NCBI GenBank assembly: GCA_938048735.1
Contig: CALIUM010000008.1
Coordinates: 1-64,000 of the forward strand
DNA length: 64,000 nucleotides
Source: an uncultured archaeon
Lineage (GTDB): Archaea; Thermoproteota; Bathyarchaeia; TCS64
Reading direction: 5' to 3'
The position numbers were made by a program, and so were the translations under genes. The notes under the pieces were generated by a model. That model was not told where the DNA came from and searched no databases. It saw nothing but the letters and a program-made list of their open reading frames with translations. Every line of letters begins with the position of its first letter. Positions within the stretch are counted from its first letter, which is position 1. Positions 1 to 64,000 of the stretch are shown one piece after another.

Positions 1-211
1 GGCCCCCACCCCACTCAGCGACAAAGGCCGTAGGCATACCAGCCACACCCCGGGTCACCCTAAACCCCCAAAGCTCCAACTCACCAGCCAACAACCCAGA
101 AGACTCAAACTCCACCAACCCCAGCTCAGCCAGCTCCCAAATCCTATCACTCAACCCAACCAGCCGAGAGCGATGCTCATCTATCCAGCTCCAGGCTCTC
201 TCTTTAGACAT
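1..211 (-). CDS. M20-family amidohydrolase, AbgB-like (N-terminal part, runs off window)
   Basis: The first 70 codons of a gene that continues beyond the left edge; the ATG is at 209-211 on the minus strand. The translation begins MSKERAWSWIDEHRSRL, continues through SDRIWELAELGLVEFES and ends near GMPTAFVAEWGGG. This is the typical opening of the M20 metallopeptidase/amidohydrolase branch that contains AbgB (aminobenzoyl-glutamate utilisation subunit B): a helical start, a 'WELAELG' segment and a 'GVAGMPTAFVAEWG' strand before the metal-binding core. Members hydrolyse amide bonds of N-acyl or peptide-like substrates with two zinc ions; the metal ligands lie outside the window, so activity cannot be judged. 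It fits the peptide-catabolism theme of the region. Confidence 0.75.
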   Translation of the reverse strand, partial: MSKERAWSWIDEHRSRLVGLSDRIWELAELGLVEFESSGLLAGELELWGFRVTRGVAGMPTAFVAEWGGG

Positions 212-260
212 CTCGTTCACCCTATGTATCTAGCATGTCGGGATTAAAAATGGTTTGGCC

Positions 261-719
261 TTAATCCCTTTCTTCCTTGATCTCATATCTGCACTCGCTG
301 TCTCCTTCTAGGATCCAGCTCTTCCTCCTCACGGATATCTTGGGGTTGTATCCGATGTACTTCCAGATGTCGACCTCGCAGTAGAGCTTGCATAGGTCTG
401 TAGCCCCCTTATCGAACCATGCCTCTGCGAAGGGGCAGTAGGTCTCCCGTGTGGTCCCTCCCCAGCCGACCTCTGGGAGGTCTGACACCTTCCTGAAGTT
501 CTCTAGGTTGGGCTCAAGCCCCATGGTGAGAGCCTTCTCCCTCATTCTCCTTGCCCTCTCTAGGCCGAAGCGCCTCACAGCCTCTTGGATCAGCTTCCTC
601 CCCTCCTCGCCATGCATCTCTATCAGGATGTTGGCGAAGTGGTAGAACATCAGGCCGAAGAGGTATCCGAGCCTCCTCACCTGCTCAGCCGCCTCCTCCC
701 TACTGTAGCATTCCTTCAA
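261..719 (-). CDS. L-2-amino-thiazoline-4-carboxylic acid hydrolase family protein
   Basis: The C-terminal half (FDKGATDLCKLYCEVDIWKY, then LEGDSECRYEI) matches the ATC hydrolase family (Pfam ATC_hydrolase type), a helical-plus-beta domain with conserved Cys/Asp residues; most members have unknown substrates. The frame is open from an ATG at 812, but that start would overlap the nitroreductase gene by 97 nt and gives a low-complexity Gly/Arg N-terminus. I prefer the TTG at 717-719, which overlaps the nitroreductase stop in a TTGA junction and has a GGAGAGGAGGGG ribosome-binding stretch just upstream; this gives about 152 residues. The tight coupling suggests joint action with the upstream flavoenzyme-like protein. 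The family call is from motif recognition; the function is unknown. Confidence 0.68.
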   Translation of the reverse strand: MKECYSREEAAEQVRRLGYLFGLMFYHFANILIEMHGEEGRKLIQEAVRRFGLERARRMREKALTMGLEPNLENFRKVSDLPEVGWGGTTRETYCPFAEAWFDKGATDLCKLYCEVDIWKYIGYNPKISVRRKSWILEGDSECRYEIKEERD

Positions 720-1561
720 GCCTCGCCCCTCCTCTCCACCACAACCTCCTCGAGCCTCATCCTCGCCGATTTTATCGGGGCCTCCGCGGGCCACCCTATG
801 AATATGTGGCACCTGCTGACGAAGGTCTCTGGTAGGCCGAAGTATTCACGTATCCTCCTCTGGGTCTCCTCCCCATGGGTCAGCCAGACCCCCCCGAGGC
901 CTAGGGCGTGGGCCATCAGGAGCATATGGTCCGCCGCCGCGGCGGCATCAAAGTATATGTTCTGGGGAACCCTCTTATCAAATCCTAGGGCTTGGTAGAT
1001 CCTCATGTCCTGGCAGATGAGGATCATGACCCCATTCTCCAGGGGTATATCGCTCTGGACTAGTCTCCACTCCTCTGGGTCTCTAAGGACTATGAACCTC
1101 GTCGCTCCTACGTTGCAACCCTGAGGGGCTATAAGGCCTGCATATAGCACTCTTCTCACCAGCTCATCGGGAACCGGCTTGGGGAGCCACTGCCTGATGG
1201 ATCTCCGGCCGTATAGGAGCCTCTCCACAACCTTCATCTCATCCTCTGTGAAGGGCTCTGGAGGCTTGGCCTCAAGCTCCAGTGTACCACCGCTCCTCAC
1301 CATCCTAGCCATCCCGAGGTAGTTGAGGGCCCACCTGATGTCTGGAGCATCCGTTGGGAGGCCCCTCCTCCTCCATATATCCAGGAGCCTCTCAACTGCA
1401 TCCCCGAAGTCGGGTGGGATAGCCATCTTCCCGGCCATGATCCTATAGATGAGAACCTCTATCGTGTGATGGGTCCGCTCCCTGATTATGGCCCTCAAGA
1501 CCATCGGATCCATATCCATTAACTCCTTCTCGGTGTACCCGAGGATCCTACCTTCACTCAA
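716..1561 (-). CDS. nitroreductase-fold flavoprotein with N-terminal helical extension
   Basis: 281 residues. Residues about 112-281 form a nitroreductase (NTR) domain: the FMN-contacting RRSIRQW at 119-125, a PDELVRRVLYAGLIAPQGCN helix-loop, and the C-terminal HALGLGGVWLT and FIGWPAE segments typical of this fold. Residues 1-110 are a helical extension not found in the minimal enzymes. Members use FMN and NAD(P)H for two-electron reductions, or lyse flavin. The gene is the upstream partner of the ATC-hydrolase family gene (TTGA junction at 716-719), so the two are probably one transcript. No substrate can be assigned. Confidence 0.8.
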   Translation of the reverse strand: MSEGRILGYTEKELMDMDPMVLRAIIRERTHHTIEVLIYRIMAGKMAIPPDFGDAVERLLDIWRRRGLPTDAPDIRWALNYLGMARMVRSGGTLELEAKPPEPFTEDEMKVVERLLYGRRSIRQWLPKPVPDELVRRVLYAGLIAPQGCNVGATRFIVLRDPEEWRLVQSDIPLENGVMILICQDMRIYQALGFDKRVPQNIYFDAAAAADHMLLMAHALGLGGVWLTHGEETQRRIREYFGLPETFVSRCHIFIGWPAEAPIKSARMRLEEVVVERRGEA

Positions 1562-2097
1562 AGAAGACCACCAAGCTCAACTATAAACAGAAGGTATTAA
1601 AAATAATCTCTCAAAAGAAGATTGACTCCCACAAATATTAAAATGGTCTACTAAGACTTAAACGATATACAAAGATGATAGATCTTCTTCTCACAAGGAA
1701 CCACCTTGCAGGGTTGTCAAACTGGCTGTCGAGGGCCTCGAGGGAGGGTTATGGCGGCTCGACGACGAGCCGACCAATAGGGCATGAGGGTGGAGGGGAC
1801 CCGGAACTGGCCGTATTGGCCTCATGCATGATGATTGCTTGAGTTCAACGGTGAGAGGCATCCATGACCCAATTCTAATAGCACATGTAATTGTTAGTTT
1901 TCGCCTACTAGAATTAACTCCTTTTTAATTTATGAACTAAAAATATGATAAATTTTTCACATCATCTTAAAATTTTCCTTATAGAAATTTTATTCTATAA
2001 ATTTATTTTTGAAATATTTCATGTGGTGTTTAAATTCTCCATCTTTTAGATTTTTGGGAATAAATATATATCGTCGAGATGAGATCTTCTGATCTAA
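1562..2097. other. intergenic region, about 540 bp
   Basis: This is the divergent space between the nitroreductase (minus) and the aminotransferase (plus). It is AT-rich on both sides, with a GC-rich island at about 1690-1860. An ATG at 1675 opens a 55-codon plus-strand frame (ends 1842) with no family I recognise and no clear ribosome-binding site, so I do not call it a gene. The segment 1920-2090 is strongly AT-rich and probably holds the aminotransferase promoter. No tRNA or long repeat was seen. Confidence 0.5.
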
Positions 2098-3441
2098 ATG
2101 TCTGATTTGAAGTCCCTTGAGGGCCCTAGGATTCTGGTCAAGCCTCCTGGGCCCAGGGTCCAGGAGCTGTTGAAGTTGGCGGGGCTTCCCCCGACCCAAT
2201 ACTTAACACCCATCGCAGAGGAGGCTGAGGGGATATTCATCAGGGACCCGGATGGAAACGTCTTCATAGACTTCATCTCCGGCAGGTGCGTAGTCAATGT
2301 CGGCCACCGCCACCCGAGGGTATTAGAGGCGATCAGGAAGCAGCTGGGGAGGGCGACCCACGGCCTCACCGAGGACCGCTTCAGGCTCGAGAGGGAGCTT
2401 GCGAGGGTGACCCCTGGAAGATTTCCTAAGAGGGTCTCATACTCCCTCTCGGGCTCGGATGCTAATGATGGGGCCATAAAGCTGGCTAGGTGGTCCACCA
2501 AGAGGCCATACATAATCGCCTTCGCGGGGGCCTACCACGGCGTCACCTACGGCGCCCTATCTGTGAGCTCATACCTGCCTAGGATGGTGAGGGGTTTCGG
2601 CCCGAATCTTCCAGGCATCTACCACTTCCCATACCCCTACTGCTACAGGTGCCCCTTCGGCCTACAACATCCCGAATGCGACCTCAGATGCGCCAGGTAC
2701 ATAGAGGATTACGCCTTCAGATCCTACCTCCCACCGGATGAGGTGGCCGCAGCCATAATAGAGCCCATAGCCGGTGATGCAGGTTGGATTGTTCCCCCTG
2801 AGGGTTACATAAGGTACCTAAAGGAGATCTGCGAGCGTAACGGGATCCTCCTGATAGATGAGGAGGTCCAGACCGGCTTCGGCAGGACTGGGAGGTGGTT
2901 CGCCATTGAGCACTGGGGGGTCGAGCCCGACATACTCGTGTTGGGTAAAGCGATGGCTGGGGGGATCCCCCTCAGCGCCGTGGTGGGCAGGGAGGAACTA
3001 TTCCAGAGGGATGGCCAGCCCTTCGCCCACGGCTACACCTTCGGCGGATACCCCCTAGCCTGCGCGGCGGCCCTAGAGAACATCCGGGTGATAGAGGAGG
3101 AGAGGCTTGTGGAGAACGCTGAGAGGGTTGGGGCCCTGATCATGAAGAGGCTGATGGAGATCAAGGAGGGGTGCAGCATCATAGGGGATGTCAGGGGAAA
3201 GGGCTTACTGATAGGAGCCGAGGTGGTGAAGGGAAATGGCTCGAAGGAGCCTGGGCTTGAGGAGGCATCAGCCATCTGCGCAGAAGCCTTCCATAGAGGT
3301 CTATATATCATTCATATGGGCTCCTATGGAACCGCAACCCTTAGAATAGCCCCGCCCCTGATCATCACAGATAGGCAGGCTGAGGCAGCCCTCAACATAC
3401 TCGAAGAGGCCATAAAAAAGGTTGAGAAGAGCAGGATCTAA
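2098..3441 (+). CDS. class III aminotransferase, archaeal amino-acid racemase-like
   Basis: 447 residues, a full-length fold-type I PLP enzyme of the 4-aminobutyrate/ornithine aminotransferase class. Visible signatures are the substrate/PLP loop SLSGSDANDGAIKLAR, the IDEEVQTGFGRTGRW segment whose Asp holds the PLP ring nitrogen, and Lys284 in LGKAMAGG as the Schiff-base lysine. A cysteine-rich insert, PYPYCYRCPFGLQHPECDLRC, marks the archaeal subgroup in which Pyrococcus/Thermococcus members act as PLP-dependent amino-acid racemases rather than transaminases (established for that family; inferred here). The next gene, a P1/DmpA peptidase, starts 30 nt downstream, so the two probably form an operon for handling peptide-derived amino acids. 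A paralogue with the same Cys insert lies at 18315-19673. Confidence 0.85.
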   Translation: MSDLKSLEGPRILVKPPGPRVQELLKLAGLPPTQYLTPIAEEAEGIFIRDPDGNVFIDFISGRCVVNVGHRHPRVLEAIRKQLGRATHGLTEDRFRLERELARVTPGRFPKRVSYSLSGSDANDGAIKLARWSTKRPYIIAFAGAYHGVTYGALSVSSYLPRMVRGFGPNLPGIYHFPYPYCYRCPFGLQHPECDLRCARYIEDYAFRSYLPPDEVAAAIIEPIAGDAGWIVPPEGYIRYLKEICERNGILLIDEEVQTGFGRTGRWFAIEHWGVEPDILVLGKAMAGGIPLSAVVGREELFQRDGQPFAHGYTFGGYPLACAAALENIRVIEEERLVENAERVGALIMKRLMEIKEGCSIIGDVRGKGLLIGAEVVKGNGSKEPGLEEASAICAEAFHRGLYIIHMGSYGTATLRIAPPLIITDRQAEAALNILEEAIKKVEKSRI

Positions 3442-3471
3442 CTCTCAAATATTAAAGGCGGGGGGAGGCCA

Positions 3472-4566
3472 ATGGGTAGAAGGGTGAGGGCAAGGGAGTT
3501 CGGCATAGAGATCGGTGTTATGAAGCCCGGTAGGCTGAACGCCATAACCGATGTGGAGGGTGTTGGGGTAGGCCACACAACCATCATAAGGGGAGAGGGG
3601 CCCCTAAGGGTGGGGGAGGGGCCTGTCAGGGCTGGAGTGACGGCGATAGTCCCCCACCCGAGAAACCCCTACGAGGAGAGGGTGACAGCCGCCGTAGACC
3701 TCTTCAACGCCTTCGGAAAATCGACCGGCCTCCCCCAGGTCATGCACATGGGAGTCCTAGAGACCCCCATCCTCCTCACCGACACATTAAACACCTGGCT
3801 CGTGGCCGACGCCGTCCTAGACTACTTCAAGGAGCGATATGGGCTGACGCCGAGAACCCTGAACCCAGTGGTCGGGGAGACAAATGGGGGATTCCTCAAC
3901 GACTCCTATGGACGCCATGTGAGGAAGGAACACGTCTTCGAGGCCATAGACAAAGCCCGAAGCCCAGAGGGGAGAGGCTCCGTGGAGGAGGGGAACGTCG
4001 GAGGAGGGACGCCGATGATAGGATACGGCCTGAAAGGGGGAATAGGAACCTCATCAAGGATATGCGGACCAGCGACAGTTGGAGCCCTCGTCCAGCTGAA
4101 CTGCGGCAGGAGGGAGGACCTCACCATCGACGGGGTCCCCGTCGGGAGGGAGCTGAGGGTTCCAAAGCCGAGGCTAGGAGGGGATGGGGGCTCCATAATG
4201 ATGGTCATCGCAACAGACCTAGAGTTAGACTCCAGGCAGCTCTGGAAGGTGGCGAAGAGGGCGGCCTTAGGGTTGGCGAGGACAGGCTCCTTCGGAGGGG
4301 CAACAAGCGGAGACTTCACCATAGCCTTCACAACCGGGAAGGTGGACAGAGAGTCCTTCATCGAAGCCCTACCGGAGGCTAGGCCCAGCCTTGGAGAGGA
4401 GTTCCTAAACCCGATCTACAAGGCCGTGGTGGAGGCGACGGAGGAGGCGATAATAAACGCATTATTCAAGGCCGAGACCATGGTAGGAATAAACGGGAAC
4501 ACCTGCTATGAACTCCCCCTTGAAGAGGTAGAAGAGATATTCAAGAGATATGGAAGGGAGCTATGA
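3472..4566 (+). CDS. P1-family (S58/DmpA-type) self-processing aminopeptidase
   Basis: 364 residues. The N-terminus (GRLNAITDVEGVGVGHTTI) and the block NPVVGETNGGFLND are hallmarks of the DmpA/P1 family. The autocatalytic site is GGDGG-S241-IMMVIATD: the precursor is expected to cut itself before Ser241 to make alpha and beta chains, and the freed Ser becomes the N-terminal nucleophile. Family members are L-aminopeptidases, D-Ala esterases/amidases or beta-aminopeptidases. There is no signal peptide, so it is probably cytoplasmic. The gene follows the racemase-like aminotransferase by 30 nt; together they suggest release and interconversion of amino acids from peptides, including D-forms. The family call is firm; stereospecificity is not decidable from sequence. 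Confidence 0.88.
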   Translation: MGRRVRAREFGIEIGVMKPGRLNAITDVEGVGVGHTTIIRGEGPLRVGEGPVRAGVTAIVPHPRNPYEERVTAAVDLFNAFGKSTGLPQVMHMGVLETPILLTDTLNTWLVADAVLDYFKERYGLTPRTLNPVVGETNGGFLNDSYGRHVRKEHVFEAIDKARSPEGRGSVEEGNVGGGTPMIGYGLKGGIGTSSRICGPATVGALVQLNCGRREDLTIDGVPVGRELRVPKPRLGGDGGSIMMVIATDLELDSRQLWKVAKRAALGLARTGSFGGATSGDFTIAFTTGKVDRESFIEALPEARPSLGEEFLNPIYKAVVEATEEAIINALFKAETMVGINGNTCYELPLEEVEEIFKRYGREL

Positions 4567-4639
4567 GTTATTCCACAACTAAGGTCGGGAGCTTTCTAGC
4601 AGAACCTCTGTGACTAAAACCTGTGAGATTTAAACTAGT

Positions 4640-5044
4640 TTAGCCTTTTTTGAGTTCTTCAATCATCTTCTTAACTTGTGTGATGGCATACTTGGCTTCT
4701 TCTGGGTTGTAGACCCCTTCGTAGAAGGCTTCATCATGTAGCGTCCTCATAATGTCGCTGTAGGTGGCTCTGAGATCCTCTCTGTCCATCTTCCTCAGTA
4801 GCGTTCTGCGCTCGCCATGCGATCTAGGCGTCACGCCTAATCTTCGATTGATGTAATAGTTCACGGCAACGATCATTGATAGGAAGGCTTTGTCCACGGC
4901 GTTCCTGTAGAGGAGCATATCTTTGGTTTTAAGAGCCTTCTCAAACTCCTCCTCAGCATAGTTTAGAATCTCCTCAGCCGTCGTAAGAGAGCTGTCAGCG
5001 GTGCCTCCTTCCAACACACATATCACCAGGTTGTTTAATGTCAA
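4640..5044 (-). CDS. PaREP1/HEPN-like helical protein
   Basis: 134 residues, almost wholly helical, with the pattern of archaeal PaREP1/HEPN-like four-helix proteins: AEEILNYAEEEFEKALKTKD, then RNAVDKAFLSMIVAVNYYIN, and a C-terminal RTLHDEAFYEGVYNPEEA that resembles the HEPN/PaREP1 'LH..fYEg' block. HEPN proteins are often toxin RNases or their non-catalytic relatives. A clear RX4-6HXY active site is not visible, so an RNase role is not supported. No antitoxin-type nucleotidyltransferase is adjacent. The gene stands alone between the peptidase and an AT-rich spacer. The first 13 residues (MTLNNLVICVLEG) are atypical, and a start further in is possible. Confidence 0.6.
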   Translation of the reverse strand: MTLNNLVICVLEGGTADSSLTTAEEILNYAEEEFEKALKTKDMLLYRNAVDKAFLSMIVAVNYYINRRLGVTPRSHGERRTLLRKMDREDLRATYSDIMRTLHDEAFYEGVYNPEEAKYAITQVKKMIEELKKG

Positions 5045-5421
5045 ACGTTAATATATTACGTTATAAGCCCAGGGCAGGGCCTCCACTAATCCGTGGAGGC
5101 CTCAAGGGTGATATCTCAATATCGGTCTAAACACCTTTAGAAGGATGCTAATAAAGCTTAAAAAAGTGAAATTGATTAGGATGATACTTGTTCCTCAACT
5201 TATATTCTTTGAGATAGGAATGCCTTGGTGAGAAATAGCGAAGTTTTAATTAGTTCTGTTTAAACGGGGCATGTAAACATTAATTGAGAATTAATATACA
5301 TTTAAAAATTGGAACATCATAATGATTGGATTAATTGAATAATAAGTTTAATCTTATTTTTAGTGTTAATAAGTTCTGAGCATAATATTGTTAGAGGGGG
5401 ACATGAAGTCACTTGCTCTGT
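5045..5421. other. intergenic region with a strong hairpin
   Basis: About 380 bp, mostly AT-rich. It contains a perfect 9-bp stem with a 6-nt loop at 5078-5101 (GGCCTCCAC / GTGGAGGCC), just upstream of the HEPN-like gene and about 320 bp past the end of the MFS gene. No T-run follows on either strand, so a classical terminator is not supported; an operator or RNA hairpin is possible. Nothing else was recognised. Confidence 0.5.
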
Positions 5422-6669
5422 CTATACCTCTCTTCTCGGCTCCTTAACTCCAATCCAGAAGATTATGGCTCCGATGAGTCCGAGTATGCCTGATAGGTGG
5501 AATGGGGCCTGTCTGGATATTGTGTCCCACAGCCAGCCTCCTATTATGGATGAGGGGGCTCCGAATATGGCGGTTATGGTGCTCATGGCTCCGAATACCG
5601 TACCCCTTTTCTCCTGCGGGACGATATCCGCGATCAACGCATTCCAGCTCGGCCCTCCCGTGTACATCCCTCCCCCTCCGAGGGCTAGGCCGACCCCATT
5701 GAGGGAGCGTATTGCGAGGTAACTCTCGAAGTTGAAGGCGACTGTCATGAGCCATTGGGTAATGGGGGTGGTCAATCGGCTGAGCATTATGTTCCCCTTC
5801 CTCCCATACCTATCTGAGAGCATGCCCCCAGGAAGGGCAAGCACGGATGAGATCAGGCCCACTAGGCTCTGGACCAAGCCGAGCTGGGTGTTCGTGATCT
5901 TCACAACCTCCAGGGCGTAGAGGTTTGTGAAGTCCATGACCAGGCGGATGGATACGCTTCCCAGGACGCTGACGATCATCATGACCTTGATGCTTGATGG
6001 GAAACCCCTCATAACCTGGGCATCTAGGCGTAATGATCTCCCGCTTCCCCTGCTTGTAACCCTTGTTTTCAAGGTCTCCTCGGTATATCTCCACCTGATG
6101 TAAACCATCAGGAGGCATACGGCGATCTGGATTGACAGAAAAGTCTTAACGCCCTCCACATATCCATACCTGTCCATGACCACGCCTCCAATAATGGGGC
6201 TGAAGGCTTGGGGTAGGCTTGTAATCATGGAGTATGCCCCATACCCGGTTCCCCGCCTTCTCTCGGGCATGGAGTCTGCGACTATGGATGTGAAGGCCGG
6301 CATGTATAGGCTCGCCATCCCATTGAAGACAGCGCCTAGGATCACCCACTCCCAGCTGGGCGCCAGCAGGTAGATGAGGGGGGAGAAGACCCTTAGGAGG
6401 GTCCCCCATACGATGATCCTCTTCCTCCCATACCTGTCGGCTAAGATGCCCCCAGGGAGCTGGAAGATCATGTTCTCCGCGGTGGTTATGGAGGAGACCA
6501 ACCCTATGCCTATGGCCGTGGCCCCCAGGTAATCCTTCATGTACTTGGGCCAGAAGGGGTTCCAACCCATCTGGATGAGGCTCCAGAGGCTTGTGGTCAG
6601 CGATATCGATAAGATGTTCCTATTGCTTAGGACATCTTTTATCAGATTAAAGGACTCCTTTATATTCAT
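5422..6669 (-). CDS. MFS transporter, 12-TM
   Basis: 415 residues, highly hydrophobic, with about 12 predicted transmembrane helices. Two copies of the MFS loop motif GG(I/M)L(A/S)DRYGRK follow helix 2 in each half (GGILADRYGRKR near residue 75 and GGMLSDRYGRKG near residue 282), which proves the internal pseudo-repeat of the superfamily. MFS proteins are secondary carriers driven by ion or substrate gradients. There is no substrate signature; drug efflux or sugar/organic acid transport are both possible. It is a monocistronic-looking gene, on the same strand as the oxidoreductase operon upstream but 120 bp away, with its own AT-rich promoter region. Confidence 0.85.
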   Translation of the reverse strand: MNIKESFNLIKDVLSNRNILSISLTTSLWSLIQMGWNPFWPKYMKDYLGATAIGIGLVSSITTAENMIFQLPGGILADRYGRKRIIVWGTLLRVFSPLIYLLAPSWEWVILGAVFNGMASLYMPAFTSIVADSMPERRRGTGYGAYSMITSLPQAFSPIIGGVVMDRYGYVEGVKTFLSIQIAVCLLMVYIRWRYTEETLKTRVTSRGSGRSLRLDAQVMRGFPSSIKVMMIVSVLGSVSIRLVMDFTNLYALEVVKITNTQLGLVQSLVGLISSVLALPGGMLSDRYGRKGNIMLSRLTTPITQWLMTVAFNFESYLAIRSLNGVGLALGGGGMYTGGPSWNALIADIVPQEKRGTVFGAMSTITAIFGAPSSIIGGWLWDTISRQAPFHLSGILGLIGAIIFWIGVKEPRREV

Positions 6670-6789
6670 ACAATTTCACTTAATTTCATATTTCCTAAAT
6701 TTTTATCATAGTTATTATGGCTTCCGTATCGGAAGCTAACATTGAATGTATGGTTGCTATATAGCTTTTTATAAAAAATGGTGGGATTT

Positions 6790-7686
6790 TTATATGAGAA
6801 TTTCGCCTATCTCATCTAATTTGAGTAGTCTCTCCCAGTATTCTGTGACGCTCCTCTGGATCTCCTCGATCTCCTGTTCTGAGAGGTGTCTGAATCTCCC
6901 CTGAAGCTTAAGGTACTCGGCTACGGGTTTTAGCTCCCTTGGTTTGTAGTTTAACCTGAACTTCCGACCGTCGATTATCTCGTATAGGGGCCAGAAGCCC
7001 GTCTGCACAGCTAGACGGGCCACCTCTATTGTTTTACTGGGGTCGAACCTCCATCCCGTTGGGCATGGGCTAAGGATGTCCAGAAATTTGAATCCCCTAA
7101 TCCCCTTCCCATATTGAACCTTTGCTATCAGGTCTGTGGGGAAGGCTACGGATGCTGTTGCGACATATGGGACCCCGTGCATGGCGAAGATCATTGGGGT
7201 GTTCTTCCTGGAGTGGGGCTTACCCCTACTCATGGGCCCAACTGGTGTCGTGGTGGTCATGGCGAATTGAGGTGTTGCTCCACTCACCTGCCCCCCAGTG
7301 TTCATGTAGGCCTCATTGTTCTTGCATATGATGAAGACATTCTCGTTTCTGATGGCGGCCCCTGAGATGGACTGGAACCCTATGTCGTAGACGCCCCCGT
7401 CTCCGTAGAACCCTACGACCTGTACATCCTCCCTTCCTAGAGCCTTTAGAGCCCTCCAAGTTCCGGTGACATGGTCTCCTCCCGCCTCGAACTCCCCTCC
7501 AGATGTCGGGGTTCTCGTCACATTATCTGGGCATGCGGGTATACTATGCCTTATCGTGTTCGGCCCGAGCGCCTTGAAGGCGAGCCTCGCGGCTAGGGCC
7601 GCCCCGCAGCCTTGGCAGGCGCTTCCAGGGGTTATGACCAGCTCCTCTAATGGAACCTGCTTAATGGTTATCCTCTCGCTCATCAC
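6790..7686 (-). CDS. porB: 2-oxoacid (pyruvate/2-oxoisovalerate):ferredoxin oxidoreductase, beta subunit
   Basis: 298 residues. The thiamine pyrophosphate motif is visible as GDGG at 95-98 followed after about 26 residues by NN at 123-124, and Cys24, Cys27 and Cys52 are candidate [4Fe-4S] ligands as in archaeal POR beta chains. It is the catalytic TPP subunit that decarboxylates a 2-oxoacid and passes two electrons to ferredoxin, forming acyl-CoA. It is the last gene of the operon gamma-delta/alpha/beta and overlaps the alpha-subunit stop by 4 nt. Pyruvate versus branched-chain 2-oxoacid specificity cannot be told with certainty from sequence alone, so the symbol is by family. Confidence 0.88.
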   Translation of the reverse strand: MMSERITIKQVPLEELVITPGSACQGCGAALAARLAFKALGPNTIRHSIPACPDNVTRTPTSGGEFEAGGDHVTGTWRALKALGREDVQVVGFYGDGGVYDIGFQSISGAAIRNENVFIICKNNEAYMNTGGQVSGATPQFAMTTTTPVGPMSRGKPHSRKNTPMIFAMHGVPYVATASVAFPTDLIAKVQYGKGIRGFKFLDILSPCPTGWRFDPSKTIEVARLAVQTGFWPLYEIIDGRKFRLNYKPRELKPVAEYLKLQGRFRHLSEQEIEEIQRSVTEYWERLLKLDEIGEILI

Positions 7687-8897
7687 CCTCCACCTCCAAG
7701 TTTAGCCCACTCAACTATGGGATCCACCTTCTCCCCTCTGGCTGCCTTTAATGTTTTCTCAGCCATCTTCTCTATGTCCCTAACCCTCACCTCTGCTCCT
7801 GCCAGGCCTGCATAGAAGCCTAGAACCTTGGGCCTCTCGTCGAGGTCGTAGAGGGCCCTCCTCAGCTCTCCGAATCCGGCGCCGCCCAGTCCCAGGCATA
7901 CGTTCCGGTCTATCATGCCGATGGCTCGGACTCTCTTCCCCAACTCCTGGAAGTCCTCGGTTGGGAAGGGGACGAAGGTCTTGAGCTTAACCAGTCCCAC
8001 AGGCTTGCCCTCGCTTCTCATCCTGTCTATGGCCACCCTAGCGGTGCTCGCGATGGTCCCCATAGCCACAACCACAGCTTCGGCATCGTCGGTCCTATAC
8101 TCCTCTACTAGGCCGTTGCCGTACTTCCTCCCAAACCTCTTTCCGAACTCCTCGTTCACCTCCTTTATGACCTCCTTGGAGTTTAGGATCGCCTCGTGGT
8201 GGATCCTCCAGGCAGCCTGGGGGTCGCCGCCTCCTGACATGAAGCCCTCCATCATGCCAGCCCCTCTCCCCCTCTGAGCTTCAGCCCACTTGTCCGGCAG
8301 GATGTTGGGGATGGGCTCGTATGGGGGGAGGAACTCGTCGACTGAGGCCTGGTCGGGTATCTCCACGGGCTCGGATGTGTATGAGAGGATGTATCCATCA
8401 TAGCCTATAGCTATGGGCAGCCTAACACGTTTGTCCTCAGCCGTCCTATAGGCCATTATGACGCTGTCTAGGACCTCTTGATTGTTCTCGCAGTACCACT
8501 GGATCCAGCCGGTCCAGAGCTGGGACATGAGATCTGTGTGGTCCGGCTGCATCCCCTTGTTCCCTCTATGAACCGTCGCCATCACAACCGGCAGCCTACC
8601 GCTGGAGGTTCCATGCATTGGGTGGTGCATGTAAAGCTGGCCTGGCCCAGATGTGCAGACGAAGGTTCTCGCTCCCACCCTCGAGGCGGCCTTAACTATG
8701 GCTTGGGTTGCGAGTTCCCCCTCCGCGTTCACCAGCTCACATTTCAACTCTCCATTGGCTATGAACTCCGCTATGTATTCCCCAATGGTTGTCTGGGGAG
8801 TGACCGGATATATAGAGGCAACTTGAACCCTTGAGAGCTTCACGCCCCAGGCGCAGGCCTTATTCCCAGTCATAACCTCGAAGCTCTTGTGCTCCAT
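7683..8897 (-). CDS. porA: 2-oxoacid (pyruvate/2-oxoisovalerate):ferredoxin oxidoreductase, alpha subunit
   Basis: About 404 residues from the ATG at 8897, which lies 2 nt after the stop of the gamma-delta gene; an upstream in-frame start at 8942 would overlap that gene and add 15 unconserved residues. Signatures: YPVTPQTTIGEYIAEF (pyrimidine-binding domain), VNAEGELATQAIVKAA and TSGPGQLYMHHPMH, all typical of POR/VOR alpha chains. This chain forms the TPP site with the beta subunit. It is co-transcribed with both neighbours. As with the other subunits, the choice between pyruvate and 2-oxoisovalerate is left open. Confidence 0.88.
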   Translation of the reverse strand: MEHKSFEVMTGNKACAWGVKLSRVQVASIYPVTPQTTIGEYIAEFIANGELKCELVNAEGELATQAIVKAASRVGARTFVCTSGPGQLYMHHPMHGTSSGRLPVVMATVHRGNKGMQPDHTDLMSQLWTGWIQWYCENNQEVLDSVIMAYRTAEDKRVRLPIAIGYDGYILSYTSEPVEIPDQASVDEFLPPYEPIPNILPDKWAEAQRGRGAGMMEGFMSGGGDPQAAWRIHHEAILNSKEVIKEVNEEFGKRFGRKYGNGLVEEYRTDDAEAVVVAMGTIASTARVAIDRMRSEGKPVGLVKLKTFVPFPTEDFQELGKRVRAIGMIDRNVCLGLGGAGFGELRRALYDLDERPKVLGFYAGLAGAEVRVRDIEKMAEKTLKAARGEKVDPIVEWAKLGGGG

Positions 8898-8899
8898 CC

Positions 8900-9718
8900 C
8901 TATATCCCCTCCCTCTTGAACTCTATAGCCTTTGTTGGGCACTCATTCACGCAGATCCCACACCCCTTACACTTCCTATAATCCACAGTCGGCTTCTCCT
9001 CCGCCCAGCCTATCGCGTTGTCCGGGCAGAAGATCCAGCATATCCTGCATCCTGTGCATTTATCGAGGTCCCAGACAGGCCTGAAGGTTCTCCAGCCGGC
9101 CGCGCTTCGGATTAGCCCATAACCGCTCCCGCTGAGGGGTCCCTCCTCATCCTTCCTCACCTCTCCCCTCGCCTGGATGGGCATGGGGGTCCTCTCATAG
9201 GCCCTCCTGACGGCGTTGACATTCATCTCACCGAGCGGTCCTGGGAACCTGTGGAGGATGGCCTTCTCGATGGACTCGACCTTCACGAGCCCCGTGACCT
9301 TGCTGAAGGCTCCCAGGATGGCAGTGTTCGTTATAGGTCGCTTGAGAGTCTCCAAGGCTATCGCTGTGGCGTCGACCGTTGAGACCATGAAGTTTCCCCC
9401 CAGTGGATACAATTCAGGTGGGTGTGGGTAGTTCGCTATCACGAGGCCCCCCTCCTTCAATCCCTCTAATATAGCTGGGCGCTGGGCGATGGCGGGGTCG
9501 AGAACCACCACTATATCGGGTTCATGGACCAGGTCTCTCTCCCTCACCCTGACCTCGTCGAGTCGAAGATAGGCTGTTACGGGTGCCCCTCTCCTCTCGG
9601 TTCCATACATGGGTATCGCCTGCGCATACTTCCCCTCATAATAGGCTGCCTCTGCTAGGATCTCGTTGGCTGTGACTGCCCCCTGACCTCCTCGTCCATG
9701 AAGCCTGACCTCGATCAT
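8900..9718 (-). CDS. 2-oxoacid:ferredoxin oxidoreductase, fused gamma-delta subunit
   Basis: 272 residues in one frame. Residues 1 to about 185 are the gamma subunit (MIEVRLHGRGGQGAVTANEI, typical Gly-rich start; MYGTERRGAPVTAYLR). Residues about 210-272 are the delta ferredoxin-like subunit with two [4Fe-4S] motifs, CTGCRICWIFCP and CKGCGICVNECP, each CxxCxxCxxxCP. The two subunits are usually separate porG and porD genes in archaea, so this is a fusion with a linker of about 25 residues (QARGEVRKDEEGPLSG). It transfers electrons from the TPP site to external ferredoxin. First gene of the three-gene operon; the promoter must lie in the AT-rich stretch upstream of 9718. Confidence 0.88.
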   Translation of the reverse strand: MIEVRLHGRGGQGAVTANEILAEAAYYEGKYAQAIPMYGTERRGAPVTAYLRLDEVRVRERDLVHEPDIVVVLDPAIAQRPAILEGLKEGGLVIANYPHPPELYPLGGNFMVSTVDATAIALETLKRPITNTAILGAFSKVTGLVKVESIEKAILHRFPGPLGEMNVNAVRRAYERTPMPIQARGEVRKDEEGPLSGSGYGLIRSAAGWRTFRPVWDLDKCTGCRICWIFCPDNAIGWAEEKPTVDYRKCKGCGICVNECPTKAIEFKREGI

Positions 9719-9890
9719 AATTCTTGCCTCAGTACAGCTTCCATCACCAATTTAAATACATTTCTCCTCGATGGTTTTTGTAGAAAAAAACATAATATCA
9801 TGTTTATAGGCGCCTCATAATATTAAGAAAACAAATAAATAAAAGATTAAACTATGAAACATTATCTTTTATTACAATCCTATACATGGC

Positions 9891-9903
9891 ATAAATATTT
9901 AAA
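9891..9903 (+). promoter_or_regulatory. TATA-box promoter of CoA transferase
   Basis: The stretch ATAAATATTTAAA lies about 30 nt before the ATG pair at 9930-9935. In archaea transcription starts about 25 nt after the TATA box, so the message would be leaderless or nearly so, starting at about 9926-9930. This supports a translation start at 9930/9933 rather than at the internal Met 10001. Confidence 0.5.
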
Positions 9904-9929
9904 AGAGTTTGTTGGAAGAAATTGAAGCT

Positions 9930-11197
9930 ATGATGAAGGGGATCTTGATATCAGGGTTCTTGATCTAACTCATGTCTGGTTTGGGCTCTGGTGCACCCTA
10001 ATGCTCGCCGAGCTTGGGGCGGAGGTGATAAAGATCGAGCCCCCATGGGAGGCTCTTGATAGGATTCCTGAGATAGGGCCCATGTACTGGGGTGCAAGCT
10101 CCACCTTCCACCACTTCAACCTAAACAAGAAGGATCTGGCAATCAACCTCAAACACGCTAAGGGGCAGGAGATCTTCAAGAAGTTGGTTAAGATCTCTGA
10201 TGTGGTTGTCGAGAACTTCACGCCTGGAACCATGGAGAAGCTCGGTCTCGGCTATGAGGAGCTGAAGAAGATAAGGCCCGACATAATCTCCGCCTCCCTC
10301 TCGGGATTCGGACAGACAGGGCCATATGCGAGTAGGCCCTCCTTCGCGGTCATCGCCGAGTCGATCACCGGGTATACAAGGGAGCTCGGAGATAGGGTTG
10401 ACCCCGATGGTCCTCCCATAAACCTTGTGGGCTACTTCGGGGATCTCGCCCCTGGAACCATGGCCGCGATGTGCATCATCGCAGCCATACGCTATAGGGA
10501 TAGGACTGGGAGGGGGCAGATGATAGATGTGGCGCAGGCGGATTGCATGATGGCATACAACACCAGTGTCACAACATACTTCCTTAGTGGAAAGAATGAG
10601 GTTGAGAGGAGGAAGGAGATGGAGGAGCTCAGGAAGAAGGCGGATCAGCTGCGCATAGGTGGTATCATGAGGGTTAGGGATGGATGGATACAGGTCGCGG
10701 GCATGAGGGCGAGGGGCATCGACCTCCTCAAGGAGAAGCTGGGAGTTGAGGAGATATCGAGGGAGGTTCTGGAGAAATATGTTGAGAACATGAGCAGGGA
10801 GGAGGCCGTCAGGTTCTTCGTCGAGGTGGGCCTTCCAGTCGCACCGGTGTACTATGCGAGTGAGGCGACTAGAGACCCCCACATCATCTCCCGAGACCTC
10901 TTCGTCGAGGTCGAGCATCCTAAGGCTGGAAAGCTAAAGGTGCTGAACTTCCCCGTCAAGTTCTCAGAGACGCCTGGGAGGGGCATATCCGCAGCTCCAC
11001 TACTGGGGCAACACAACCGCGAGATACTAGTTAATCTCCTGGGTTATACGGAGGAGGAGGTTCTCCAGCTGGAGATGGGAGAGGGTCATAGCCTCAGAAA
11101 AATAGTTGGATGGACCTTTAACAAAGGAATCGTTGATATGGAACAAATTTTTGCGATTCACAAAACAACACACCTAATTTATCCCCATCCTTTTTAA
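9930..11197 (+). CDS. CaiB/BaiF family (class III) CoA transferase, apparent 1-nt frameshift near the start
   Basis: The main frame runs to 11197. From its internal Met at 10001 it lacks the conserved family N-terminus, yet the same frame read upstream gives exactly that block: DIRVLDLTHVWFGLWCTL just before MLAELGAEVIKIEPPW. It is open back to 9926 but has no start codon there. The ATGs at 9930/9933 are in another frame; adding one G to the GGGG run at 9938-9941 would join them (MMKGDLDIRVLDL...). So I see a one-base deletion or an assembly error, not a truly shorter protein. The likely catalytic Asp is in YFGDLAPGT, and GRGQMIDVAQ is also family-typical. It moves CoA between carboxylic acids; the substrate is unknown. 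Confidence 0.8.
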
Positions 11198-11218
11198 TCT
11201 CATTAATTTTATATAATT

Positions 11219-12043
11219 TTAATCCCTTTTATCTTTTATTATTAGTTCTCCACCAAAATTTGTTATTATCTTGAATTTTTTAAATCTTCTAAATATCTCT
11301 TCTTGACGTGTGCAGTGTCTCATCAAGATAACTACCACAGTTACATCCTTCGGAGTCTCAATATCAAAAAGATTTGCACATATAACAATCAGGTTCCGTG
11401 GAAGGTCATATCCTATAACCTGGAGGGCCCTTCCGACGAGTATGGGGTTCACCTCGACCGCATAGACCCTCTTCACCCTCTCAGCCATGAGGATATCCAG
11501 CCTGAGATCCCCCGCCCCTAGGTCTAGGACAACATCATTCGCCTCCAAGTTTTCTAGGACGAATGGGTAGAATTCCACATCAGGGGTGGATTTATACTCG
11601 AATCCGAAGAGGCTCTGCCTATTCAGCCAACTCTCGAACTGCTCGGGATCCTCAGCATGGCCCCTCTCTACGGGGAAGGGGTCAATATATCTCCCCTCGT
11701 CATGCCATCGAAGTAGCGTTTCATGGCTTGTGCCGATATACTGCTGATATGCATCGATCAATCGAGCGACTATCTTGTTCCTCGCATAGGGCTCCCAGGC
11801 CTTTCTATGCTCCTCATAGGCCCTCTCCTCAAATCCCAACTGTAGGAGGGCGTAGGATAACCTGAGGCGTGTGCCAGGGTCATCTGGATTTAATTCCAAT
11901 GCCTTCTCAAACTCCTCAACTGCCCTTTCCCATAGGCCCTCTCCCAGATATGTACGACCGAGTTGAGAATGTTCTCTTGCCCTATCTTTCTCCGGAGAGG
12001 CCTTTGGGCCTTTGAGCCTTCCTCTCCTGAATAGAGCATTCAT
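11219..12043 (-). CDS. TPR plus class I methyltransferase-like protein
   Basis: 274 residues. Residues about 20-90 contain tetratricopeptide-like helices (GEGLWERAVEEFEKALELNP then RLRLSYALLQLG), giving a protein-protein interaction surface. Residues about 165-270 have a Rossmann methyltransferase core: VVLDLGAGDLRLDILMAERV is motif I (E/DxGxGxG-like) and VKRVYAVEVNP is the motif II strand with the acidic SAM ribose ligand. The motif IV catalytic signature is unclear (VVVILMRHC), so activity is uncertain. It is convergent with the CoA transferase. Target and role unknown; modification of protein or RNA is possible. Confidence 0.7.
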   Translation of the reverse strand: MNALFRRGRLKGPKASPEKDRAREHSQLGRTYLGEGLWERAVEEFEKALELNPDDPGTRLRLSYALLQLGFEERAYEEHRKAWEPYARNKIVARLIDAYQQYIGTSHETLLRWHDEGRYIDPFPVERGHAEDPEQFESWLNRQSLFGFEYKSTPDVEFYPFVLENLEANDVVLDLGAGDLRLDILMAERVKRVYAVEVNPILVGRALQVIGYDLPRNLIVICANLFDIETPKDVTVVVILMRHCTRQEEIFRRFKKFKIITNFGGELIIKDKRD

Positions 12044-12390
12044 TCAATTAATAACTATTTCAAAGCTTATATTTATTACCTATTCGAGGTATCGATAAGA
12101 AAATAAAAGATCTCTTTATTCCTTCAAGATTTGTGATGTTATAGATCTCCTTCTTACATAATCTCCAAAATCACATTTATATCTCTTCTTTTATATACAG
12201 GGACTCTATCTAACAGGGCATATTCATCGCTTTAAACCTTCTAACCTTTTGTTCCGTCCATCCCCTTCTCATTAGGCTCCATCATCACATATACTTCAAA
12301 GAGAACCTATGAGGCCGGATGTGTGAGCTACCCCCTTTGATAGCCCTCAACCCATGAGTTTGGAACCAATAGACATGAGGGGATTTGAAG
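12044..12390. other. intergenic region, about 350 bp
   Basis: Divergent spacer between the TPR-methyltransferase gene and the small helical-protein gene. AT-rich, with TATA-like stretches, and the GAGGGG Shine-Dalgarno sequence of the downstream gene at about 12377-12382. No RNA gene, repeat or reading frame with a recognisable product was found. Confidence 0.5.
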
Positions 12391-12840
12391 ATGTTCAACT
12401 TGATCAAGTCCAAAAAGGTCCTCGGAAAACTTTATAGATGGTTGAAGATAGAATTATTCGGATTGTTCAGGGGTCTGGAGCTCACGCCTGAGGAAGAGGA
12501 GGAGATCATTAAAAGGGTTGCTGAGAAGATATCGGAATATGGGATGAATGCTGCCGCTATCTTGATGCTGCAGACCTTCAAGCCCATGGCGTATATAGGT
12601 GGGCAGATGGGCCGCTTCTTCATCAGCCCCCTCCTCTACGGCCTGGGGGACAAGATCTCCCTGGGATCCGAGAAGTTATTCATGGTCTTCGAGAATCGAG
12701 ATAACATCGAAAAACTGATCAGGATGCTGGAGCAAAAGGCAGAAGAGGAGACGATGAAGAGAGAAGGGGCGGAGAAGAGGGATATGAATGAGGCGGTTGG
12801 AGGACCATTAAAGAGGTTAAGGCGTCTCTTCGGCATCTAA
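12391..12840 (+). CDS. conserved small helical protein, copy 1 of 3
   Basis: About 149 residues from the ATG at 12391, which has GAGGGG about 9 nt upstream; an in-frame TTG at 12385 is too close to it. After a basic N-terminus comes TPEEEEEIIKRVAEKISEYG, AAAILMLQTFKPMAYIGGQM, GRFFISPLLYGLGDKI and a Glu/Lys-rich tail ending RRLFGI. It shares the blocks EEEEEII, FKP/IKP-(M/L)-(A/T)YIGGQMGRFF, SP and VFEx(R)(D/E)N(I/V)EKL with the protein at 60703, and more loosely with 59784. The middle helix is hydrophobic enough for peripheral membrane contact. The 3' end overlaps the convergent MNT gene by 24 nt. No known family recognised; a link to the nearby membrane cassettes is inferred from location only. 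Confidence 0.75.
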   Translation: MFNLIKSKKVLGKLYRWLKIELFGLFRGLELTPEEEEEIIKRVAEKISEYGMNAAAILMLQTFKPMAYIGGQMGRFFISPLLYGLGDKISLGSEKLFMVFENRDNIEKLIRMLEQKAEEETMKREGAEKRDMNEAVGGPLKRLRRLFGI

Positions 12841-13245
12841 CCTAATGCTAACCTCCCCCTCGTCTATGGCCTTTAGGTAGAGCCTCTCCCCGAGGAAAGG
12901 TACGCTATTAAACAGTAACTTACCATCTTCCAGGACCCTTCTCGTGAACCATGGCGGTGCGTTGTTTAGGATCTTTACATCAACCGGGTATCTTAGGTAT
13001 TCGGATAGCATGGTGTCGAGCTTAAGCTTGTAGTCCAGTTGATCTACATTTCCACCCCCGATGTAGATTGCCACATCAATATCCCTGAACGGGTACTCCT
13101 TGAGGAAGGAGCCGTAGATGATAGCTAGAGAGACCTCTTTAAGCCCACTCAGCATCCTCCTCAGCTTATCAGCGATCTCTGCCTTCTCCCTCGGGCTCAA
13201 TCTGAAGAACCTGAACCTCTCAGCAAGCTCAAGTTCTAGAGGCAT
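12817..13245 (-). CDS. MNT-type nucleotidyltransferase antitoxin (MntA-like)
   Basis: About 142 residues from the ATG at 13245, preceded by GAGGAGGTTGGGGG; an in-frame ATG at 13266 is possible but lacks such a site. The catalytic signature of minimal nucleotidyltransferases is present: IIYGSFLKEYPFRDIDVAIY (GS...DxD). In characterised HepT/MntA pairs, MntA neutralises the HEPN RNase by attaching AMP groups to it near its RX4HXY motif (established for that family). Here it overlaps the HEPN gene upstream by 17 nt, in the usual HEPN-first order. The C-terminal tail (ERLYLKAIDEGEVSIRLDAEET) is an extra helix-strand. Convergent overlap of 24 nt with the small helical-protein gene. Confidence 0.85.
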   Translation of the reverse strand: MPLELELAERFRFFRLSPREKAEIADKLRRMLSGLKEVSLAIIYGSFLKEYPFRDIDVAIYIGGGNVDQLDYKLKLDTMLSEYLRYPVDVKILNNAPPWFTRRVLEDGKLLFNSVPFLGERLYLKAIDEGEVSIRLDAEETP

Positions 13246-13654
13246 ATCCCCCAACCTCCTCCACAAACCTCTTAATAATCATTAAACTGCTCCCCCCGGC
13301 CTCCCTGTATATCCTAGCATCGTCAGCCTCCCAGTACCTGTGGATGATGATGTTCCTTAACCTAGTGAGCCTCTCCATACCTATCTCAACATCCGGAGAG
13401 ATAACTCCTTGTTCCATCAACTTTCTAAAAACCTGAACATACCCCTCCACAGCCTCAACATCAAAGCGCTCCCTAAGTATATATAGCCCTAGCGTAACTG
13501 AAGCCTCAACTATCTCGACGAGGGCTAACCTGAGCGTATATCTATTTCTCACATCGCTGATGAAGCTATTGAAATCCATACTGACTATCTTCTCAGCAAC
13601 CTTTAAAGACCCTTCAATCTCCTCTAGAAGCCTATCAGCCCTGATGCTACTCAT
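13229..13654 (-). CDS. HEPN-domain toxin (HepT/DUF86-type RNase)
   Basis: 141 residues, all helical. The RNase motif RX4HXY is intact as RNIIIHRYW near residue 113, following MERLTRL, as in DUF86/HepT proteins. It is the first gene of a HEPN-MNT pair, with the antitoxin overlapping its 3' end. The toxin is expected to cleave RNA when not AMPylated by its partner. Intact motifs on both genes suggest the pair is functional, unlike the decayed relBE- and PIN-type loci elsewhere in the window. Located between the small helical-protein gene and a radical SAM gene, close to membrane cassette 1. Confidence 0.85.
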   Translation of the reverse strand: MSSIRADRLLEEIEGSLKVAEKIVSMDFNSFISDVRNRYTLRLALVEIVEASVTLGLYILRERFDVEAVEGYVQVFRKLMEQGVISPDVEIGMERLTRLRNIIIHRYWEADDARIYREAGGSSLMIIKRFVEEVGGYASRT

Positions 13655-13762
13655 TTGTAATCACCTTGCTGCATATTCACCACCATGACCTAAACCCTAT
13701 TCTTAAAGGTTACAGCGAGAAGTTATTTATCGTGTTTTAAATATTCTTATTTGGGGGTATAG

Positions 13763-14800
13763 GAGACGTCTCAAGTACCAGGTCCTACCTGCGTTAACCT
13801 CATTTTAACAGAGCTATGCAATAGGGCTTGCCCCTTCTGCTTCTTAAATGACTGGATCAAGGGAGACGAAGCGGGGGCCCGCCACATGTCCTATAAGGAC
13901 CTGCGGACGGTTATCCGCTGGCTTAGGGATTCTAGGGTTGAGAGAGTCAAGTTAGCGGGAGGCGAGCCAATGCTCCACCCCAACCTGATCGACTTCGCTG
14001 AGGAACTGGTGAAGAATCGTATTGTGATCGATGCTATTCTGACCAATGGGCTGGGGAAGACCGAGTTGTATGAGGAATTGGTGAGGCTTACTGGAACAAA
14101 TTGGCTAGTTAACGTGACATCACCTGAGACTTATACCAGGGATGAATGGGAGTTACTGAATAGAAACCTCGAGGTTTTGAGGTGGAGGAATGAGGATGTT
14201 CCCGTTATCCGTTCGGGGTTTGATACGAGCAGTCTCAGGCATCTATGCCTCTCAATCACCTTCTATAAGCCGGAGCAGGAGTATGCCTACATCATCGATT
14301 TGGCCAAGAAATATGGGTCTCCTGTGATAAGGTATGATGTCAGCAGGCCTTCGGCTGATGGGAGCAACCTCCACATCGACTTCGGCTCCTTGACGAAGAT
14401 AAAGCCAACCCTGATGAGTTTTGTGACGGATGCCGTGAGGGAGGGGATCAAACCCATGCTGGATGATGCCCTCCCCTTCTGCATCTTCACACAGAGGGAG
14501 TTGATGTTCCTCTACCTATTCAGCAACTTTTCATCCATCTGTCTACCAAGCATGGATGTGATGCCTGACCTCAGGGTTGAGTACTGCACCTCGATGCGTG
14601 GCTTACTGCCCACTTATAGAGTCCCAGAGGCCTCCGTGGGTAAGATTTTTCAAGATTTATTGAGGGATTCAAACAGGTATCGAAATCATCAGCTCTCACA
14701 ATGCAAAAAATGTTATAATTGGAGGATGGGCCTCTGTCAGGGATACTGCTTACGCTTTAAGGCCGATGCCATTAAATATGGAGAAAAGCATCGGGTTTGA
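13763..14800 (+). CDS. radical SAM protein with C-terminal SPASM-like cysteines; start unclear
   Basis: The radical SAM [4Fe-4S] motif is CNRACPFCF (CxxxCxxC) at about 13833-13859, in the same frame as but upstream of the first in-frame ATG (13886), so translation must begin before that ATG. The frame is open from 13763, directly after a TAG at 13760-13762, but contains no ATG, GTG or TTG before the motif; a non-standard start or a sequence error must be assumed. VKLAGGEPMLHPNL is the GGEP SAM-binding strand. Near the end, CKKCYNWRMGLCQGYCLRF gives four Cys as in SPASM/twitch auxiliary cluster domains, which are often peptide-modifying or peptide-maturing enzymes. No obvious small peptide substrate gene is adjacent. 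Substrate unknown. Confidence 0.75.
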   Translation, partial: ETSQVPGPTCVNLILTELCNRACPFCFLNDWIKGDEAGARHMSYKDLRTVIRWLRDSRVERVKLAGGEPMLHPNLIDFAEELVKNRIVIDAILTNGLGKTELYEELVRLTGTNWLVNVTSPETYTRDEWELLNRNLEVLRWRNEDVPVIRSGFDTSSLRHLCLSITFYKPEQEYAYIIDLAKKYGSPVIRYDVSRPSADGSNLHIDFGSLTKIKPTLMSFVTDAVREGIKPMLDDALPFCIFTQRELMFLYLFSNFSSICLPSMDVMPDLRVEYCTSMRGLLPTYRVPEASVGKIFQDLLRDSNRYRNHQLSQCKKCYNWRMGLCQGYCLRFKADAIKYGEKHRV

Positions 14801-14873
14801 TGTACAGAATATTAAATTTCATTTTAATCATGCTAAACAGGTTAAAAAAATGGGGAATGTTTCGTTTCTAGAG

Positions 14874-15509
14874 CTAATAGGGTATGCCTAATAATGCCCT
14901 TATGAAGTTCACCACGTTCTCTGTCCATGTTCCGAGTGCGGTTATGAACCAGCCGAACTCCATCCCCCAGGAGACACCCAGTCCAGCCATCATTATTATT
15001 CGCCCGAACCTAGCTAGGCCTCCGTAAACTCCTACATGCTCCCTGGTGTATATGAAGTACATTATGGCGCAGAGGGTTGCTATGCCAGCGAATAAGGCGG
15101 AGGCCACCGCGAATGGGACCTTGGCCGCGATCATCTCCTCCCCTATGCTCCTGACCTGCCCAACTATCTGGGCCTCAAGTGCCCCTCCCACAAGGATTCC
15201 TATTCCTATCGCCGTTAGGAGCGCCGTGGGATACCTCGCTATCCATCCCCATGGCGTCAACCTCCCGAAGGTGAGGATAGCTAGGAATAGAGGTATGACC
15301 AAGAGAATCCTCCCAGCCATTATGGAGTCCAGCGCCGTGGTCTTCACTGCTAGGAGGCCGTACATCAGCGAGTGGGCGCAGCCGGCCCCTATGACTATAT
15401 GCTCAATCAGCCTGTAGTATGGGTTTTCCCTCCAGACGAGGGTCATTATCCCGACGGCCATTAGGCTGGACCAGCCCAGCCAGAAGAGTTCCCACGACAA
15501 GCCTCTCAC
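14874..15509 (-). CDS. membrane cassette 1, subunit D (polytopic membrane protein)
   Basis: 211 residues, about six hydrophobic helices. It carries the subunit-D signature near the N-terminus: WRENPYYRLIEHIVIGAGCA, equivalent to YRENIFYRIGEALLVG in copy 2 and YKDNYLYRLAQHIFLG in copy 3. A central RYPTALLTAIGIGILVGGALEAQIV segment (charged RYP/RWP plus Gly-rich helix ending in QI(V/I)RQ) is also shared. It overlaps subunit C by 4 nt (ATGA type), so it is translationally coupled. No known family recognised. The fixed order A-B-C-D in all three copies says it is a structural partner of the complex rather than a passenger. Confidence 0.8.
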   Translation of the reverse strand: MRGLSWELFWLGWSSLMAVGIMTLVWRENPYYRLIEHIVIGAGCAHSLMYGLLAVKTTALDSIMAGRILLVIPLFLAILTFGRLTPWGWIARYPTALLTAIGIGILVGGALEAQIVGQVRSIGEEMIAAKVPFAVASALFAGIATLCAIMYFIYTREHVGVYGGLARFGRIIMMAGLGVSWGMEFGWFITALGTWTENVVNFIRALLGIPY

Positions 15510-16354
15510 TTCCTCCCTGACAGCCTCTTCCCCCAGTAGGCGATGTTCCCTATCAGCACCAGCACTAGGGTGGGGATGGATGCGAGGTTTTTCATGTCTG
15601 TGATCTTCGCCGCGAGGGCTGGCTCGCCGATGAAGCTCTCCATCGCCGCGCCCCCCGTCGGGCCTGATAGATATCCCTTGGTCATCCCCGCCACCCAGTA
15701 GGATACCGTGCTCATCTCGTTCCCTGAGGCGGTCATCCAGAGCTGAGGAATCTCAGGGTGGGTGGCATACCACTGCCTCACATACTTGTCCATGGCTGTG
15801 CCCGTGGAAAAATTAACGAAGATCGCGGAGAAGTCCTTCCAGCTATCAACCTTCTGCATGAGTGGGATCTGGTCTAGTGGGGTTCCCAGGTAATCTGTTG
15901 AGACCCTGGCGCGAATGCTGTCTCGGAATCCGGCCACCATGACCTCCTCCCCTGGGACATAGCCTAGGAAGACATAGTTCTCGCCGTACTTCACGCCGAA
16001 CCTCTTCGGGTTAGCGTACTCTATACCCCAAAGGGAGGTGGGAGCGGCGTCGGCGTAGACTGCGACTATGACCACGTTTATCTTTTTAGACCAGAGGTAC
16101 TTGAGGGTGGCCGTGAAGCTTCCCTTGGTCTCATCCCAACCGCTTCCCGACATCTCCTGGAAGAATAGTACGTTCGACCCTGGAGGTATCTCCTTTATCG
16201 CTTTGATATAATCCGCGGCTGGAGCTCCCACGGGCACCGGAAGCCCGAGGGGGTAGAGTATGGGGATTATGAGGCACGCGAAGACCGCGATCGCCACACC
16301 CCACTGCGGGACGTCCAGGAGCCTATCCCAAACTGTCTTCTCCTTCCCAGCCAT
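15506..16354 (-). CDS. membrane cassette 1, subunit C (membrane-anchored alpha/beta domain)
   Basis: 282 residues: one transmembrane helix near residues 17-38, a soluble domain of about 200 residues, and a second helix near the C-terminus (LVLVLIGNIAYWGKR). The soluble part has alternating strands and helices (GSNVLFFQEMSGSGW, INVVIVAVYADAAP) and blocks shared with copies 2 and 3: KYGENYVFLGYVPGEE (KYG.(D/N)(Y/W)VN.G(Y/W)(V/I)(P/A)G), STDYLGTPLDQIPLM (xDAYGNxIxxLPL(M/I)), and STGT near residue 186. With a helix at each end, the domain lies on one side of the membrane; I infer the outside but cannot prove it. Function unknown; no catalytic motif recognised. Confidence 0.8.
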   Translation of the reverse strand: MAGKEKTVWDRLLDVPQWGVAIAVFACLIIPILYPLGLPVPVGAPAADYIKAIKEIPPGSNVLFFQEMSGSGWDETKGSFTATLKYLWSKKINVVIVAVYADAAPTSLWGIEYANPKRFGVKYGENYVFLGYVPGEEVMVAGFRDSIRARVSTDYLGTPLDQIPLMQKVDSWKDFSAIFVNFSTGTAMDKYVRQWYATHPEIPQLWMTASGNEMSTVSYWVAGMTKGYLSGPTGGAAMESFIGEPALAAKITDMKNLASIPTLVLVLIGNIAYWGKRLSGRK

Positions 16355-16366
16355 TCCGCTACCACC

Positions 16367-17002
16367 TCATATTACCGCTGTTCTCTCCTTCTGTATGATG
16401 GTTCGCAGGCATACGACGACGCTTATCAGGGCCGCTGTGAGGACTGCAACTCGGGCTGCTGGGGTCATGACGTACCTCAAGAACCAGTCTCCGATGCCGG
16501 TCATGGGTGGGAATATGGCGCATATGATGGGCATCTCCTTCAGGAAGTAGGACATAGCCCCTATGAGCAGGGCTAGGGCCTCTAGGTTGGAGACCCTCAT
16601 CGCGCGGTATACGCCCATCGTCGAGAAGATTAGGTTCAGGCCCCAGAGGGTGGTAGTGGCCGGGATAATCGTCCTCATATACATGGTGACATACTGGGTA
16701 CTACTTAATCCTATTCCATATCCTATACCGAGGAAGACGAAGAAGGCTACGATGGCAACTATGCTGTAGTATCTCGCCCAGGGCTCACGAGAGGGGGGTT
16801 TCACGATTCTTAGTGAGTGGTATCTCAGCATAAGGGCCGAGCCCAGGAGGGTAACAAAGTTATATATTATCACCCCCCAGGTCAGCATCTCCTTCCTGAA
16901 ATCGGCTAGGGGTCCCAATGCGATGAAGTATTCAACTATCAAGATGAATGCTATGATGGAGATTATGTACATGGGGATCTGCGTCCTAATGACTACCGCC
17001 AT
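16367..17002 (-). CDS. membrane cassette 1, subunit B (polytopic membrane protein)
   Basis: 211 residues, about six transmembrane helices. Shared with copies 2 and 3: an LxRYH segment after the second helix (LMLRYHSLRI; FRYHLNNI; LARYHVALI), followed by a basic loop and a VFLGIGYGIG-type helix, and a C-terminal G(D)W...(V/T)P/MT...R motif before the last helix, here GIGDWFLRYVMTPAARV. It starts 11 nt after subunit A and ends 12 nt before subunit C. Copy 1 is the most divergent of the three B proteins by eye. No known family recognised; a membrane scaffold or channel part is only inference. Confidence 0.78.
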   Translation of the reverse strand: MAVVIRTQIPMYIISIIAFILIVEYFIALGPLADFRKEMLTWGVIIYNFVTLLGSALMLRYHSLRIVKPPSREPWARYYSIVAIVAFFVFLGIGYGIGLSSTQYVTMYMRTIIPATTTLWGLNLIFSTMGVYRAMRVSNLEALALLIGAMSYFLKEMPIICAIFPPMTGIGDWFLRYVMTPAARVAVLTAALISVVVCLRTIIQKERTAVI

Positions 17003-17013
17003 CTCCTACCCCC

Positions 17014-17790
17014 CTACATCTTTAAGAGGCTATTTAGCGCCGGGTTTCCCATAAGGCCCAAGATGATGCCGATGACTCCTAGGGCTATCAGGAACATCTT
17101 CACGACATCCTCCCCAGCCAGGCTGGCGGTCATCCCGGGATCTCCAGACACCAACGTTCCGGCTGCTAGAACCTCCTCACAGATCAGGACATAGTCACAG
17201 GTTATGGCCTGCCCATACATTGCCGTCCACCTCGTGGTCCCCCCGATGTTTATCGCACCTATCTGCCTAGCCACAGCGTGGCTCTGGATCTCCGTGTAGA
17301 AGACCCCAATCTGGACGTTGAGTGCTACGTTGTTCCTGAGAACCGTCCCACACCTGGCGATCTTATAGGCAGACGGACCATAATATAGGATGTTCTCCTC
17401 CTTATACAGCTCAGGCTTCCCCTCCTCTCTATAAGCCTCCCGGGCTATCCCCTGGACCAGGGGGATAATCTCAGCAACCCCTGGGAGGCTCGTGTAGACC
17501 GGGACCTCATGCTTGGCTGCGAGCTTGAGCGTGTACTTATAGATGTTCAGGGCGGAGACGACGGCTGGCCCCCACTCTCCCGAGATCTGGCCGAAATCGC
17601 CTGGTGCATAGTGCATGGGTCTGCCCATCTCCGCGCACCTCCCTATCCCCTCCTCGATGGCATCTATCGCAGGTATCTTCCGAATCTTGGGTAGAGGCCT
17701 CCCCTTCGAGACAAGCCATAGGTAGTACCCCATCATCGCAGAGAGAAGTGCTACAACTATCAGTTCGGAGATAACACCTGCTTTAAGCAT
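17014..17790 (-). CDS. membrane cassette 1, subunit A (DUF6754-like)
   Basis: 258 residues; a transmembrane helix at about 10-28 and another at the C-terminus flank a conserved domain. Conserved with copies 2 and 3: KIRKIPAIDAIEEGIGRCAE followed by MGRPMHY, YGPSAYKIA, INIGGTTRWTAMYG, and CDYVLICEEVLAAG followed by SGDPG and GEDVVKMF (consensus CDY..I.EE..AAG...SG.P.......G.D..K). I recognise the DUF6754-type pattern; the function of that family is not known to me. The conserved Cys-Asp-Tyr/Glu-Glu cluster could be a functional site. First gene of the operon, with an AT-rich promoter region just upstream of 17790. Confidence 0.82.
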   Translation of the reverse strand: MLKAGVISELIVVALLSAMMGYYLWLVSKGRPLPKIRKIPAIDAIEEGIGRCAEMGRPMHYAPGDFGQISGEWGPAVVSALNIYKYTLKLAAKHEVPVYTSLPGVAEIIPLVQGIAREAYREEGKPELYKEENILYYGPSAYKIARCGTVLRNNVALNVQIGVFYTEIQSHAVARQIGAINIGGTTRWTAMYGQAITCDYVLICEEVLAAGTLVSGDPGMTASLAGEDVVKMFLIALGVIGIILGLMGNPALNSLLKM

Positions 17791-18314
17791 TTTCCATCTC
17801 CAGAAATTAATGTATTTATAATATATTATTTAAGCTTTTCTAGGGGGTTTAAAAACCTGAACGTAAAATATTATGGTGCGGTGACAGCCGGGTTTATCTC
17901 ACAGATCTCAAATTATAGATAAATTATAAGAATCCAAAGGTTTAGCGCTAGGATAATAAACCTATTGTAAATATCTTGAAAGGAATAGCGAAGATTAAAT
18001 ACACTTATAATAATATATGAATAATTACGGATGGAAGAAGAATGGAGTAATGGCTGTAAGAAGAAAAAACTATTTATAGAAAAGATTTTGTTGCTCTTAA
18101 TTAATATCATCGTGAAGGTTCTATGACGTCGAGGAGGCGAGAGATATGATAATTAGAGACTAGGATCAGATAATCAAAAAGGATCTATTAAAAGGTAAAG
18201 CATATCACGGGTTAAAGGTGATCATGCATCCATCTTGTCATACCTATTGCTAGCTAAGTACAGGAACGTTAATAAACCCGGGGTTGTCCGCCCTAAACGC
18301 GTTAGGGAGGGTGG
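17791..18314. other. AT-rich intergenic region, about 520 bp
   Basis: This lies upstream of cassette 1 subunit A (minus) and past the 3' end of the second aminotransferase (minus). Very AT-rich, with many TATA-like runs. Short open frames here (for example 17913-18110 on the minus strand) encode Ile/Phe/Ser-rich strings without ribosome-binding sites and are treated as noise. No tRNA, ncRNA or repeat identified. Confidence 0.5.
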
Positions 18315-19673
18315 CTACCAGGCACTCATCTCCCTGAGAACCGTATCCGGCACCCTCCCCTTCGTGACATCCTCTATGGAGTCCTCCAGGATGCTCAGGG
18401 CCTTTTCAAGCTCCTCATTTCCTATGGTTAGGGGTGGGGCTATCCTCAGCACGTTTCCGAACCTTCCGAAGGAGATCATGACCAGCCCCTTCTCCCATGC
18501 CCTCCAGCAGACCTTCAGGGCCTCCGCCCTAGCGGGCTCCCTGGTTCTCCGGTCCTTGACCAAGTCTACGCCTATGAGGAGCCCCCTCCCCCTGGCTTCG
18601 CCTATCAGTTCGAAGCGTTCCATGAACTCCTCAAGCCGCTTCATCACATAGCCTCCAACCCTCTCAGCCCTCTCATGAAGCCTCTCCCTCTCCATCACCT
18701 CCAGGGTTGCGATGGCAGCTGCGCATGAGACAGGGTTTGCCTCGGTGGTGAATAGGTGGGCCGGTGCAGCCCATCGCTCCATCAGCTCGCTCCTAGATAT
18801 TATGGCGCTCATGGGGAGGCCTGAGGCTATGGGCTTGGCTACCAGGACGGCGTCGGGCTCCACCCCCCAGTGCTCAATAGCGAACCATCTCCCAGTCCTG
18901 CAGAACCCTGTCTGAACCTCCTCATCTATGAATAGGATACCATGCTCCTCGCATATCCTCTTCACCTCCACCCAGAAATCCTGGGGTGGAACGATAACTC
19001 CAGCATCTCCCTGGATCGGCTCTAGGATGAGGGCTGCAACCTCATCAGGTGGGATCAACAACCTCAAAAGCTCCTTCATGTACCCTATGCAGTGGAGGCC
19101 GCAGCCCGGGTGCTCTAGGCCGAAGGGGCACCTGTAGCAGTCAGGGTAGGGTATATGGTATACCTCTGGGAGGAGTGGGCCAAGCCTCCTCTTCATGTTG
19201 GGGGAGGCGGCAGAGAGGGTCAGGGCGCCGTATGTGGTTCCATGGTACGAGCCAAGGTAGGAGATGATCTTCTGCCTCCCCGTCGCCGATCTGGCAAGCT
19301 TTATGGCCCCGTCGTTGGCATCGGAGCCGGAGAGGCCGAAGGCCACCCTCTTCCTGAACCCTCCTGGGGTGAGGCTTGCCAGCCTCTCCGCCAAGATGAC
19401 GGGAAGCTCGTAGTAGGAGTATCCCAAAGTGTTGTGAATAAACCTCTTGGCCTGGCTCTCTATCGCCCTTACCACCTCAGGGTGGCAGTGGCCTATGTTT
19501 GTGACGGCCGCGCCCGATAGGAAGTCTATGTACTCGTTCCCGTCGGCATCCCAGATCTTCGCCCCCTCCGCCCTTGAGACCACAAGGGGATAGTAGGCCA
19601 ACCTGCTGGCCTGGGATATGACCCTACGGTCTCTCTCCACAACCTCTAGACACTTCTTCAAGGATCTATCCAT
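18315..19673 (-). CDS. class III aminotransferase, racemase-like paralogue 2
   Basis: 452 residues from the ATG at 19673 (MDRSLKKCLEVVERDRR); the open frame extends 41 codons further upstream but that part is unlike the family. PLP signatures: LSGSDANDGAIKLAR, FIDEEVQTGFCRTGRW and Schiff-base Lys280 in VAKPIASGLPM. The archaeal cysteine insert PYPDCYRCPFGLEHPGCGLHC is shared with the paralogue at 2098, and both resemble archaeal amino-acid racemases of the aminotransferase III fold. About 820 bp away, divergently, lies N-acyl-D-amino-acid deacylase, and a near-identical 25-30 bp sequence precedes both genes. This supports a role in D/L-amino-acid interconversion, though ordinary transamination is possible. 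Confidence 0.85.
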   Translation of the reverse strand: MDRSLKKCLEVVERDRRVISQASRLAYYPLVVSRAEGAKIWDADGNEYIDFLSGAAVTNIGHCHPEVVRAIESQAKRFIHNTLGYSYYELPVILAERLASLTPGGFRKRVAFGLSGSDANDGAIKLARSATGRQKIISYLGSYHGTTYGALTLSAASPNMKRRLGPLLPEVYHIPYPDCYRCPFGLEHPGCGLHCIGYMKELLRLLIPPDEVAALILEPIQGDAGVIVPPQDFWVEVKRICEEHGILFIDEEVQTGFCRTGRWFAIEHWGVEPDAVLVAKPIASGLPMSAIISRSELMERWAAPAHLFTTEANPVSCAAAIATLEVMERERLHERAERVGGYVMKRLEEFMERFELIGEARGRGLLIGVDLVKDRRTREPARAEALKVCWRAWEKGLVMISFGRFGNVLRIAPPLTIGNEELEKALSILEDSIEDVTKGRVPDTVLREMSAW

Positions 19674-19740
19674 CGAACATCCCAAACATCTCAGCCCCCT
19701 TATCCTTAAAAAGATACATCCGGCCAGCCCAAAGCTCAGA

Positions 19741-19770
19741 AGAAGTTTTAAATGAGCTGAGGGGAAATCC
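19741..19770 (+). repeat. promoter-like repeat, copy 1
   Basis: AGAAGTTTTAAATGAGCTGA followed by GGGG and AAATCC. Copy 2 at 20456-20485 differs at only a few positions. Copy 1 sits about 70 nt upstream of the second aminotransferase, copy 2 directly upstream of D-aminoacylase. It could be a duplicated promoter or a shared operator. In copy 1 the plus-strand continuation soon reaches an ATG at 19783 that opens only a 19-codon frame. Confidence 0.6.
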
Positions 19771-19850
19771 TTGAAAACAGCATGGGTGATCTTCAACCCA
19801 TAACTACAGCCTTCAAAATAGTAACGATAGCTTTGCCATAGGATGGAGGC

Positions 19851-20109
19851 TTAACGGTAAACTCTTTTCCTAGGGTCAATTTTGATAATCACTATTACTT
19901 TCTCCTCCTCGTAAACCTTGAATAAAGCTCTGTAGTCTCCTATGCGTAATCTGAAAATGTTTTCCTCACCTGCAATCTTAAGGATGTCGAGCCTAACCTT
20001 TGGAAAATCTTCAATATGTTTAGCTTCTTATTAATCTTTGTTTAATATCGTTTTTAAGTTCTCTTAGAAATTTTCCTGTTTTTCTGTGTAAGAAAATCTT
20101 AAATTTCAT
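19851..20109 (-). pseudogene. RelE-family toxin, frameshifted
   Basis: The first part, from the ATG at 20109, reads MKFKIFLHRKTGKFLRELKN and DIKQRLIRS, then hits a stop. One base shifted, the frame continues AKHIEDFPKVRLDILKIAG, FRLRIGDYRALFKVYEEEK and VIVIIKIDPRKRVYR to the TAA at 19851. These are the classic RelE/ParE elements: N-terminal helices, 'PxVRLDxLK', 'RxRxGDYRxLF' and the C-terminal 'IDxRxxVY'. The break is at about 20022-20030, in a sequence without a long homopolymer, so a real +1 insertion is plausible. The toxin overlaps its antitoxin by 11 nt. Intact, it would be an mRNA interferase of about 85 residues. Confidence 0.75.
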
Positions 20110-20272
20110 CGAGAGATTCCAACTCATTGAATCTTTTATTCTTTACAATTTCATCCACATCTTTCACAAAAATGTACTCTTCTGTAGTTAAGAAGATATC
20201 TTCAAGAAAATCTCTTAATTCATCAAGCTTTCTACCGATCTCATCCACCTTCTCTGAAACTATCTCGCTCAA
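20099..20272 (-). CDS. RelB-like antitoxin
   Basis: 57 residues from a TTG at 20272: LSEIVSEKVDEIGRKLDELR, then FLEDIFLTTEEY and a C-terminus ending LESLDEI. Short, acidic, helical, with the LTTEEY element and a toxin-binding tail typical of archaeal antitoxins placed in front of RelE. The stop overlaps the relE start (GATGAAATTTAA), the usual toxin-antitoxin coupling. No DNA-binding RHH is obvious. Since the toxin is frameshifted, this may be a remnant antitoxin that still neutralises related toxins. Confidence 0.6.
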   Translation of the reverse strand: MSEIVSEKVDEIGRKLDELRDFLEDIFLTTEEYIFVKDVDEIVKNKRFNELESLDEI

Positions 20273-20455
20273 AGGACCACTCGGCTAACTATGATAGAAA
20301 CGGGATCACATCTTAATAACCCTTACTTTCTTGGAGATTATATTAGTTCTCTGGGAGCTTGATGTTTTAAGTCTCGTCTCTTAGGTTTCTTGGGCCTATC
20401 TCTAATCCCTCGCATCTCCTTGAAAACGACGAATTATCTGTGTTACCACAAAACG

Positions 20456-20485
20456 AGAAGTTTTAAATGAGTTGAGGGGGGATCC
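20456..20485 (+). promoter_or_regulatory. promoter of D-aminoacylase and copy 2 of the repeat
   Basis: AGAAGTTTTAAATGAGTTGA then GGGGGGATCC. TTTTAAAT is a TATA-box candidate about 38 nt before the ATG at 20498, and the G-rich run with GAGGGAGA just before the ATG serves as a ribosome-binding site. Nearly identical to 19741-19770. Confidence 0.55.
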
Positions 20486-20497
20486 CTGAGGGAGAAT

Positions 20498-22153
20498 ATG
20501 GGCTATGAGATTCTGATCAGGGGAGGGAGGGTATTCGACGGATCCGGAGGAGATTGGTTCTACTCCGATATAGGCATTTCAGATGGAAGGATAGTCTCGA
20601 TGGGTAGACTTGGGGATGCTAGGGCTGAGAGGGTCATAGAGGCAGGAGGCCTCGCAGTCTCCCCGGGCTTCATTGACACCCACTCCCACACAGATGTCAC
20701 GATAATGCTGTTCCCAACCTCGGACTCAAAGGTGATGCAGGGGGTCACCACGGAGGTTGTTGGGAACTGTGGCCTATCCCTCGCACCCATAAAGGGCGAC
20801 TTGGAACTCCAAAGGAGGTATGTGGCGGCCTTCCACCCGGAGATGGCATCCCTCCTCCCATGGAGCTGGAGGAGCCTTGGAGAGTACTACCAGGCCGTTG
20901 AGAGGCTAGGCATCTCCGTCAACCTTGCCCCACTCATCGCCGCCGGGAACGTGAGGATATCAGTCATGGGCTTCGAGAACAGGCCCCCAACAGAGGGGGA
21001 GATCCAGGAGATGAGGGAGATTGTGGAGGAGGGGATGAGGGAGGGGGCCTTCGGCCTGAGCACAGGCCTCGTCTACCCACCGGGCGTATTTACAAAGACC
21101 GAGGAGATCATAGAGCTTGCTAAGGTAGCTGCCAGATACGGGGGCATATACTCAAGCCACATCAGAGGAGAGGGGGACACCCTCCTCCAGTCAGTCCTGG
21201 AGGCTATAGAGATAGGAAAAAGGGCCGGAATTCCGATCCTGATATCCCATATAAAGGTGATGGGGAGGGGCAACTGGGGGATGAGCGGCAAGATCCTCTA
21301 TGAGATAGAGAGGGCTAGGGAGGAGGGGATAGACGTTAACGCGGATCAATACCCCTACACAGCAGGCTCAACGGTGTTCTCGTCTATCCTTCCTCCATGG
21401 GCCCAAGAAGGAGGAATCCATAAGCTACTGGAGAGGCTTGGAGATCCAGAATCTAGGAAGAGGTTGAGAAAGGACCTAGAGTCGGAGATCCCAGGATGGC
21501 AGAACTGGGTTAAAACCCTCGGATGGGAGAGCTTCAAGATGATATCCTTCAACAGGGAGGAGAACAAGAAGTACCTGGGAAAGACTATCCCGGAGATAGC
21601 ATCCATGATGGGAAAGGACCCCTTCGAGGCGGCCATGGACCTCATCCTTACTGAGGATGGAGGGCCCATGACGGTCATCTTCTACGGCTCAGAATATGAT
21701 GTGGAGACCTACATGAAGAGCCCCCATGTGATGATCTCAACAGACGCCTTCGGCTCCTCACCCACAGGACCCATAGACCTGGGTCTCCAACACCCCAGGA
21801 CATATGGCACATATCCAAGGATCCTAGGCAGATACGTGAGGGAGAGGGGGCTCCTCACACTAGGAGAGGCCATAAGGAAGATGACCTCCCTCCCAGCGAG
21901 GAAGATAGGCCTCATGGACAGAGGCCTCCTCAGGCCCGGCATGTGGGCAGACATAGTAATCTTCGACCCAGCAACGGTGATAGACACAGCAACCTACGAA
22001 GACCCCCTCAAATACCCAAGGGGGATAAGATATGTGTTAGTAAACGGAGAGGTAGTCGTTGAGGAGGGCAAACACACAGGAAAAAGGCCGGGAAAGGTCC
22101 TCAGAAAGACTCCCCTGTCTAACTCGCCATCCCAGGGGCTCTCCAAGTGTTAG
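20498..22153 (+). CDS. N-acyl-D-amino-acid deacylase (D-aminoacylase), amidohydrolase superfamily
   Basis: 551 residues. Starts with the urease-like beta-sandwich (GYEILIRGGRVFDGSGGDWF), then the metal-binding strand GFIDTHSHTDVTI, then EVVGNCGLSLAP as in D-aminoacylases, GLSTGLVYPPG, YSSHIRGEG and HIKVMGRGNWG with further metal-ligand His residues, DAFGSSP, and a C-terminal GLLRPGMWADIVIFDP strand that closes the sandwich. The order matches DAN-type D-aminoacylase / N-acyl-D-glutamate deacylase; a dihydroorotase-like role is less likely. It frees D-amino acids from N-acyl forms, which the nearby racemase-like aminotransferase could then convert. Cytoplasmic, no signal peptide. Confidence 0.86.
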   Translation: MGYEILIRGGRVFDGSGGDWFYSDIGISDGRIVSMGRLGDARAERVIEAGGLAVSPGFIDTHSHTDVTIMLFPTSDSKVMQGVTTEVVGNCGLSLAPIKGDLELQRRYVAAFHPEMASLLPWSWRSLGEYYQAVERLGISVNLAPLIAAGNVRISVMGFENRPPTEGEIQEMREIVEEGMREGAFGLSTGLVYPPGVFTKTEEIIELAKVAARYGGIYSSHIRGEGDTLLQSVLEAIEIGKRAGIPILISHIKVMGRGNWGMSGKILYEIERAREEGIDVNADQYPYTAGSTVFSSILPPWAQEGGIHKLLERLGDPESRKRLRKDLESEIPGWQNWVKTLGWESFKMISFNREENKKYLGKTIPEIASMMGKDPFEAAMDLILTEDGGPMTVIFYGSEYDVETYMKSPHVMISTDAFGSSPTGPIDLGLQHPRTYGTYPRILGRYVRERGLLTLGEAIRKMTSLPARKIGLMDRGLLRPGMWADIVIFDPATVIDTATYEDPLKYPRGIRYVLVNGEVVVEEGKHTGKRPGKVLRKTPLSNSPSQGLSKC

Positions 22154-22259
22154 GCAAGTTTTTTCCATTCCAAAATTTTTCTTCCAACAGCGCACCTTCC
22201 CATAAGATATTTTTCTCGTATCCATATGATGTTTAGATAAACTAAAAGCTCTGATGCGA

Positions 22260-22696
22260 TCTGCAGAAGGTAGATTAATCAACGGTAAGTCAAATGGATC
22301 CAAGTCCTCGATGGGGGGTCCTCTTCACTTGGGCGGTATCAAAGTGTCCATCTTCACTCACGATGATCCTTTAACCCAGCCTTTGCATCACAGCTAGGTG
22401 GATCGCATCGCGGGGCTTAAGCCCAAATCTCTCCATATTTTCAGATCTTCCAAACATCTCCGAAATCAACAGGTACGATATCCCGCCCCTTTAGTCCTAA
22501 GATTACCCTACAAACCTTAACGGTAGTCATCATGTCCACCTTTCTTAGAGCAGTCCAAGCGAGTTCGTCGAAGGTCAAAGAACACGTCTTAGCATTTGAT
22601 CCCATCCAGTGCTGCGAGAATACGCCTAGAGGCCTCCCCAAGTTCATCGGTCGCTAGTGCAGCGAACACGAATACATTTGCATCGAGAGAGACCAC
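22260..22696 (-). pseudogene. PIN-domain toxin (VapC-like), multiple frameshifts
   Basis: Read in pieces: from a GTG at 22696, VVSLDANVFVFAALATDELG (first catalytic Asp in LDAN); then in a second frame CSLTFDELAWTALRKVD...; then after another shift GLKPRDAIHLAVMQRLG, a stop, and VSEDGHFDTAQVKRTP. The order LDAN...E...RDAIHLA...SEDxxFD is a full PIN-domain signature, so the locus was once a whole toxin. Breaks lie near 22595 and 22450, with an in-frame stop near 22375 and a GGGGGG run near 22315 that restores the last frame if one G is removed. Several independent breaks argue for true decay. The right end is approximate. Confidence 0.75.
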
Positions 22697-22942
22697 TCAA
22701 GAACTCTCCAAAGCCTCTTCGTAGAGCCTGTCTCCCCAGACTAGCTTAGACGACTCCGTGCCGTATATATGGGCACTCCCCTCAAGGAACTTTATCTCCC
22801 AGCACCACCTCCAAGGTTGCTCTCCCCCCTTCCACATCAAATAGAAGGCAGATGGATCATGGCTCTTCTCCATAGAGGATTTAGTCGATCTCAACGCTGA
22901 CTCATTCCGTGCCCTCCCCCAATCGAAGGGCTTTATATTCAC
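22697..22942 (-). CDS. putative antitoxin or partner of the decayed PIN toxin
   Basis: 81 residues, open and with an ATG; the stop (TGA, 22697-22699) abuts the GTG of the PIN gene (TGAGTG), the arrangement of toxin-antitoxin pairs. Sequence features: basic N-terminal part (RSTKSSMEK), aromatic-rich middle (WKGGEQPWRWCWEIKF) and acidic tail (GDRLYEEALESS). I recognise no antitoxin family. It could be a small protein that has outlived its toxin, or itself be a decaying fragment. Confidence 0.45.
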   Translation of the reverse strand: MNIKPFDWGRARNESALRSTKSSMEKSHDPSAFYLMWKGGEQPWRWCWEIKFLEGSAHIYGTESSKLVWGDRLYEEALESS

Positions 22943-23102
22943 TTTATAATCACCAATTGCATTCTTTATAAATATATATTAAAAGTTTTGGAAAGCCTTG
23001 TCTCACAGAATATGTAGCCTTTTTATTAAGTGTTCAGCGGCCTATAGAATAGCTTTAATTCGGTTTAACCCTTTAATCATTGATCTCTGGTAGGGCATAG
23101 CT

Positions 23103-23780
23103 TTGAGGTTGGCATCGTTATTTACAGGAGGCAAGGACAGCACCTACGCTACCCGCCTGGCGTTGGAGAGTGGAGATGATGTCATGGTTCTCGTCACCAT
23201 GATACCCTGGAGAGAGGACAGCTGGATGTTTCACTCCGCTAATATACACCTCGCGGGATTGGTGGCAAGAGCCATTGGAATAGAGCATCTAGCTGTCCAG
23301 ACCTGCGGTGAGAAGGATAGGGAGTTAGAGGATCTTAGGAGGGCTCTTCTAGGGCTGGACATCGACGGGGTTGTCTCGGGGGTAATAGCCTCCAGATACC
23401 AGAGGGATAGGATAGACCGTTTATGCAGGGAGCTTAGCCTCCATCATATAACACCAATCTGGGGGAGGGATCGAGGCGAGTTGATCGAGGAGATGCTCTC
23501 CAGAGGCATGTCCATAATGGTTTCAGAGGTCGCGGCCCTAGGCTTGGATGAGAGCTGGCTGGGCCGAATCTTGGACACTAAAGCCCTGGAGGAGCTCAGG
23601 GGGCTTCAGGGCAGGTACGGGGTGGATCCCTGTGGAGAAGGGGGGGAGATGGAGACCCTGGTTTTAGACGCCCCCTGGTTCTTAAGCAGGATAGAGGTTG
23701 TTAGGGCGAGGAGGGAGTGGAATGGCCTCTCTGGATCCCTCGTAATAGAAGAGGTGAGGCTTCTGGGCAAGGGTGGCTAG
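23103..23780 (+). CDS. diphthine--ammonia ligase (Dph6/ATP-PP-loop protein)
   Basis: 225 residues from a TTG start at 23103 (no ATG is available before the active site). PP-loop ATP-binding motif FTGGKDSTYA at 7-16, then a MIPWREDSWMFHSANIHLAG block and VSGVIASRYQRDRIDRLCRE, and a C-terminal GVDPCGEGGEMETLVLDAPW, all characteristic of the Dph6 family. It catalyses the last step of diphthamide formation on elongation factor 2 (amidation of diphthine with ammonium and ATP), a modification of archaea and eukaryotes only, which supports archaeal origin. Single gene with its own promoter, upstream of thrS. Confidence 0.85.
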   Translation: MRLASLFTGGKDSTYATRLALESGDDVMVLVTMIPWREDSWMFHSANIHLAGLVARAIGIEHLAVQTCGEKDRELEDLRRALLGLDIDGVVSGVIASRYQRDRIDRLCRELSLHHITPIWGRDRGELIEEMLSRGMSIMVSEVAALGLDESWLGRILDTKALEELRGLQGRYGVDPCGEGGEMETLVLDAPWFLSRIEVVRARREWNGLSGSLVIEEVRLLGKGG

Positions 23781-23863
23781 GGGACTACGCAAAATATAAA
23801 AGGAGGATCCCAAACCCCTTTAGGTTGAGATGGACGCCTACCAAACAGGATAGGCAAACAGTG

Positions 23864-23884
23864 CTATATTCTCGAAGAATATAG
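23864..23884. promoter_or_regulatory. perfect palindrome upstream of thrS
   Basis: CTATATTCT-CGA-AGAATATAG: perfect 9-bp arms with a 3-nt centre, about 70 nt before the thrS start. It lies between the TATA-like region and the gene, so it could be an operator or a hairpin in the thrS leader. No known regulator consensus recognised. Confidence 0.45.
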
Positions 23885-23955
23885 GCAGAACTATTATACC
23901 ATAAAAATGATCCTGGTTGAGCGAAGGTGTCCATCTACAGAGCTAGGTGGTTTCT

Positions 23956-25407
23956 ATGAGTAAAGATGAGGAGGTTATCTCGGAGGCCCTTAAGGCTGAG
24001 GAGAGGCTCGTATCCGATTGGTATGTGCTCACTCCCGAGGGCGTTCTCCATCCGCTTGACAGGTTCGACTTCGAGGGGTATGAGAAGCTTAAGAAGTTCG
24101 CGGATTACGAGGTGAGGAAGAGCAGGGCTGTCGAGCAGGAGCCACCCCATGTGACCCTTATGAGGAGCCTGGAGCTCGTGGATTACGAGCCCGCCTCAGA
24201 TCCCGGAAACCTGAGATACTATCCCAAGGGGAGGATGGTGAAGGCCCTCCTTGAGGAGTATGTAACATCAAAGGTGCACGAGTATGGGGGGATGGAGGTC
24301 GAGACACCCATAATGTACGACATGAAACATCCATCGCTCGCCAAGTATCTCCACAGGTTTCCAGCCCGCCAGTATATAGTCGAGTCCGACGAGGACAGGT
24401 ACTTCCTTAGGTTCGCAGCCTGCTTCGGCCAGTTCCTCATGAGCCACGACGCGACCATAAGCTACAGGGACCTACCCCTCAGGATTTACGAGCTGACCAG
24501 GTACAGCTTCAGGAGGGAGCAGGCCGGGGAGCTGGCAGGACTTAGAAGGCTTAGAGCCTTCACCATGCCGGATGTCCACGCATTGTGCAGAGATCTCGCC
24601 CAGGCTAAGAGGGAGTTCAGGCGTCGATTCAAGCTCTGCGTGGAGGTTCTAAGGGGGATAGGGCTCGAAAGGGACGACTACGAACTCGGGATCAGGGTAA
24701 CCGAAGACTTCTACAGGAAAAACAGGAGGTTTGTGAACTCCCTGGTGAGGATGCATGGGAAGCCAGCCCTCGTGGAGATGTGGAAGGAGAGGTTCTTCTA
24801 CTTCGTCCTCAAGTACGAGTTCAACTTCGTAGACGCCCTTGACAAGGCTTCAGCCCTCTCAACGGACCAGATAGATGTGGAGAACGGGGAGAGATACGGC
24901 ATAGTCTACATGGATGAGGATGGGAGACAGAAGCACCCCCTCATCCTCCACTGCTCCCCGAGCGGCGCCATCGAGAGGGACATCTACGCCCTCCTTGAGA
25001 AGGCCTATCTGAACATGAAAGATGGGAGGCCCCCCATGCTTCCCCTATGGCTCTCCCCCACACAGGTGAGGTTGATACCAGTCTCCGAGGCCCATGTTAA
25101 GGCTGCTGAGGCCACCGCCCGCCTCCTAAACAGGAGGGGGATAAGGGCCGACGTGGATGACAGGGAGGAGACCGTCCCTAAGAAGGTCAGAGACGCGGAG
25201 AGGGAGTGGATACCATACATCATCGTGATGGGGGAGAGGGAGATGGCCTCGAACCTCCTCCCAGTCAGGGTCAGGAGAGAGGGGGAGATAAGGGACATGA
25301 CTCTGAAGAGCCTAGTTAGTGAGATTAGAAGAGAGGCTAGGGGGATGCCATGGAGGCCTCTGCCCCTACCGATGAGGGTTAAGGAGAGGCCCAGGTTCGT
25401 AGGTTAG
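23956..25407 (+). CDS. thrS: threonyl-tRNA synthetase, catalytic type without the archaeal editing domain
   Basis: 483 residues from the ATG at 23956 (GGTGG ribosome-binding site just upstream; a GTG at 23947 is an alternative). Class II core: [18 protein letters not shown] (motif 1 area), [13 protein letters not shown] (zinc Cys), [21 protein letters not shown]-type motif 2 region, [10 protein letters not shown] (zinc His) and [17 protein letters not shown] (zinc His and motif 3), then an anticodon-binding domain from [20 protein letters not shown]. Typical archaeal ThrRS is over 600 residues with an N-terminal D-Tyr-deacylase-like editing domain. Here only about 70 residues precede the core, as in crenarchaeal split ThrRS, which needs a separate editing protein not present in the window. 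Confidence 0.9.
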
Positions 25408-25607
25408 AACGCGTGGCGCCACTTCTCCACCAGCTTCTCCTTCCTGCTTCCCCTCTTATACTCCTTGTAATGCTCCTCACAGAGATAGGCCCTTCTCCCC
25501 TCAACGTTCAGTCCGGCAGCCCTAGCCCTAGGGGTTGAGATGGAGCGGACTGCATCCCTACCACACCCCACAACGGTGCATTTAGCCCCCTTCTCTATCC
25601 TTCCCAT
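25404..25607 (-). CDS. small zinc-binding protein
   Basis: 67 residues, basic. Two Cys-x4-Cys / Cys-x2-His pairs, CTVVGC and [11 protein letters not shown], can hold one zinc, and the segment [20 protein letters not shown] lies between. It is conserved-looking in archaea (start [10 protein letters not shown]), usually described as a hypothetical zinc finger; a nucleic-acid or ribosome role is only inference. Its 3' end overlaps the thrS 3' end by 4 nt in convergent orientation. Confidence 0.7.
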
Positions 25608-25744
25608 CTCTCAGGCCCCTAGACGAGATTTGCCGTGATCCCTATAAAAACTAGTGGCTCAAATAATCACGGCAAATTAATGATCAATTTAAACCTAATC
25701 CCTCTCCAAAAGATGGTTTAAAGATCTCAAATGGATAATTCTTA

Positions 25745-25834
25745 TAGGCCTCTTCCGACTTGTTTGTTCATGGCGGGTGGGCGGGGGCACCTCCGACCGT
25801 TCCGCCTAATAAACCCCGGGAGAGCGAGGTGTGG
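25745..25834 (+). promoter_or_regulatory. structured, G-rich leader upstream of queT-queC
   Basis: The leader can fold: GGCGG at 25772-25776 pairs with CCGCC at 25802-25806, enclosing GGGG at 25783-25786 facing CTCC at 25791-25794. It is much richer in G+C than the AT-rich spacer around it and ends just before the GCGAGGTG ribosome-binding site. Bacterial queuosine genes often carry preQ1 riboswitches; I do not recognise that consensus here, so this is only a candidate cis-regulatory RNA for 7-deazaguanine metabolism. Confidence 0.35.
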
Positions 25835-26311
25835 ATGAAGATAAGTAGAAGGGACCTATCAATTTTAACAATCTACTCGTCTCTATATGCTGCGATGGTC
25901 TATGCCTTCGCTCCTATATCCTTCGCCGCCCTCCAGTTCAGGGTTGCTGGGGTGCTCAGGCCGGCTGTGGCCAAGAAGCCCATCTTGGCCTTGGGGTATG
26001 CTATAGGGGTGGCTGTTGGGAATCTTGTTAGCCCTTTTTTTGGTTTTTATGAGTTGGTCTTTATGCCGGTTATGAGCCTGCTGGCGGGCATCTTAGGATA
26101 TGCTGCCTCTAGGGTTCTGGGTGGAGGCTATTATACGGCTGGAGCTGTGATAGCTGTCATAATACCCCTAAGCGTAAGCTGGATGCTTAATCAGCTCTTC
26201 AACCTCCCGATCCTCGCAACGCTTCCCCCACTCCTCCTGAGCGAGCAGATCATCAACCTCATCGGATCCTCCATCTTTAAGGCGATCGAGAAGTTTTACA
26301 GATGGTGGTGA
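25835..26311 (+). CDS. queT: QueT-family transporter (queuosine/archaeosine precursor uptake)
   Basis: 158 residues from the ATG at 25835 (GAGGTG upstream; an in-frame upstream start at 25760 lies within the structured leader and is less likely). Five or so transmembrane helices; ISFAALQFRVAGVLRPAVAK and AVGNLVSPFFGFYELVFMP are typical of the QueT family, thought to be a substrate-binding (S) component of ECF transporters for preQ-type bases. QueC starts 4 nt downstream in the same operon, which supports a 7-deazaguanine role. No ECF energising subunits are in the window, so they must be shared from elsewhere. Confidence 0.78.
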   Translation: MKISRRDLSILTIYSSLYAAMVYAFAPISFAALQFRVAGVLRPAVAKKPILALGYAIGVAVGNLVSPFFGFYELVFMPVMSLLAGILGYAASRVLGGGYYTAGAVIAVIIPLSVSWMLNQLFNLPILATLPPLLLSEQIINLIGSSIFKAIEKFYRWW

Positions 26312-26315
26312 AGGA

Positions 26316-26966
26316 ATGAGGGAGAGGTGCATAGTCATACTGAGCGGAGGGCCCGACTCGACGACTCTGGCATATTGGGCGAGGGCAGAGGGATATGAGG
26401 TTCACGCGCTCATATTCAACTATGGACAGAGAGCTCAAAGAGAGATAGAGTACGCCGTGAAGACCGCTAAAAGGTTGAACATCCCTTTCCATGTGGTTGA
26501 TCTATCCACCCTCAAGGGGCTTTATACAGGGGTGACCTCGCTGGTGGACTCGGGGATCCCGGTGGCATCATCGTTCGAGAGGTCGTTGATAGTCCCCTTC
26601 AGGAACGGCATCTTCCTCTCCATAGCCGTGGCCTACGCCTCATCTGTTAAGGCGAGGAGAATATTCTACGGAGCCCACCTCGAAGATCAGGCGTTTTACC
26701 CAGATACCAGAAGGGAGTTCTACAAGGCCTTCGAGGCCTCCGCGAGGCTAGGGACTGAAGAGGAAATAACTATAGAGGCCCCCTTCGGGGAGTTTCCAAA
26801 ATCGGAGATTCTGAGGAGGGGATATGAGCTTGGGGTTCCATTCGAGTCAACTTGGTCATGCTACCTAAATGGTCTAAGACACTGCGGAGTATGCGAATCC
26901 TGCAGAAACCGTATGGAGGCTTTCAGGGAGGCTGGTTTGACCGACCCCACAGAGTACGAAAGGTGA
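26316..26966 (+). CDS. queC: 7-cyano-7-deazaguanine synthase
   Basis: 216 residues. ATP-PPi loop SGGPDSTTLA at 10-19, FNYGQRAQREIE, PFRNGIFLSIA and GAHLEDQAFYPDTRREF, as in QueC. Four zinc cysteines are near the C-terminus in CYLNGLRHCGVCESC. It converts 7-carboxy-7-deazaguanine with ammonia and two ATP to preQ0, the precursor of archaeosine in tRNA. Co-transcribed with the transporter upstream; the next gene (DUF998) starts 7 nt later and may be in the same transcript. Salvage by the transporter plus synthesis by QueC would be partly redundant. Confidence 0.9.
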   Translation: MRERCIVILSGGPDSTTLAYWARAEGYEVHALIFNYGQRAQREIEYAVKTAKRLNIPFHVVDLSTLKGLYTGVTSLVDSGIPVASSFERSLIVPFRNGIFLSIAVAYASSVKARRIFYGAHLEDQAFYPDTRREFYKAFEASARLGTEEEITIEAPFGEFPKSEILRRGYELGVPFESTWSCYLNGLRHCGVCESCRNRMEAFREAGLTDPTEYER

Positions 26967-26973
26967 GGGAGCT

Positions 26974-27591
26974 ATGAGAAATCAGAATAGAGTTTTACGG
27001 TTCTCAGGTCTTTCTGGAATAGCTGCTACTGTCTTGGGGTTCTCAGCAGTCCTCCTCTCCATAGCCTCCTCTCCATGGTTCAGCTGGACGGAGAACGCCC
27101 TCAGCGACCTAGGAGTAGGAGGCTCGGGATTGATCTTCAACATGGGCCTTGCAGCCTCCGGGTTACTCTTGATACCATTCATCTTGGGGCTCTTGAAGCT
27201 TTCTGGTGGATGCTGGGCCTGGAGGCTCGGCTCCTACATGTTCTTAGCAGATGCCATATCCCTGATAGGGGTCGGGATGTTCAATGAGAGCTTTGGAAGA
27301 GTCCACTTGTACTTCTCATTTGCCTTCTTCACTCTGATGCCCTTATCGCTCATCATGCTGGGGCTCTCGTTGTGGAGTAGAGGAATAAAACGCCTGAGCC
27401 TATTCACCCTATCTTCAGCCCTCTTTACGCCCACCGTCTGGACTATACCGTGGAGGGGGGCAGCCATCCCAGAAGCCTTATCGACCCTGGCGACGGCTAC
27501 ATGGATCATCAACATAAGCCTGAAGATGCTGAGGTCTGGGATTATGGATAGACCCGCCTCATGTCCCTCGGGAAGGGTATGGCATCCCTGA
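26974..27591 (+). CDS. DUF998 family membrane protein
   Basis: 205 residues, six predicted transmembrane helices. The opening RFSGLSGIAATVLGF, the loop PWFSWTENALSDLGVGG and the GMFNESFGRVHLYFSFAFF block are diagnostic of DUF998 (the 'ALSDLG' motif is conserved). Function unknown; no catalytic role has been shown to my knowledge. It lies 7 nt downstream of queC, probably in the queT-queC transcript, and its 3' end overlaps the convergent asnS gene by 50 nt, so the last 15 or so residues may be translated differently. Confidence 0.8.
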   Translation: MRNQNRVLRFSGLSGIAATVLGFSAVLLSIASSPWFSWTENALSDLGVGGSGLIFNMGLAASGLLLIPFILGLLKLSGGCWAWRLGSYMFLADAISLIGVGMFNESFGRVHLYFSFAFFTLMPLSLIMLGLSLWSRGIKRLSLFTLSSALFTPTVWTIPWRGAAIPEALSTLATATWIINISLKMLRSGIMDRPASCPSGRVWHP

Positions 27592-28852
27592 TATGTTCAA
27601 GCTTTGCTATCCACATTAGTAATCTCTCGATGCCCAAGCCGAAGCCGCTGTGGGGGACCGACCCCCACCTCCTGAGGTCTAGGTACCACTTGTAGTCCTC
27701 AGGGTCTAGACCCTCCTCCCTAACCCTCTGGAGAAGCTCCTCATAGTCGTCTATCCTCTGTCCTCCCCCTATGATCTCCCCGTACCCCTCGGGGGCTAGT
27801 AGGTCGGCTGAAAGGGTGACCTCCCTCCTCTTCGGATCGGGCTTATGGTAGAAGGCCTTCACCCCCTTCGGGAAGTGGGTGACCCAGAAGGGGGTATCAA
27901 AATGCTTAGTCAGGGGCTCCTCCTGTTGCCACCCCATATCCTCACCCCATAGGAGTTCGATCCCATCCTCCTTCAATAACTCTAGGGCCTCATCATAGGT
28001 TATCCTGGGATATGGAGGCTCGAGCCCTAGAAGCTCCTCAGGCCTCCTCCCCAGCCTCCTCAGCTCCCTAGGCCTCTCTTGGGCTAGAGTGTGGCAGATG
28101 TGTGTCACCAGCTCGTCGCCCACCTTCATTATCCCATAGAGGTCTGTGAAGGGCTCCTCCACCTCGAGGTGCCAGTACTCTGCTAGGTGGCGACGGGTTC
28201 TGCTCTTCTCCGCCCTGAAGCTCGGGGCTATGGTGTATATCTTGCCTAGGCTGCTTATCATGGCCTCAGCGTATAGCTGCCAGCTCTGGGCCAGGTAGAC
28301 CCCCTCCTCATCGAAGTATTCCACCTCGAATAGGGTAGAACCTCCCTCACAGGCCGCAGCTGTGAAGATGGGGGAGTGGGCCTCAGTATAACCCTTCTCC
28401 ACAAGCCAGCTTCTAGCAGCCTCCATCATCTTAGCCCTCAACCTGAGTATCGCCTGCATCTTAGGCTCTCTGATGTAGAGGTGGCGATTATCCAGGAGGA
28501 AGTCCACCCCATGCCTCTTATGGGTTATCGGGTAATCGGGCTGGGACTCTAAGATAAGCCCAACTCGATCCACTGAGAGTTCCCTCCCCTCCGGGGCCCT
28601 ATTATCAACTCTAACTATCCCTTCAAGCTCGATGACGGACTCAATGGGCAGCCTCTCGACCCTCTCGAAGCACTTCTCTCCGATATTCTTCCGGTCTATG
28701 GTACATTGAACCACCCCTGAGCCATCCCTCACGATGAGGAACTGGATGCCCCCGCTGCTCCTCTTGTTATAGATCCATCCCCTCACCGAGACCCTCTGCC
28801 CATCATACTTACCATCAAGTATACCCGCCACATCTACCAGTTCGGACATCAT
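27542..28852 (-). CDS. asnS: asparaginyl-tRNA synthetase
   Basis: 436 residues. N-terminal OB-fold anticodon domain (VSVRGWIYNKRSSGGIQFLI), then the class II core: ACEGGSTLFEVEYFDEEG, YLAQSWQLYAEAM, FRAEKSRTRRHLAEYWHLE (motif 2), and GEIIGGGQRIDDYEELLQR, HSGFGLGIERLLMW (motif 3). EYWHLE and GEIIGGGQR point to AsnRS rather than AspRS (which would have GAQR). It charges tRNA-Asn directly, so this organism need not rely only on the transamidation route. Starts at the ATG pair 28852/28849. Monocistronic; the 3' end overlaps the DUF998 gene. Confidence 0.87.
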   Translation of the reverse strand: MMSELVDVAGILDGKYDGQRVSVRGWIYNKRSSGGIQFLIVRDGSGVVQCTIDRKNIGEKCFERVERLPIESVIELEGIVRVDNRAPEGRELSVDRVGLILESQPDYPITHKRHGVDFLLDNRHLYIREPKMQAILRLRAKMMEAARSWLVEKGYTEAHSPIFTAAACEGGSTLFEVEYFDEEGVYLAQSWQLYAEAMISSLGKIYTIAPSFRAEKSRTRRHLAEYWHLEVEEPFTDLYGIMKVGDELVTHICHTLAQERPRELRRLGRRPEELLGLEPPYPRITYDEALELLKEDGIELLWGEDMGWQQEEPLTKHFDTPFWVTHFPKGVKAFYHKPDPKRREVTLSADLLAPEGYGEIIGGGQRIDDYEELLQRVREEGLDPEDYKWYLDLRRWGSVPHSGFGLGIERLLMWIAKLEHIRDAIPFPRDMRRVYP

Positions 28853-29579
28853 TCTGACCGATCAATTTACACAAACCTCTGATATATAACATTCGCTTAG
28901 CCTCTTTGCAACAATGTAAAGATGATAGGGCCAACCTAAGACTCTCTATCATTCATTTATTAAAGATTTCGTAGAGTGTTCACGAAGCATATTTTGCTTC
29001 ATGGTTTAATTGTTAGAATCGATTTTTAACTTCTCTCTTCAATTTGGAAGATTTTATGCATCTCAAGCTCACCACTGATTGAACCTTAACTCATTAACAA
29101 CCATCAATAGGTTCCTTTTACCCTTAGCTACAGTAACGGCTCTATGCCACTTTATCTTCACGAGAAAGCAAAAGGGAGGATTTGGCGTTTAACATTTATC
29201 GGGACGCCCATCTCAGGATCTTGTCCACTCCTAGCGTCGACGAAATCTCAGCCATATCTTATCTCTAATTGAGAACTATACTTCATGGTTCTCTGACCTT
29301 CCAGATTCGATGCGGCCTCCAAATATGATGCTGTATGGATGTTCATCAAGGCCGTTCTGGAGGCCAGAGCCACTGATGTGAAAAATCTTCTTGAAGCCAT
29401 CCAAGTAAAACATCAACATTTTTCAGAGCCAGCGGATGGCGTAAACTAGACGAGAATGGGGATAGAGAAAAAGCAGATTACAAGATATATGGTTACTATT
29501 ACTTGAATATGCGCTGACTAGAATCAAGAACGGTATATATGATAGTAGGACAGATAAGTATTATGCTCACTCCAGAGTT
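28853..29579. other. long intergenic region with decayed coding traces
   Basis: About 730 bp with no intact gene. A plus-strand frame, about 29300-29450, reads RFDAASKYDAVWMFIKAVLE, then ARATDVKNLLEAI without a start; I do not recognise it but its composition is protein-like. The rest is AT-rich. No tRNA or CRISPR. It looks like a graveyard of one or more small genes, similar to the decayed toxin loci nearby. Confidence 0.45.
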
Positions 29580-29852
29580 CTAGAGACCTTGAGAGCCATT
29601 AGCGGCATTCCCCTTTCCCTGAAATGAGTCGAGGTTTAGTATCCTTCTAAACCAACTGATTTCATAAAAATCACTAAACTTTATGAGCGCCTCAGAATAT
29701 ATGTTTCGCTGGAGGGTATTGTCAACAGTCTTCATGTAGAAATTTTCTAGTTTAGAGAAGCATTGGGATAGATGCTCGAGAACAGAGAAGAGAGAGATGA
29801 GGAGAGATTGTTTTTGATGATTGTTGATATAGCCTTCAATTTCATCAGCCAT
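29580..29852 (-). CDS. hypothetical helical protein
   Basis: 90 residues, ATG start, 18 nt downstream of the retropepsin-like gene on the same strand. Predicted helical (MADEIEGYINNHQKQSLLIS, LFSVLEHLSQCFSKLENFY). No family recognised. Being immediately downstream of the protease-like gene suggests an operon, but the sequence is AT-rich and the locus may be decaying; the C-terminus (GKGNAANGSQGL) is low-complexity. Confidence 0.45.
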   Translation of the reverse strand: MADEIEGYINNHQKQSLLISLFSVLEHLSQCFSKLENFYMKTVDNTLQRNIYSEALIKFSDFYEISWFRRILNLDSFQGKGNAANGSQGL

Positions 29853-29870
29853 TTCTTCTGCGGGGTTGGA

Positions 29871-30242
29871 TCATAGGGCTATTAATGCTTCGCTCCTCCT
29901 CACCTGCCTTGTTGTAGGGTCTACCTCAAGCCCTAGACTCTCTAGGGCGTGGAGGCCAAAAACACTTTCATCCCCCTTTTCTGCGAAGACCACGGTTGTT
30001 GGGGCGACCTCACCTTCATATTCGATGAATATGTGCCCAACATCCCTAGAGATGATTTTGCCCTTTATCGTCTTGAATCTGCCTTTCCTTACTGGCTTGG
30101 CTCTCAGGTTGTCTAGGAGCTTTCTGGAGATCCATGAATATACTGCTCTTGTGTCTACAAATAAGCTTAGCTCTTCATACTCAGGGCTTGTGGGAAGTGC
30201 TCGAATCCTAACTTTCACGTAAGTTTCGCCCATAGCTATCAC
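29871..30242 (-). CDS. retropepsin-like (clan AA) protein, active-site Gly changed
   Basis: 123 residues. The first catalytic block of retropepsins, normally (L/F)VDTGA, appears as FVDTRAVYSWISRKLLDNL, with Arg in place of the Gly after DT. The second half carries VFGLHALESLGLEVDPTTR, the usual archaeal 'G...LE.LGLEVD' close. So the fold is a single-chain aspartic-protease-like barrel that would dimerise, but the Gly-to-Arg change may impair catalysis. A TATA-like TTTATAAAG lies about 20 nt upstream of the start. Related but more distant domains occur at 51785-52216 and, broken, at 52585-52862. Confidence 0.7.
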   Translation of the reverse strand: MIAMGETYVKVRIRALPTSPEYEELSLFVDTRAVYSWISRKLLDNLRAKPVRKGRFKTIKGKIISRDVGHIFIEYEGEVAPTTVVFAEKGDESVFGLHALESLGLEVDPTTRQVRRSEALIAL

Positions 30243-30467
30243 ATCTAATTTGAGTTCCAGTTTATAAAGTTGGGCTTGAATTTGAATCTTGGTTATAGGA
30301 AAATTTAAAGAGACTTAGAATTGCTGATGATCTATCTCTGATTGTTATATTTATCACATACACAAACTAATTAATTTAAGGACATCTTTAAAGCTATTTT
30401 GAAGGTGTTTAATCTTTAATGTCGATATCGCTTGGATTTAAAATCTCCTGATCTTAGCTATCGGGCT

Positions 30468-33023
30468 TCATCTCTGCAAGAAGCTCTGGAGGGTTGTCAT
30501 CCTCGGGCGGCCTATGATCTGGTCAAGATCGATCTCGAAGGCCTCTAGAACCTGTTCGAACATGGACTCAAGATATTCAATGTACTTTTCCACATCTATA
30601 TCCCTCTTGGATGCGAGCCTCATAGGTTTTACTCCCCCTTGGGTGACGACATAGCTTATTATGTCGCCGACCCCTAGGCTTATCCCCTGCGCTTGGAGCA
30701 TCTTCGCTGCCTTCACATGCTGGGGGTTTGTCTCGTAGCTTGACAGGCTCCTGCCTAGCATCACCCTGAAGGCGAGTTCCTCAAGCTCGAACTCCCTATT
30801 CCTCAGCCTTTTGTAGACCTTCTCCACAAGCTCCCTAATGGCCTTCTTAGCCTCCTCCACATCATCGGGGCTCTTGATGTTGGCTAGGATCCTTGTGAGC
30901 TGGAGGAATGCCTCCTTTATGATGGGTGGTATATGCCTCTTCTTCCCGGTCAACCCCTTTATGTCCACGCTCCCGTCTGGGGATACTCCAACATAGTTCT
31001 TCTTCCGCCTGGAGAAGACCACATATCTATAGACCTTATCTATGTCCAGCTCGACCCCTAGGCTTCTCCTAGACCACTCTATTAGCTCCAATATCTGCTC
31101 CTCCCTAGGCTGCTCTAGGAAGATGCTGTCCGTGTCTCCGTAGATCACCTCTATCCCGAGCTTCTCGGAGGCCTCAAGGGTCTGGGTCATCGCATACCTT
31201 CCTATGGCCGCTGTGCTCTCGGCTAAGGGTGGACAGTAAAAACTGAAGGTTTCAGCCCCGAAGACTCCGTAGGAGGCATTTAATATGACCTTTAGGGCCC
31301 TCTGGACCACGTCGTAGAAGGCCCGCTCCTCCTTGGAGAGTCTCTTATCCCTTGATAGGGGTTTGTACAACTTCACCCTGAGGTCTCTTAGGCTTCCTAT
31401 GATGAGGCTGGTTAGGCCTCTGCGCCTCCTGCAGGCCCAGTGGGGGGTTCCGGGTATTATGTTGGCCCTGTCCTCTGGGTGGGGGCAGAGGATCGTCTCG
31501 TAGCTGAGGTTCCAGTTCTTTATGGCTGAGGGGTATAGGGAGGCGAAGTCTAGAACCGTGACATCGAAGTGGATGCCGGCCTTCGGCTCTTTGACCATGG
31601 CTCCAAGGTACTTCCTTCCCTTTATTATCGCCCTTGTCGCCGTCTCGCCCTTGAGGGCTAGGATGTCCTCCTTGTTTGGGATGAGCCACCCCCTCCTCCT
31701 ATGCTCGTACTCCATGAGGGTGAGGATCCACCTGCTCACACCCTGCCTGGTCACGTCTTCAAGGGTCATCCTGCTTATCCTGCTCAGTAAGACCATCAAC
31801 TTCATCACAAGGTCGTCGTCGAAGGTCGTCAACTCATAGGTTATGAGGGCATCTTGTAGGCAGTACCTAGCCACCTCCATCCTCGATGAGGTGGAGAAGT
31901 CTAGCTGAAGCTTCCTCTTCCCGATGAGGCTGGAGGCAACATCGTCGAGGGTGTTCTCCCTGTAGCGGTCGCTGAATGCATAGACTTGGATCGCCCTGTT
32001 CAGGAAGAACCTGTAGAGGTCTATATGGACGCCGTTCCTTAGATAGACGAACTTCCTACCCAAGGTTATAGGGATCTCATCCTGTGAGAAGCCGAGCCTC
32101 TGGGCCCTCCTCCTCAGGTATCTGAGGTCGAAATCATCCCCGTTAAAGGTGAGGATGACGGGATACTCGTCGAGGAGCCTAAAGGCCTCCCTGATGAGGT
32201 CCTTCTCATCATGGAATATCTCGACCTCAGCCCCCTCGATTTTGGCCTCCTCCATTTTCTCCTCGGCTAGGAGGAAGACTCGCCTCAACCCCTCGCTTGA
32301 GACGGATGAGACCGCTATGATGGGTTGCAGGGCCTCCTCGGGGTTTGGAACCCTATCTGCCTGGGTCATCTGGACCTCTATGTCGATGGATGCGCGGCGT
32401 ATATGGGGTACAGGGTGCTGGAGGAGCCTAGCCCACTCCAGTATCCGCTCCTTGAACTCGGGCTCCTCATCCCCGACGAGGAGGGATAGCATCTTCTTCA
32501 CATCTCCCGGAAGCTCATATTTCACCTCGACAAGTTTTCCATTCTCCACCCTATACGGCATCCCCGGGATCAGGCCCATGTCGTAGATGTAGTTCTGGTA
32601 GTAGCGGATGTAGCTCTCCCAGCTCTCATCTATCAGGTTCCTTATCCCCGACTTCCCTTGACCCCCTATGGCTAGGGGGTTAGAGGCCACGATCTTCGTG
32701 ACCATGATCTTCTCGTCCCTTAGGGCGTCATATCTCTCAACGGGCTCTAGGGTTAGGAAGCCGGGATAGCTTAGGAGCTTTTCGTTCCTCCTGAGCTCTT
32801 CTGGGCTCCTCTTCGAGATGCAGTAGGGGAGATGCCCTGTGTCATCGTACCATATGTAGATCTGCTGGGATGAGGGCTCGTATAGGCGGAGGAAGGCCTT
32901 CTCAGCCCTGCCGTCGTACCCCGCCGATAGGAGGATAGATGTTGGAAGGTCTTTAGGAGCGGGCCTTCCCAGGGGCTGTATGGCCTCCTCCTCGAACGCC
33001 TCCTCCAGCTCTTCAGCCTGCAT
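30468..33023 (-). CDS. polB: family B DNA polymerase, PolB1/Dpo1 type
   Basis: 851 residues. Exonuclease: DIE at 214-216 (Exo I), LTFNGDDFDLRYL (Exo II, NxxxFD) and YCLQDALITYE (Exo III, YxxxD). Polymerase: motif A LDFASLYPS with Asp492, motif B KVILNASYGVFG, motif C YGDTDSIF with Asp630 and Asp632. All catalytic residues are present, so it is an active proofreading replicative polymerase. Phrases such as DFASLYPS...NLSYET, YDVVQRALKV and FGAETFSFY follow Sulfolobus Dpo1 (PolB1) closely, which supports a TACK-group host. The N-terminal 200 residues include the uracil-sensing domain region. Agmatinase lies 12 nt upstream on the same strand. Confidence 0.93.
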   Translation of the reverse strand: MQAEELEEAFEEEAIQPLGRPAPKDLPTSILLSAGYDGRAEKAFLRLYEPSSQQIYIWYDDTGHLPYCISKRSPEELRRNEKLLSYPGFLTLEPVERYDALRDEKIMVTKIVASNPLAIGGQGKSGIRNLIDESWESYIRYYQNYIYDMGLIPGMPYRVENGKLVEVKYELPGDVKKMLSLLVGDEEPEFKERILEWARLLQHPVPHIRRASIDIEVQMTQADRVPNPEEALQPIIAVSSVSSEGLRRVFLLAEEKMEEAKIEGAEVEIFHDEKDLIREAFRLLDEYPVILTFNGDDFDLRYLRRRAQRLGFSQDEIPITLGRKFVYLRNGVHIDLYRFFLNRAIQVYAFSDRYRENTLDDVASSLIGKRKLQLDFSTSSRMEVARYCLQDALITYELTTFDDDLVMKLMVLLSRISRMTLEDVTRQGVSRWILTLMEYEHRRRGWLIPNKEDILALKGETATRAIIKGRKYLGAMVKEPKAGIHFDVTVLDFASLYPSAIKNWNLSYETILCPHPEDRANIIPGTPHWACRRRRGLTSLIIGSLRDLRVKLYKPLSRDKRLSKEERAFYDVVQRALKVILNASYGVFGAETFSFYCPPLAESTAAIGRYAMTQTLEASEKLGIEVIYGDTDSIFLEQPREEQILELIEWSRRSLGVELDIDKVYRYVVFSRRKKNYVGVSPDGSVDIKGLTGKKRHIPPIIKEAFLQLTRILANIKSPDDVEEAKKAIRELVEKVYKRLRNREFELEELAFRVMLGRSLSSYETNPQHVKAAKMLQAQGISLGVGDIISYVVTQGGVKPMRLASKRDIDVEKYIEYLESMFEQVLEAFEIDLDQIIGRPRMTTLQSFLQR

Positions 33024-33035
33024 CAGATAATCTTC

Positions 33036-33947
33036 TCAACCGCCCCCTATATCTACTCCCCTCCTCGACCGGGCTGACTCCAAGCTATAGATAGCCTCGA
33101 GAATGATATATGCGGCCTGGGTAGAGGTTAACCCAGAGTCATAGAGGGGGGTCACCTCCGTTAGGTCGAGGCCCCTAAACCTCAAGTCCATTACTCCTGT
33201 GATTATATCAAGCAGGGTTGTCACGCTTATCCCCTCTGGGACAGGGTTGCATACCGCCGGAGCGGCCGAGGGATCCAAAACATCCATATCAATGGTAAGG
33301 TAGACTGAGGAGGATGAGGCTAGAGCCTCCCTCAGGGACTCAACAGCCCTCTCAAAACCCCCTCTCAGGATCTCTAAGGATGTCACCATCCCTAGCCTCC
33401 CCGGGTTCTCCTCCATGAACCTTAACTCCTCACCGGAGAAGGCCCTGCACCCTATGAAGAGGATGTGGGCATCCAACTCCTCGAGGGCCCTACGCATGAA
33501 GGTCGCGTGGGAGAGGCCGAGTCCGAAAAGGCTCTCCCTCAGGTCGAGGTGGGCGTCGAAGCAGACCACCAGGTCCGGCCTCATGGCCCTTAGAGCGCCC
33601 AAGGTCACGGTGTGCTCCCCTCCCATCATCACGGGGACCTTCCCAGAGCTGGAGATTAGCCCAACAGCCTCCGCGACGCATTCAAGATGGGCCTCAGTGT
33701 CTCTTCCACCCTTCATATCACCCATATCCGCTATCCTCACCTCACTCCTCCTAAGGCCGGTTCTGAGGCTGTATCCCTCGAGATCGGCGCTTGCCCTCCT
33801 GATAAAGCCGGGGGCGAACCTAGAACCCCTCCTGTAGGAGCCAGTGAGGTCTAGAGGGGCTCCAAAAACAACATAATCGGCCTCCTCAAAGGATATGGAC
33901 GTATCGATGAAGCACTGCAGCGCAGGAACGAACATATCCCCCTTCAA
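33036..33947 (-). CDS. speB: agmatinase/arginase family ureohydrolase
   Basis: 303 residues. Binuclear manganese site: H112 in GGEHTVTLG, D131-x-H133-x-D135 in FDAHLDLR, and D220-x-D222 in TIDMDVLDPS. LGLSHATFMRR is the substrate-loop region, and GSYRRGSRFAPGFIRRAS is the agmatinase-like opening. It most likely hydrolyses agmatine to putrescine and urea for polyamine synthesis; arginine or guanidino acids are alternatives. Start at 33947 or the second Met (33935). The same-strand polB follows by 12 nt, so they are probably co-transcribed. Confidence 0.87.
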   Translation of the reverse strand: MKGDMFVPALQCFIDTSISFEEADYVVFGAPLDLTGSYRRGSRFAPGFIRRASADLEGYSLRTGLRRSEVRIADMGDMKGGRDTEAHLECVAEAVGLISSSGKVPVMMGGEHTVTLGALRAMRPDLVVCFDAHLDLRESLFGLGLSHATFMRRALEELDAHILFIGCRAFSGEELRFMEENPGRLGMVTSLEILRGGFERAVESLREALASSSSVYLTIDMDVLDPSAAPAVCNPVPEGISVTTLLDIITGVMDLRFRGLDLTEVTPLYDSGLTSTQAAYIILEAIYSLESARSRRGVDIGGG

Positions 33948-34068
33948 GGCTTAACACGCCTCGACCCACGATCCATCATAAAAGACCCTCAAATCCCTTA
34001 AAACCTTACATAGTTCCCTGAAGATATTAAATTAGTAAACGATATCTCATACCTTTAAGAGAAGAGCT

Positions 34069-34458
34069 TTAAACAGCCTCTTTGCTCAGCCATCTATAAG
34101 TGGTTTTAAGAGGGATACCCAACTCTTTTGATATCTGTTTAGCGCTATAACCTTTTCTTCTAAGTTCCTGCATCAATATTTTACTTCTTTTCCTCTCAGC
34201 CTTACTGAATTTAGCCTTATTTATAAAGGATATCCTATCCTCTTTGCCGAATAGGGAGAGAGCCAGCATGAATGCTCTTAGATAATTACACTCCCTATTT
34301 ATATATCCAAACAACTTGACCTGATATCCATCTGATATGTAATTCTTCAACTGACCTAGCACCTGCTCTATTAGGCTGAAACTAGGAGATGAGGCAAACC
34401 TAACCTCCACTAAAGCACTTTCAGGCTTGACCTCTATCTCGTATCTCACGTCAGCCAT
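34069..34458 (-). CDS. HTH DNA-binding protein, possible autoregulator
   Basis: 129 residues. The C-terminal 45 residues form a helix-turn-helix: KRSKILMQELRRKGYSAKQI followed by SKELGIPLKTTYRWLSKEA, as in resolvase/transposase-like or MerR-like HTHs. The N-terminal 80 residues (EIEVKPESALVEVRFASSPS...) are a beta-strand plus helix domain I do not recognise; it may sense a ligand or dimerise. Its promoter is one arm of the symmetrical palindrome at 34505-34560, with another palindrome at 34475-34490 in the leader, so self-repression is a fair inference. A 37-codon frame is divergently transcribed from the other arm. Confidence 0.7.
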   Translation of the reverse strand: MADVRYEIEVKPESALVEVRFASSPSFSLIEQVLGQLKNYISDGYQVKLFGYINRECNYLRAFMLALSLFGKEDRISFINKAKFSKAERKRSKILMQELRRKGYSAKQISKELGIPLKTTYRWLSKEAV

Positions 34459-34474
34459 CTCGACCCGCCTAAAT

Positions 34475-34490
34475 CGGCTTTAATAAGCCG
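34475..34490. promoter_or_regulatory. palindromic operator/hairpin upstream of HTH gene
   Basis: CGGCTT-TAAT-AAGCCG: perfect 6-bp arms with a 4-nt loop, 17 nt before the HTH gene start. Probably an operator, or a leader hairpin. Confidence 0.5.
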
Positions 34491-34504
34491 ACTTTAAAGG
34501 CCCC

Positions 34505-34597
34505 CTTATAAACCTTTCTCATGAAATTTTTTTTTTTTAAAAATGAGAAAGGTTTATAAGCTTCTTCTCATTTTTGAATTTTTGCGAAATGAGAAGG
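34505..34597. promoter_or_regulatory. symmetrical divergent promoter with repeated CTCAT/ATGAG half-sites
   Basis: A perfect 18-bp inverted repeat, CTTATAAACCTTTCTCAT at 34505-34522 and its complement at 34543-34560, is separated by 20 nt of A/T. Each arm holds a BRE/TATA unit (GAAAGGTTTATAAG) pointing outwards, so the region drives transcription both ways with identical signals. A second inverted pair, CTTCTCATTT at 34564-34573 and AAATGAGAAG at 34588-34597, adds two more half-sites in the rightward leader. A dimeric regulator binding CTCAT...ATGAG would shut both promoters. Confidence 0.75.
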
Positions 34598-34605
34598 TGG
34601 TGCTC

Positions 34606-34719
34606 ATGGGCGCGGAGATGGTCACACTAAAACAGATTGAAAAGATAATAACGGACAGAGGCCCTCCAATACCATCGATACTCCCAACCATCAAACTTTT
34701 TTGGAGCACAATTGTCTAA
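34606..34719 (+). CDS. small hypothetical protein from the divergent promoter
   Basis: 37 residues: MGAEMVTLKQIEKIITDRGP, then PIPSILPTIKLFWSTIV. It has AAGGTGGTG just upstream of the ATG and a strong TATA unit at 34550-34560, so it is likely expressed even though short. No family recognised. It could be a peptide partner of the HTH protein (for example an antitoxin or signal), or the head of a truncated gene, as nothing coding follows. Confidence 0.45.
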   Translation: MGAEMVTLKQIEKIITDRGPPIPSILPTIKLFWSTIV

Positions 34720-34793
34720 ATCGTTATGTTTTTATGAATCTGGTTGAATATCTCGCTTTAACCTTTTCAATTATAAAATTATATTCTCTATTT

Positions 34794-35984
34794 TTAAGCT
34801 ATGCTGTTCTTCCACCTAGTTATTATATAGGATAATGTGAATGGGATGATCATCGTGGTTGCAACTGAGACGGCTATGAATGATGTGAAGAGTTGCTGAT
34901 CTATCAACCCGGCTGAGTAGAGTATCTGTACAGGTATGATTCCCATGGAGAACTTCGCGCTAAGCCCAAGTCCGATCACCGTTATGGCCTTATAGTTCAG
35001 CCCTGCCATCCTGCCAACTATCAGCGACGCCAGGAGCTTTCCAAAGAAGTTGGCCGATAGTAGGAGAAGGGTCAAGGCGATGTTCCCCGTCAGGCTTGAG
35101 AGGCTCATTCCCAAACCGATCTCGAAGAAGAAGAGGGGCCCTAAGAGTCCATACGCCATGGCTGCAAGGGGCTTGAGAACCCTATCCTCTTGGCCCAGCG
35201 GCCTCAGGGAGACCTGGAAGGTTAACCCCGCCGTGAGGGAGCCGAGGAGGAGGCCGAGGCCGAAGAACTGGGATACGAATGTGAAGAGTAGGGCTGTGGA
35301 AGACATCAGGAGGAAGAGGCCAGGGTCCCTAAGCCCACCCTCCACCCGCGATATTAGGGGAAGAACAAACCTGGAGAAGAGCAGCGCTAGGAGTATGAGA
35401 TCAATAACGCCAAGAGCCATGAAGGACGGGCTCACCGGAGCCGCTCCATAGCCAACCATCAGAGAGGCCAATGAGGCGAGCATGACCTCTGCTACGTCGT
35501 CAATCACCCCAGGCCCAAGGATGAGGTTGGCCACCCTGGTCCTTATAACCCCCAGCTCATCCAGAACTGGTGCTATGGTGGCCTCCGCCACGGTGGCCAG
35601 GGCCGTCGATACGATAGCTGAGAGGAGGAGGGGATATCCATAGTAACCTAGGACTAGAAGGCCGAGGAGTGTGGAGAACCCCAGGTTTAGAACCGATAGC
35701 AGGGCTATGTGATATGTCAATCCCTTCAAGGTGTGGAGTTCCAATCTGAGCCCGACTAGGAAGAGGAGGAATATTATCCCGAGCTGGGCCATGGTATGGA
35801 AGGCCTCCCCAGATGCTGCTTCAGCAAGCCATGAGGAGGAGAACTGCATCTGGAATAAAACGCCTATGAGGAGGGGGGCGAGTAGGCTTGGCATCCTCAT
35901 CCTCTCTAGGCCCAGGCTGAGGATGAAGGAGGCTAGAAGTAAACCTGAGATTAGAGCTAAAATGGATAAATATTGTTCCGGCAT
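34794..35984 (-). CDS. CPA2-type cation/proton antiporter (KefB/Na+/H+ exchanger-like)
   Basis: 396 residues, about 12 transmembrane helices. The opening LALISGLLLASFILSLGLER and MPSLLAPLLIGVLFQ, the GIIFLLFLVGLRLEL helix and the discontinuous-helix region LGPGVIDDVAEV (paired Asp as in electrogenic exchangers of the family) mark the monovalent cation:proton antiporter-2 family. The C-terminal regulatory TrkA domains of Kef proteins are absent, so it is a minimal transporter of Na+ or K+ for H+. Single gene with an AT-rich promoter. It lies next to membrane cassette 2, but no direct link is visible. Confidence 0.85.
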   Translation of the reverse strand: MPEQYLSILALISGLLLASFILSLGLERMRMPSLLAPLLIGVLFQMQFSSSWLAEAASGEAFHTMAQLGIIFLLFLVGLRLELHTLKGLTYHIALLSVLNLGFSTLLGLLVLGYYGYPLLLSAIVSTALATVAEATIAPVLDELGVIRTRVANLILGPGVIDDVAEVMLASLASLMVGYGAAPVSPSFMALGVIDLILLALLFSRFVLPLISRVEGGLRDPGLFLLMSSTALLFTFVSQFFGLGLLLGSLTAGLTFQVSLRPLGQEDRVLKPLAAMAYGLLGPLFFFEIGLGMSLSSLTGNIALTLLLLSANFFGKLLASLIVGRMAGLNYKAITVIGLGLSAKFSMGIIPVQILYSAGLIDQQLFTSFIAVSVATTMIIPFTLSYIITRWKNSIA

Positions 35985-36120
35985 CCTTCCCCCTTCATAT
36001 TCTTAGAGGTTATCCGGAATGGGTGAAGATATGATAAATATAAATTTAACTAATCCTTTAAAGAATTAATAATCCATTATGGTGAAAATATGGAAAAATA
36101 TGGTGGATGATGTTTCTATT

Positions 36121-36777
36121 TTACTCCTTTTTTATAAGGTTGTCCACTATTATCAGTATTATTGCGACTATCGAGGCGTAGAGGCCGGGTGGGCGGACTA
36201 CAGTAGGTATCAGTGATATCGCGAAGCCTATGTTGGACATGAGGAATAGGCCGAGGGTGGTTCCGAAGCAGATCATCATGGAGTAGATCCCTAACTTTGC
36301 GACAGGGGCTAGGGCGCCCTTATGCTCGAAGGTGTAGAGGAAGTATGCTAGGGATGTTATGGCCGTCACTAAAAGGATGAGGTTATTGACACCGGTGAAA
36401 ATGTCCTTGGTAAATAGGCTCCCAATGTCGAGCTGCCTTACAATCTGGGCCATTACGGCCCCCTTCATCGCGACCCCTAGGCCCGCTCCTGAGAGGAGGG
36501 CTATGGGCCACCGGCTAACCCACCAGAGGCTCTTGGAGAACCTGGTATACATCATGAGGCCGAGGGCCACCGCTATCAGTGTCGGGCTGAGCCACTGCTG
36601 CTTTACCACGATAGGGATGTATATCCTGTTGAAGAGCACGTCTAGGCCCACCTTGACCGATATGGCTAGGGCAAGGCCGACGAGCAGAGCCTCGCCTATC
36701 CTGTAGAATATGTTCTCCCTGTAGAGGAAGGACCAGGCCATGAGGATAACTATGCTCATGACAAGGGCATCTATCAA
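36121..36777 (-). CDS. membrane cassette 2, subunit D
   Basis: 218 residues, about six transmembrane helices. Subunit-D signature YRENIFYRIGEALLVGLALA near the N-terminus and WPIALLSGAGLGVAMKGAVM with AQIVRQLD after the third helix, as in copies 1 and 3. FEHKGALAPVAKLGIYSMMI corresponds to FTREHVGVYGGLARFGRIIMM-like segments of copy 1. Overlaps subunit C by 4 nt. No known family; function unknown. Confidence 0.8.
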   Translation of the reverse strand: MIDALVMSIVILMAWSFLYRENIFYRIGEALLVGLALAISVKVGLDVLFNRIYIPIVVKQQWLSPTLIAVALGLMMYTRFSKSLWWVSRWPIALLSGAGLGVAMKGAVMAQIVRQLDIGSLFTKDIFTGVNNLILLVTAITSLAYFLYTFEHKGALAPVAKLGIYSMMICFGTTLGLFLMSNIGFAISLIPTVVRPPGLYASIVAIILIIVDNLIKKE

Positions 36778-37610
36778 CCCTTACCACCCCTTCTCCTCGT
36801 GAAGTACCAGATGTTCCCGATGATTATCAGTCCGACCCCGTATATGTGGGATAGGGTCTGGGCGTCGAGGGTTCTTAGGCCCTCTCCGGGCATCCCTGTG
36901 AGCTTCTCATATCCCGCCGCATCGCTCTCAGCCCCTATATACCCCGTTATCAGCCTCTTCTCGTAATATGGAAGCGTCCAGGGGACCGTCGCGATGAGCG
37001 TGTTGATTATCAAAGGCTTGCCGTAACCTCCAAGCTGCCTGGGGTATGGGTCCGGGCTCGTCGAGGTGGAGAACCCGATCAGGGCTATATCGGAGATGGA
37101 GCGGACATCTCTCAACATGGGCAGTTTATCGATGGTGTTTCCATACGCGTCTGTTTTGACGATGCCCTGGAAGTCCTTAGCCATGGCCATGAGGGTGGTC
37201 TCGTATCCCGGGATCCAGCCTAGGTTCACGTAGTCCTCGCCATACTTCAACCCCCTAGTGTCTACATACTCCCTCAGGATCCTCTCGGCGTTGAGGGAGC
37301 CATCCACGCTGTAGGTGGTCACTATGATCACCTTGATCCCCTTCCTCCTGATAAGGTCGAATAGGTGGCGGTATATGGCCACCTCGGCTGGGCCTACCTG
37401 CCCCCAGGTGCCGACCGAGAAGTCGGTTATCCACATCGCGATGTCTCCGCTTTTCAGATCCTCTATCTGCCTGTATACCTCAACGGTGTTTGAGCTGATG
37501 CTTATCGGGAGGCCTAGGGGGGAGATAGCCGGGATGGCGATCAATATGATGAAGATCATGAAGACAGCCCTATCTACCAGTGGAATACCGGTTCTCTGCA
37601 CCTCATCCAC
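36774..37610 (-). CDS. membrane cassette 2, subunit C
   Basis: 278 residues from a GTG at 37610. N-terminal helix (VFMIFIILIAIPAISPLGLP), soluble alpha/beta domain and C-terminal helix (IYGVGLIIIGNIWYFTRRR). Blocks shared with the other copies: LKYGEDYVNLGWIPGYET, VKTDAYGNTIDKLPMLRDVR, IGFSTSTSPDPYPRQLGG and TLDAQTLSHIYGVG (C-terminal; (M/L)DAQ(S/T)xSH in copies 2 and 3). KVIIVTTYSVDG is a hydrophobic strand. Starts 8 nt inside the end of subunit B. The DAQ-SH motif in front of the last helix is a possible functional site. Confidence 0.8.
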   Translation of the reverse strand: MDEVQRTGIPLVDRAVFMIFIILIAIPAISPLGLPISISSNTVEVYRQIEDLKSGDIAMWITDFSVGTWGQVGPAEVAIYRHLFDLIRRKGIKVIIVTTYSVDGSLNAERILREYVDTRGLKYGEDYVNLGWIPGYETTLMAMAKDFQGIVKTDAYGNTIDKLPMLRDVRSISDIALIGFSTSTSPDPYPRQLGGYGKPLIINTLIATVPWTLPYYEKRLITGYIGAESDAAGYEKLTGMPGEGLRTLDAQTLSHIYGVGLIIIGNIWYFTRRRGGKG

Positions 37611-38214
37611 CTCCCAGATATGAACGTTCTCTGCCTATTATTGCCCTCATGAAGAGGACGATCATGCTGATCCCCATCCCTATCAGGATCCCCCTATATG
37701 CCCCAGTGTTAGGAACGTTCTTTATCCAATCGCCTACTGTTATCAGCTGAGGGGAGAGCGCTCGGATGCTCGGGGTGTTGTAGAGCAATATAACTACGGT
37801 GACGATGAGCAGTAATATGGCCGTCGGAGACTTCAGCCTCGCCCCCCTGAGGAAGACGGTGTAGGTGTAGAAGCCGACGAAGGATGATATCGACATGCTC
37901 AAAGGCGTGTAGAGCTTGGAAAAGATCCAGTCATATATGCTCTTATTCAGGTAGGCTATTGCAAGATAAAATAAGAAGCTTCCGATTACCAGTACGCTGT
38001 AATATACGTCTCTCCCCTTCCTTATGTTGTTTAAGTGGTATCTGAAGAGGTTCACAACCCCTATAAGGTATGAGAATGTAACGAGTATAACCACCCAGCT
38101 CAAGAGCTCAGAGGCCTGCACGGATAGGTTTCCAGTGTAGTAATCAATCAGCGGAAGCAAGGAACCTATGGCGAACAGAATTATGGGGATCTCTATCCTC
38201 CTGAGAAAACTCAT
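37603..38214 (-). CDS. membrane cassette 2, subunit B
   Basis: 203 residues, six transmembrane helices. Shared B features: FRYHLNNIRKGRD after helix 3 and VGDWIKNVPNTGAYRGILIG before the last helix (xxDWIxxVPNxxxYRxIxIGxG in copies 2 and 3). Ends with a basic RAIIGRERSYLGGG tail, matching LILRKEVTWMG in copy 3. Lies 6 nt after subunit A and overlaps C by 8 nt. No family known to me. Confidence 0.8.
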   Translation of the reverse strand: MSFLRRIEIPIILFAIGSLLPLIDYYTGNLSVQASELLSWVVILVTFSYLIGVVNLFRYHLNNIRKGRDVYYSVLVIGSFLFYLAIAYLNKSIYDWIFSKLYTPLSMSISSFVGFYTYTVFLRGARLKSPTAILLLIVTVVILLYNTPSIRALSPQLITVGDWIKNVPNTGAYRGILIGMGISMIVLFMRAIIGRERSYLGGG

Positions 38215-38220
38215 CTCACC

Positions 38221-39000
38221 TCACCACGCTGAGAGATAACCTATCAGGTTGAATCCGGCTGTGGAGGCAGCGGCCGCCAGTATGAAGAGAGCTATAAGGA
38301 TTATCTTGTAGAGGTCCTGACCCCTGAAGTAGCCAATGGAGCCCGGGCTCCCCTCGAGGGCGGCCCCTGCTACGTAGAGTTCCTCTCCTATCAACAGGTA
38401 GTCGCAGACGCATATCATGATCGGGATGTAATAGAGCCTAGGGGTTCCTCCCAGCTGCATGCATCCAGCTATGGCTCCCGCCCCGAGTTGGTTTATAGTC
38501 TCCCATAGGGTCGCCCCGAATATCATGTTCACGGCGGGCCTCTCCCTCAATATGTACCCCATGACCGAGGTCATGAAGGCCGTCTGATACTCACCAACAT
38601 AATACACCATGTCTGGGGAGTACATGTCTGGATTCCCACTCTTCATATAACCAGCCTTGATGATGTCCTGAGCCACGGGCACGAGGTACGCTCTAGGTGT
38701 AGTGTATCTTAAATAGACCCCTGCCTTGCCGCAGGTCTCAGCCACCTTGCCGAGGATGGCCAACCCAGAGAGCGTCATGGGGGCATACTGGTCATCGGTT
38801 CCTCCGATCCCAGTGGTATAATGGACCGGCCTGTTCATCTCCGCAGCCCTCCCAACAGCCTCCTCAATGGCCTCCAGCGCTGGAAACTTCCTGATGCGAT
38901 ATCTAGGAACTCTTTTCTCAGCGCTCTTCATGTAGAAGTAAGCCAGTCCGATGCATATCACCATCAGTAAAAGCTCAAACTTTTTCCCCGAAAGAATCAT
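38221..39000 (-). CDS. membrane cassette 2, subunit A (DUF6754-like)
   Basis: 259 residues. An N-terminal helix (LLLMVICIGLAYFYMKSAEK), then RIRKFPALEAIEEAVGRAAE and MNRPVHYTTGIGG, TLSGLAILGKVAETCGKAG, FGATLWETINQLGAG, MQLGGTPRLYYIP, and CDYLLIGEELYVAGAALEGS followed by RGQDLYKIILIALF. The block order is identical to copies 1 and 3; copies 2 and 3 look closer to each other than to copy 1. First gene of the operon; an AT-rich region lies upstream. Confidence 0.82.
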   Translation of the reverse strand: MILSGKKFELLLMVICIGLAYFYMKSAEKRVPRYRIRKFPALEAIEEAVGRAAEMNRPVHYTTGIGGTDDQYAPMTLSGLAILGKVAETCGKAGVYLRYTTPRAYLVPVAQDIIKAGYMKSGNPDMYSPDMVYYVGEYQTAFMTSVMGYILRERPAVNMIFGATLWETINQLGAGAIAGCMQLGGTPRLYYIPIMICVCDYLLIGEELYVAGAALEGSPGSIGYFRGQDLYKIILIALFILAAAASTAGFNLIGYLSAW

Positions 39001-39405
39001 GTTTATCTGAAAACGGAGGATATCTTCATTGTATATTTAAGTATTTTGGGTTGTGAGGGGTTTGAGCATCATTCGTACGGATTTTTTAAGGGGAGATGGA
39101 AGGCTTGAGAAAACTGAAGAAGTTCCTTTATAAAAGGGCCCAAGGCCTAATATATCGCCCTTCTAACAAACCCTGAAGAGCCGTGGCAAATCGCCCCTAG
39201 CCGACCATCGGACAAATTCTCTGAAAGATTATAAAATGCCATTCCATTTTATCCGATATGTTTAGGAGTTAGCATCATAAGGCTCCCCAATAGAACATTA
39301 CAAACAATGGAAAACTTTTCATAACATTTTTCCTTAAAACTCTTCTATTTTTTAATTTAAAACAATTAATGGGAAGATATATATTCTTGATGGAGCTAGA
39401 GCTGG
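39001..39405. other. intergenic region, about 400 bp
   Basis: Divergent spacer between cassette 2 and the M81 gene. AT-rich at both ends with a moderately GC-rich centre at about 39140-39230. I looked there for a tRNA cloverleaf and found none. No frame with a ribosome-binding site. Probably carries the two promoters only. Confidence 0.5.
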
Positions 39406-40908
39406 ATGATGAAGATACTGACTGGTATGATCTCCCATGAGACCAATGTCTTCTCGAACATAGTTACTGATCTTAGGAAGTTCGAGGAGAGGACCCTTCT
39501 TAGGGGGAGGGAGGGGCTGGATTTCTACGCCGGGACCAGGAGCCCCATCGGGGGCTTCATAGACGCCTCGAAGGCCTGTGGCTTCGAGCTCGTTCCAACC
39601 ATCTTCGCCAGCGCCTCCCCCTCCGGAAAGGTCACAGACCAGGCCTTTGAGGCCCTCTTGGGGGAGGTTTTAAGGGGTATCAGGGAGAACAGGGACATAG
39701 ATGGGGTTCTACTCCACCTCCACGGGGCCGGTGTGACGGAGTCCTCAGACGACCTCGAGGGTGAGGTTTTAAGGGCTGTCAGGGAGGAGGTGGGCGGAGC
39801 GCCCATCATATCGACCTTCGACTTCCACGCCAACTACACGGAGCTCATGCTGAGGGAGGCCGACATCCTCGTCGGGTGGGATACATATCCCCATGTGGAC
39901 AGCTATGAGCGCTCCATGGATGCTGGGAGGCTTATGAAGGCCCTCCTTGAGGGGGAACTCAAGCCTACAAGCGTTATGAAGAAGCCCCCCATGATGCCGG
40001 CTCCCCAGGCCCAGTATACGGGGCGCCACCCCATGAAAACCGTTATGGAGAGAGCCTTGGCCGTGGAGAAGGAGGCTGGAGTGGCAAATGTAACGGTCGC
40101 AGGGGGCTTTCCCTGGTCTGATCATAAAGATGTCGGCGTCGCTGTGATAGTCACCACGAATAACGATGCTGGTCTAGCAGAGGAGAAGGCTCAGGAGATA
40201 GCTGACCTCATCTGGAGCCTAAGGAGAGATTTCCTCGTCAGGCCTACTCCAGTTCGCGAGGCTTTGAGGGAGGCCATGAAGGCAAAGGGTCCATATGTCT
40301 TAGCAGATATTGGGGATAACCCGGGGGGAGGAGCCCCAAGCGACGGGACCTTCGTGCTCAAGGCCATGCTCGAGATGGGTGTAAGGGATGCTGTACTAGC
40401 CGTAATGTGGGATCCAGAAGCAGTGGCTAAGGCCATCGAGGCGGGGGTTGGAAACAAGGTCACCCTGAGGGTGGGTGGGAAGACCGACGAGTTCCACGGG
40501 AAGCCTGTTGAGGTGACGGGCAAGGTTCGGATCATCAGCGATGGGAGGTTCCAGCATAAGGGGCCCATGATGACCGGTGTCTGGACCGAGATGGGGAGGA
40601 CCGTGGTCTTGGAGTGCAACGGGATCGACCTGATACTGGCTGAGAGGCGCCTACAGCCAACAGACCTCCAGCTGTATAGGAGCATCGGCATAGAGCCCAC
40701 TGAGAAAAGGATAATCGTCGTCAAGTCCTCTGTGCACTATAGGGCCTCCCATGAGCCCATAGCGGAGAAGGTCATAGAGCTCGACACACCTGGCTTGACG
40801 AGCCCCCGCCTAGCAGGCCTCCCATTCAAGAAGATAAGGAGGCCCATATTCCCATTAGACCCTTCGATGCTCGGGATAGTAGAACTCAAAGGATTTGAGG
40901 AAGAATAA
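39406..40908 (+). CDS. M81 family metallopeptidase (MlrC-like)
   Basis: 500 residues, complete. The opening KILTGMISHETNVFSN, the FDFHANYTELML region and the GWDTYPHVDSYERSMDAGRL block are typical of the MlrC N-terminal domain (the enzyme that opens linearised microcystin in the model organism); the C-terminal domain starts at about residue 300 with YVLADIGDNPGGGAPSDGT. ISHETN, D-x-H and HVD supply candidate zinc ligands. In archaea the real substrate is unknown, perhaps short or modified peptides or D-residue compounds. Stands alone with its own promoter; compatible with peptide catabolism in the window. Confidence 0.85.
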   Translation: MMKILTGMISHETNVFSNIVTDLRKFEERTLLRGREGLDFYAGTRSPIGGFIDASKACGFELVPTIFASASPSGKVTDQAFEALLGEVLRGIRENRDIDGVLLHLHGAGVTESSDDLEGEVLRAVREEVGGAPIISTFDFHANYTELMLREADILVGWDTYPHVDSYERSMDAGRLMKALLEGELKPTSVMKKPPMMPAPQAQYTGRHPMKTVMERALAVEKEAGVANVTVAGGFPWSDHKDVGVAVIVTTNNDAGLAEEKAQEIADLIWSLRRDFLVRPTPVREALREAMKAKGPYVLADIGDNPGGGAPSDGTFVLKAMLEMGVRDAVLAVMWDPEAVAKAIEAGVGNKVTLRVGGKTDEFHGKPVEVTGKVRIISDGRFQHKGPMMTGVWTEMGRTVVLECNGIDLILAERRLQPTDLQLYRSIGIEPTEKRIIVVKSSVHYRASHEPIAEKVIELDTPGLTSPRLAGLPFKKIRRPIFPLDPSMLGIVELKGFEEE

Positions 40909-41135
40909 CCCTTCCATCTTATAGTCATCACAACTATTTGTTTAAATTAAGCTATCAATTTCTCAATATATACGATTATCTACTCAATTTAAACTCAAAA
41001 ATCGAGCATTAAAAACCAAGTCCCAAGGTGATGATACCCAGTCGGCGATGGGGATGTGGTATGCCTGTGCCCATGACTAAATATATCTAAAATATCGAAA
41101 ATCTCCAATTAAAAACATGGTTATTTATCTTAAAC

Positions 41136-42995
41136 CTAAGAGAAGTAGGATGGGGGCACTGTGGGCTTACCGGTCTCTTCCCTTAGGGTTTGGAGGCCTT
41201 TCTTTATCCTGCTGTGAACCTCCCAGAACTCCATGGGCATCCCCTCCTCGTTCTTGTATATGGCCTCCATCCTCGCGCATTTCTCTAGAAGCTTATCCAC
41301 CCTGATCGAGAATTGTATTGTGTAGTCGGCCTCCGAGTAATCCCTATGGAATATCTTCTTGAAGAGGTCTCTCAGGTCCTCGTACATTGGTATGTATCCC
41401 ACGGGCGTCTTTATGGCTTCATATTCATCATGGATCCTCCCTTCAGCCCAGATAAGCCAGACCTTCTTGTCGACCTTCTCGTTAGTGTATCTGCCCTCAT
41501 GCTTGAGGAAGTAGTTGGTGGCATAGACCTTTGGGCAGAGCTTAAGCCTCCTCCCGAACTTTATATGGTTTGTGATATAGGTTCCCAGGGACACAACCAT
41601 GAAGTCTAGGTTGGACATGGGGTTAAAGGCCTTGACACCCACCTTGTCTAGGGTTGCAGCCGTGGTCTCCGACTCTATAGTGGCCCCAATGTAGACCCCG
41701 TGCTCCCAGTCGAAGGCCTCAAGGATCGGGACATTAGTGTCTGAGTCCCTGCCACCATATAGGATGCCTCTGACCACAACACCCTCAGGGTCGTCTAGCA
41801 TCGGGTCCACATTGTCAAGCTCCTTCAGGCGCATGGTATACCTAGCATTCGGATGGGCGAAGGGGATGAGCTGCCCCTCCGCATCCCTCTTCCCCTCCCA
41901 CCACTCTCCAGAGTGGTTTATGCCCCTCTTCGGGATGTCATCCCTACCCATCCCCAGCCAGTATGGGACCCCATCCGCTACGAGGACGTTCGAGAATATC
42001 AGCTCCCTGGGCGTTGTGAGGGCTTTGTATATGAGGGGGTCATCTATGGGGTTGACGTCAGCGATGACCCCGAATATCCCAGACTCGACATTCACAGCCC
42101 TAGCGCGCCCCTCCTCATCCATCCTGAGGTAGGCCAGGTCGTCTCCTACAATCGTCTGGCCCGGTATCATAGCCGTTGAGGTCTTCCCGCAGTAGCTTGG
42201 ATAGGCCCCGGTGAAGTATGTCACCCTATTCTTCCCCTCGGGCCTGACCCCCATGATCAGCATGTGCTCAGCCAGCCAGTCCTCCCTGTTCGCCTTATAT
42301 ATGGCGAGGCGCAGGGCGAGCTTCTTAAGTCCCACCGTGTTGCCGGCGTACTGGGTGTTAACGGAGTATACCTTCCCTTCTTCGAGGTCTATGTAGATTC
42401 TCCTCTTATCCGTGTTCTTTGAGCATCCCCTCTCGTCTAGCTCCCCCGCGGAGTGGATGAAGGTGAAGAATTCTTTAGACCCCTTGAGCCTCTTGAACTG
42501 CTCGTATCCGCTCCTGTATAGGAGGTCCTCGCTGTGGGCAACATAGTAGGAGTCTGTCAGCTGCAGGGCTCCGATGGAGAACCTGGAGTTTGTGGGGCCC
42601 AGGCAGAAGAACCTGACTATAAGGTCCTTGCCCCTCATCGAGCCCTTCAGCAGGCCTAAAACCTCCCTCAGCCCTTCATCCCTGTCCACGGTGTTTATCC
42701 CATAGCTCAGCTTCCTCCCGCCCGGCATGAGGACCGCTGTGCTCGCCCTGTCTCTCCCCTGGTCGTAGTATCCATCGAAATGGACGGTGTGCCCCTCCAT
42801 CCTGAGCCTCATCTCCTCCCCCTTCTCTATGGCCATCCTTCGGATGTAGGCTATCTCCTCTGGGTCGTCGGTTACAACAAGAACCCTTGAAGGTTCACAG
42901 AGATCAACAAACCTCTCCACGATCTCCATCACATAGGGGTTCTCAAGAGCCTCAAGCCTCTCGAGATTCTCTCCAGATATGGGACCAGACCTCAA
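41136..42995 (-). CDS. pckG: phosphoenolpyruvate carboxykinase (GTP)
   Basis: 619 residues from a TTG start at 42995, with AAGGAGAAGG as ribosome-binding site. GTP-type signatures: the P-loop (kinase-1a) PSYCGKTSTAM, kinase-2-type VGDDLAYLRMDEEGR, GVIADVNPIDDP, FSNVLVADG, and substrate-binding MGRDDIPKRGINHSGEWWEG. The hypermobile-loop cysteine is retained in SYCGK. It interconverts oxaloacetate and PEP with GTP; in an anaerobic archaeon it serves gluconeogenesis or anaplerosis from the 2-oxoacid/acetyl-CoA pathway. Monocistronic. Confidence 0.92.
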   Translation of the reverse strand: MRSGPISGENLERLEALENPYVMEIVERFVDLCEPSRVLVVTDDPEEIAYIRRMAIEKGEEMRLRMEGHTVHFDGYYDQGRDRASTAVLMPGGRKLSYGINTVDRDEGLREVLGLLKGSMRGKDLIVRFFCLGPTNSRFSIGALQLTDSYYVAHSEDLLYRSGYEQFKRLKGSKEFFTFIHSAGELDERGCSKNTDKRRIYIDLEEGKVYSVNTQYAGNTVGLKKLALRLAIYKANREDWLAEHMLIMGVRPEGKNRVTYFTGAYPSYCGKTSTAMIPGQTIVGDDLAYLRMDEEGRARAVNVESGIFGVIADVNPIDDPLIYKALTTPRELIFSNVLVADGVPYWLGMGRDDIPKRGINHSGEWWEGKRDAEGQLIPFAHPNARYTMRLKELDNVDPMLDDPEGVVVRGILYGGRDSDTNVPILEAFDWEHGVYIGATIESETTAATLDKVGVKAFNPMSNLDFMVVSLGTYITNHIKFGRRLKLCPKVYATNYFLKHEGRYTNEKVDKKVWLIWAEGRIHDEYEAIKTPVGYIPMYEDLRDLFKKIFHRDYSEADYTIQFSIRVDKLLEKCARMEAIYKNEEGMPMEFWEVHSRIKKGLQTLREETGKPTVPPSYFS

Positions 42996-43082
42996 TCCTT
43001 CTCCTTGAAGGTTATCATCAACCCCTTATAGCGCTTTCTGAAATTTCTCATAGACCGGTGAGGCTTACGATCCATTTAGGGC

Positions 43083-44054
43083 TTATAATTCCTCTGATGG
43101 TAGGCCCATGAATTCCCATACCCTCTTGGCCTCTTCAAAAACCTCCTCGGCGCCCCCATATACACCATCCCCCAGATACTTCAGGATCTCTCCTAGGAGG
43201 ACTCTCCTGTCCGGGGATACCCAACACCTCCACCTCCCGCACCTCTCAATAAGCTCTATCTTAGAGGAGGGCCAGTCTTCATAGGCTTGGAGAGCCCATA
43301 AGACTGATCTGGGCCCGAATGGTGAAGGAAGGGAAATCCCCTCCTCGACGAGCCTCTTGAACCTATAGGCGTCACGATACATGGCGTAGTTGTTAAAGAA
43401 GATGTAAACCCTCCTCTCAGCCAGGGGCTTGACCTTCTCCCTTAGGGCCTCCAACTCCCTATTCGCGTAGCTGTACTCCAAGTTATACCCGGGTAGGCCA
43501 TGAAGCCTGAAGTAGAGGGTGTCGCCCATCCATGCCGGAGAACCCTTCAAAGGGTCGACCACATGGATGACATTGAACCTCTCCAGGGACTCGCGGAGGA
43601 ACTTTAACCCATCCCCCGACTCCCAGCTACCGCCCCTGGGCTCCCACGCCAGCCTGATCTCTCCATCTGCAACCCTCTCGAAGAACTCTGTAAGATTCTT
43701 GAATGACTCCCTACAGGCCCTCAGGCTTGCCGGTGTCTGGAGTAAGAGGATCCCGGCGCCGCAGGCCCTAGCCGCCTCCACCATCCTCTCCATCCCCCTA
43801 AGGGCCTCATCAGACGGCCTCATCATGGCCTCATGGGTTATGGATCTATGGCACTTCAAGGTGAACTCGAAGCCCTCGGGTACGCTCATCCTCCATCCCC
43901 TATAGGTCTCGGGCCTATGAAACCTGTAGAAGCTGCTGTCCACCTCAACAGCCTTGAAGACCTCGGAGTAGGCCTTCAACTCCCCCACCTTAAGCCTCGA
44001 TGGGTGGAGGAACTCGTAAATCCTCGACCAACCGCAGGTCCCCACGAGGATCAT
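43083..44054 (-). CDS. DUF72 family protein (YecE-like)
   Basis: 323 residues. Opening ILVGTCGWSRIYEFLHPSRL, AVEVDSSFYRFHRPETYRGW, FEFTLKCHRSITHE and YIFFNNYAMYRDAYRFKRLV are the conserved blocks of the DUF72/YecE TIM-barrel family. The normal DUF72 core is about 240 residues; the extra 80 C-terminal residues (from LPSPFGPRSVLWALQAYED) form an added helical part. Biochemical role not established; nuclease or metal-dependent hydrolase roles have been suggested from fold only. Directly left of the integrated element. Confidence 0.82.
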   Translation of the reverse strand: MILVGTCGWSRIYEFLHPSRLKVGELKAYSEVFKAVEVDSSFYRFHRPETYRGWRMSVPEGFEFTLKCHRSITHEAMMRPSDEALRGMERMVEAARACGAGILLLQTPASLRACRESFKNLTEFFERVADGEIRLAWEPRGGSWESGDGLKFLRESLERFNVIHVVDPLKGSPAWMGDTLYFRLHGLPGYNLEYSYANRELEALREKVKPLAERRVYIFFNNYAMYRDAYRFKRLVEEGISLPSPFGPRSVLWALQAYEDWPSSKIELIERCGRWRCWVSPDRRVLLGEILKYLGDGVYGGAEEVFEEAKRVWEFMGLPSEEL

Positions 44055-44108
44055 CTCAACCCATCATCTTAGAGAAGATCTGATCGGATTAAATTAGGCC
44101 TGCGAAGA

Positions 44109-44132
44109 GAGCTTGAAGACGGCTTCAAGCTC
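44109..44132. terminator. hairpin between zinc-ribbon gene and DUF72 gene
   Basis: GAGCTTGAAG-ACGG-CTTCAAGCTC: perfect 10-bp arms with a 4-nt loop. It lies downstream of the minus-strand zinc-ribbon gene (ends 44210) and upstream of DUF72. No T-run follows on the minus strand, so a transcript-end or insulating hairpin is tentative; it is also close to the left edge of the mobile element. Confidence 0.4.
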
Positions 44133-44209
44133 CACGGGCATTCATCACGATCCTCAAAGGTTTTAAAATTTAATAGATATAAAAATTTGTCAACAATCGA
44201 TTATCATGT

Positions 44210-44365
44210 CTAAGAGGGTAAAGTGAAGTCCTCCAATCTCCTGACCTTAAAAACATTTCCGCACCTTGGACACTTCAACAAACCATTCCAGTCTTCTTTT
44301 GGAGTGTATTTGATAACTTCACCGCAGTTCCTGCACCTTACTTTAAACCACCGATACCTCATCAT
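44210..44365 (-). CDS. zinc-ribbon protein
   Basis: 51 residues: MMRYRWFKVRCRNCGEVIKY, then TPKEDWNGLLKCPRCGNVFK and VRRLEDFTLPS. Two CxxC knuckles (CRNC, CPRC) 17 residues apart form a classic zinc ribbon, as in transcription-factor or viral/plasmid DNA-binding proteins. Start at ATG 44365 or 44362. Divergent from the RHH-like gene across a 58-nt AT-rich promoter. I take it as the left-most gene of the integrated element. Confidence 0.65.
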   Translation of the reverse strand: MMRYRWFKVRCRNCGEVIKYTPKEDWNGLLKCPRCGNVFKVRRLEDFTLPS

Positions 44366-44423
44366 CTATCTATGATCCCAACAACACTATAAAAATTTAT
44401 ATTCAGTTATATTGACTATAATA

Positions 44424-44561
44424 ATGATGGAGGATAAGACTACAATACTTGTATCGTTAGAGGTTAAGGAACGATTGTGTAGGTTGAAGGTCCACCCACG
44501 TGAACCCTACGATGATGTGTTGAGGAGACTGCTGGACTCATTAGACCGTGAGAAGGGATAG
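44424..44561 (+). CDS. small ribbon-helix-helix-like/antitoxin-like protein (DUF7557 pattern)
   Basis: 45 residues: MMEDKTTILVSLEVKERLCR, then LKVHPREPYDDVLRRLLDSL. The pattern 'TTIxVSxEVKERLxRLKxHPRExYDDVLxRLL' is that of small archaeal VapB-like/DUF7557 proteins, thought to be DNA-binding or antitoxins. Start at ATG 44424 or 44427. First gene of the rightward arm of the element; the Sm-like gene follows after 2 nt. No toxin lies next to it, so a regulatory role in the element is more likely. Confidence 0.65.
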   Translation: MMEDKTTILVSLEVKERLCRLKVHPREPYDDVLRRLLDSLDREKG

Positions 44562-44563
44562 GG

Positions 44564-44749
44564 ATGCTGGAACACTTCATTAAGTCCCCGATCGTGGTGA
44601 GGTTTAGGGATGGAGGGGAGGTTGAAGGAATCCTCCTCAATGTTGAGGTGAGTAGTCATGGCGGATGTGGAAACCTACTTCTACAGACTAGACATGGGTT
44701 GGTGATGGTTCGCGGTGGCCGTGTCAGCGTCGTCTACGCACGGAGGTAG
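44564..44749 (+). CDS. Sm-like small protein
   Basis: 61 residues: MLEHFIKSPIVVRFRDGGEV, EGILLNVEVSSHGGCGNLLL, and a tail ending RGGRVSVVYARR. The order of strands (hydrophobic-VVRFRDGGEVEGILLNVE, then NLLLQT, then VMVRGGRVSVVYARR) matches the Sm1-Sm2 layout of LSm/SmAP folds (G near 'DGGEVEG', 'N-LL' and 'RG..V'). It may bind RNA as a ring. The family call is tentative as the protein is shorter than usual. Co-transcribed with neighbours. Confidence 0.55.
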   Translation: MLEHFIKSPIVVRFRDGGEVEGILLNVEVSSHGGCGNLLLQTRHGLVMVRGGRVSVVYARR

Positions 44750-44757
44750 GAATCTCA

Positions 44758-44886
44758 ATGAAAATCGAGGATTGGATCTTCATCATCTCCGTCATCCTCA
44801 TGATCTTATTGATGGTTCTCGTCTCCCTGTGGCCACGGGAGGAGGAGCCATACCAACGTAAAAGGTGGAGGCTGGAGCGCCGATGA
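44758..44886 (+). CDS. very small single-pass membrane protein
   Basis: 42 residues: MKIEDWIFIISVILMILLMV followed by LVSLWPREEEPYQRKRWRLE and RR. One hydrophobic helix with a charged, basic C-terminal tail. Eight nt after the Sm-like gene; its stop overlaps the next start by 4 nt (ATGA). Probably a virus/plasmid membrane protein; no family recognised. Confidence 0.6.
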   Translation: MKIEDWIFIISVILMILLMVLVSLWPREEEPYQRKRWRLERR

Positions 44887-45101
44887 GCCTCTGGGAGAAC
44901 CTTGACAGGGTGTCTAGACTCCACTCCTTCGCCTTCCTCTGCGTCCTCCTCATCACCCTACTCTTCTACATCATCGCAGTCTTCTCCAGACTCCCATTAC
45001 TTGACCGTCTCTGGATGCTTGCCAGCCTACTCCTCATCTACCTCATCCTCATGGGGACTGAGTATTGGCGACTGAAGCTGGAGGAGCCAGAGGTGAGGTG
45101 A
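44883..45101 (+). CDS. small membrane protein, two helices
   Basis: 72 residues from the ATG at 44883 (MSLWENLDRVSRLH...), chosen because it overlaps the upstream stop (ATGA); the open frame also has a start at 44865. Two hydrophobic helices (SFAFLCVLLITLLFYIIAVF and LWMLASLLLIYLILMGTEYW) and a charged end. Its stop overlaps the next gene (TGATG at 45099-45103). Function unknown, element-encoded. Confidence 0.6.
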   Translation: MSLWENLDRVSRLHSFAFLCVLLITLLFYIIAVFSRLPLLDRLWMLASLLLIYLILMGTEYWRLKLEEPEVR

Positions 45102-45274
45102 TGCTCCCTACAATCTTATCTAAGATCCTCACCTATCTCACCTATCTCTGGAATGGGTTGCTGTGGTTATGCAACCTCATCAACCGATTCATAGGCTTCC
45201 TTTTGTCTCCATTTGGCTACCTCCTTTTGGTGATGTTATTCATCTACATTCTGTTCAGGAGGTGGAGAGGTTGA
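45101..45274 (+). CDS. small membrane protein
   Basis: 57 residues from the ATG at 45101, coupled to the gene before by a TGATG overlap. MLPTILSKILTYLTYLWNGL, LWLCNLINRFIGFLLSPFGY and a final helix LLVMLFIYILFRRWRG. Two hydrophobic segments. No family recognised. The stop overlaps the TTG start of the next gene. Confidence 0.55.
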   Translation: MLPTILSKILTYLTYLWNGLLWLCNLINRFIGFLLSPFGYLLLVMLFIYILFRRWRG

Positions 45275-45444
45275 CGGGTTTCATCGACCAGGTTATAGAT
45301 CTGATTCAGTCTCCGCTCCTGACCATCCTCACAATGGGGATAGTTGTTTTCCTATTCTCCATTGTTGGAGCGGTTTTCTCAGTTGCTTATCGGGAACTGG
45401 AGTCTAGGAGGGTTAGATGGAAAAAGAAGGTTGGGAGGAGCTGA
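45271..45444 (+). CDS. small membrane protein
   Basis: 57 residues from a TTG at 45271 that overlaps the previous stop (TTGA) and has GGAGGTGGAGAGG directly upstream. TGFIDQVIDLIQSPLLTILT, then MGIVVFLFSIVGAVFSVAY and a basic tail (RRVRWKKKVGRS). One strong helix. Last of the four small membrane proteins before the recombinase. Function unknown. Confidence 0.55.
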   Translation: MTGFIDQVIDLIQSPLLTILTMGIVVFLFSIVGAVFSVAYRELESRRVRWKKKVGRS

Positions 45445-45448
45445 TGAG

Positions 45449-46324
45449 ATGATGTTGAAAACACGGGGATGGTACTGGAAGGCTCACGGCGATGAATATC
45501 AAAGATTCAGGGTTGAGGAGCTTCCACAGTTCTGTGGCTGGGATCTGCTCCTCAGCCTCGTGGAGGAATGTGAGAACATTCCCTACTATGAGACTTCCCG
45601 ATTGATCAGGCTCACTGAGGAGGAGAGGGCGGAGGTGAGGAGAAGGTTGGTGATGAGGGATCAGGCCTTGATAGCCACAGCCTTCGAGACTGGTGGAAGG
45701 ATCAGTGAGGTTCTGGCTCTCAGATGTGGGAACTTTGAGGTTGCCGAGGATAGGATCATCGTCAGGGACATGCCTGTTGTGAAGAGGTGGAGGAAACTGC
45801 GGGAGGAGGTGGAGGTCTGGAGGGGTGAAGGTGATCCAGAACCTGGGCTCAGATACCACTTCCTACCTAAATATGGTGGCTGGGTGAGGAGAAGGTTCAT
45901 GACTGAGGGGATTAAGGACAGACGGAACGTGCTGGAGATCCCGACCTTCGAGCCATTGACTCCCTACATCATCCAATGGTTGAAGTGGTTTAAGGAAGAT
46001 GACTATCTGTTCCCAAGCTATGGGAAGCCCGGGAATCCGCCCATAACTCCGACGCGCGCCTACCAGATCGTGAGGGGATTAGGTGAACGACTGGGGCTTC
46101 AGAAGTGGGATGAGTATGGCAACCTCCTCAATAGACATGTATGTAACCACTGGTTCCGAAGCCAACGCGCGAGTCAGCTTGCCTCAGAGTATGGGTTTAG
46201 GGAGTGGGAGTTGAGGGTGTGGTTCAGCTGGAAGAGTGAAGCTATGGCTTCACGCTACGCACGGCTCGCACCTGCCGACCTGTTCAGCAGGATGAGCCTA
46301 GGTAAGATCAAATATGGGAGGTGA
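45449..46324 (+). CDS. tyrosine recombinase 1
   Basis: 291 residues from the ATG at 45449 (GGGAGGAG upstream; an earlier in-frame start at 45344 would lie within the previous gene). Catalytic residues: Arg in TGGRISEVLALR near residue 93, HWFR (HxxR) in RHVCNHWFRSQRASQLASE, Trp in place of the second His (VWFSWKS) and Tyr in SRYARLAP near residue 276. So R-HxxR-W-Y is complete and it should be active. Sequence differs from the recombinase at 50365, so the element carries two unrelated types. It could act in integration, in copy resolution or in inversion. Confidence 0.8.
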   Translation: MMLKTRGWYWKAHGDEYQRFRVEELPQFCGWDLLLSLVEECENIPYYETSRLIRLTEEERAEVRRRLVMRDQALIATAFETGGRISEVLALRCGNFEVAEDRIIVRDMPVVKRWRKLREEVEVWRGEGDPEPGLRYHFLPKYGGWVRRRFMTEGIKDRRNVLEIPTFEPLTPYIIQWLKWFKEDDYLFPSYGKPGNPPITPTRAYQIVRGLGERLGLQKWDEYGNLLNRHVCNHWFRSQRASQLASEYGFREWELRVWFSWKSEAMASRYARLAPADLFSRMSLGKIKYGR

Positions 46325-47078
46325 GAGATTGGAAGTGAAATGGGACAGGGAAAACTTGGATAACATCGGATGTTCCTGGATAATCCAGATCGATGACCCT
46401 CAGAAACTCTTCAACATGATAAGGGCTGGAGCGGAGAAGATCCTACCCGTCCAAGTGACTCTAAAGAATAAAAGGAAAGCAACATACAGCATCAACCGTG
46501 CATGGAGCAGTGAAGAATACCTTCCAATTGGAATCAAAATAGAAGGTGATCGGTATCCCTTTCCCGAACACTGCCTCAGCTTCCTGGTTCGGGAAAGAGC
46601 TTTAGTGCTCTGCTGTGCGGAGCCAGAGCGGGATCTATGGGTTCTCAAACGCCTCCTCTCCGAGGCAGCTCCCGACATAACCTGGAGCTGGGAGCCACTT
46701 CCCACACCTGAGGAATTGGAGAAGCTCAGGGAGGAGGAGCGAGAAAGGGAGAGGAAACGGAGGGAGGAGAGGAGGAGGTTGGAGGAGGAGATCAGGAGGA
46801 AGCAGGAGGCTGAACTGGAGCGGAGGAGACGTGAGGAGGAGCTTGAACAGCTCTGGAGCAGGGTGAGTGAACGGGATCTTGAGGTCCTGGAATTGAGGAA
46901 GAAGGGCGTCAGCCTCTGGGGCATCTGTCGGGAGTTGAACCTGACGATGAACAGTGTCTATCACAGTCTCAGGAAACTCTACATACTTGGACACAGTGGA
47001 CTCCCTGAACTCTTGGAGGATTGGCCCCCAGAACTCCAGCCCAAAACTAGGGAGGAGCGGTACAAACCTAAGGGATGA
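46314..47078 (+). CDS. coiled-coil protein with C-terminal HTH
   Basis: 254 residues from the ATG at 46314 (overlapping the recombinase by 11 nt); a TTG at 46329 with GGGAGGTGAG upstream is an alternative. N-terminal about 130 residues: alpha/beta. Residues about 140-185: a Glu/Arg-rich coiled coil (EEERERERKRREERRRLEEE). C-terminal about 60 residues: HTH of the sigma-70-region-4/response-regulator type (SERDLEVLELRKKGVSLWGI, then CRELNLTMNSVYHSLRKLY). Likely a DNA-binding regulator or partition protein of the element. Confidence 0.6.
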   Translation: MGGERLEVKWDRENLDNIGCSWIIQIDDPQKLFNMIRAGAEKILPVQVTLKNKRKATYSINRAWSSEEYLPIGIKIEGDRYPFPEHCLSFLVRERALVLCCAEPERDLWVLKRLLSEAAPDITWSWEPLPTPEELEKLREEERERERKRREERRRLEEEIRRKQEAELERRRREEELEQLWSRVSERDLEVLELRKKGVSLWGICRELNLTMNSVYHSLRKLYILGHSGLPELLEDWPPELQPKTREERYKPKG

Positions 47079-47225
47079 GGGTTATTATTATTTTTCCATC
47101 ACCTCTTTAATTGAATATTATATCAATTATTGACTAGAGGATAACTGAATCTGGAGATCGGAAACAAAGGAAACTTATACTTAAGATCATAAAAATAAGT
47201 TTATTCAAGGATTTAGACTCAACAC

Positions 47226-47672
47226 ATGAACTCTCCAACGAACAGGAAGGTTGTTTCAGGTTCTATATTGAAAGCTGAACAATTCAGCTGTTACAAGCTT
47301 CACATCCACATGCTGAGGAAGTGGTTCCTGAGTCAATCTAAGCTGGCTGTCCCTGAGAGTGTTGCGGAGGCTTGGGCTGGCCACACGGGCTACCTTGACG
47401 AGGCCTATCGGCGATACTCCAAGGAGCAGTTGAGGGAGCTCTACAAGAAGGCTGAGCCATACCTGCTGGTGAGTGTTCCAAGGGATGTGGCTGAGATCCA
47501 GTCAAAGTTTCAGAGCGACTTGAGCCAGCTCCGTGAGCAGGTCATAAACCTCACCATGACGAACACCCGCCTCCTGAACGAGAACATCATATTGAAGGAG
47601 AGGCTCAGCAGGGCTGAGGAGATGCTTGTGGGGATCAAGGAGGAGCTGAGGAGGCTGGTGGAGCCAGTGTAG
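47226..47672 (+). pseudogene. C-terminal fragment of a tyrosine recombinase
   Basis: 148 codons. From residue about 24 on, KLHIHMLRKWFLSQSKLAVP, GHTGYLDEAYRRYSKEQL and the coiled tail match the C-terminal third of the complete recombinase at 50365 (TLHIHMLRKWFQSQLKQAGV, GHRGYLDASYRRYTKEQL). HxLR, GH and Tyr are present, but the Arg domain and N-terminus are missing, and the first 23 codons are unrelated. It is thus a truncated copy, or one half of a recombinase gene split by integration. It ends 40 nt before the tRNA-like/repeat region. Its own transcription may still give a dominant-negative fragment. Confidence 0.75.
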
Positions 47673-47725
47673 GTGAAGTAGACTACCCTAGACTACTCTA
47701 CACTGTCCCTTTCAAAATGAGGGGG

Positions 47726-48084
47726 AACGGTTGGAATTGAACCTCACCGACGGGTGGATGTCGAGACCGTTACATAGTTCTGGTGACGGGGAGGTAACGG
47801 TTGGGAGTTTTATTGATTTTATAGAGAACAAAATCAATATTAGTTTTAAGTGCTTTTTGGAAAAGAACCTCTAAAACAGTATCAGAACAGTTTCATAGAT
47901 GAGTTTTATAGATATACTGTGACTTTTTCTATATAACTGTATATATTGTATTATTTTGATTTCAATTTCGATTATCTATGAAACTGTTTCTATGAAACTG
48001 TTTTACCGGTGTTTTATCCGTTCTTTTTGGAAAACGCCGTCAAACTAATATTGATTTCAGTTTCTATAAAATCAATAAAATTCC
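47726..48084. repeat. nested inverted-repeat region, candidate replication origin
   Basis: Outer arms: 47808-47847 (TTTATTGATTTTATAGAGAA, then CAAAATCAATATTAGTTTT) against 48041-48084, near-perfect complements 190 nt apart. Inner arms: 47871-47903 (CTAAAACAGT..GAACAGTTTCATAGATGAG) against 47972-48005 (ATCTATGAAACTGTTTCTAT GAAACTGTTTTA). Between them TTTTTGGAAAA occurs in both flanks (47854-47864 and 48023-48033). The centre, about 47930-47965, is almost pure A/T. AACGGTTGG occurs at 47726-47734 and 47796-47804. It lies between the recombinase fragment and the replication-type gene. Size and symmetry are those of an origin or of a recombination site. Confidence 0.6.
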
Positions 48085-48091
48085 TGACTGT

Positions 48092-49576
48092 TCACCACAC
48101 ATACTCCAGGTTTCCGCCTACGATCTCCTGGTAGGTCCTGCCTTTGGCTCCAGGTGTCCAAGGTGTGAACCCATGCTTCTGAATGAATAGGTTGAATTCT
48201 GTGTCATTGGTCACGAAGACTGTCCTCGGCCTTCCCTTACTTCCCTGTAGACGGTAGGCTTTCACCTGTCCCCGTGCCATGAGGGTTTCAAGATACCTTA
48301 CAGCATCCCTTTTGGAGAGGTTAGAGTAAGCTAACAGAGCGCTTGCTGAGATTACTCCTCCCCACCGTTCGATGATCATCAACAGCCTTTCCAGCGGTTC
48401 ATCTACAACCCTCGGCTTCTCCTTCTCCACTCCTAACAATGGGAGTGCTTTATCCAGTTCCTTGAGGATCACCTCAAAGTATCGCTTCACTATTCTGAAT
48501 GACTCCACTGACACTAATATTGGAAAGGGTTCCTCCATCTTGATCTCCCTGATCTCCTCCTCTGGTTCTGCGATTGTGTGACAGGCTGAGAACTTAGCTA
48601 ACTGTTCCCAGAGTGATTGTCTGTAGAGTGTTGAGACATCCGCATGTTTCAATACTTCTCTATCCTCCCTCTCTGCTAACTTGTTTATCTCCTTTGTGAT
48701 CTCATCTTTGAAGATTACAGGATAGACTCTTATCGATCTATATTCCCGTATGATGTCATGTCCCTTTGACTCATTTAATCTCTTGTATGTGAGCATCCTC
48801 TCGGCGATATCCCCAGCTAACTCTTCAAGTTTACTTTGAGCCTTCCATTCAACCCTATAAAGATCAATTGGAGGTTTCCAGTTCCTATGGATCTCTTCTT
48901 GTTCTTGTTCAGTGATAGGTTTCATGCTGACTATTGTGATCCGTCTCATCAATCCCTGACGGAATGCCCAATCGTCTTCGAGATACCTGTCGAGTTCCTG
49001 CATTCCCACAAGCATCGTCACATAGAGTCCCGGTGGGATAATCCTCTCAAACTCCCCATCTTTACGGCGTCTACTGAACGATGCTTTATAACTCTCACCA
49101 TAATACAATCTGGAGAGTAGGGCGTCAACACCGAACTCATACCTTGTTCTACTCTTGATCCTCGATAACATGTTTCCAAACTCATAAGAGAGTATGGTAT
49201 AAGTGTCTAGGTCTGTGTTGATGATATTATCCTCAATCCCTTCCGGTGAACCTTCCTCAATGATGGATGCGTGGATTTGCTTATATGTTTCCTCCTCATC
49301 CATGTTAGGGTTCAGTTTCCTCAGATATTTCTCCATGATCTTATAATAAGCGAGGCGATGTAGTGACTGTATAGAACTCCGTCTAAACCTCCCTGGACAA
49401 CTGGTGAGGATAGCCCAGATGTTGAGCCGTAAGTTGCCTTTAGTGCCAGGTAGGTAGAAGAACCTTCCCAGTGTTGAGCTGATCAAATGGTATCCAGCCG
49501 TCTGTATGAAATGTTCTGGAGCATCAGTCTCCTCCCTCACAATACTACAGAACCTGTCGATGAAGTTCTCACTCAC
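48092..49576 (-). CDS. DUF3987-like / replication-type protein of the element
   Basis: 494 residues. The N-terminal half (EHFIQTAGYHLISSTLGRFF, NIWAILTSCPGRFRRSSIQS) resembles the DUF3987-type NTPase or primase-helicase-like proteins of viruses and plasmids: 'SCPGRFRRSS' sits where a P-loop would be but lacks the GK(S/T), so ATPase activity is uncertain. SFSRRRKDGEFERIIPPGLY and RQGLMRRITIVSM continue the pattern. The C-terminal 100 residues form a winged-helix (RLLMIIERWGGVISASALLA). Last and largest gene of the leftward operon, starting 3 nt inside the preceding gene and ending next to the nested repeat. Probably the replication initiator or helicase. Confidence 0.6.
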   Translation of the reverse strand: MSENFIDRFCSIVREETDAPEHFIQTAGYHLISSTLGRFFYLPGTKGNLRLNIWAILTSCPGRFRRSSIQSLHRLAYYKIMEKYLRKLNPNMDEEETYKQIHASIIEEGSPEGIEDNIINTDLDTYTILSYEFGNMLSRIKSRTRYEFGVDALLSRLYYGESYKASFSRRRKDGEFERIIPPGLYVTMLVGMQELDRYLEDDWAFRQGLMRRITIVSMKPITEQEQEEIHRNWKPPIDLYRVEWKAQSKLEELAGDIAERMLTYKRLNESKGHDIIREYRSIRVYPVIFKDEITKEINKLAEREDREVLKHADVSTLYRQSLWEQLAKFSACHTIAEPEEEIREIKMEEPFPILVSVESFRIVKRYFEVILKELDKALPLLGVEKEKPRVVDEPLERLLMIIERWGGVISASALLAYSNLSKRDAVRYLETLMARGQVKAYRLQGSKGRPRTVFVTNDTEFNLFIQKHGFTPWTPGAKGRTYQEIVGGNLEYVW

Positions 49577-49770
49577 CTCTCCTCACCTCCAAGGATTGTA
49601 GCGAAGGCATGGTATGTTCCATCACCACGGTTCGATGGCATAACCCCAGAAGTGATGGCAAGCGGATATGTGTCCTCCAGTAACCGTAACACCTCAAGTA
49701 TGAGCCTTTTATCTCTACCCTCCAGTTTGACTATGACCTTAGCGCCTTTCTTCTCTTTCATCATCCTCAT
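49573..49770 (-). CDS. small hypothetical protein of the element
   Basis: 65 residues: KEKKGAKVIVKLEGRDKRLI, LEVLRLLEDTYPLAITSGVM, PSNRGDGTYHAFATILGGEE. One alpha/beta unit; the pattern 'V-KLEGxDK..ILEVLRLLED..PLA.TS.V.PS.RGDG.Y.AFATI' looks like a ferredoxin-like fold or a small nucleic-acid binder. Alternative start at Met4. It overlaps the zinc-binding gene before it and the DUF3987-like gene after it (4 nt). No known family. Confidence 0.55.
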   Translation of the reverse strand: MRMMKEKKGAKVIVKLEGRDKRLILEVLRLLEDTYPLAITSGVMPSNRGDGTYHAFATILGGEER

Positions 49771-50041
49771 CCCACCTACTCACCTCACCCATCCCAAGAC
49801 CGTGTTGTGCAGTCTGATGGGCACGCAGGAACCCCTCAAACACGGTGATCCTCTCCAAGATCGGCTGGAGCTTCGCCTTTGCGATCACCCTCCTACAGCC
49901 CTCCACCCACCTGCAGCCCTGGCAGGCAGTGGATGACCCGTCATAGCGACCTAGACATTGAGGAGGTTCCTCCTTCTTGAAGGTCGGTCTATACATCTTC
50001 ATCGCCTCATGGGAAAAAGGGATGGTTCTGTTTGTCTCCAT
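49739..50041 (-). CDS. small cysteine-rich protein of the element
   Basis: 100 residues. Four cysteines, CLGRYDGSSTACQGCRWVEGC (spaced C-x11-C-x2-C-x5-C), could bind zinc or an iron-sulphur cluster; helices follow (RVIAKAKLQPILERITVFEG) and a charged tail (DEDDEREERR). Overlaps the zinc-ribbon gene before it by 35 nt and the next gene by 32 nt. No family recognised; a DNA-related role is likely from context. Confidence 0.55.
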   Translation of the reverse strand: METNRTIPFSHEAMKMYRPTFKKEEPPQCLGRYDGSSTACQGCRWVEGCRRVIAKAKLQPILERITVFEGFLRAHQTAQHGLGMGEVSRWDEDDEREERR

Positions 50042-50249
50042 GTAAATCCTCTACCTTCTCCACGAGGGATTTCTCATGTACAGCTTCCTTACCTGATTTT
50101 ATCAAACGGAAGCTCTTACCACAGTTAGGACAGATATAATAGTAGGCGATCTCTGGATCTCCCTTCCATGTCTTCATATTCCAGATCTTCACGGCGACTG
50201 GTATTATGAAACCACAGTTTGGGCACTTTTCAGGAACCGCTTTACTCAT
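50007..50249 (-). CDS. zinc-ribbon protein of the element
   Basis: 80 residues; CPNCG at 9-13 and CPNCG at about 40-44 make a zinc ribbon (EKCPNCGFIIPVAVKIWNMK ... YYYICPNCGKSFRLIKSGKE). First gene of the leftward four-gene operon. Upstream, 50250-50327 is AT-rich with TATA-like TATATTTAAAT. Possibly a transcriptional regulator of the element. Confidence 0.65.
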   Translation of the reverse strand: MSKAVPEKCPNCGFIIPVAVKIWNMKTWKGDPEIAYYYICPNCGKSFRLIKSGKEAVHEKSLVEKVEDLHGDKQNHPFFP

Positions 50250-50327
50250 CTCATTACCTATATAGTTTATTCATACATCATATATTTAAATCTTTATCTA
50301 AATTCCCATACGGTTAGCCTGTTCATT

Positions 50328-50351
50328 TTAATTAATTAATTAATTAATTAA
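50328..50351. repeat. (TTAA)6 simple repeat
   Basis: Six perfect TTAA units, between the 3' end of the complete recombinase and the start of the leftward operon. Self-complementary and easily melted. Could arise by slippage, or act as a binding or recombination site of the element. Confidence 0.7.
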
Positions 50352-50364
50352 TGTAACCACAGTT

Positions 50365-51678
50365 TCACGGTCGGTCATCCAACAACTCAATGAGCTCCTC
50401 CACTTCATCACGCCGTCTGCCCCGTCTACGGTAGATCTCCCATCCAAGTTCAGTCAGTTCATCTGGAGTAAGTTGGAGGAACATTTCTGTAAACTCTTCA
50501 TAATTCTTTATCCTCTCCTCGATCTGTTTCACCCTCCTCTCCATCTCATCCCGTTCCACAAACAGTTTAGTCACCAGTGTATGGGAGTCCATCAGTTTCA
50601 AGGTCAAGTCTTCTATCTTCCGTTTAGCCTCTTCGAGTTCAGATTGGAATCTTGATTTGATCGTATGGAAATCTTTTGGGGCTGAGATGTAGAGGTAACT
50701 CTCACCCTTCCTATAGGCTTCGATGAGCTGTTCCTTTGTATAACGGCGGTAGGAGGCGTCTAGATACCCTCTATGACCGATGAATGCTTCCACTACATCT
50801 TCAGGAACTCCTGCCTGTTTCAACTGTGATTGGAACCATTTACGGAGCATGTGGATATGTAGTGTCCTGCGGTTGGTGGATGGGTCCCGATCCTCTAATC
50901 CAGCCTTCCTGACGGCATTGTTCCACATAGACATGGCGACATACATTGAGAACGGGAAGACTCGATCATCTACCTCCCTCTTCAACCCCCGTCCAAAACC
51001 GGTTTTGGTAAGCCCCTTACCCTTACCTGATGCTGACTTGATATACTCATCCCTGACCTTCAACCACTCAACTAACGCCTTCTTCGCCTCCTCTGAGATG
51101 AAAGTGTTGTAGCCGTCTCCAGACTTCGTGTACTCGCCACGGATTGTCACCTTCACCGGTTCGTGAGTAAGGTCTAGGTCTGTGATTCGGAGTTGTAGGG
51201 CCTCCCCTATGCGGATCCCAGATGTTGCGAGGAACAGGAAGAGAGCCCTCCCTTTAACATCACAGTGGGTGAGGATTCTCCCTAAGAGTTCCGATGTCAG
51301 TTCCGCTTCATTAGTCCTAGCTCGGCTTCCCTTCGGAAGCCTTGAACGGAGGAGTTTGGTTTGTCTCTTCGTCAGTTCGACATCTAAGACATACTCAATC
51401 CAGTTCTTGACTGTTGACATGTAGACCATAGCACTTGCTGGTGGACGATCGTATAGTGAAGCCGCAAAGCTCAACAGGTCTCTGAACCAATCCCGTCCAG
51501 ATCTGCACTCTTCAACATATTTCTCAGCTACACTTTCAAGATCATCTATTAAAGATCCGTAAACGGTTTTCAGGAACTGTTTCACACTCGCCATACATAT
51601 ATGTCTCGTGTTGTTGTTTCGGTATGTTTCTAACCACCCATTTATGTATCCTTTCATCTGTATAGTTATTATGTTCAC
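50365..51678 (-). CDS. tyrosine recombinase 2 (integrase) with C-terminal coiled coil
   Basis: 437 residues. N-terminal SAM-like core-binding domain about 1-125. Catalytic domain: Arg in LATSGIRIGEALQLRI near 152, HxxR in HIHMLRKWFQSQ near 277, GH in FIGHRGYLD near 300 and Tyr in ASYRRYTKEQL near 306-310. A coiled coil follows (RKIEDLTLKLMDSHTLVTKL etc.). All catalytic parts present, so it is probably active and is the element's integrase. The fragment at 47226 is a truncated relative. It sits at the right end of the element, transcribed inwards. Confidence 0.85.
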   Translation of the reverse strand: MNIITIQMKGYINGWLETYRNNNTRHICMASVKQFLKTVYGSLIDDLESVAEKYVEECRSGRDWFRDLLSFAASLYDRPPASAMVYMSTVKNWIEYVLDVELTKRQTKLLRSRLPKGSRARTNEAELTSELLGRILTHCDVKGRALFLFLATSGIRIGEALQLRITDLDLTHEPVKVTIRGEYTKSGDGYNTFISEEAKKALVEWLKVRDEYIKSASGKGKGLTKTGFGRGLKREVDDRVFPFSMYVAMSMWNNAVRKAGLEDRDPSTNRRTLHIHMLRKWFQSQLKQAGVPEDVVEAFIGHRGYLDASYRRYTKEQLIEAYRKGESYLYISAPKDFHTIKSRFQSELEEAKRKIEDLTLKLMDSHTLVTKLFVERDEMERRVKQIEERIKNYEEFTEMFLQLTPDELTELGWEIYRRRGRRRDEVEELIELLDDRP

Positions 51679-51784
51679 TGATTTATTAAGTTTTTTATTG
51701 TTAAGAAAAGATTAAATAGATTAAATCTGAGCAGATTCGTCCCAGAAACCGATACATCTCTTTAGAGTTGCCATCATTAATAGC

Positions 51785-52216
51785 TTAAATCCATCTCTCA
51801 GGTCTCACACTGCTCCTAATCTTTGTTAGTGGCTCATCGTTGAACCTCCAAAGACCGGTTGCTGGTCTCTCCAAAGAGATCTTTAATGCCTCTATGAGCT
51901 TGTCGCTTATGATAACCTCATCCTCCCCGCTCGAGATCACCATATCGGCGACTACCGGGCCCTCAACCCTGTCTTCGGCCACCACCGAGAGCTCCATCTC
52001 CCTTGGGATCACGTGGAACTTCTCTAGGCGGCCGCCCGCGACGGCATAATCCTTCACCCTGGCGTCACGGAGTGTTTGAGGGGCCACCAGCCTCACAGCA
52101 AGGTTTAATGGAATTATGGCTTCAGGCTCCATGGATCCATATCCTGAGTTGGCTATGGCTGAGGTCTCGATGGTGGTGCCTGTCCGAGTCTTAATCCTCA
52201 CCTTTACCCTTATCAA
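51785..52216 (-). CDS. retropepsin-like (clan AA-type fold) protein
   Basis: 143 residues from a TTG at 52216 (a GTG five codons later is equally plausible). Opening VKVRIKTRTGTTIETSAIAN, where the retropepsin D-T-G position reads N-S-G (ANSGYGSMEPEAIIPLNLA), so the catalytic Asp is replaced by Asn; then a DEVIISDKLIEAL and a C-terminal PATGLWRFNDE close. It is a clan AA-like barrel, likely non-proteolytic, of an archaeal type often next to small helical genes. The upstream 69-residue gene overlaps it by 26 nt. A broken paralogue lies at 52585-52862. Confidence 0.65.
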   Translation of the reverse strand: MIRVKVRIKTRTGTTIETSAIANSGYGSMEPEAIIPLNLAVRLVAPQTLRDARVKDYAVAGGRLEKFHVIPREMELSVVAEDRVEGPVVADMVISSGEDEVIISDKLIEALKISLERPATGLWRFNDEPLTKIRSSVRPERWI

Positions 52217-52400
52217 TCCTTCGGTTTCTCCTTTCTACAGCCTGCCTCTTCAACTCCTCATACAGCCTCAGATCGATCATCTTACCGATTCTGGGAGCGG
52301 GTCTTCCCCCCTCCTCACTCGCCATGAATCCACCATCAGGTTTATAGTGGTGGTGGAATATTAACCTTCCATCAAGTACTGAAATCCAGTCAAGATCCAT
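52191..52400 (-). CDS. small helical protein paired with retropepsin-like gene
   Basis: 69 residues: MDLDWISVLDGRLIFHHHYK, PDGGFMASEEGGRPAPRIGK, and a strongly charged helix DLRLYEELKRQAVERRNRRI. Overlaps the retropepsin-like gene by 26 nt, so they are coupled; the overlap and the small charged-protein/barrel pairing resemble toxin-antitoxin-like modules, but there is no direct evidence. An alternative start is Met26. No family recognised. Confidence 0.5.
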   Translation of the reverse strand: MDLDWISVLDGRLIFHHHYKPDGGFMASEEGGRPAPRIGKMIDLRLYEELKRQAVERRNRRIDKGKGED

Positions 52401-52521
52401 AAAGGGGAAAAAATGAAATATATATTTACATTCTTATATATGTTTAATTAATGCGGGATCCTAAGAGCACAAAATGGTGCTAAGTTTCTAATTATTAAAT
52501 GGCAATCTTGAATATAAAAGT

Positions 52522-52547
52522 ATTCTTAATATCAAGATATTAAGAAT
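52522..52547. repeat. perfect 12-bp-arm palindrome
   Basis: ATTCTTAATATC-AA-GATATTAAGAAT, perfect. It lies between the two retropepsin-like loci, in an AT-rich spacer. Could be an operator, a terminator-like hairpin or a recombination scar. Confidence 0.55.
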
Positions 52548-52584
52548 CTTCTTATTTAATTGAATAAGTTTACTGTTCTTTGGT

Positions 52585-52862
52585 GAAACTGAAGGGGGTC
52601 ATATATGCTTCTTCTAACCCTGCCTTCCTCTGTGAACCTCCAAAGGCCCGTCTTAGGGGAAAGGGAGGTGTATGTCAAGGGTCTCAGAGTTAAAGCCGGT
52701 GTTCAGAAGCGCCGAGGCCTCTAGGCTCTCATGTCTCCTCAGGCTTTCCAGTCTCACCCTCACCTTTACCGGCAAGCTCCCGCCCCTTATGGTGACTATA
52801 AAGCCCAGCTTGACCCCCCTCACCCTGCCAAGCCTCTTCTTCGGCCTTAACTCTGGTTCCAA
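52585..52862 (-). pseudogene. decayed copy of the retropepsin-like gene
   Basis: From 52862 on the minus strand: a basic start, then VKVRVRLESLRRHESLEASA and LLNTGFNSETLDIHLPFP, which parallels VKVRIKTRTGTTIETSAIAN and SGYGSMEPEAIIPLNLA of the gene at 51785. It then runs into a stop; a shifted frame gives KTGLWRFTEEGRVRRSIYDP, equal to the C-terminal ATGLWRFNDEPLTKIRSSVR. The central 60-80 residues are missing. So it lost its middle by deletion; LLNTGF keeps N-T-G at the catalytic site. Confidence 0.7.
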
Positions 52863-53393
52863 GAAGATCGACCAAATGCTTTCGAGATAGGGGGTCTCAT
52901 GGATCTATATGGATCTACTAAGTTTAGTATGCATCTATTAAGTTTACTTTAAAGTCTGTCTCCAATTAAATCTAAGCTTACTAGCTTGGAGACTTGGAGG
53001 TCCTAGAGCAAGGGGTTTTAAATAGGATCCTGAGCTAAGCAGAATCGCGCTATGTTCATTTCAATTCAGCCAATCCCCTTTGAACAGCTCATTTAGGTTT
53101 TCGAGATGAGCTGGATCCTCTAGGGGATGTAATCCCCTTCCCTAGTATCTATTGAGTGTAGGATCAGGCCTTAACTGTAGCGCCCTACCCAGAAGACACC
53201 TTGGCGTTTCAAATCGTCCATACTCTCGTTCAGCCTGTGCCCGCACCTTGATTCGGCTCCCAGATCCAGCATCTCCTCCAATCATTTAACTCATTCAATT
53301 ATATAATTTAAACGAATCATTTTTATGGGCGATATTATATTGAAGAAAAAGGGTTTTTTAAATTCTCATCTTTAATTTAAATATGAACTTAAT
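52863..53393. other. intergenic region with a tiny frame
   Basis: About 530 bp. Near 52895-52945 similar phrases repeat (ATGGATCTATATGGATCTAC, then TAAGTTTAG ... CTATTAAGTTTA). A minus-strand ATG at 53272, preceded by TTGGAGGAG, opens 33 codons ending SMDDLKRQGVFWVGRYS (stop 53171); it resembles the tail of a PIN/DUF3368-type protein, but is too short to name. 53280-53393 is very AT-rich. Confidence 0.45.
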
Positions 53394-54536
53394 TTATTCT
53401 GTAACTATTTCTACGTCAGCTCTAGGAATTATAACTCTTTTTCCATCTTCTAATTCCACTTCCACTACTCTTACAAGTGACTCTGTTTCTATCTTCATCA
53501 ATTCCACTGGGAGCCGAACGACTCTTCCTAATTTTCCGAAATATGGGTACCTTATTATCCTGATAATGCTTCCAACTTTCATTTTTCCTTCTTCAACATC
53601 TTCATCCTCGATTTTCATTTTTCCACTTAAATTTTTAGGTATTATTATTTCTGGTCTTAGTACCCCTGCTCTGACCTGTGTTGCTCCATTTATAGCCGCG
53701 ATTTTCCCTTCATTATCCTTTAATATTTCGAATGCCTTATCTGATATTGGAAGTTTTCCAAATCCCTCTGTTAATATCAATGTAAATCCCAATTCTTCCC
53801 TTCCAGTTATAGCTACTCCCATTCTAGTACCTATTAGCTTTTCAAGGTCTTCTATATCAGCTCCACCCGTTATTATTCCCTTAACACCTATTTTCCTCGC
53901 CTTCTCTAAAGCGTCTAGGTTTACAAATGATCCTCCTACTATTATTTTCCCATGATCACTTTCGAAGATTTTATCTGGGGTAAGTATATCTTCTGGGTTT
54001 GAGACGGCTACTCTGAGTTCTCCGAACCTCTCTCCTGAAAATCCTATGATACCCTGTACATAGGCGGCCCATGTCCCAACGACGACGGCCTCTTGGGGTA
54101 TCACCTCATCTATTTTTCCCCTAACATAAGCAGCAACCTCAACCGGTCTTTGAGGTTCTCTTATTGTGATGTTTCCTGTTATTTCATTTATATCCTCCAC
54201 ATATCCATCTATAGGTGACAATACTGTCTTGTTTATTAAACCAAATGCTGCTCTTAACCTTGCTATGATCTCTCCTTTCTTCACAGGATCACCCTTCTTC
54301 TTAAGGAGATATCGAGGCACCTCTTCCGTATCTACATCTAGTAGTTCAGCCACCTTCAGTATCTGGGGCATCCCCTCCAGATAGCATCTCGCCACAATAG
54401 TATCAAACTCAACAGGGTCTCCTACTTTAACCAATATCTGGCCTTTAACCGGAAGACTTCTGAGCTTCCTCACATAGGTAAGAGGTGTGACCCTTAATCC
54501 AGGTGTATATGCGAAGCTCTCTTCTGAGACGCTCAT
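53394..54536 (-). CDS. barrel-sandwich/KOW-domain protein, partner of the GlmL-type ATPase
   Basis: 380 residues from the ATG at 54536, which overlaps the ATPase stop (ATGA) with GGAGAAAGGG upstream; an ATG at 54551 is less likely. N-terminal: short repeats (GQILVKVGDPVEFDTIVARC) and a barrel-sandwich-hybrid unit like biotinyl/lipoyl or RnfC-type domains (KKGDPVKKGEIIARL, SPIDGYVEDINEITGNITIR). Middle: alpha/beta (GIIGFSGERFGELRVAVSNP, GKIIVGGSFVNLDALEKARK). C-terminal: a KOW-type motif (GSIIRIIRYPYFGKLGRVVR). No known name. Its fixed, coupled position after the ATPase points to a shared complex. AT-richer than the far end of the same operon. Confidence 0.75.
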   Translation of the reverse strand: MSVSEESFAYTPGLRVTPLTYVRKLRSLPVKGQILVKVGDPVEFDTIVARCYLEGMPQILKVAELLDVDTEEVPRYLLKKKGDPVKKGEIIARLRAAFGLINKTVLSPIDGYVEDINEITGNITIREPQRPVEVAAYVRGKIDEVIPQEAVVVGTWAAYVQGIIGFSGERFGELRVAVSNPEDILTPDKIFESDHGKIIVGGSFVNLDALEKARKIGVKGIITGGADIEDLEKLIGTRMGVAITGREELGFTLILTEGFGKLPISDKAFEILKDNEGKIAAINGATQVRAGVLRPEIIIPKNLSGKMKIEDEDVEEGKMKVGSIIRIIRYPYFGKLGRVVRLPVELMKIETESLVRVVEVELEDGKRVIIPRADVEIVTE

Positions 54537-56362
54537 AAACCCTTTCTCCATTCTTCAATTTTACTTTCTGGATACAGCTCTATGGAGTCATACCAACTGA
54601 TTAAAAGCTTCTTTCTTTCTTTTTCATCTTCTGGGAGATATATGGGTCTTCCTCTTCCGTCAAATATGACCCCGACCACTCCTCCACTGATAGTCCTTTC
54701 AACCGATTTTCCAAAGCCATTTCCAAAGTCAAAGTTGCTCGAGGGATTAACTCTAATTTTAACATTTATTTCTTTGGGGATAGGTTCTCTTATTATCTGT
54801 CCGAATGATAGGTCGAATGTCTTTTTTTTATCATCCCATTCTAGTTCGATGGTTGCTACCTTTGCACCTATCTTGTCTGTTCCCACGCCTGCCACAATGG
54901 TTCCCATGTAGACTAGGCACTCCTTCTCGAATATATCTAGGGCGATCTCTTTTTGGATTGTTGAGAGGACCCCGAGGTGGGGCATCATGAATACGCTGTC
55001 CTGGAGGAGAGAGGTGAATCCCCTCGGCTGGAATGCGTCTGTGAGTATCATCATAGATTGATTTCTTCTCGGTGCTCTCGATAGGAGCCCTCCGGTTCCT
55101 ATTATATGGCTCACATCAAACATCTCTATATATGTGTCCTCGGGTTTAACCTCTTCGAATATGTCCGATATAGTCCTCTCCTTCTTAACCCCCTTCAACT
55201 CCCTTGCCAAGTATTTGTGATGGTTGAACCCCAGCCTTATAGCCTCCCTAGCTAGGGAATGTTCGATCACCAGATCTTCCACCGTTATTGGGATTGTTGT
55301 GGGCCGTATCATCTTGTTGTAGACCACCTCCATTAGATCTTTAACATCCATCTCGAATGGGATCCATCTCAGGACGTTCTCCGCACCCGCCTCTTTAAAG
55401 ACATTTCCGACGCTGTAGCTCATCCCTAGATTGGCGCTGACCGTGCGTAGGAACCTGCCCTCGAAGTTCGAGTATATGTTGGTTGTCGCACCTCCCAAAC
55501 CGACTCCTATCACGTTCACCCCCTTCATCTCGGAGAAGGTCCTGATCATCATCCCCTCACCAGCGGGTGTAGGCATGATTGAGGTGGATACGAGCTTCTT
55601 CAGCTTGTCATATCCAGGTGCATGGGCCATAACATGCTCCATGAAGAGATACAGTATAGCATTTCTAGCCTGCTCCACCTCCTCGACCTCTATCTTTGGG
55701 CGAAGGTTGTCGGTTATTATGACTTCAAAGTTGTCCCTGAGCATCTTCTTAACCTCTTCTCTCACGGCAACATTGCCAGCATAGACGACGGGTAGGAGAT
55801 ATTCAGCCCCTAGCCTTGGCCTTGGCCTCGCCTTCGAGAGCAGCTCGGTCATCTCCAGAACATGAGTCTTATCTCCCCAATCCGTCCCCCCGGCCAGGAG
55901 GACGATATCCGGCCTCAGAAACCTAAGGGTCTCTATCTTATAGTAGTCATCCCTTCCATCGTCGACAGATAACACATCCATGACTATCGCCCCGGCTCCG
56001 AGGGCGGCCCTCTGGGCGCTCTCCGCGGTTATGGATTTGACAACCCCTTGGACAAGCATCTGGAGCCCTCCCCCAGCGCTACTCGTGGAGACATAGATGT
56101 CCACCCCGACTTTATCCCCCTTGTATGGCATTAGGATAGAGAGCTCCTCCTTGGCGTTATCCATGATCATGTGGCCTGTTAGCTCCTCGACCTCCCTAAT
56201 GGCGTTTCTGACGCCCATGGTGACATCCTCCACGGGCTTCTCGACCGTTGTGGGGGCCTCTCCACTGGCTATGAACCTCCACCGCCCATCTACCTTACCG
56301 AAGAACCTGGCCTTCGTAGTGGTGCTTCCCACATCAGTCGCAAGTATGTAGCTCGGCTCCAT
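54533..56362 (-). CDS. GlmL/MutL-type ASKHA ATPase (orphan)
   Basis: About 609 residues from the ATG at 56362 (AAGGGG just before); the frame is open upstream to 56449 but with unconserved codons. YILATDVGSTTTKARFFGKV is the phosphate-1 motif of the actin/Hsp70/sugar kinase fold; GVGLGGATTNIYSNFEGRFL and IIGTGGLLSRAP are phosphate-2/adenosine-like loops. Matches the 'glutamate mutase L' (GlmL/MutL) family, an accessory/reactivation-like ATPase for B12-dependent carbon-skeleton mutases in bacteria. No glmE, glmS or other mutase gene is in the window. Instead the gene is coupled to the KOW protein and stands head to head with membrane cassette 3, 260 bp away, so I infer an energising role there. 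Confidence 0.82.
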   Translation of the reverse strand: MEPSYILATDVGSTTTKARFFGKVDGRWRFIASGEAPTTVEKPVEDVTMGVRNAIREVEELTGHMIMDNAKEELSILMPYKGDKVGVDIYVSTSSAGGGLQMLVQGVVKSITAESAQRAALGAGAIVMDVLSVDDGRDDYYKIETLRFLRPDIVLLAGGTDWGDKTHVLEMTELLSKARPRPRLGAEYLLPVVYAGNVAVREEVKKMLRDNFEVIITDNLRPKIEVEEVEQARNAILYLFMEHVMAHAPGYDKLKKLVSTSIMPTPAGEGMMIRTFSEMKGVNVIGVGLGGATTNIYSNFEGRFLRTVSANLGMSYSVGNVFKEAGAENVLRWIPFEMDVKDLMEVVYNKMIRPTTIPITVEDLVIEHSLAREAIRLGFNHHKYLARELKGVKKERTISDIFEEVKPEDTYIEMFDVSHIIGTGGLLSRAPRRNQSMMILTDAFQPRGFTSLLQDSVFMMPHLGVLSTIQKEIALDIFEKECLVYMGTIVAGVGTDKIGAKVATIELEWDDKKKTFDLSFGQIIREPIPKEINVKIRVNPSSNFDFGNGFGKSVERTISGGVVGVIFDGRGRPIYLPEDEKERKKLLISWYDSIELYPESKIEEWRKGL

Positions 56363-56583
56363 CCCCTTCAGCTCTCTAACCTGAGGGATTAATATAAAAA
56401 CAATACGTCTTGTGGGTTCTGAACCCCCTCGAATAGCAGGCTTCGGCAACTTAACCTTGATGTAAGGATAAGATTATGCCTTGAAACTCGAGGACACTCG
56501 GCATTTTATCAACTCCACTGGAATTAGTCGATCTCTCAAACATACAAGGCAAGATCCATGAGATCCGATCTCAGACCACGACA

Positions 56584-56596
56584 AAAATATTTATAG
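56584..56596 (+). promoter_or_regulatory. TATA-box promoter of cassette 3
   Basis: AAAAATATTTATAG lies about 30-38 nt upstream of the ATG at 56623, so the transcript would begin at or close to the start codon (leaderless). The 260-bp spacer between the ATPase (minus) and the cassette (plus) is otherwise free of genes, so divergent promoters probably share control. Confidence 0.5.
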
Positions 56597-56622
56597 TACA
56601 ATCAATATTTTAAAGATGGAAA

Positions 56623-57432
56623 ATGTTATTGAACTATCTCCCCGTTGAGCAAGTGATAAACCCTGCAGCTGGAGCCGTTTCCCTGGCTATTCTAATCTTC
56701 CTGTCGCTCTCAGGATACTATTATATGAAGCTTGCAGAGAGGGGTAGAACCTTCCCGGTTAGGAAGATCAGGGCCTTCGAGGCTATAGAAGAGGCCGTTG
56801 CAAGATCGGTTGAGATGGGGAGGCCAGTGCACTACACCATCGGCTATGGAAGCCTCAGGACGGCTCATGCCCCCCAGTACACCGCCGGTCTTGGGGTTTT
56901 AACCCATGTTGCCAAGCTTGCAGGGAAGTATGGAGCAAGGCTGATAGTGACACATGGGGTGCCCGAGGCCATAGCCTCTATTGACGAGATAGTCAGAGAT
57001 GGGTACTTCTCCGAGGGTAGACCTGAGCTCTATAATCCTGTGGACAACGCGAGATATCTCACCGACATCCAGTTCGCCTACGCCTCATCTGCCCAAGCTG
57101 TCATTATAAGGGAGAATGCTGGTGCGAACATAGTTATCGGCCCCTTCTGGGCCGAGTCTCTGATACTGGCCGAGGCTGGGACTATGGTCGGGGCCTTCCA
57201 GATAGGTGGAACCGCCAGGGATGTGCAGATCCCATTCTTCGTACTTGTCTGTGACTATGCCTTCATAGGGGAGGAGATCTTCGCCGCGGGAGCGATGGCC
57301 TCCGGTGACATCCCCACTCTAGCAAGCATTAGAGGGCAGGATGTTGGCAAGCTGCTCTCCATCGTGCTCATAGTGCTCGGGTTGATACTACTTCCTTTCG
57401 GTGTGAAGCTTGCCACATACCTCATGTGGTGA
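56623..57432 (+). CDS. membrane cassette 3, subunit A (DUF6754-like)
   Basis: 269 residues. N-terminal helix (AVSLAILIFLSLSGYYYMKL), then FPVRKIRAFEAIEEAVARSV and EMGRPVHYTIGYGS, QYTAGLGVLTHVAKLAGKYG, SEGRPELYNP, EAGTMVGAFQIGGTARDVQI, CDYAFIGEEIFAAGAMASGD followed by IRGQDVGKLLSIV, and a C-terminal helix. This is the clearest copy. Leaderless TATA promoter. The GRPVHYT and CDY.FIGEE blocks are conserved in all three copies, so are likely functional. Confidence 0.83.
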   Translation: MLLNYLPVEQVINPAAGAVSLAILIFLSLSGYYYMKLAERGRTFPVRKIRAFEAIEEAVARSVEMGRPVHYTIGYGSLRTAHAPQYTAGLGVLTHVAKLAGKYGARLIVTHGVPEAIASIDEIVRDGYFSEGRPELYNPVDNARYLTDIQFAYASSAQAVIIRENAGANIVIGPFWAESLILAEAGTMVGAFQIGGTARDVQIPFFVLVCDYAFIGEEIFAAGAMASGDIPTLASIRGQDVGKLLSIVLIVLGLILLPFGVKLATYLMW

Positions 57433-58106
57433 TGGAAATGAGCGTGATTTGGAGGCGTACAGTTCCGCAGCTCCTCGTGGCCATCATACTTGTTGTGATG
57501 ACGGCCCTCTATTTCCTGTACATAGACAAGACGACCAAGGCGACCCTAAACTATTGGGATCAGCTTCTGATCAACTATTCGATAGTGATAGCGGCTCTGG
57601 CCGCAATCGTTGGAGGGGTTGACCTCGCAAGGTATCACGTGGCCCTGATTATGAAGAGGGAGAGGGAGCAGATCCCCTTCAGTTTAATAACCCTATTCCT
57701 TGAGGTGGTCTGCGTTGTCTTCGCTTTCTATGCACTCGCCACAGGGGTCCCCATTCTCACCCAACCCCAGTTCTCCTGGATATATCTAAACCTACAGGTA
57801 CCCACGAGCTCGGCCATGTACTCTATCTTGGTATTTTACGTTGCTTCGGCTGCCTATAGAACCTTTAGGGCTAGAAATCCTCCAGCCCTTCTCCTACTCA
57901 TAGTAGGTGTCATAGTGATGCTTGGGAACACTAGCTTAGGATTTGTAATATGGCCTGGGTTCACACCCCTGAAGGACTGGATAATGACGGTTCCAAATGC
58001 AGCCGGCTATAGGCCAATAGTCATAGGAGTAGGCTTGGGAACCATCATCCTAGGCCTGAGGTTAATCCTAAGGAAAGAGGTAACATGGATGGGGAGGAGG
58101 GACTAA
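57432..58106 (+). CDS. membrane cassette 3, subunit B
   Basis: 224 residues from the ATG at 57432, overlapping the A stop (TGATG); the frame also opens with GTG at 57426. Six helices; VDLARYHVALIMKREREQIP after helix 2 and LKDWIMTVPNAAGYRPIVIG before the last helix are the B signatures. Ends with a basic LILRKEVTWMGRRD tail. Co-translated with A and C. Confidence 0.8.
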   Translation: MEMSVIWRRTVPQLLVAIILVVMTALYFLYIDKTTKATLNYWDQLLINYSIVIAALAAIVGGVDLARYHVALIMKREREQIPFSLITLFLEVVCVVFAFYALATGVPILTQPQFSWIYLNLQVPTSSAMYSILVFYVASAAYRTFRARNPPALLLLIVGVIVMLGNTSLGFVIWPGFTPLKDWIMTVPNAAGYRPIVIGVGLGTIILGLRLILRKEVTWMGRRD

Positions 58107-58108
58107 AG

Positions 58109-58951
58109 ATGGGTACCTCACTGAAGAGGCTTGACACCATTATAGGTACTAGGCAACTGCTATATACACTACTCATAATCTTCACTTTAATACCGATGTT
58201 CTTTCCTCTTAGGCTTCCAATCAGCATATCAGCTAGGACTAAAAAAGTATACAATTACATAGATAATTTAAAGCCAGGTTCCTATATATTCATAGATTTT
58301 GACTATGACCCTGCCGGTAGAGGAGAGATCGAACCTCAGGCCGTAGCGATGATGAAGCACCTATTCGATAAGAAGTGTAAGCTTGTAATGGCATCCTTGG
58401 GTACAACAGGACCAGTCATGTTCGAGATAATGAGAAAGACAAATCCGGACATATTCGCCGGGAAGGAGTATGGAAAGGACTGGGTTAACATCGGATATGT
58501 GGCGGGGGGTGAGTCTGCGGCAGCGGGTCTGGCTAGGAGCATCTCAGGCACAGTAGCCATGGACGCCTACGGTAACCCCATCGGGAATCTACCTCTCATC
58601 AAAGAAGCAGACAAGGCAGAGCAGTTCGCCCTAGCAATAGTCTTCACCACAGGGACTGATACTCTTTACTACTTCGTAAGACAGTGGTTCACCCCCTATA
58701 AGACCCCTCTAATACTGGGGATCTTGGGAGTAATGGGCCCTGCTGCGGAGCCCTTCGTGGCGGCTGGCCAGGCCGTGGAGTTGATGGTCGGCCAGGTTGC
58801 GGGGGCTGAGTACGAGGTTCTAGTAGGAAGACCGGGAATAGGCCTAGGAGCTATGGACGCACAGAGCACAAGCCACGCCATAATATTGATCTTCATTATA
58901 CTTGGAAACATTATGTTTTGGAGCGTTAGGTTGAGGGGTGAGAAGAGATGA
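58109..58951 (+). CDS. membrane cassette 3, subunit C
   Basis: 280 residues from the ATG at 58109 (GGGAGGAGGG upstream; an ATG at 58085 is within the B gene). N-terminal helix (LLYTLLIIFTLIPMFFPLRL), alpha/beta domain with SYIFIDFDYDPAG, KEYGKDWVNIGYVAGGESAA, AMDAYGNPIGNLPLIKEAD, VFTTGTDTLYYFVRQWF and AMDAQSTSHAIILIFIILGN before the C-terminal helix. Same block order as copies 1 and 2. The 5' third is AT-richer than the 3' part. Confidence 0.8.
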   Translation: MGTSLKRLDTIIGTRQLLYTLLIIFTLIPMFFPLRLPISISARTKKVYNYIDNLKPGSYIFIDFDYDPAGRGEIEPQAVAMMKHLFDKKCKLVMASLGTTGPVMFEIMRKTNPDIFAGKEYGKDWVNIGYVAGGESAAAGLARSISGTVAMDAYGNPIGNLPLIKEADKAEQFALAIVFTTGTDTLYYFVRQWFTPYKTPLILGILGVMGPAAEPFVAAGQAVELMVGQVAGAEYEVLVGRPGIGLGAMDAQSTSHAIILIFIILGNIMFWSVRLRGEKR

Positions 58952-59661
58952 TCGAGGCAATTCAAATATGGCTATCTGCAGCCCTAGTGATATGGATATG
59001 GAGCTTCGTATACAAGGACAACTACCTATACAGGCTAGCTCAGCACATCTTCTTGGGAGCTGCTGCTGGATACTCCATAGGGATCTCCCTAGACAGCCTG
59101 AACAAGACCGCCCTAGTTCCTTTAGCGAAGTCTCCCACAACAAATATGCACCTGATAATCCCTATCATAATCGGGCTGCTCTTCTTCTTCAAGTACTCTA
59201 GAAGATACTATTGGGTGGCCCGCTATGGCGTAGGAATAGCACTGGCCGTAGGAACAGCCCTCGCCTTCAGGACAGCTCCCATGGCGAACATAATAAGGCA
59301 GGTAAACGCGGTTTTGCTCCCCCTCTGGACCCCTGACCCGGTCAAAACCCTAAACAACTGGATTCATGTAGTCATAACCCTAAGCGCCCTGGTATACTTC
59401 ATATTCACTGTAACGCCGAGGGTGGTTGAGGGTAGGCCCACCATAACATACAGGCTCTATGACGCCGTTTTGAGGATAGGCATCTACGGCATGATGGTGG
59501 CCTTCGGCGCCACACTGGCCAACACGATAATGACGAGGCTGGCCTTCTTCATATCCATGAACCTCCAATACCTCCAACCTTATCCACTCGAGTCATTATC
59601 TGCCATAATCCTAGTTGCCATAGCTATACTCTTCGCCATGCGCCGCGCAAGAGCAGGGTGA
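58948..59661 (+). CDS. membrane cassette 3, subunit D
   Basis: 237 residues, about six helices; YKDNYLYRLAQHIFLGAAAG near the N-terminus, RYGVGIALAVGTALAFRTAP followed by MANIIRQVN, and LRIGIYGMMVAFGATLANTI, as in the other D proteins. Overlaps C by 4 nt. Ends with a basic RRARAG tail. A TATA-like and T-rich stretch follows, then the small helical-protein gene 120 bp away. Confidence 0.8.
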   Translation: MIEAIQIWLSAALVIWIWSFVYKDNYLYRLAQHIFLGAAAGYSIGISLDSLNKTALVPLAKSPTTNMHLIIPIIIGLLFFFKYSRRYYWVARYGVGIALAVGTALAFRTAPMANIIRQVNAVLLPLWTPDPVKTLNNWIHVVITLSALVYFIFTVTPRVVEGRPTITYRLYDAVLRIGIYGMMVAFGATLANTIMTRLAFFISMNLQYLQPYPLESLSAIILVAIAILFAMRRARAG

Positions 59662-59783
59662 GAATTAGTTCCCTTTTTTTATCATATCCAAAAAGGATAT
59701 TTATCCTTAATAATTCTCAGGCTTCTTCAAGCGCCTAAAAATTTATTTTTAAGGGGCGAGATCTGTTTCTTGAAGGTTTTTGG

Positions 59784-60095
59784 ATGGAGGAGAATAATGC
59801 AACCGACGTATGGCTCTCTTCAATAGCAGAAAAATTGGTCAACCTTAATCTCGACTCGGTGGCCGTCTTCTTCCTCGAGACCTTTGGGCCCATGAGCAAT
59901 GTCTGGAGCCAGCTTGGTAGGCTCCACCTACAGCCTTTATTGATCCTTCTAGGCCCCTCCGGAGAGAGGCTGATGAGCTTCCTAGAGAAGCCGGAGAACT
60001 TGGAGAGGTTTTTGAAGAAGATAGAGGAGGTGAGGGAGAGAAAAACTAGGAGGCCGTGGATGGGCGGTCTATTTAGAAGGTTATTTGGATCTTAA
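59784..60095 (+). CDS. conserved small helical protein, copy 2 of 3 (divergent)
   Basis: 103 residues: WLSSIAEKLVNLNLDSVAVF, FLETFGPMSNVWSQLGRLHL, QPLLILLGPSGERLMSFLEK and ENLERFLKKIEEVRE, with a basic GGLFRRLFGS end. The pattern (helix, F-E-x-x-x-P-M, Q-x-G-R, P, GxxxE, E-x-x-E-N-x-E-x-(F/L)) matches the copies at 12391 and 60703, but EEEEEII is lacking. It follows cassette 3 in the same direction, so it may be part of the same system, perhaps a soluble or membrane-associated partner. Confidence 0.7.
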   Translation: MEENNATDVWLSSIAEKLVNLNLDSVAVFFLETFGPMSNVWSQLGRLHLQPLLILLGPSGERLMSFLEKPENLERFLKKIEEVRERKTRRPWMGGLFRRLFGS

Positions 60096-60244
60096 CCCTC
60101 ATCTAAGATGGATAACCCTCATAACTTTACAATTCCAGGCAGAAAACCTCGAGCTTCACACTCAAACATAATATAAATATCGAGAATTCCCCGAGTGAAA
60201 GATCCCATTCTCTAAAATTTTTAGAGCAGGGTTAAAATACTAAT

Positions 60245-60655
60245 ATGACCAGAGGCATGGGGAGAGTTAGAAGTCCAAACATCACCGATTACATGGCAGG
60301 GGCACTTCTAGCCAACGGGCCTATATGGATGTGGATGATGGCCCTGGGTTATTTCTCTGACTGGTTTTCAGCCCTCTCACCGGCTCTGATCGGGGGGCTA
60401 TCCCTCATCATCTATCTGGCTGGAGGAAGCTTGGCATCCTACCTTGTCTGTAATAGGGCCGAGAGGGGTCTCCTCCTAGCAGCCTTGAAGCTGGTAGCAG
60501 CAGAATGGGCCTTCTACCTCATGATGATAATATCTACCACTCCAGAGCCCTCCCCAGGCCAAGCCTCACCACCCCTCATCTGCTTCATCCTAGGAGGTCT
60601 TATAGGGGCCTACCTCTCCACGAGGAGGAGGCTCAGGAGGCCGAGCGGAGATTAA
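60245..60655 (+). CDS. hypothetical membrane protein, four helices
   Basis: 136 residues; hydrophobic segments MAGALLANGPIWMWMMALGY, LSPALIGGLSLIIYLAGGSL, LAALKLVAAEWAFYLMMIIS and LICFILGGLIGAYLSTRRRL. Basic tail. ATG near a TATA-like sequence (60170-60180). It sits between two small helical-protein genes downstream of cassette 3 and may belong to the same cluster. No family recognised. Confidence 0.65.
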   Translation: MTRGMGRVRSPNITDYMAGALLANGPIWMWMMALGYFSDWFSALSPALIGGLSLIIYLAGGSLASYLVCNRAERGLLLAALKLVAAEWAFYLMMIISTTPEPSPGQASPPLICFILGGLIGAYLSTRRRLRRPSGD

Positions 60656-60702
60656 GCCTCAATATTTAAATCGGAAAGATGCCACAGCCATATTGAGGCC
60701 AT

Positions 60703-61068
60703 TTGTACTGGGATGTTGAGGTCTCTCCCGAGGAGGAGGAGGAGATCATAAGGAAGGCCGCCGACTTGATCCACAGGTATGGGATGGATGTGGCCGCCAT
60801 CCTCTTCATAGAGAGCATAAAACCCCTCACCTACATAGGGGGCCAGATGGGAAGATTCTTCCTATCCCCCTTCCTCCCAGCTTTCGGAGAGAGGATAGGA
60901 AGGGGGGGAGAAAAGTTCTTCACAGTCTTCGAGAAAAGGGAGAATGTGGAGAAGCTCCTAAGGTTGCTGGAGGAGAAGGCAAAAGAGGAGGAGAAGCCGA
61001 AGGAGGAAAGGAGACTCGAGATCCAGGGAGAAAAAAAGAGAGGTTGGAGGAGGTTCCTCCCCTTCTGA
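60703..61068 (+). CDS. conserved small helical protein, copy 3 of 3
   Basis: 121 residues from a TTG at 60703 (no ATG fits). VEVSPEEEEEIIRKAADLIH, RYGMDVAAILFIESIKPLTY, IGGQMGRFFLSPFLPAFGER and VFEKRENVEKLLRLLEEKAK; basic end GWRRFLPF. It is strikingly close to copy 1 (EEEEEII, YGM(N/D)(A/V)AAIL, KP(M/L)(A/T)YIGGQMGRFF, SP) though the genes are 48 kb apart. So the family is under clear selection. Function unknown. Confidence 0.75.
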   Translation: MYWDVEVSPEEEEEIIRKAADLIHRYGMDVAAILFIESIKPLTYIGGQMGRFFLSPFLPAFGERIGRGGEKFFTVFEKRENVEKLLRLLEEKAKEEEKPKEERRLEIQGEKKRGWRRFLPF

Positions 61069-61235
61069 AGCTTCCAACCCTATCTCTCTAGCTCTGAATA
61101 ATCTTCTAAGGGATTCGGTCATGGGTTGTTAAAGGGCCTGGCCGATCTAATTTCTGAGGCCCCAAACCGGGAACTAAAATTTTTTTAAAGGTGGCCATCC
61201 TGTGGGTTACATGGAAAAGCATGTTAGGAGGTTAC

Positions 61236-63095
61236 ATGGGAAAGCTTCTGAAGGTTGATCTCTCGAGGGAAAAAGTGGTTGAGGAAAGCCTCTTCGACAT
61301 TTTTCCGCCCACCGTCCTGAGGAGGTATGTAGGCTGCTTTGGCCTCGGTTTAAGGCTGCTATATGATGAACTTCCCCTTGGTGTCTGTCCGACGGATCCT
61401 GAGAATCCTCTCATCATCATGACCGGGCCTCTTACAGGCATACCTGAGGTGCCCTCCTCCAACAATGCAACCATCACCACCCTGAACGCAGATACAGGGT
61501 TTACGGCCGGCCGCTCCCACTCCCATGGCTTCTGGGGTCCAAACCTCAAGTTCGCGGGCTATGACGGGGTTGTGATAGAGGGGGCTTCGGAGAGGCCCGT
61601 CTACCTCTGGATACATGATGGTAGAGCCGAGATAAGGGATGCGGAGAGGTTCTGGGGTAAGGACACCCATGAGACGGAGGACCTGATCAAGGGGGATGTT
61701 GGGGAGCCGAGGGCGAGCGTCGCGGCCATAGGACCAGCTGGCGAGAACCTGTGCGCAGGGGCTCTCATCGAGAATGATAAGCACCACTCCTTCTCCCACT
61801 CGGGTGTGGGCACGGTGATGGGCTCCAAGAGGCTGAAGGCGATAGCGGTATATGGAACAGGGAAGGTTCCCATAGTCGATGAAGCGAAGCTTAAGGAAGC
61901 AACTGAGAAGTGGAGAGGGAATCTATTTAAAAGCGATGTTGCAAAAGGGCTAGCTAAAGGAGGCATACCAAGGGACGAGTATAACTATGCGAAGGGGATG
62001 TCGATAACCTCGGCCAAGAACTTCCTTGAGGTGAGCCCACCCGACTGGGGCGTTGGAATGTCGAAGCACAGGATAACCCCCAAGGCCTGCTATGCCTGCT
62101 CCATCGCCTGCAGCTACGAGGTGGAGGTCACATCAGGCCCATATAAGGGATATGTGGCAACCCCAGCGGGAGGTGGAGAGAACCTGGAGGGTGCGGCCTC
62201 CATCTCCGGAGTCTACGAGAGTGGAGCTGTCTTCTACCTCATCGACCTATGTGATAGATTGGGATTCGAGTCAAGCACGATAGGGTGCACCATAGCCCTA
62301 GCGATCGAATGCTACGAGAAGGGCCTGCTCACGAAGGAGGATACAGAAGGCATCGAGCTAAGGTGGGGAGACGACAAGCTGGTCGAGAAAATGCTGAGGA
62401 TGGCAGCAAAGAAGGAGGGAAAGCTGGGCAAACTCCTGGCCCTCGGACCAAAGAGAGCCGCTGAACTCATTGGGGGAGATGCCCCGAAATTCGCTATCCA
62501 CATAAAGGGCACGGGAATGAACCTCCACGACTGGAGGGCTACCATGGGCATAATGTTAGGGCAATTCGTTGGAGGGGGGTCCGGATGGCCGGCACCCGCG
62601 GCTGATGCCTGGGCAACAGAGCCAGATGTCGGCTTTCCCGAATACCAAGATCCGATAAATCCTTGGATAAAGCCCGAGGCTGTGGCGAGAACATGGCCAA
62701 AGAAGTATTGGGATGACTGTAATGGGACATGCTGGTTCGCCACATGGGGTGTACCCGGCGTCCTCACCTACTCAACTGAAGCAGTTTCAGCTGTAACGGG
62801 CTGGGACTTTACACCTCAAGAAGCACTTACCGTTGGTGAAAGGGTTGTAAACCTTGAGCGGGCATTTAACATCAGACGCGGTCTCACACCGGCTGATGAT
62901 TATGAGGTCTCTCCACGAATGGTTGAGGACCCACCGAGCGGCAAGGCGAAGGGCAAGCCAATGGCCCCCTATGTCAAGGGGATGGTGATGGAAGTCTATC
63001 GACTAATGGGATGGGACGAAAAAACCGGCAAGCCATGGAGAAGCACGCTGGAAAGATTAGGCCTAGAGGAGGTCATAAAGGACATCTGGAGCTAG
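61236..63095 (+). CDS. aldehyde:ferredoxin oxidoreductase family protein
   Basis: 619 residues from the ATG at 61236, chosen because AGGAGGTT is just upstream (the frame is open from 61191). Opening MGKLLKVDLSREKVVEESLF, GLGLRLLYDELP, SSNNATITTLNADTGFTAGR and RSHSHGFWGPNLKFAGYDGV are typical AOR domain 1; CYACSIACSYEVEV (CxxCxxxC) plus the later Cys in DDCNGTCWF ligate the [4Fe-4S] cluster next to the tungstopterin. It oxidises aldehydes to acids with ferredoxin; in peptide fermenters it removes aldehydes made from 2-oxoacids, which fits the oxidoreductase operon. AOR sub-type not decidable. Confidence 0.88.
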   Translation: MGKLLKVDLSREKVVEESLFDIFPPTVLRRYVGCFGLGLRLLYDELPLGVCPTDPENPLIIMTGPLTGIPEVPSSNNATITTLNADTGFTAGRSHSHGFWGPNLKFAGYDGVVIEGASERPVYLWIHDGRAEIRDAERFWGKDTHETEDLIKGDVGEPRASVAAIGPAGENLCAGALIENDKHHSFSHSGVGTVMGSKRLKAIAVYGTGKVPIVDEAKLKEATEKWRGNLFKSDVAKGLAKGGIPRDEYNYAKGMSITSAKNFLEVSPPDWGVGMSKHRITPKACYACSIACSYEVEVTSGPYKGYVATPAGGGENLEGAASISGVYESGAVFYLIDLCDRLGFESSTIGCTIALAIECYEKGLLTKEDTEGIELRWGDDKLVEKMLRMAAKKEGKLGKLLALGPKRAAELIGGDAPKFAIHIKGTGMNLHDWRATMGIMLGQFVGGGSGWPAPAADAWATEPDVGFPEYQDPINPWIKPEAVARTWPKKYWDDCNGTCWFATWGVPGVLTYSTEAVSAVTGWDFTPQEALTVGERVVNLERAFNIRRGLTPADDYEVSPRMVEDPPSGKAKGKPMAPYVKGMVMEVYRLMGWDEKTGKPWRSTLERLGLEEVIKDIWS

Positions 63096-63101
63096 GACAG
63101 A

Positions 63102-63140
63102 GAGACCCCTAGGGGTCTCCAGAACTCCTCCCTTCTTTTT
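63102..63140 (+). terminator. hairpin plus T-run after AOR gene
   Basis: GAGACCCCT-AGGGGTCTC at 63102-63119 is perfectly palindromic, followed by a pyrimidine run ending CTTCTTTTTATT. Seven nt after the AOR stop. A second 7-bp hairpin, ATTCCCA-ACA-TGGGAAT, follows at 63141-63157. Likely transcript end. Confidence 0.6.
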
Positions 63141-63331
63141 ATTCCCAACATGGGAATAGAGGGGACCAGAGACCCATAGGCTGGGCCTTGAGGAGATGAG
63201 ACCCAAGCCATGAAGTGGATCGGCAGATGAGCAGAATCAAACCATTTACTATTTAATAATTAAGTGAGAGCTCAGAGCCTCCTTAATGCTAAGAATAGAT
63301 TTATTTGAGATAGATCTACCATAAGAGTGAA

Positions 63332-64000
63332 ATGAGTGGTATCCTGATGAAGGAGGAGATCGACGAGTTTATAGAGATGATAGGGGATGAGGGGCTCAGG
63401 GGGATGGTCAGGCATCTCCTCCAAGAGCCGGAAATAGAGCTCGCGGGGGAGAGGCTAAGCCTAGATGAGGCCCCGGCGGGCTCCAAAGTTCACCACCCAT
63501 ACAGCGGCGGACTACTGGAGCATACCCTTGCTGTCGCCAGGCTGGCAAAGACCCTTAGCGAGATCGTCGAGCAGATCTATGGATGCAAGGTCAATAGAGA
63601 CCTAGTCCTAGCAGGAGCCCTGCTCCACGACGCCATGAAGCGATATGTATACACTCCAGGAGAGAAGGGGGGATTCGGGTCGTCCCCTCTCGGGGAGCGG
63701 ATAGACCATCTAACCCTCCTCGTCGCCGAGATGTATAGGTTGGGATACCCCTTAGACCTCATCCACATTGTGGCATCCCACCAAGGGGATGCTAGCCCAA
63801 TAAGCCCGAGGACCATAGAGGCGCTCATAGTGAGTATTGCAGACTACGCAGACTCAGAACTGAACAGGAAGGCTCAGAGGGCCGCTGAGTACCTCCTAGA
63901 AAATGCCGGGGAGAGTCTCAAGCCCAGTTCCTCAAAGGAGGCCTTCAGGATCCTGAAGGCTAAGGCTGAGGAGGGCATTGAGGGAATCCGTAGGCTTCTA
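63332..64000 (+). CDS. HD-domain hydrolase (partial, runs off window)
   Basis: 223 codons without a stop; ATG at 63332. Metal-binding HD domain: HHPYSGGLLEHTLAVARLAK (first His), LVLAGALLHDAMKRYVY (the HD pair), VASHQGD with a further His and SIADYADSEL with the final Asp. Such proteins hydrolyse phosphate esters or phosphodiesters (YhaM-like exonuclease or dNTPase/phosphohydrolase). N-terminal 45 residues are helical. Promoter TATA-like TTTATTTGAG about 30 nt upstream, so nearly leaderless. The C-terminal end is missing, so the sub-family is open. Confidence 0.78.
   Translation, partial: MSGILMKEEIDEFIEMIGDEGLRGMVRHLLQEPEIELAGERLSLDEAPAGSKVHHPYSGGLLEHTLAVARLAKTLSEIVEQIYGCKVNRDLVLAGALLHDAMKRYVYTPGEKGGFGSSPLGERIDHLTLLVAEMYRLGYPLDLIHIVASHQGDASPISPRTIEALIVSIADYADSELNRKAQRAAEYLLENAGESLKPSSSKEAFRILKAKAEEGIEGIRRLL

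Follow-up and report, generated by a model that had tools for sequence, protein, structure and literature searches.

The first of three A-B-C-D gene cassettes in the window, by which we mean the whole 64,000-nucleotide stretch of bathyarchaeal DNA that was analysed, is an intact, long-separated paralogue under purifying selection. Each cassette was duplicated as a four-subunit block, long ago. The cassettes encode the membrane components of a widespread system that appears to be undescribed. Our leading but tentative reading is that copy 1 is an ancient paralogue of a solute transporter that works with a MutL-type ATPase and a barrel-sandwich-hybrid (BSH) protein, with cassettes specialised by substrate. 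Copy 1 consists of four intact minus-strand ORFs, A (17014..17790), B (16367..17002), C (15506..16354) and D (14874..15509), with gaps of 11, 12 and -4 bases, and the coordinates in the earlier note were correct. Copy 2 is also on the minus strand (A, 38221..39000; B, 37603..38214; C, 36774..37610; D, 36121..36777) and copy 3 is on the plus strand (A, 56623..57432; B, 57426..58106; C, 58085..58951; D, 58948..59661). Subunit A of copies 1, 2 and 3 matches Pfam PF20539 (DUF6754) at 135.2, 197.9 and 234.5 bits, respectively, each above the curated cut-off of 27 bits. All three copies have the subunits in A-B-C-D order with HMM matches to all four; the HMMs were seeded from the window copies, so membership is by construction for these three and informative for other cassettes only.

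Copies 2 and 3 had been described in the earlier note as closest to each other. On comparing the three copies, this was borne out in subunits B (identities of.274,.251 and.325 for pairs 1-2, 1-3 and 2-3), C (.296,.296 and.344) and D (.274,.268 and.300) and failed in A (.312,.370 and.370), where pair 1-3 ties with pair 2-3. Copy 1 is indeed the most divergent, lying at the greatest distance from 77 bacterial rows in every subunit tree and in the concatenated tree. Residue comparison also confirmed that it lacks the VPN and DAQ-SH motifs: subunit B has DWFLRYVMTPAAR where copies 2 and 3 have DWI..VPN...YR, and subunit C has DMKNLAS versus DAQ..SH. In subunit A, copy 1 has CDYVLICEE versus CDY..IGEE and AGED versus RGQD. 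The absence of these motifs is not peculiar to copy 1, as most other bathyarchaeal cassettes also miss parts of them; of 75 such cassettes, 21 have the N of VPN, 33 have its P and 8 have the Q of DAQ. Nor is isolation peculiar to it, since another cassette in genome G001 has its nearest paralogue at.29, close to the.30 of the copy-1 orthologue there. Outside Bathyarchaeia, VPN, DAQ-SH and the other named motifs are the majority state, as are about half of the residues exclusive to copies 2 and 3. The motifs shared by copies 2 and 3 therefore look retained, and sharing them tells little about kinship.

Co-duplication of the four subunits, a question raised by the earlier note, was supported by their distance matrices, which correlate with r of.90-.93. 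Within-genome shuffles (500 for each of six subunit pairs) reached at most.39, and none of the 500 equalled the observed correlation in any pair. Of the cassettes in the 108 bathyarchaeal clusters, 105 had a usable subunit, and the 89 with all four subunits entered the trees; the double cluster G001:C2 was counted as two cassettes, and excluded were the G000 loci on contigs C10, C15 and C5, the last with a short A and a split D. External rows numbered 80 of 83, with the L139, L151 and L210 cassettes skipped as bathyarchaeal duplicates and L205 lacking D. The picture of one local family with copies 2 and 3 as a close pair did not survive the trees. A clade of all three copies, as expected from local triplication of one cassette, was rejected (p-AU 1e-55), and so were copies 2 and 3 as direct sisters (p-AU 6e-7), because in a 44-row tree from a quick IQ-TREE search copy 3 falls among cassettes of Desulfurococcaceae/Sulfolobales and copy 2 among other bathyarchaeal ones. 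Joining the copy-2 and copy-3 groups at a deeper node was not rejected (p-AU.32). Quartets of the three copies plus one bacterial row, a different row for each tree, resolved as 12|3 for the concatenated alignment and for A and D, and as 13|2 for B and C; 23|1 was never obtained. Subunit A occurs at eight loci in the host genome and at 15 in a congener with a small genome, the highest number of paralogues per genome, so the three copies in the window are not a unit.

That copy 1 is just an unspecialised duplicate of copies 2 and 3 undergoing rapid drift or decay is very improbable. Among columns with conservation in 80% or more of the external rows (80 in A, 46 in B, 42 in C and 40 in D), copy 1 has kept 41, 24, 20 and 17, respectively, a loss of about half that would fit drift; copy 2 has kept 49, 25, 27 and 20, and copy 3 has kept 61, 35, 34 and 22. 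Against drift, all four frames are intact and the three copies form no clade. The dN/dS of copy 1 is.051-.073 (.036-.080 for copies 2 and 3), which contradicts decay. Orthologues of copy 1 are present in three other genomes, each of the three copies has 95-97% identical orthologues within the host genus, and the 14-row copy-1 clade covers several genera.

The order A-B-C-D is found in 86/108 bathyarchaeal clusters and in 72/79 loci of named genomes, with carriers ranging from Planctomycetota and Bacillota to Bathyarchaeia. Some bacteria encode a longer series, E-MutL-BSH-A-B-C-D, which is contiguous in 15/79 named-genome loci; MutL and BSH both lie within the retrieved stretch at 27/79. Across 61 genomes, MutL and DUF6754 occurred together in 27, DUF6754 alone in 3 (one of them, G007, is 94% complete), MutL alone in 3 and neither in 28; the joint occurrence counts for the transporter reading, and the genomes with DUF6754 alone count against it. 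In the window, the companion genes lie mostly around copy 3. The MutL-type ATPase (54533..56449, minus strand; PF13941, 385.9 bits, cut-off 27), which we take to have an ASKHA fold and which adjoins ABCD in bacteria, is divergent to copy 3, and the BSH protein (53394..54551, minus strand) combines an RnfC_N-like domain with a KOW-like C-terminus. Downstream of copy 3, on the plus strand, are small protein E (59784..60095; protein cluster 4), which has HMM matches in the bacterial operons, small protein F (60245..60655; protein cluster 5) and a second E-type protein (60703..61068; protein cluster 4). Another E-type protein of the same cluster is encoded near copy 1 (12385..12840, plus strand). 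Among open PMC papers, none was found on DUF6754/PF20539 or linking glutamate mutase L to transport, and broader searches of open PMC titles and abstract openings returned nothing on this membrane system. No ABCD family member with a tested function was found, which counts against the transporter reading.

Subunit A is predicted to carry a cytoplasmic Rossmann-like domain and subunit C one outside the cell, and B and D are predicted to be polytopic. The folds are taken from confident models of the copy-3 paralogues (pLDDT 92.6 for A and 93.5 for C), both with Rossmann-like structure matches. Positive charges place the A domain inside (166/169 rows at the first TM) and the C domain outside (120 versus 16 and 140 versus 8 of 169 rows). 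Copy 1 subunit A would thus have one N-terminal TM, the Rossmann-like domain and a C-terminal TM; C would have the domain between two TM, and B and D would have about 5-6 and about 5 TM, respectively. Foldseek returned no match at E <=.001 for either copy-3 model, and their generic Rossmann matches gave no enzyme or transporter name. Distant sequence homology between A and C and between B and D was rejected (hhalign probabilities of 1.7% and 0.6%). Sequence searches against solved structures found no convincing relative of A, B, C, D or MutL, and for BSH gave KOW-type matches (E.003-.03) and one part-match to geranylgeranylglyceryl phosphate synthase (E.01). In profile and structure-database searches, B, C and D had no clear link to a transporter family besides a weak TMD0_ABC match in 3/39 B members (best 2.3e-4).

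Rossmann-like domains at both faces of the membrane would also suit a sensor or regulator, with ligand binding by the C domain outside, a response by the A domain in the cytoplasm and MutL and BSH as the output. The copy-3 A model aligns to the RCK gating domain of MthK (Z 8.8-10.2, rmsd 2.8-3.5 over 111-118 residues), a match that stands among Sir2 and other Rossmann-like rows; the KOW-like end of BSH recalls the transcription factors SPT5 and NusG, and the paralogues adjoin catabolic genes. However, two polytopic subunits exceed the needs of a sensor, and no Pfam match in A-D, E, F, MutL or BSH points to a classical output domain for signalling or DNA binding. We consider a sensor improbable.

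A class III aminotransferase gene (18315..19796, minus strand; PF00202, 376 bits) lies upstream of copy 1 in the same orientation, across a 524-base gap. Another neighbour of copy 1 is an amidohydrolase gene (20498..22153, plus strand; PF07969, 108.3 bits) judged by eye to be of D-aminoacylase type. The aminotransferase neighbour is found in 5/14 of the copy-1 clade versus 6/94 other clusters (p.005, uncorrected, for one of 17 protein clusters tried); three of the five are close orthologues, and 9/14 have no such neighbour. Around 37 cassette clusters in five bathyarchaeal genomes, M20 peptidases (10/92, expected 4.7) and class III aminotransferases (5/37, expected 2.0) were enriched, weakly (p.02-.04) and with genomes G000 and G001 not independent; these counts leave out Amidohydro_3 matches. 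ABC ATPases were absent within 6 kb of the same clusters (0/92, expected 4.4), and an ABC-ATPase-like cluster was seen by eye at 10/79 named-genome loci. Selected enzyme neighbours occur at only 67/108 clusters. The duplication is old, in line with the earlier note, which suggested specialisation rather than recent copying, and this genomic context makes functional specialisation plausible.

The neighbourhood and BSH also bear on a possible but less likely reading, that ABCD, BSH and MutL form a membrane enzyme or an ion-translocating complex that serves amino-acid catabolism, similar to Rnf/Nqr or to decarboxylases, whose paralogues differ in reaction or electron carrier, not in solute. Among 17 BSH members, 11 match RnfC_N at E <=.01 (best 4.9e-8), 7 match Biotin_lipoyl and 3 match NQRA_N, and an ion-pumping or redox complex would fit such domains too; the window BSH protein scores 17.2 bits against RnfC_N, under the 25.6 cut-off. 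The Rossmann-like domains of A and C would suit an enzyme, and some bacterial ABCD copies adjoin genes read by eye as glycine cleavage, lipoate (including lipoate ligase) or fatty-acid genes. Copy 3 has an aldehyde ferredoxin oxidoreductase gene nearby, and some cassettes lie near genes read as 2-oxoacid ferredoxin oxidoreductase. On the other side, no RnfD/NqrB-type or other Rnf/Nqr membrane subunit turned up when 39 B and 36 D members were compared with Pfam, a non-systematic look noticed no cofactor motif, and the predicted outside location of the C domain makes a cytosolic cofactor there unlikely. Up to 15 paralogues near varied hydrolases suit substrate choice better.

In the transporter reading, A, B, C and D would assemble as a four-subunit membrane complex, with the C domain displayed outside the cell, the A domain in the cytoplasm and a membrane path formed by B and D. 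The MutL-type ATPase and BSH, encoded beside copy 3 and presumably common to several cassettes, may energise, assemble or reset the complex. The cassettes would each have become specialised for a different small molecule. The copy-1 lineage probably handles one of its own, an amino compound that would be handed to the neighbouring aminotransferase and amidohydrolase. A transporter of this kind could explain nutrient uptake by these archaea and would bring together a MutL-type ATPase and membrane proteins; we know of no described transporter that does so. It is doubtful, though conceivable, that E-MutL-BSH-ABCD is a new class of multi-subunit transporter in archaea and many bacterial phyla, with a MutL-type motor instead of an ABC one, a shared ATPase and exchangeable substrate-specific cassettes, copy 1 being the most remodelled lineage in the window. 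Direct targets for finding specificity residues are the conserved columns, the losses confined to single lineages and the groups of orthologues.

Several known systems share features with the cassettes. From general knowledge, ABC, TRAP and peptide uptake systems likewise have several operon-encoded membrane paralogues near catabolic genes; the cassettes differ in having no ABC ATPase within 6 kb in the five bathyarchaeal genomes and, save for the weak TMD0_ABC match in B, no recognised permease or binding-protein family. Compared with the barrel-sandwich-hybrid subunits RnfC and NqrA, 11/17 BSH proteins match RnfC_N, and BSH differs in its KOW-like C-terminus and in having no Rnf/Nqr membrane partner by Pfam. 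MutL/GlmL (PF13941) is an accessory protein of B12-dependent mutases. The ATPase next to copy 3 belongs to this family and differs from its described members in its link to membrane proteins and in scoring under the NCBIfam cut-offs for GlmL (209.5/475 bits), OR-4 (225.1/600) and the GlmL subfamily (145.8/204.05). Finally, the PF20539 family includes subunit A of all three copies by its curated cut-off; its entry describes one domain of unknown function, which here co-evolves with three other subunits as part of a larger gene set.

Copy 1 (14874-17790, minus strand) consists of four tightly packed genes in the order A-B-C-D, and the same gene order is found in copy 2 (36121-39000, minus strand) and copy 3 (56623-59661, plus strand). 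A Pfam search assigned subunit A of all three copies to DUF6754 (PF20539). For copies 1 and 2, no Pfam family scored above its cut-off in B, C or D. In the wider B, C and D sets any Pfam family matched at most three members; this highest count came from weak ABC TMD0 hits, in three of 39 B proteins. Copy 1 is neighboured by genes for a class III aminotransferase and an amidohydrolase, copy 2 by an M81 peptidase, and copy 3 by a MutL-type ATPase (MutL), a barrel-sandwich-hybrid protein (BSH), two small proteins, E and F, and an aldehyde ferredoxin oxidoreductase. The interval from copy 2 to copy 3 contains, at 45344-51678, two or three ORFs that by eye resemble tyrosine recombinases; they flank unknown ORFs, and this stretch is perhaps an integrated element.

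An earlier note on this DNA had proposed that copies 2 and 3 are the closest pair, that the lack of certain motifs sets copy 1 apart, and that the copies specialised in function after duplication. Pairwise identity supported the first proposal in B, C and D but not in A, where the 1-3 and 2-3 pairs tie at.370. The named motifs exist, and copy 1 is without VPN in B and DAQ-SH in C. At the 160 columns where copies 2 and 3 agree with each other but not with copy 1, the majority residue of the external rows (cassettes from named genomes) was the shared residue in 84 and that of copy 1 in 20; it was matched in 48 of the 112 columns shared by copies 1 and 2 and in 44 of the 115 shared by copies 1 and 3. 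Among 80 external rows, the B motif has N in 75 and P in 69, and the C motif has Q in 74 and H in 75; the R of RGQD in A occurs in 10 and is not the external majority. The corresponding counts were N 4, P 7, Q 1 and H 0 in a 14-row clade containing copy 1, and N 21, P 33, Q 8 and H 47 in 75 other bathyarchaeal cassettes. Given these counts, copies 2 and 3 seem to have retained the named motifs from an older state, and many bathyarchaeal lineages, including that of copy 1, seem to have lost them. The difference of copy 1 is real, but its missing motifs are not special to it. Against orthologues, dN/dS was.051-.073 for copy 1 and.036-.080 for copies 2 and 3. Old functional specialisation of the copies is plausible.

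Concatenated trees were built from 89 cassettes and from 169 cassettes including 80 named-genome rows. Both put each of the three copies in a lineage of its own. Orthologues 95-97% identical to each copy occur in the congeners G001 and G002, and copy 1 also has an orthologue in G008. The concatenated tree and those of A and B recovered the 14-row copy-1 clade, which had a support of.15 in D and was absent from C; the five-row group of copy 2 was recovered in all but the A tree. Copy 3 grouped with one Desulfurococcaceae and one Sulfolobales cassette in the concatenated and all four subunit trees. Because MutL, BSH and E are present at these two loci as well, this grouping suggests horizontal transfer of a whole system. 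AU tests rejected both a clade of the three copies and a direct sisterhood of copies 2 and 3, and the relation of the copies differs from that proposed earlier; a deep union of the copy-2 and copy-3 groups was not rejected. In a 44-row mixture-model quick tree with a bacterial root, copies 1 and 2 fell in one half (support 89) and copy 3 in the opposite one (support 86). Quartets of the three copies and a bacterial row joined copies 1 and 2 in the concatenated, A and D trees and copies 1 and 3 in the B and C trees, so the trees disagree on the deep branching order.

Distances for the six subunit pairs over 89 cassettes were correlated at r.90-.93, compared to at most.39 when cassettes were shuffled within genomes (0/500 for each pair), which supports co-duplication of the subunits. 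The nearest out-of-genome cassette was identical for all four subunits in 47 of 89 rows, with two answers in 26 and more in 16, and fine-scale mixing of subunits between cassettes may therefore have occurred.

The bathyarchaeal genome of the window (G000) contains eight DUF6754 loci from nine matches, two of which are pieces of one locus. Two loci appear disrupted: in one, A contains stops and B is split (C10:12233-15200, L042), and the other is reduced to a partial A with a stop (C15:69005-69562, L043). In the C5 cassette, A is short and D is split. These defects may be assembly errors. DUF6754 is present in 30 of 61 genomes of the class, all from the window's own order, and G001 has 15 matches. 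Intact cassettes on C2 and C10 of G001 have the same neighbours as L042 and L043. From the regions around DUF6754 matches in the class, 108 cassette clusters were taken, 86 of them in strict A-B-C-D order. Expansion is not only archaeal, since two or more ABCD cassettes were present in 10 of the 79 named-genome loci listed (including L142, L147, L153, L198 and L214).

The stronger result, compared to the difference of copy 1, is a wide, uncharacterised E-MutL-BSH-ABCD system. The named-genome scan yielded at least 79 loci from the best 80 matches, and more exist; titles of those listed name Bacillota, Planctomycetota, Cloacimonadota, Zixibacteria, Marinimicrobia, Aegiribacteria, Bdellovibrionales, archaea and others. 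ABCD was found in 72/79 listed loci, MutL with BSH within the fetched stretch in 27/79, E-MutL-BSH-A-B-C-D in a row in 15/79, and ABCD followed by MutL-BSH in 3/79. The presence of DUF6754 matched that of MutL in 55 of the 61 genomes (27 with both, 28 with neither), a figure inflated by relatedness. The window's genome has two MutL genes for its eight DUF6754 loci, so if the module serves every locus, several loci must share it. One genome from another family of the class (G039, 78% complete) gave a MutL match of 381 bits and zero DUF6754 matches. At its C-terminus, BSH (53394-54551) resembles the KOW domains of SPT5/NusG (E.003-.03), an unusual feature in a protein that would work with membrane subunits. 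Many bacterial A ORFs (L152, L153, L156, L180 and others) are 350-490 aa from predicted starts, with ~100-200 extra N-terminal residues relative to archaeal A. In several bacterial loci (L167, L171, L180, L208, L212; L152, L154, L161), the operon neighbours were identified by eye as glycine cleavage genes (gcvT/H/P) with lipoate ligase, or as nadC/birA with plsX/fabH/fabD.

Other neighbours (such as M20, creatininase, ArgE and racemase) were named by reading the sequences, and M20 and aminotransferase were also searched for by family. Near 37 cassette clusters in five bathyarchaeal genomes, enrichment was modest for M20 genes (10/92, 4.7 expected, p.027) and aminotransferase genes (5/37, 2.0 expected, p.044), and 0/92 ABC ATPase genes lay there (4.4 expected, p.023). 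Unlike those five genomes, 10/79 listed named-genome loci (L196, L202 and others) contain a gene that by eye looks like an ABC ATPase. Within the copy-1 clade, an aminotransferase gene adjoins 5 of 14 cassettes, in two sub-lineages and on either side. E-type genes lie near 10/14 clusters of this clade compared to 25/94 others (p values for this clade are uncorrected for the 17 neighbour clusters tried).

Predicted models of A and C, both of copy 3's proteins, were confident, with pLDDT values of 92.6 and 93.5. The best match of A was Sir2 (Z 11.7, rmsd 3.5, 142 residues), with RCK at Z about 10, and C matched 1kjn (Z 10.4, rmsd 3.4, 141 residues), TrkA (9.4), CODH epsilon (9.2) and transhydrogenase domain III (8.4). 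On these models, we would call both domains Rossmann-like and say no more. From charge bias, the A domain is predicted to lie inside and the C domain outside. With low to moderate confidence, the best reading of the E-MutL-BSH-ABCD system is a transporter.

Follow-up and report, generated by a model that had tools for sequence, protein, structure and literature searches.

Organization of the locus and of the membrane cassettes

The window, i.e. the whole stretch of 64,000 nucleotides analysed here, lies on contig C8 of a genome of 1.62 Mb that is 94.6% complete and is archaeal, judging by its RNA polymerase B gene and by its nearest relative, a Bathyarchaeota MAG. In this window an ATPase gene and the gene of its putative adaptor form a pair on the minus strand, divergent from a membrane cassette of four genes (A-B-C-D, cassette 3, 56623-59661, plus strand). 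Open reading frames, Pfam searches and direct reading agreed with the coordinates and gene anatomy of a first-pass annotation of this DNA. The features are listed below with their basis.

54533-56362, minus: MutL-family ASKHA ATPase of the long, cassette-associated subfamily, 609 aa from the ATG at 56362 (PF13941, 386 bits; phosphate motifs; tree)
53394-54551, minus: adaptor with predicted barrel-sandwich, swivelling beta/beta/alpha and KOW-like domains, 385 aa (AlphaFold2 model, fold comparison, Pfam on relatives, MutL adjacency)
56363-56622, no strand: divergent intergenic region of 260 bp, each strand bearing a TATA-like box (direct sequence reading)
56623-57432, plus: cassette 3 gene A, DUF6754, transmembrane (TM) segment - Rossmann-like domain - TM segment (PF20539, 235 bits; AlphaFold2 pLDDT 91.4; positive-inside count)
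57426-58106, plus: cassette 3 gene B, integral membrane protein with about 5 TM segments (family model, hydropathy)
58085-58951, plus: cassette 3 gene C, TM segment - soluble domain - TM segment (family model, positive-inside count)
58948-59661, plus: cassette 3 gene D, integral membrane protein with about 5 TM segments (family model, hydropathy)
59784-60095, plus: gene E, small soluble protein (homologues adjoin D and/or sit directly upstream of MutL)
60245-60655, plus: archaeal accessory membrane protein G (recurs at six archaeal loci)
60703-61068, plus: second E homologue (family model)
36121-39000, minus: cassette 2 (A-B-C-D), possible further client (family models)
14874-17790, minus: cassette 1 (A-B-C-D), possible further client (family models)
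12385-12840, plus: E homologue close to cassette 1 (family model)

The ATG of the ATPase at 56362 is preceded by AAGGGG, with a TTTTTATATTAAT box further upstream, indicating that the gene model 54533-56362 is sound; a TTG at 56449 is a possible alternative start. The first ATG of the adaptor yields an overlap of 19 nt with the ATPase gene, while an internal ATG (residue 6), located behind GGAGAAAGGG (a GGAG-type site), yields a 4-nt ATGA overlap with the ATPase stop. Since the genes overlap with either start, the translational coupling proposed in the first-pass annotation is likely. The shared promoter region that it described was found as well: positions 56363-56622 comprise 260 bp and carry TATA-like boxes for both strands, TTTATAGT for the cassette and TTTTTATATTAAT for the ATPase. 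A gene of the phage-integrase family (50365-51678, minus strand) lies about 1.7 kb past the adaptor gene and might mark the boundary of a mobile element.

Gene A is a clear member of DUF6754, a Pfam entry that gives no function, and a literature search of partial coverage found no paper mentioning DUF6754. The order A-B-C-D was fixed wherever the cassette was complete, that is, in cassette 3 and in the complete cassettes of 20 further stretches. Simple hydropathy, rather than a trained predictor, gave about five hydrophobic segments for B and four to six for D. Counts of lysine and arginine (positive-inside) predicted the soluble domain of A to lie inside, in the cytosol, and that of C outside. 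In several bacteria, A is extended at its N-terminus by about 100-750 residues, in most cases beginning with a signal-peptide-like segment, in agreement with an outside N-terminus of A. DUF6754 reading frames of 600-1030 aa had raised the suspicion of an ABCD fusion, which was rejected, as these frames represent A with a long N-terminal extension. The exported extensions of A proteins in Cloacimonadota (L104, L105, L119) reach 700-750 residues and could face outward. A homology of A with C, or of B with D, was rejected because hhalign detected no relation. A fold search with the model of A returned generic Rossmann matches only (Sir2 with Z 11.6, PGK, GmhA and RCK domains, the last represented by MthK with Z about 9.7 over about 115 residues). 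Cassette neighbours include some peptidases, amidohydrolases and aminotransferases; naming a substrate from them was rejected, the families being diverse, with no consistent pathway and no null model. The genome contains eight DUF6754 loci, and those on contigs C5, C10 and C15 (L101, L102 and L103) look truncated or frameshifted, representing either decaying paralogues or assembly errors. The gene of the small protein E immediately precedes MutL at 30 loci, immediately follows D at 14 and does both at five, and thus ties the ATPase-adaptor and cassette gene sets together.

Family assignment of the ATPase and predicted architecture of the adaptor

The MutL/GlmL family of ATPases has long been held to serve vitamin-B12 enzymes. 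The window ATPase matched the Pfam family MutL (PF13941) over the entire profile (positions 1-450 of 450) with 386 bits (E 3e-115), above the curated cut-off of 27 bits. It did not reach the cut-offs of the NCBIfam models GlmL (NF040745, 210 versus 475 bits), glmL_fam (TIGR01319, 146 versus 204 bits) and Or-4 (NF040744, 225 versus 600 bits). The best-scoring of these, Or-4, describes a GlmL-related protein of ornithine degradation; no ornithine aminomutase was seen in the gene neighbourhoods examined. Among 199 genomes from the phylum of genome G233, assignment by open-frame length and bit score revealed two MutL size classes: short proteins, mostly around 450-490 residues long, with high family scores, and long proteins of about 560-650 residues. 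A tree built from 112 sequences placed cassette-type and mutase-type MutL on either side of a branch supported at 1.0. The description as GlmL-like in the first-pass annotation thus holds for membership in the MutL family, but not for GlmL proper, from which the ATPase is set apart by scores below the NCBIfam cut-offs and a separate clade. With the GlmL/MutL accessory protein of glutamate mutase (NF040745, TIGR01319) it has PF13941, the ASKHA core and the phosphate-1 motif in common; it differs in being about 120-150 residues longer, in serving a membrane cassette as client and in a conserved extra C-terminal part (G560, G561, G564, D568, R570, P573, W590). Judged by sequence and phylogeny, the ATPase falls into a separate long MutL subfamily that tracks the cassette, rather than being a stray GlmL, and adds to the MutL family a form with a new client. 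Sequence searches against solved structures gave no significant match for the ATPase, A or C, and the profile of the adaptor gave weak matches.

Inspection of the active site revealed the phosphate-1 loop of ASKHA proteins (DxGxTxxK) as DVGSTTTK, while the phosphate-2 aspartate (DxGG) was missing, the motif reading GLGGATTN. The 28 archaeal cassette-type MutL sequences, which form a single clade with support 0.999, read G(L/M)GGATTN, corresponding to the substitutions D288G and D295N. The phosphate-2 aspartate was present in 100% of the bacterial long, fused or second-paralogue, and short MutL groups (DxGGATTD). Position 269 is glutamate in the archaeal clade and valine in every bacterial long and mutase-type sequence; a compensation of the lost aspartates by E269 is speculation drawn from a single evolutionary event. 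A second archaeal MutL paralogue (L199, L200, L201), whose partner is a short adaptor of about 290 aa without the KOW domain, has kept both phosphate-2 aspartates in the three copies read. As the phosphate-2 motif of the archaeal clade is altered, ordinary ATP hydrolysis should not be assumed, and the archaeal subfamily, including the window ATPase, may not hydrolyse ATP normally.

The window adaptor matched no Pfam family at 1e-3, and Pfam KOW gave no match. Its paralogue on contig C9 matched Biotin_lipoyl (1e-4) and RnfC_N (0.013), and a bacterial relative matched RnfC_N with 1.3e-9. An AlphaFold2 model built with 45 aligned relatives (pLDDT 87.5) predicted three domains, one of barrel-sandwich type, one swivelling and, at the C-terminus, one that is KOW-like. 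In fold comparisons, the barrel-sandwich part resembled biotin carrier proteins, NqrA and RnfC, the swivelling beta/beta/alpha part resembled RraA, the C-terminal domain of pyruvate kinase and UPF0107 (Z 8.5-9.6), and the C-terminus resembled KOW5 of Spt5 (Foldseek probability 1.00; Z 7.7, rmsd 1.1 A over 51 residues). As evidence for a fold, Z values close to 8 are modest; the predicted barrel-sandwich is also backed by the Pfam matches of relatives and the KOW-like fold by Foldseek. The earlier description as a barrel-sandwich/KOW protein thus appears to hold in view of the model and of the Pfam matches of relatives, and a predicted swivelling domain, previously unnamed, is added. RnfC and NqrA (NqrA Z 7.8, RnfC Z 7.7, over 66-69 residues) may offer a likeness beyond the fold, as they are peripheral cytosolic subunits on the membrane complexes Rnf and Na+-NQR, respectively. 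No Fe-S or flavin domains were identified in the adaptor, and its swivelling and KOW-like domains are extra. Among the three aligned families, mean column identity was 58% for the adaptor, 33% for A and 30% for C. The far higher conservation of the adaptor fits a common core with variable clients.

Co-occurrence and linkage with cassette and mutase genes

All genome-wide statements rest on family searches. In the phylum of the window, true MutL, adaptor and DUF6754 were present in the same four of 200 genomes and absent from the remaining 196 (Fisher 1.5e-8), the four positives representing few independent events from two genera. The first-pass annotation had proposed counting how often GlmL-like genes accompany cassette genes versus mutase genes, and the phylum of G233 provided such a count. 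All 14 genomes with a long MutL carried DUF6754, compared with two of the 185 others (p 1e-19), while glutamate mutase E occurred in 41 of 65 genomes with only short-class MutL versus 9 of 134 others (p 4e-17). The long-MutL genomes showed no such tendency, with glutamate mutase E in 2/14 versus 48/185 of the others.

A scan of 84,980 species with the adaptor yielded 152 relatives, 80 of which were kept; they derive from archaea (Bathyarchaeota, Sulfolobales, Desulfurococcales, Culexarchaeum and others) and from many bacterial phyla. DUF6754 was present in 39 and MutL in 38 of 40 adaptor-bearing genomes. Glutamate mutase E was not detected above the cut-off in any of 41 genomes, i.e. these 40 and the genome of the window itself, where it gave no match at all. 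The direct search for mutases covered glutamate mutase E and, for the latter genome, the B12-binding domain. In this genome the B12-binding domain matched only two radical-SAM proteins and, below threshold, a single protein of a different kind. The earlier observation that the window holds no mutase was hence borne out and extends to the genome for glutamate mutase E; nor did the search beyond the window find one, the B12-binding radical-SAM gene on C9 being no mutase. Genomes usually contained one or two copies of MutL, seven at the most, along with one to twelve cassettes, for instance one MutL and seven cassettes in G205 or five MutL and twelve cassettes in G233.

At the 80 adaptor loci, MutL was present in 62 cases; for the 60 same-strand pairs, the median distance between the two genes was 1.5 nt. 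Cassette genes were found at 26 of these 80 loci, many of which are cut by contig ends. A cassette lay within the fetched stretch at 13 of 40 loci, compared with 1.26 expected by random placement. In the closest relative (L020), whose adaptor is 94% identical, the divergent layout is kept. Contig C9 of the same genome carries a second MutL-adaptor pair followed by one gene, a B12-binding radical-SAM gene and then A-B-C-D. The linkage is thus conserved in related and distant genomes, and the ATPase, initially regarded as an orphan, is not one in the sense that this second pair lies near another cassette. The radical-SAM gene between pair and cassette (L011:6564-8015, minus strand) is adjoined by a gene for a 357-aa protein (L011:8012-9085). 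Several bacteria have the two genes fused: ten stretches (L183-L190, L197, L198) encode MutL and adaptor-like sequence in one open reading frame of about 916-1148 residues; at L183 such a fusion follows A-B-C-D on one strand after a gap of 76 nt. Some genomes, G062 among them, have the pair far from any cassette.

Taken together, the association between ATPase and cassette is very strong. MutL and adaptor form a two-gene unit that extends from archaea to many bacterial phyla, is sometimes a single polypeptide, occurs near one-to-one with the cassette and often lies next to it. Co-occurrence in independent draws from two phyla, recurrent adjacency, fusion and the lack of glutamate mutase E give strong support for linking the ATPase with the cassette rather than with a mutase.

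Candidate functions of the ATPase-adaptor pair

The first-pass annotation had suggested that the ATPase energises, assembles or reactivates the cassette machine. That it belongs to the cassette stands, given co-occurrence, adjacency, fusion and the absence of mutase E; the three roles are inseparable by sequence data. We give about even chances to the reading that the MutL-adaptor pair acts as a cytosolic module driving a conformational cycle of the DUF6754 cassettes. The MutL-type ASKHA protein and the barrel-sandwich/swivel/KOW adaptor would form one unit serving A-B-C-D and the small protein E. The adaptor would dock the ATPase onto the membrane complex, probably at the Rossmann-like domain that A is predicted to expose to the cytosol, and nucleotide-dependent motion of the ASKHA clamp might reach the outer domain of C by way of B and D. 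One common module could drive several paralogous cassettes of differing specificity. The most likely use would be a conformational cycle for transport or delivery of a small molecule, with maintenance or assembly close behind. A more specific version, a new class of membrane machine in which the actin/Hsp70-fold (ASKHA) protein acts through its adaptor as the common power unit of many paralogous cassettes and the archaeal active site has been rebuilt (D288G, D295N and V269E as a possible replacement acid), is put forward tentatively, at less than even chances.

ECF transporters, in which one energising module serves several paralogous membrane clients, offer an analogy with which the gene counts agree (1-7 MutL genes and 1-12 cassettes per genome). 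They use P-loop ABC ATPases, whereas the nucleotide-binding protein considered here is a MutL-type ASKHA protein. The literature searched, of partial coverage, described no counterpart of the whole system. If the module drives the cassettes, they would constitute an ASKHA-powered membrane machine, for which we know of no precedent.

A maintenance chaperone is a serious, if less probable, candidate: ATPase and adaptor might assemble, load or reset the cassette, or swap a damaged cofactor, without powering its cycle, in line with a proposal for GlmL that takes the diol dehydratase reactivase as its model. The nearest named families are indeed mutase accessory proteins, and GlmL has been called a chaperone for glutamate mutase reactivation (PMC4682846), a statement beyond which our literature search on GlmL found little. 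Few MutL genes per many cassettes would fit a shared chaperone equally well, and the altered phosphate-2 motif of the archaeal clade is more in keeping with a slow switch than with a motor. However, A-D give no sign of cofactor or radical chemistry, and the tight conservation of the adaptor, together with its occasional fusion to the ATPase, suggests a structural rather than an occasional partner.

We regard it as unlikely that the pair is a sensor or regulator that reads the nucleotide state and gates the cassettes, or whose KOW domain contacts RNA, the ribosome or RNA polymerase instead. RCK domains such as that of MthK among the fold matches of A, the resemblance of the KOW domain to Spt5/NusG and the loss of the aspartates in archaea would agree with such a role, but the RCK likeness is one of many generic Rossmann matches and the KOW end is missing in the second archaeal paralogue and most fused forms. 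That the ATPase is a GlmL-like factor of a B12-dependent mutase placed beside the cassette by chance is largely refuted and highly improbable: the Pfam family name MutL and the B12-binding radical-SAM gene on C9 speak for it, but glutamate mutase E is absent from its own and 40 other genomes, the B12-binding matches of its own genome are radical-SAM proteins or sub-threshold, its scores stay below the GlmL, Or-4 and glmL_fam cut-offs, the long subfamily tracks DUF6754 while the short one tracks mutase E, and the tree split has support 1.0.

A family annotated as accessory to B12 mutases comprises a whole sister clade that, in archaea and about ten bacterial phyla, has another client, one bound to the membrane. 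The annotation of MutL-type proteins is thereby corrected and DUF6754 gains a first functional context. The findings point to an undescribed membrane system that is driven or maintained by an ATPase, and the role of MutL-type ASKHA proteins becomes testable on a second, unrelated client. Two further proteins were noted in the surveyed genomes. A recurrent small membrane protein of about 145 aa, termed F, is encoded near bacterial MutL (L045:1190-1627 and 12 other loci) and has no Pfam match. A 1233-residue protein (L191:5306-9007, minus strand) contains a divergent MutL domain from about residue 690 onward, and its genome encodes mutase E as well.

Follow-up and report, generated by a model that had tools for sequence, protein, structure and literature searches.

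Three four-gene membrane cassettes built on a DUF6754 protein, and an associated MutL-family pair, in an uncultured Bathyarchaeia archaeon

Gene organization of the window

The window, by which we mean the whole 64,000-nucleotide stretch of DNA analysed here, contains three cassettes of four genes, A-B-C-D, already pointed out in an earlier note made from the letters alone; all 12 of the 12 open reading frames were found, in the order and on the strand given there. Cassette 1 lies on the minus strand (A, 17014..17790; B, 16367..17002; C, 15506..16354; D, 14874..15509), as does cassette 2 (A, 38221..39000; B, 37603..38214; C, 36774..37610; D, 36121..36777), and cassette 3 is on the plus strand (A, 56623..57432; B, 57426..58106; C, 58085..58951; D, 58948..59661). 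The proteins are 22-35% identical in pairwise comparisons among the three copies. A belongs to DUF6754 (PF20539), a Pfam domain of unknown function, the curated cut-off of 27 bits being exceeded by all three window copies (E 3e-39 in cassette 1, 197.7 bits in cassette 2, E 1e-69 in cassette 3); in cassettes 1 and 2, B, C and D were recognised by their family profiles, supported for B and D by the ABCD synteny.

Two details of the original description needed correction. Junctions or overlaps of 4-12 nt had been given for the cassettes, and this fails at the B/C boundary of cassette 3, where a C start at 58085 gives an overlap of 22 nt; since the C family profile begins at 58109, the likely true start, the junction becomes a 2-nt gap. 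Reading the frames directly, we also saw that several of the motifs quoted as shared occur in only two of the three copies: the GRP of the A motif is NRP in copy 2, and both DWIxxVPN (B) and DAQxxSH (C) are missing from copy 1. The residues conserved across the whole families are R47, E64, G173 and D211 in A and P41, D160 and N275 in C.

Our analysis adds to the earlier note the pairing of MutL with BSH, two small families (E and M2), further copies in the genome, and the opposite membrane orientations predicted for A and C. Divergent from cassette 3 runs, on the minus strand, a MutL-family protein of the ASKHA fold (54533..56449; PF13941, E 3e-115), together with its fixed partner BSH (53394..54551, minus strand), a barrel-sandwich-like protein whose C-terminal tail we read as KOW-like and which matched no family above cut-off. 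On the plus strand just after D of cassette 3 lies the first copy of small family E (59784..60095), followed by M2 (60245..60655), a small polytopic membrane protein that is a recurrent neighbour, and by a second E copy (60703..61068); a third (12385..12840, plus strand) is near cassette 1. Family E proteins have about 100-150 residues, no Pfam match and, in two of the three window copies, a GxxMGRxFLSP-type stretch; E and the cassettes occur in almost the same set of genomes, and E often lies upstream of MutL.

Folds and topology of the cassette proteins

B, C and D had no accepted Pfam or NCBIfam match as window copies, nor did any accepted Pfam family emerge from single scans of diverse members, about 47 per family and 46 in the case of C; A, C and D showed no sequence relation to solved structures. 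The family scans of A-D returned no heme, Fe-S or nucleotide-binding family and no ABC transporter family, one-off matches being confined to one or two members at E > 5e-4, and we recognised no transporter fold or motif in them. A match to a known transporter or respiratory complex, which the earlier note had named as speaking against its reading, thus did not appear for any member in the family and structure-sequence searches. The best match of B was to a bile acid cotransporter (E 0.004 over 79 residues); 49 members of the family did not support it, and B as a bile-acid-type carrier was rejected. An anti-phage defence system was likewise discarded, PADLOC having given only a match of E 0.035 to a small accessory protein, which we did not accept.

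AlphaFold2 models of A and C from cassette 3 were confident (mean pLDDT 92.5 and 93.7) and display the same plan, namely a helix at either end and, between these, helices alternating with six strands, so that both are predicted to be Rossmann-like alpha/beta domains held between two membrane helices. Basic residues fall on the domain side in 103 of 112 copies of A and on the tail side in 112 of 115 copies of C, a charge pattern which by the positive-inside rule places the domain of A in the cytoplasm and that of C outside. The same rule predicts six helices for B, whose N-terminus would be inside the cell, and six or seven for D, whose N-terminus would be outside.

Comparison of the A and C profiles gave E 1e-4 across 123 columns, a stronger match than the best of 38 unrelated control profiles (E 2e-3). 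With a larger alignment the value was E 3e-4 and the full-length path was colinear from the first helix to the last, at a modest hhalign probability of 42-58%; strands and helices follow the same order in the two models. A and C are therefore likely, though not proven, to be distant paralogues in opposite orientation. No such homology is claimed for B and D, whose profile match of E 0.0047 weakened to 0.045 with more sequences.

The Rossmann-like folds of both models raise the question of a membrane-bound enzyme complex, in which A and C would be catalytic or cofactor-binding domains and B and D an anchor or a quinone or lipid pathway, for example a dehydrogenase or a transferase acting on membrane or extracellular substrates. 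The nearest PDB matches were indeed among enzymes, and A and C carry invariant acidic and polar residues. However, Foldseek against the PDB yielded only generic, partial Rossmann-like matches (E >= 8e-3, query TM-score <= 0.37) and none with E <= 1e-3 for either model, the cofactor-binding families named above are lacking, and 15 diverged copies would be unusual for a single enzyme; we consider this alternative unlikely.

Distribution, synteny and copy number

Profiles seeded with the three window copies only found about 100 further copies of each of A, B, C and D. The surroundings of about 105 A loci from 29 genomes were then compared by profile search: B, C and D stand beside practically every A, practically every complete cassette has the order A-B-C-D, and 86 loci are simple ABCD clusters, the others being mostly cut by contig ends, arranged in tandem arrays or affected by split or broken genes. 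Median junctions are +5 nt (A/B), +1 nt (B/C) and -1 nt (C/D), and the median identity between cassette subtypes is 26-33%. Lack of synteny elsewhere had been listed as the other observation that would count against a common machine; in both the profile and the neighbourhood searches the order proved essentially invariant.

The source genome (G000; 1.6 Mb in 30 contigs) has eight A loci. Five cassettes are intact, the three of the window plus one on contig C20 and one on C9, and the remaining copies have decayed, although some of these gene breaks could stem from assembly errors: on C10 (L045) A and B are frameshifted and in pieces, on C5 (L043) A lacks its start and B and D are broken, and on C15 (L046) only a broken A remnant is left. 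Each of the three has an intact counterpart in the congener G001, which carries 15 cassettes in a genome of 1.8 Mb. One locus of that congener (L048:8698-14917) is a tandem ABCD-ABCD of two strongly diverged cassettes, 33-40% identical.

DUF6754 was present in 28 of 41 relatives, all 28 belonging to the same taxonomic order, and in none of 11 genomes from other orders of the class; the named near relatives are mostly Bathyarchaeota metagenome-assembled genomes, and no sequence relative of A was found in viral contigs or plasmids. The A tree contains many deep subtypes, with cassettes of distant lineages of the phylum interleaved among those of the own family, which indicates that the subtypes are old and that cassettes have been lost many times. 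At least seven lineage changes are forced by well-supported branches, and judging from this tree the cassettes have probably been exchanged between lineages many times.

Additional genes accompany some subtypes. In 10 genera, the D gene of one subtype is followed, in the same direction, by a gene for a protein of 290-306 aa whose family is unknown and which contains the stretch LLVYLGVRPCS (L083:5337-6212, L084:2996-3916), possibly a subtype-specific fifth cassette gene. Another recurrent pair, seen at L080:1326-2526 and at equivalent places in 5 genera, adjoins one cassette subtype on the other strand and encodes a secreted protein resembling SIMPL/DUF541 and a protein of 112 aa.

The MutL-BSH pair

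Neighbourhood maps showed MutL and BSH as a fixed pair beside many cassettes, often with E and M2. The window MutL matches PF13941 over its full length (385.9 bits, positions 1-450) and retains the GGATT and DVGSTTTK-type phosphate motifs, by which an ATPase is predicted. In a phylum-wide sample of 300 genomes DUF6754 was above cut-off in seven (G000, G026, G097, G168, G192, G250 and G280), and the same seven held C, full-length MutL (other listed matches being short pieces of 50-70 residues) and, short marginal matches apart, BSH. Random coincidence of two families in such a pattern would have a probability of 2e-14, a value that is overstated because the seven genomes come from few lineages (the own order, f38, f54 and f58). 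Among the 41 relatives, 25 had both ABCD and MutL, 3 ABCD only, 3 MutL only and 10 neither (p 5e-5), and the exceptions are mostly incomplete genomes. Against the reading proposed below, MutL-BSH lies outside the cassettes themselves, and cassettes without a detected MutL were those of G007 (94% complete), G019 and G029 (64-68%).

In outgroup genomes, four to seven cassettes go with only one MutL-BSH, located away from them, so that there the pair must be a shared component. The outgroup pair, as at L189 (G097:C1:818000-834000), has genes for an M55-like D-aminopeptidase and a LysA-like protein after it and, before it, one for a conserved protein of 130-180 aa with a membrane anchor. In another family of the class a 78% complete genome (L192, G037:C50) has MutL-BSH-E without detected DUF6754, adjoining transketolase-like genes and a class III aminotransferase-like gene.

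The textbook partner of MutL is glutamate mutase. The window protein shares its Pfam family with GlmL, and it might accordingly be a reactivase of a B12-dependent mutase as in glutamate fermentation, its sharing of genomes with ABCD being a phylogenetic coincidence; the few lineages involved do amount to fewer than seven independent events. Against this, none of 21 system-bearing genomes encoded the glutamate mutase E subunit (PF06368), the distribution of A, C, MutL and BSH over several families of the phylum is identical, and MutL-BSH adjoins cassettes in many loci. The MutL proteins also score 210-225 bits, far below the cut-offs of 475 (GlmL) and 600 (ornithine-mutase Or-4), the GlmL equivalog score being 209.5 bits. 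We regard the reactivase explanation as highly improbable. From the co-occurrence in genomes, the absence of glutamate mutase and the low GlmL and ornithine-mutase scores, we conclude, at the level of sequence comparison, that this MutL subfamily works with ABCD.

Metabolic neighbourhood

The non-redundant genes near cassettes include M20, M81, M19, M55, M24, M42 and TldD peptidases, amidohydrolases and DUF917 (S-Me-THD) proteins; by our own reading further neighbours appear to be N-acyl-D-amino-acid-deacylase-, creatininase-, M28- and hydantoin-racemase-like. Recurrent amidohydrolase and peptidase families supply 37 of the 247 genes near cassettes, compared with 9 of 298 in the background (p 4e-7), for families picked after seeing the data and a background drawn from one genome (G005). 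Many of these hydrolase genes are on the strand opposite to the cassette. A class III aminotransferase, considered as a marker neighbour, was not enriched (4/247 near, 3/298 background).

A sensory or receptor complex would also place one domain on each membrane side, with C as outside sensor, A as inside output and B and D transmitting between them, and its many copies, in a neighbourhood linked to substrates, would correspond to many ligands. Two polytopic subunits nevertheless exceed the needs of a receptor, and no kinase, methyl-accepting or cyclase signalling domain stood out among the cassette neighbours, which makes this improbable in our judgement. An equally low standing is given to a machine exporting envelope material, lipid or protein, with MutL-BSH as its cytoplasmic motor: the tie to an ASKHA ATPase family with an adaptor-like partner, and the membrane partner M2, would suit it, but the cassettes lack a P-loop or secretion ATPase, their hydrolase neighbours are catabolic, and whole cassettes have been lost relative to the sister genome.

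Proposed function

There is good support for the order ABCD, for the topology of its proteins and for their tie to MutL-BSH, and the multi-subunit membrane machine with specialised paralogues proposed in the earlier note remains the best reading, given the invariant synteny and the lack of a match to a known complex. Two polytopic subunits, a domain on each face of the membrane, diverged copies and amide-hydrolase neighbours together fit importers best, and a family of importers with different substrates fits better than an enzyme, a sensor or an export machine. The decay and loss of single cassettes in the source genome, and the presence of up to 15 copies, are what would be expected of peripheral, substrate-specific systems.

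Each ABCD cassette would encode one hetero-oligomeric complex that crosses the membrane and has a domain for handling ligand on either face. As oppositely oriented paralogues, A and C may flank a pathway formed by B and D; C would capture a solute outside, and A would receive it or act as a gate inside. Each paralogous cassette would have its own substrate; peptides, acylated amino acids and hydantoin-like or other amide compounds are the probable ones, and the neighbouring hydrolases would degrade them. One or a few MutL-BSH pairs, an ASKHA-fold ATPase with its adaptor, could serve all cassettes of a cell from the cytoplasm as a shared activator, chaperone or energiser, and E and M2 may be accessory proteins in part of the lineages.

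Substrate-specialised importers sharing a MutL-BSH accessory are our best explanation overall, held with a confidence slightly short of even. Transport by ABCD in itself seems about evenly balanced, and energising by MutL is a guess that we find rather doubtful. Somewhat further out, and on balance unlikely, would be a primary transporter of a new class, in the form of a pseudo-inverted complex of four subunits (AB against CD) driven without a P-loop ATPase by the shared ASKHA-fold MutL and its barrel-sandwich adaptor.

Comparison with known systems

We rate the ABCD system as new, consisting as it does of one DUF, three unnamed families, a separate MutL subfamily and a BSH without a family. 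Our literature search returned no paper naming DUF6754, PF20539 or PF13941 and nothing relevant on GlmL/MutL neighbourhoods. The system matters because no description of anything alike was found. As many as 15 copies occur in one genome of 1.8 Mb, so that what these uncultured archaea feed on and how they manage their energy cannot be understood if it is left aside; through the tie to MutL-BSH, moreover, MutL-family proteins gain a role beyond B12 mutases.

A is a member of DUF6754, an entry under which B, C, D and the system as a whole are undescribed. GlmL/MutL and the ornithine-mutase protein (PF13941, NF040745, NF040744, TIGR01319) share the ASKHA family with the window MutL over 450 positions, and bacterial relatives are 25-30% identical; unlike GlmL, the window MutL has a fixed BSH partner and a tie to ABCD, in genomes where those tested had no glutamate mutase.

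If ABCD imports, it would resemble ABC peptide importers (SBP_bac_5) in its outside binding domain, its membrane subunits and its amide-hydrolase neighbourhood, but it has neither an ATP-binding cassette nor a substrate-binding protein, and separate SBP_bac_5 genes persist, being retained in most genomes with cassettes. Replacement of ABC peptide importers by the cassettes was rejected, as the two show no inverse relation in number (Spearman -0.17, p 0.37).

In group II ECF transporters a shared energiser serves many substrate-specific parts. No sequence relation to ABCD was found, and ABCD differs in having four-gene membrane units without EcfT, EcfA or a P-loop ATPase; as a working analogy, in both of them many membrane units, each specialised for a substrate, would depend on one or a few ATPase-like units used in common.
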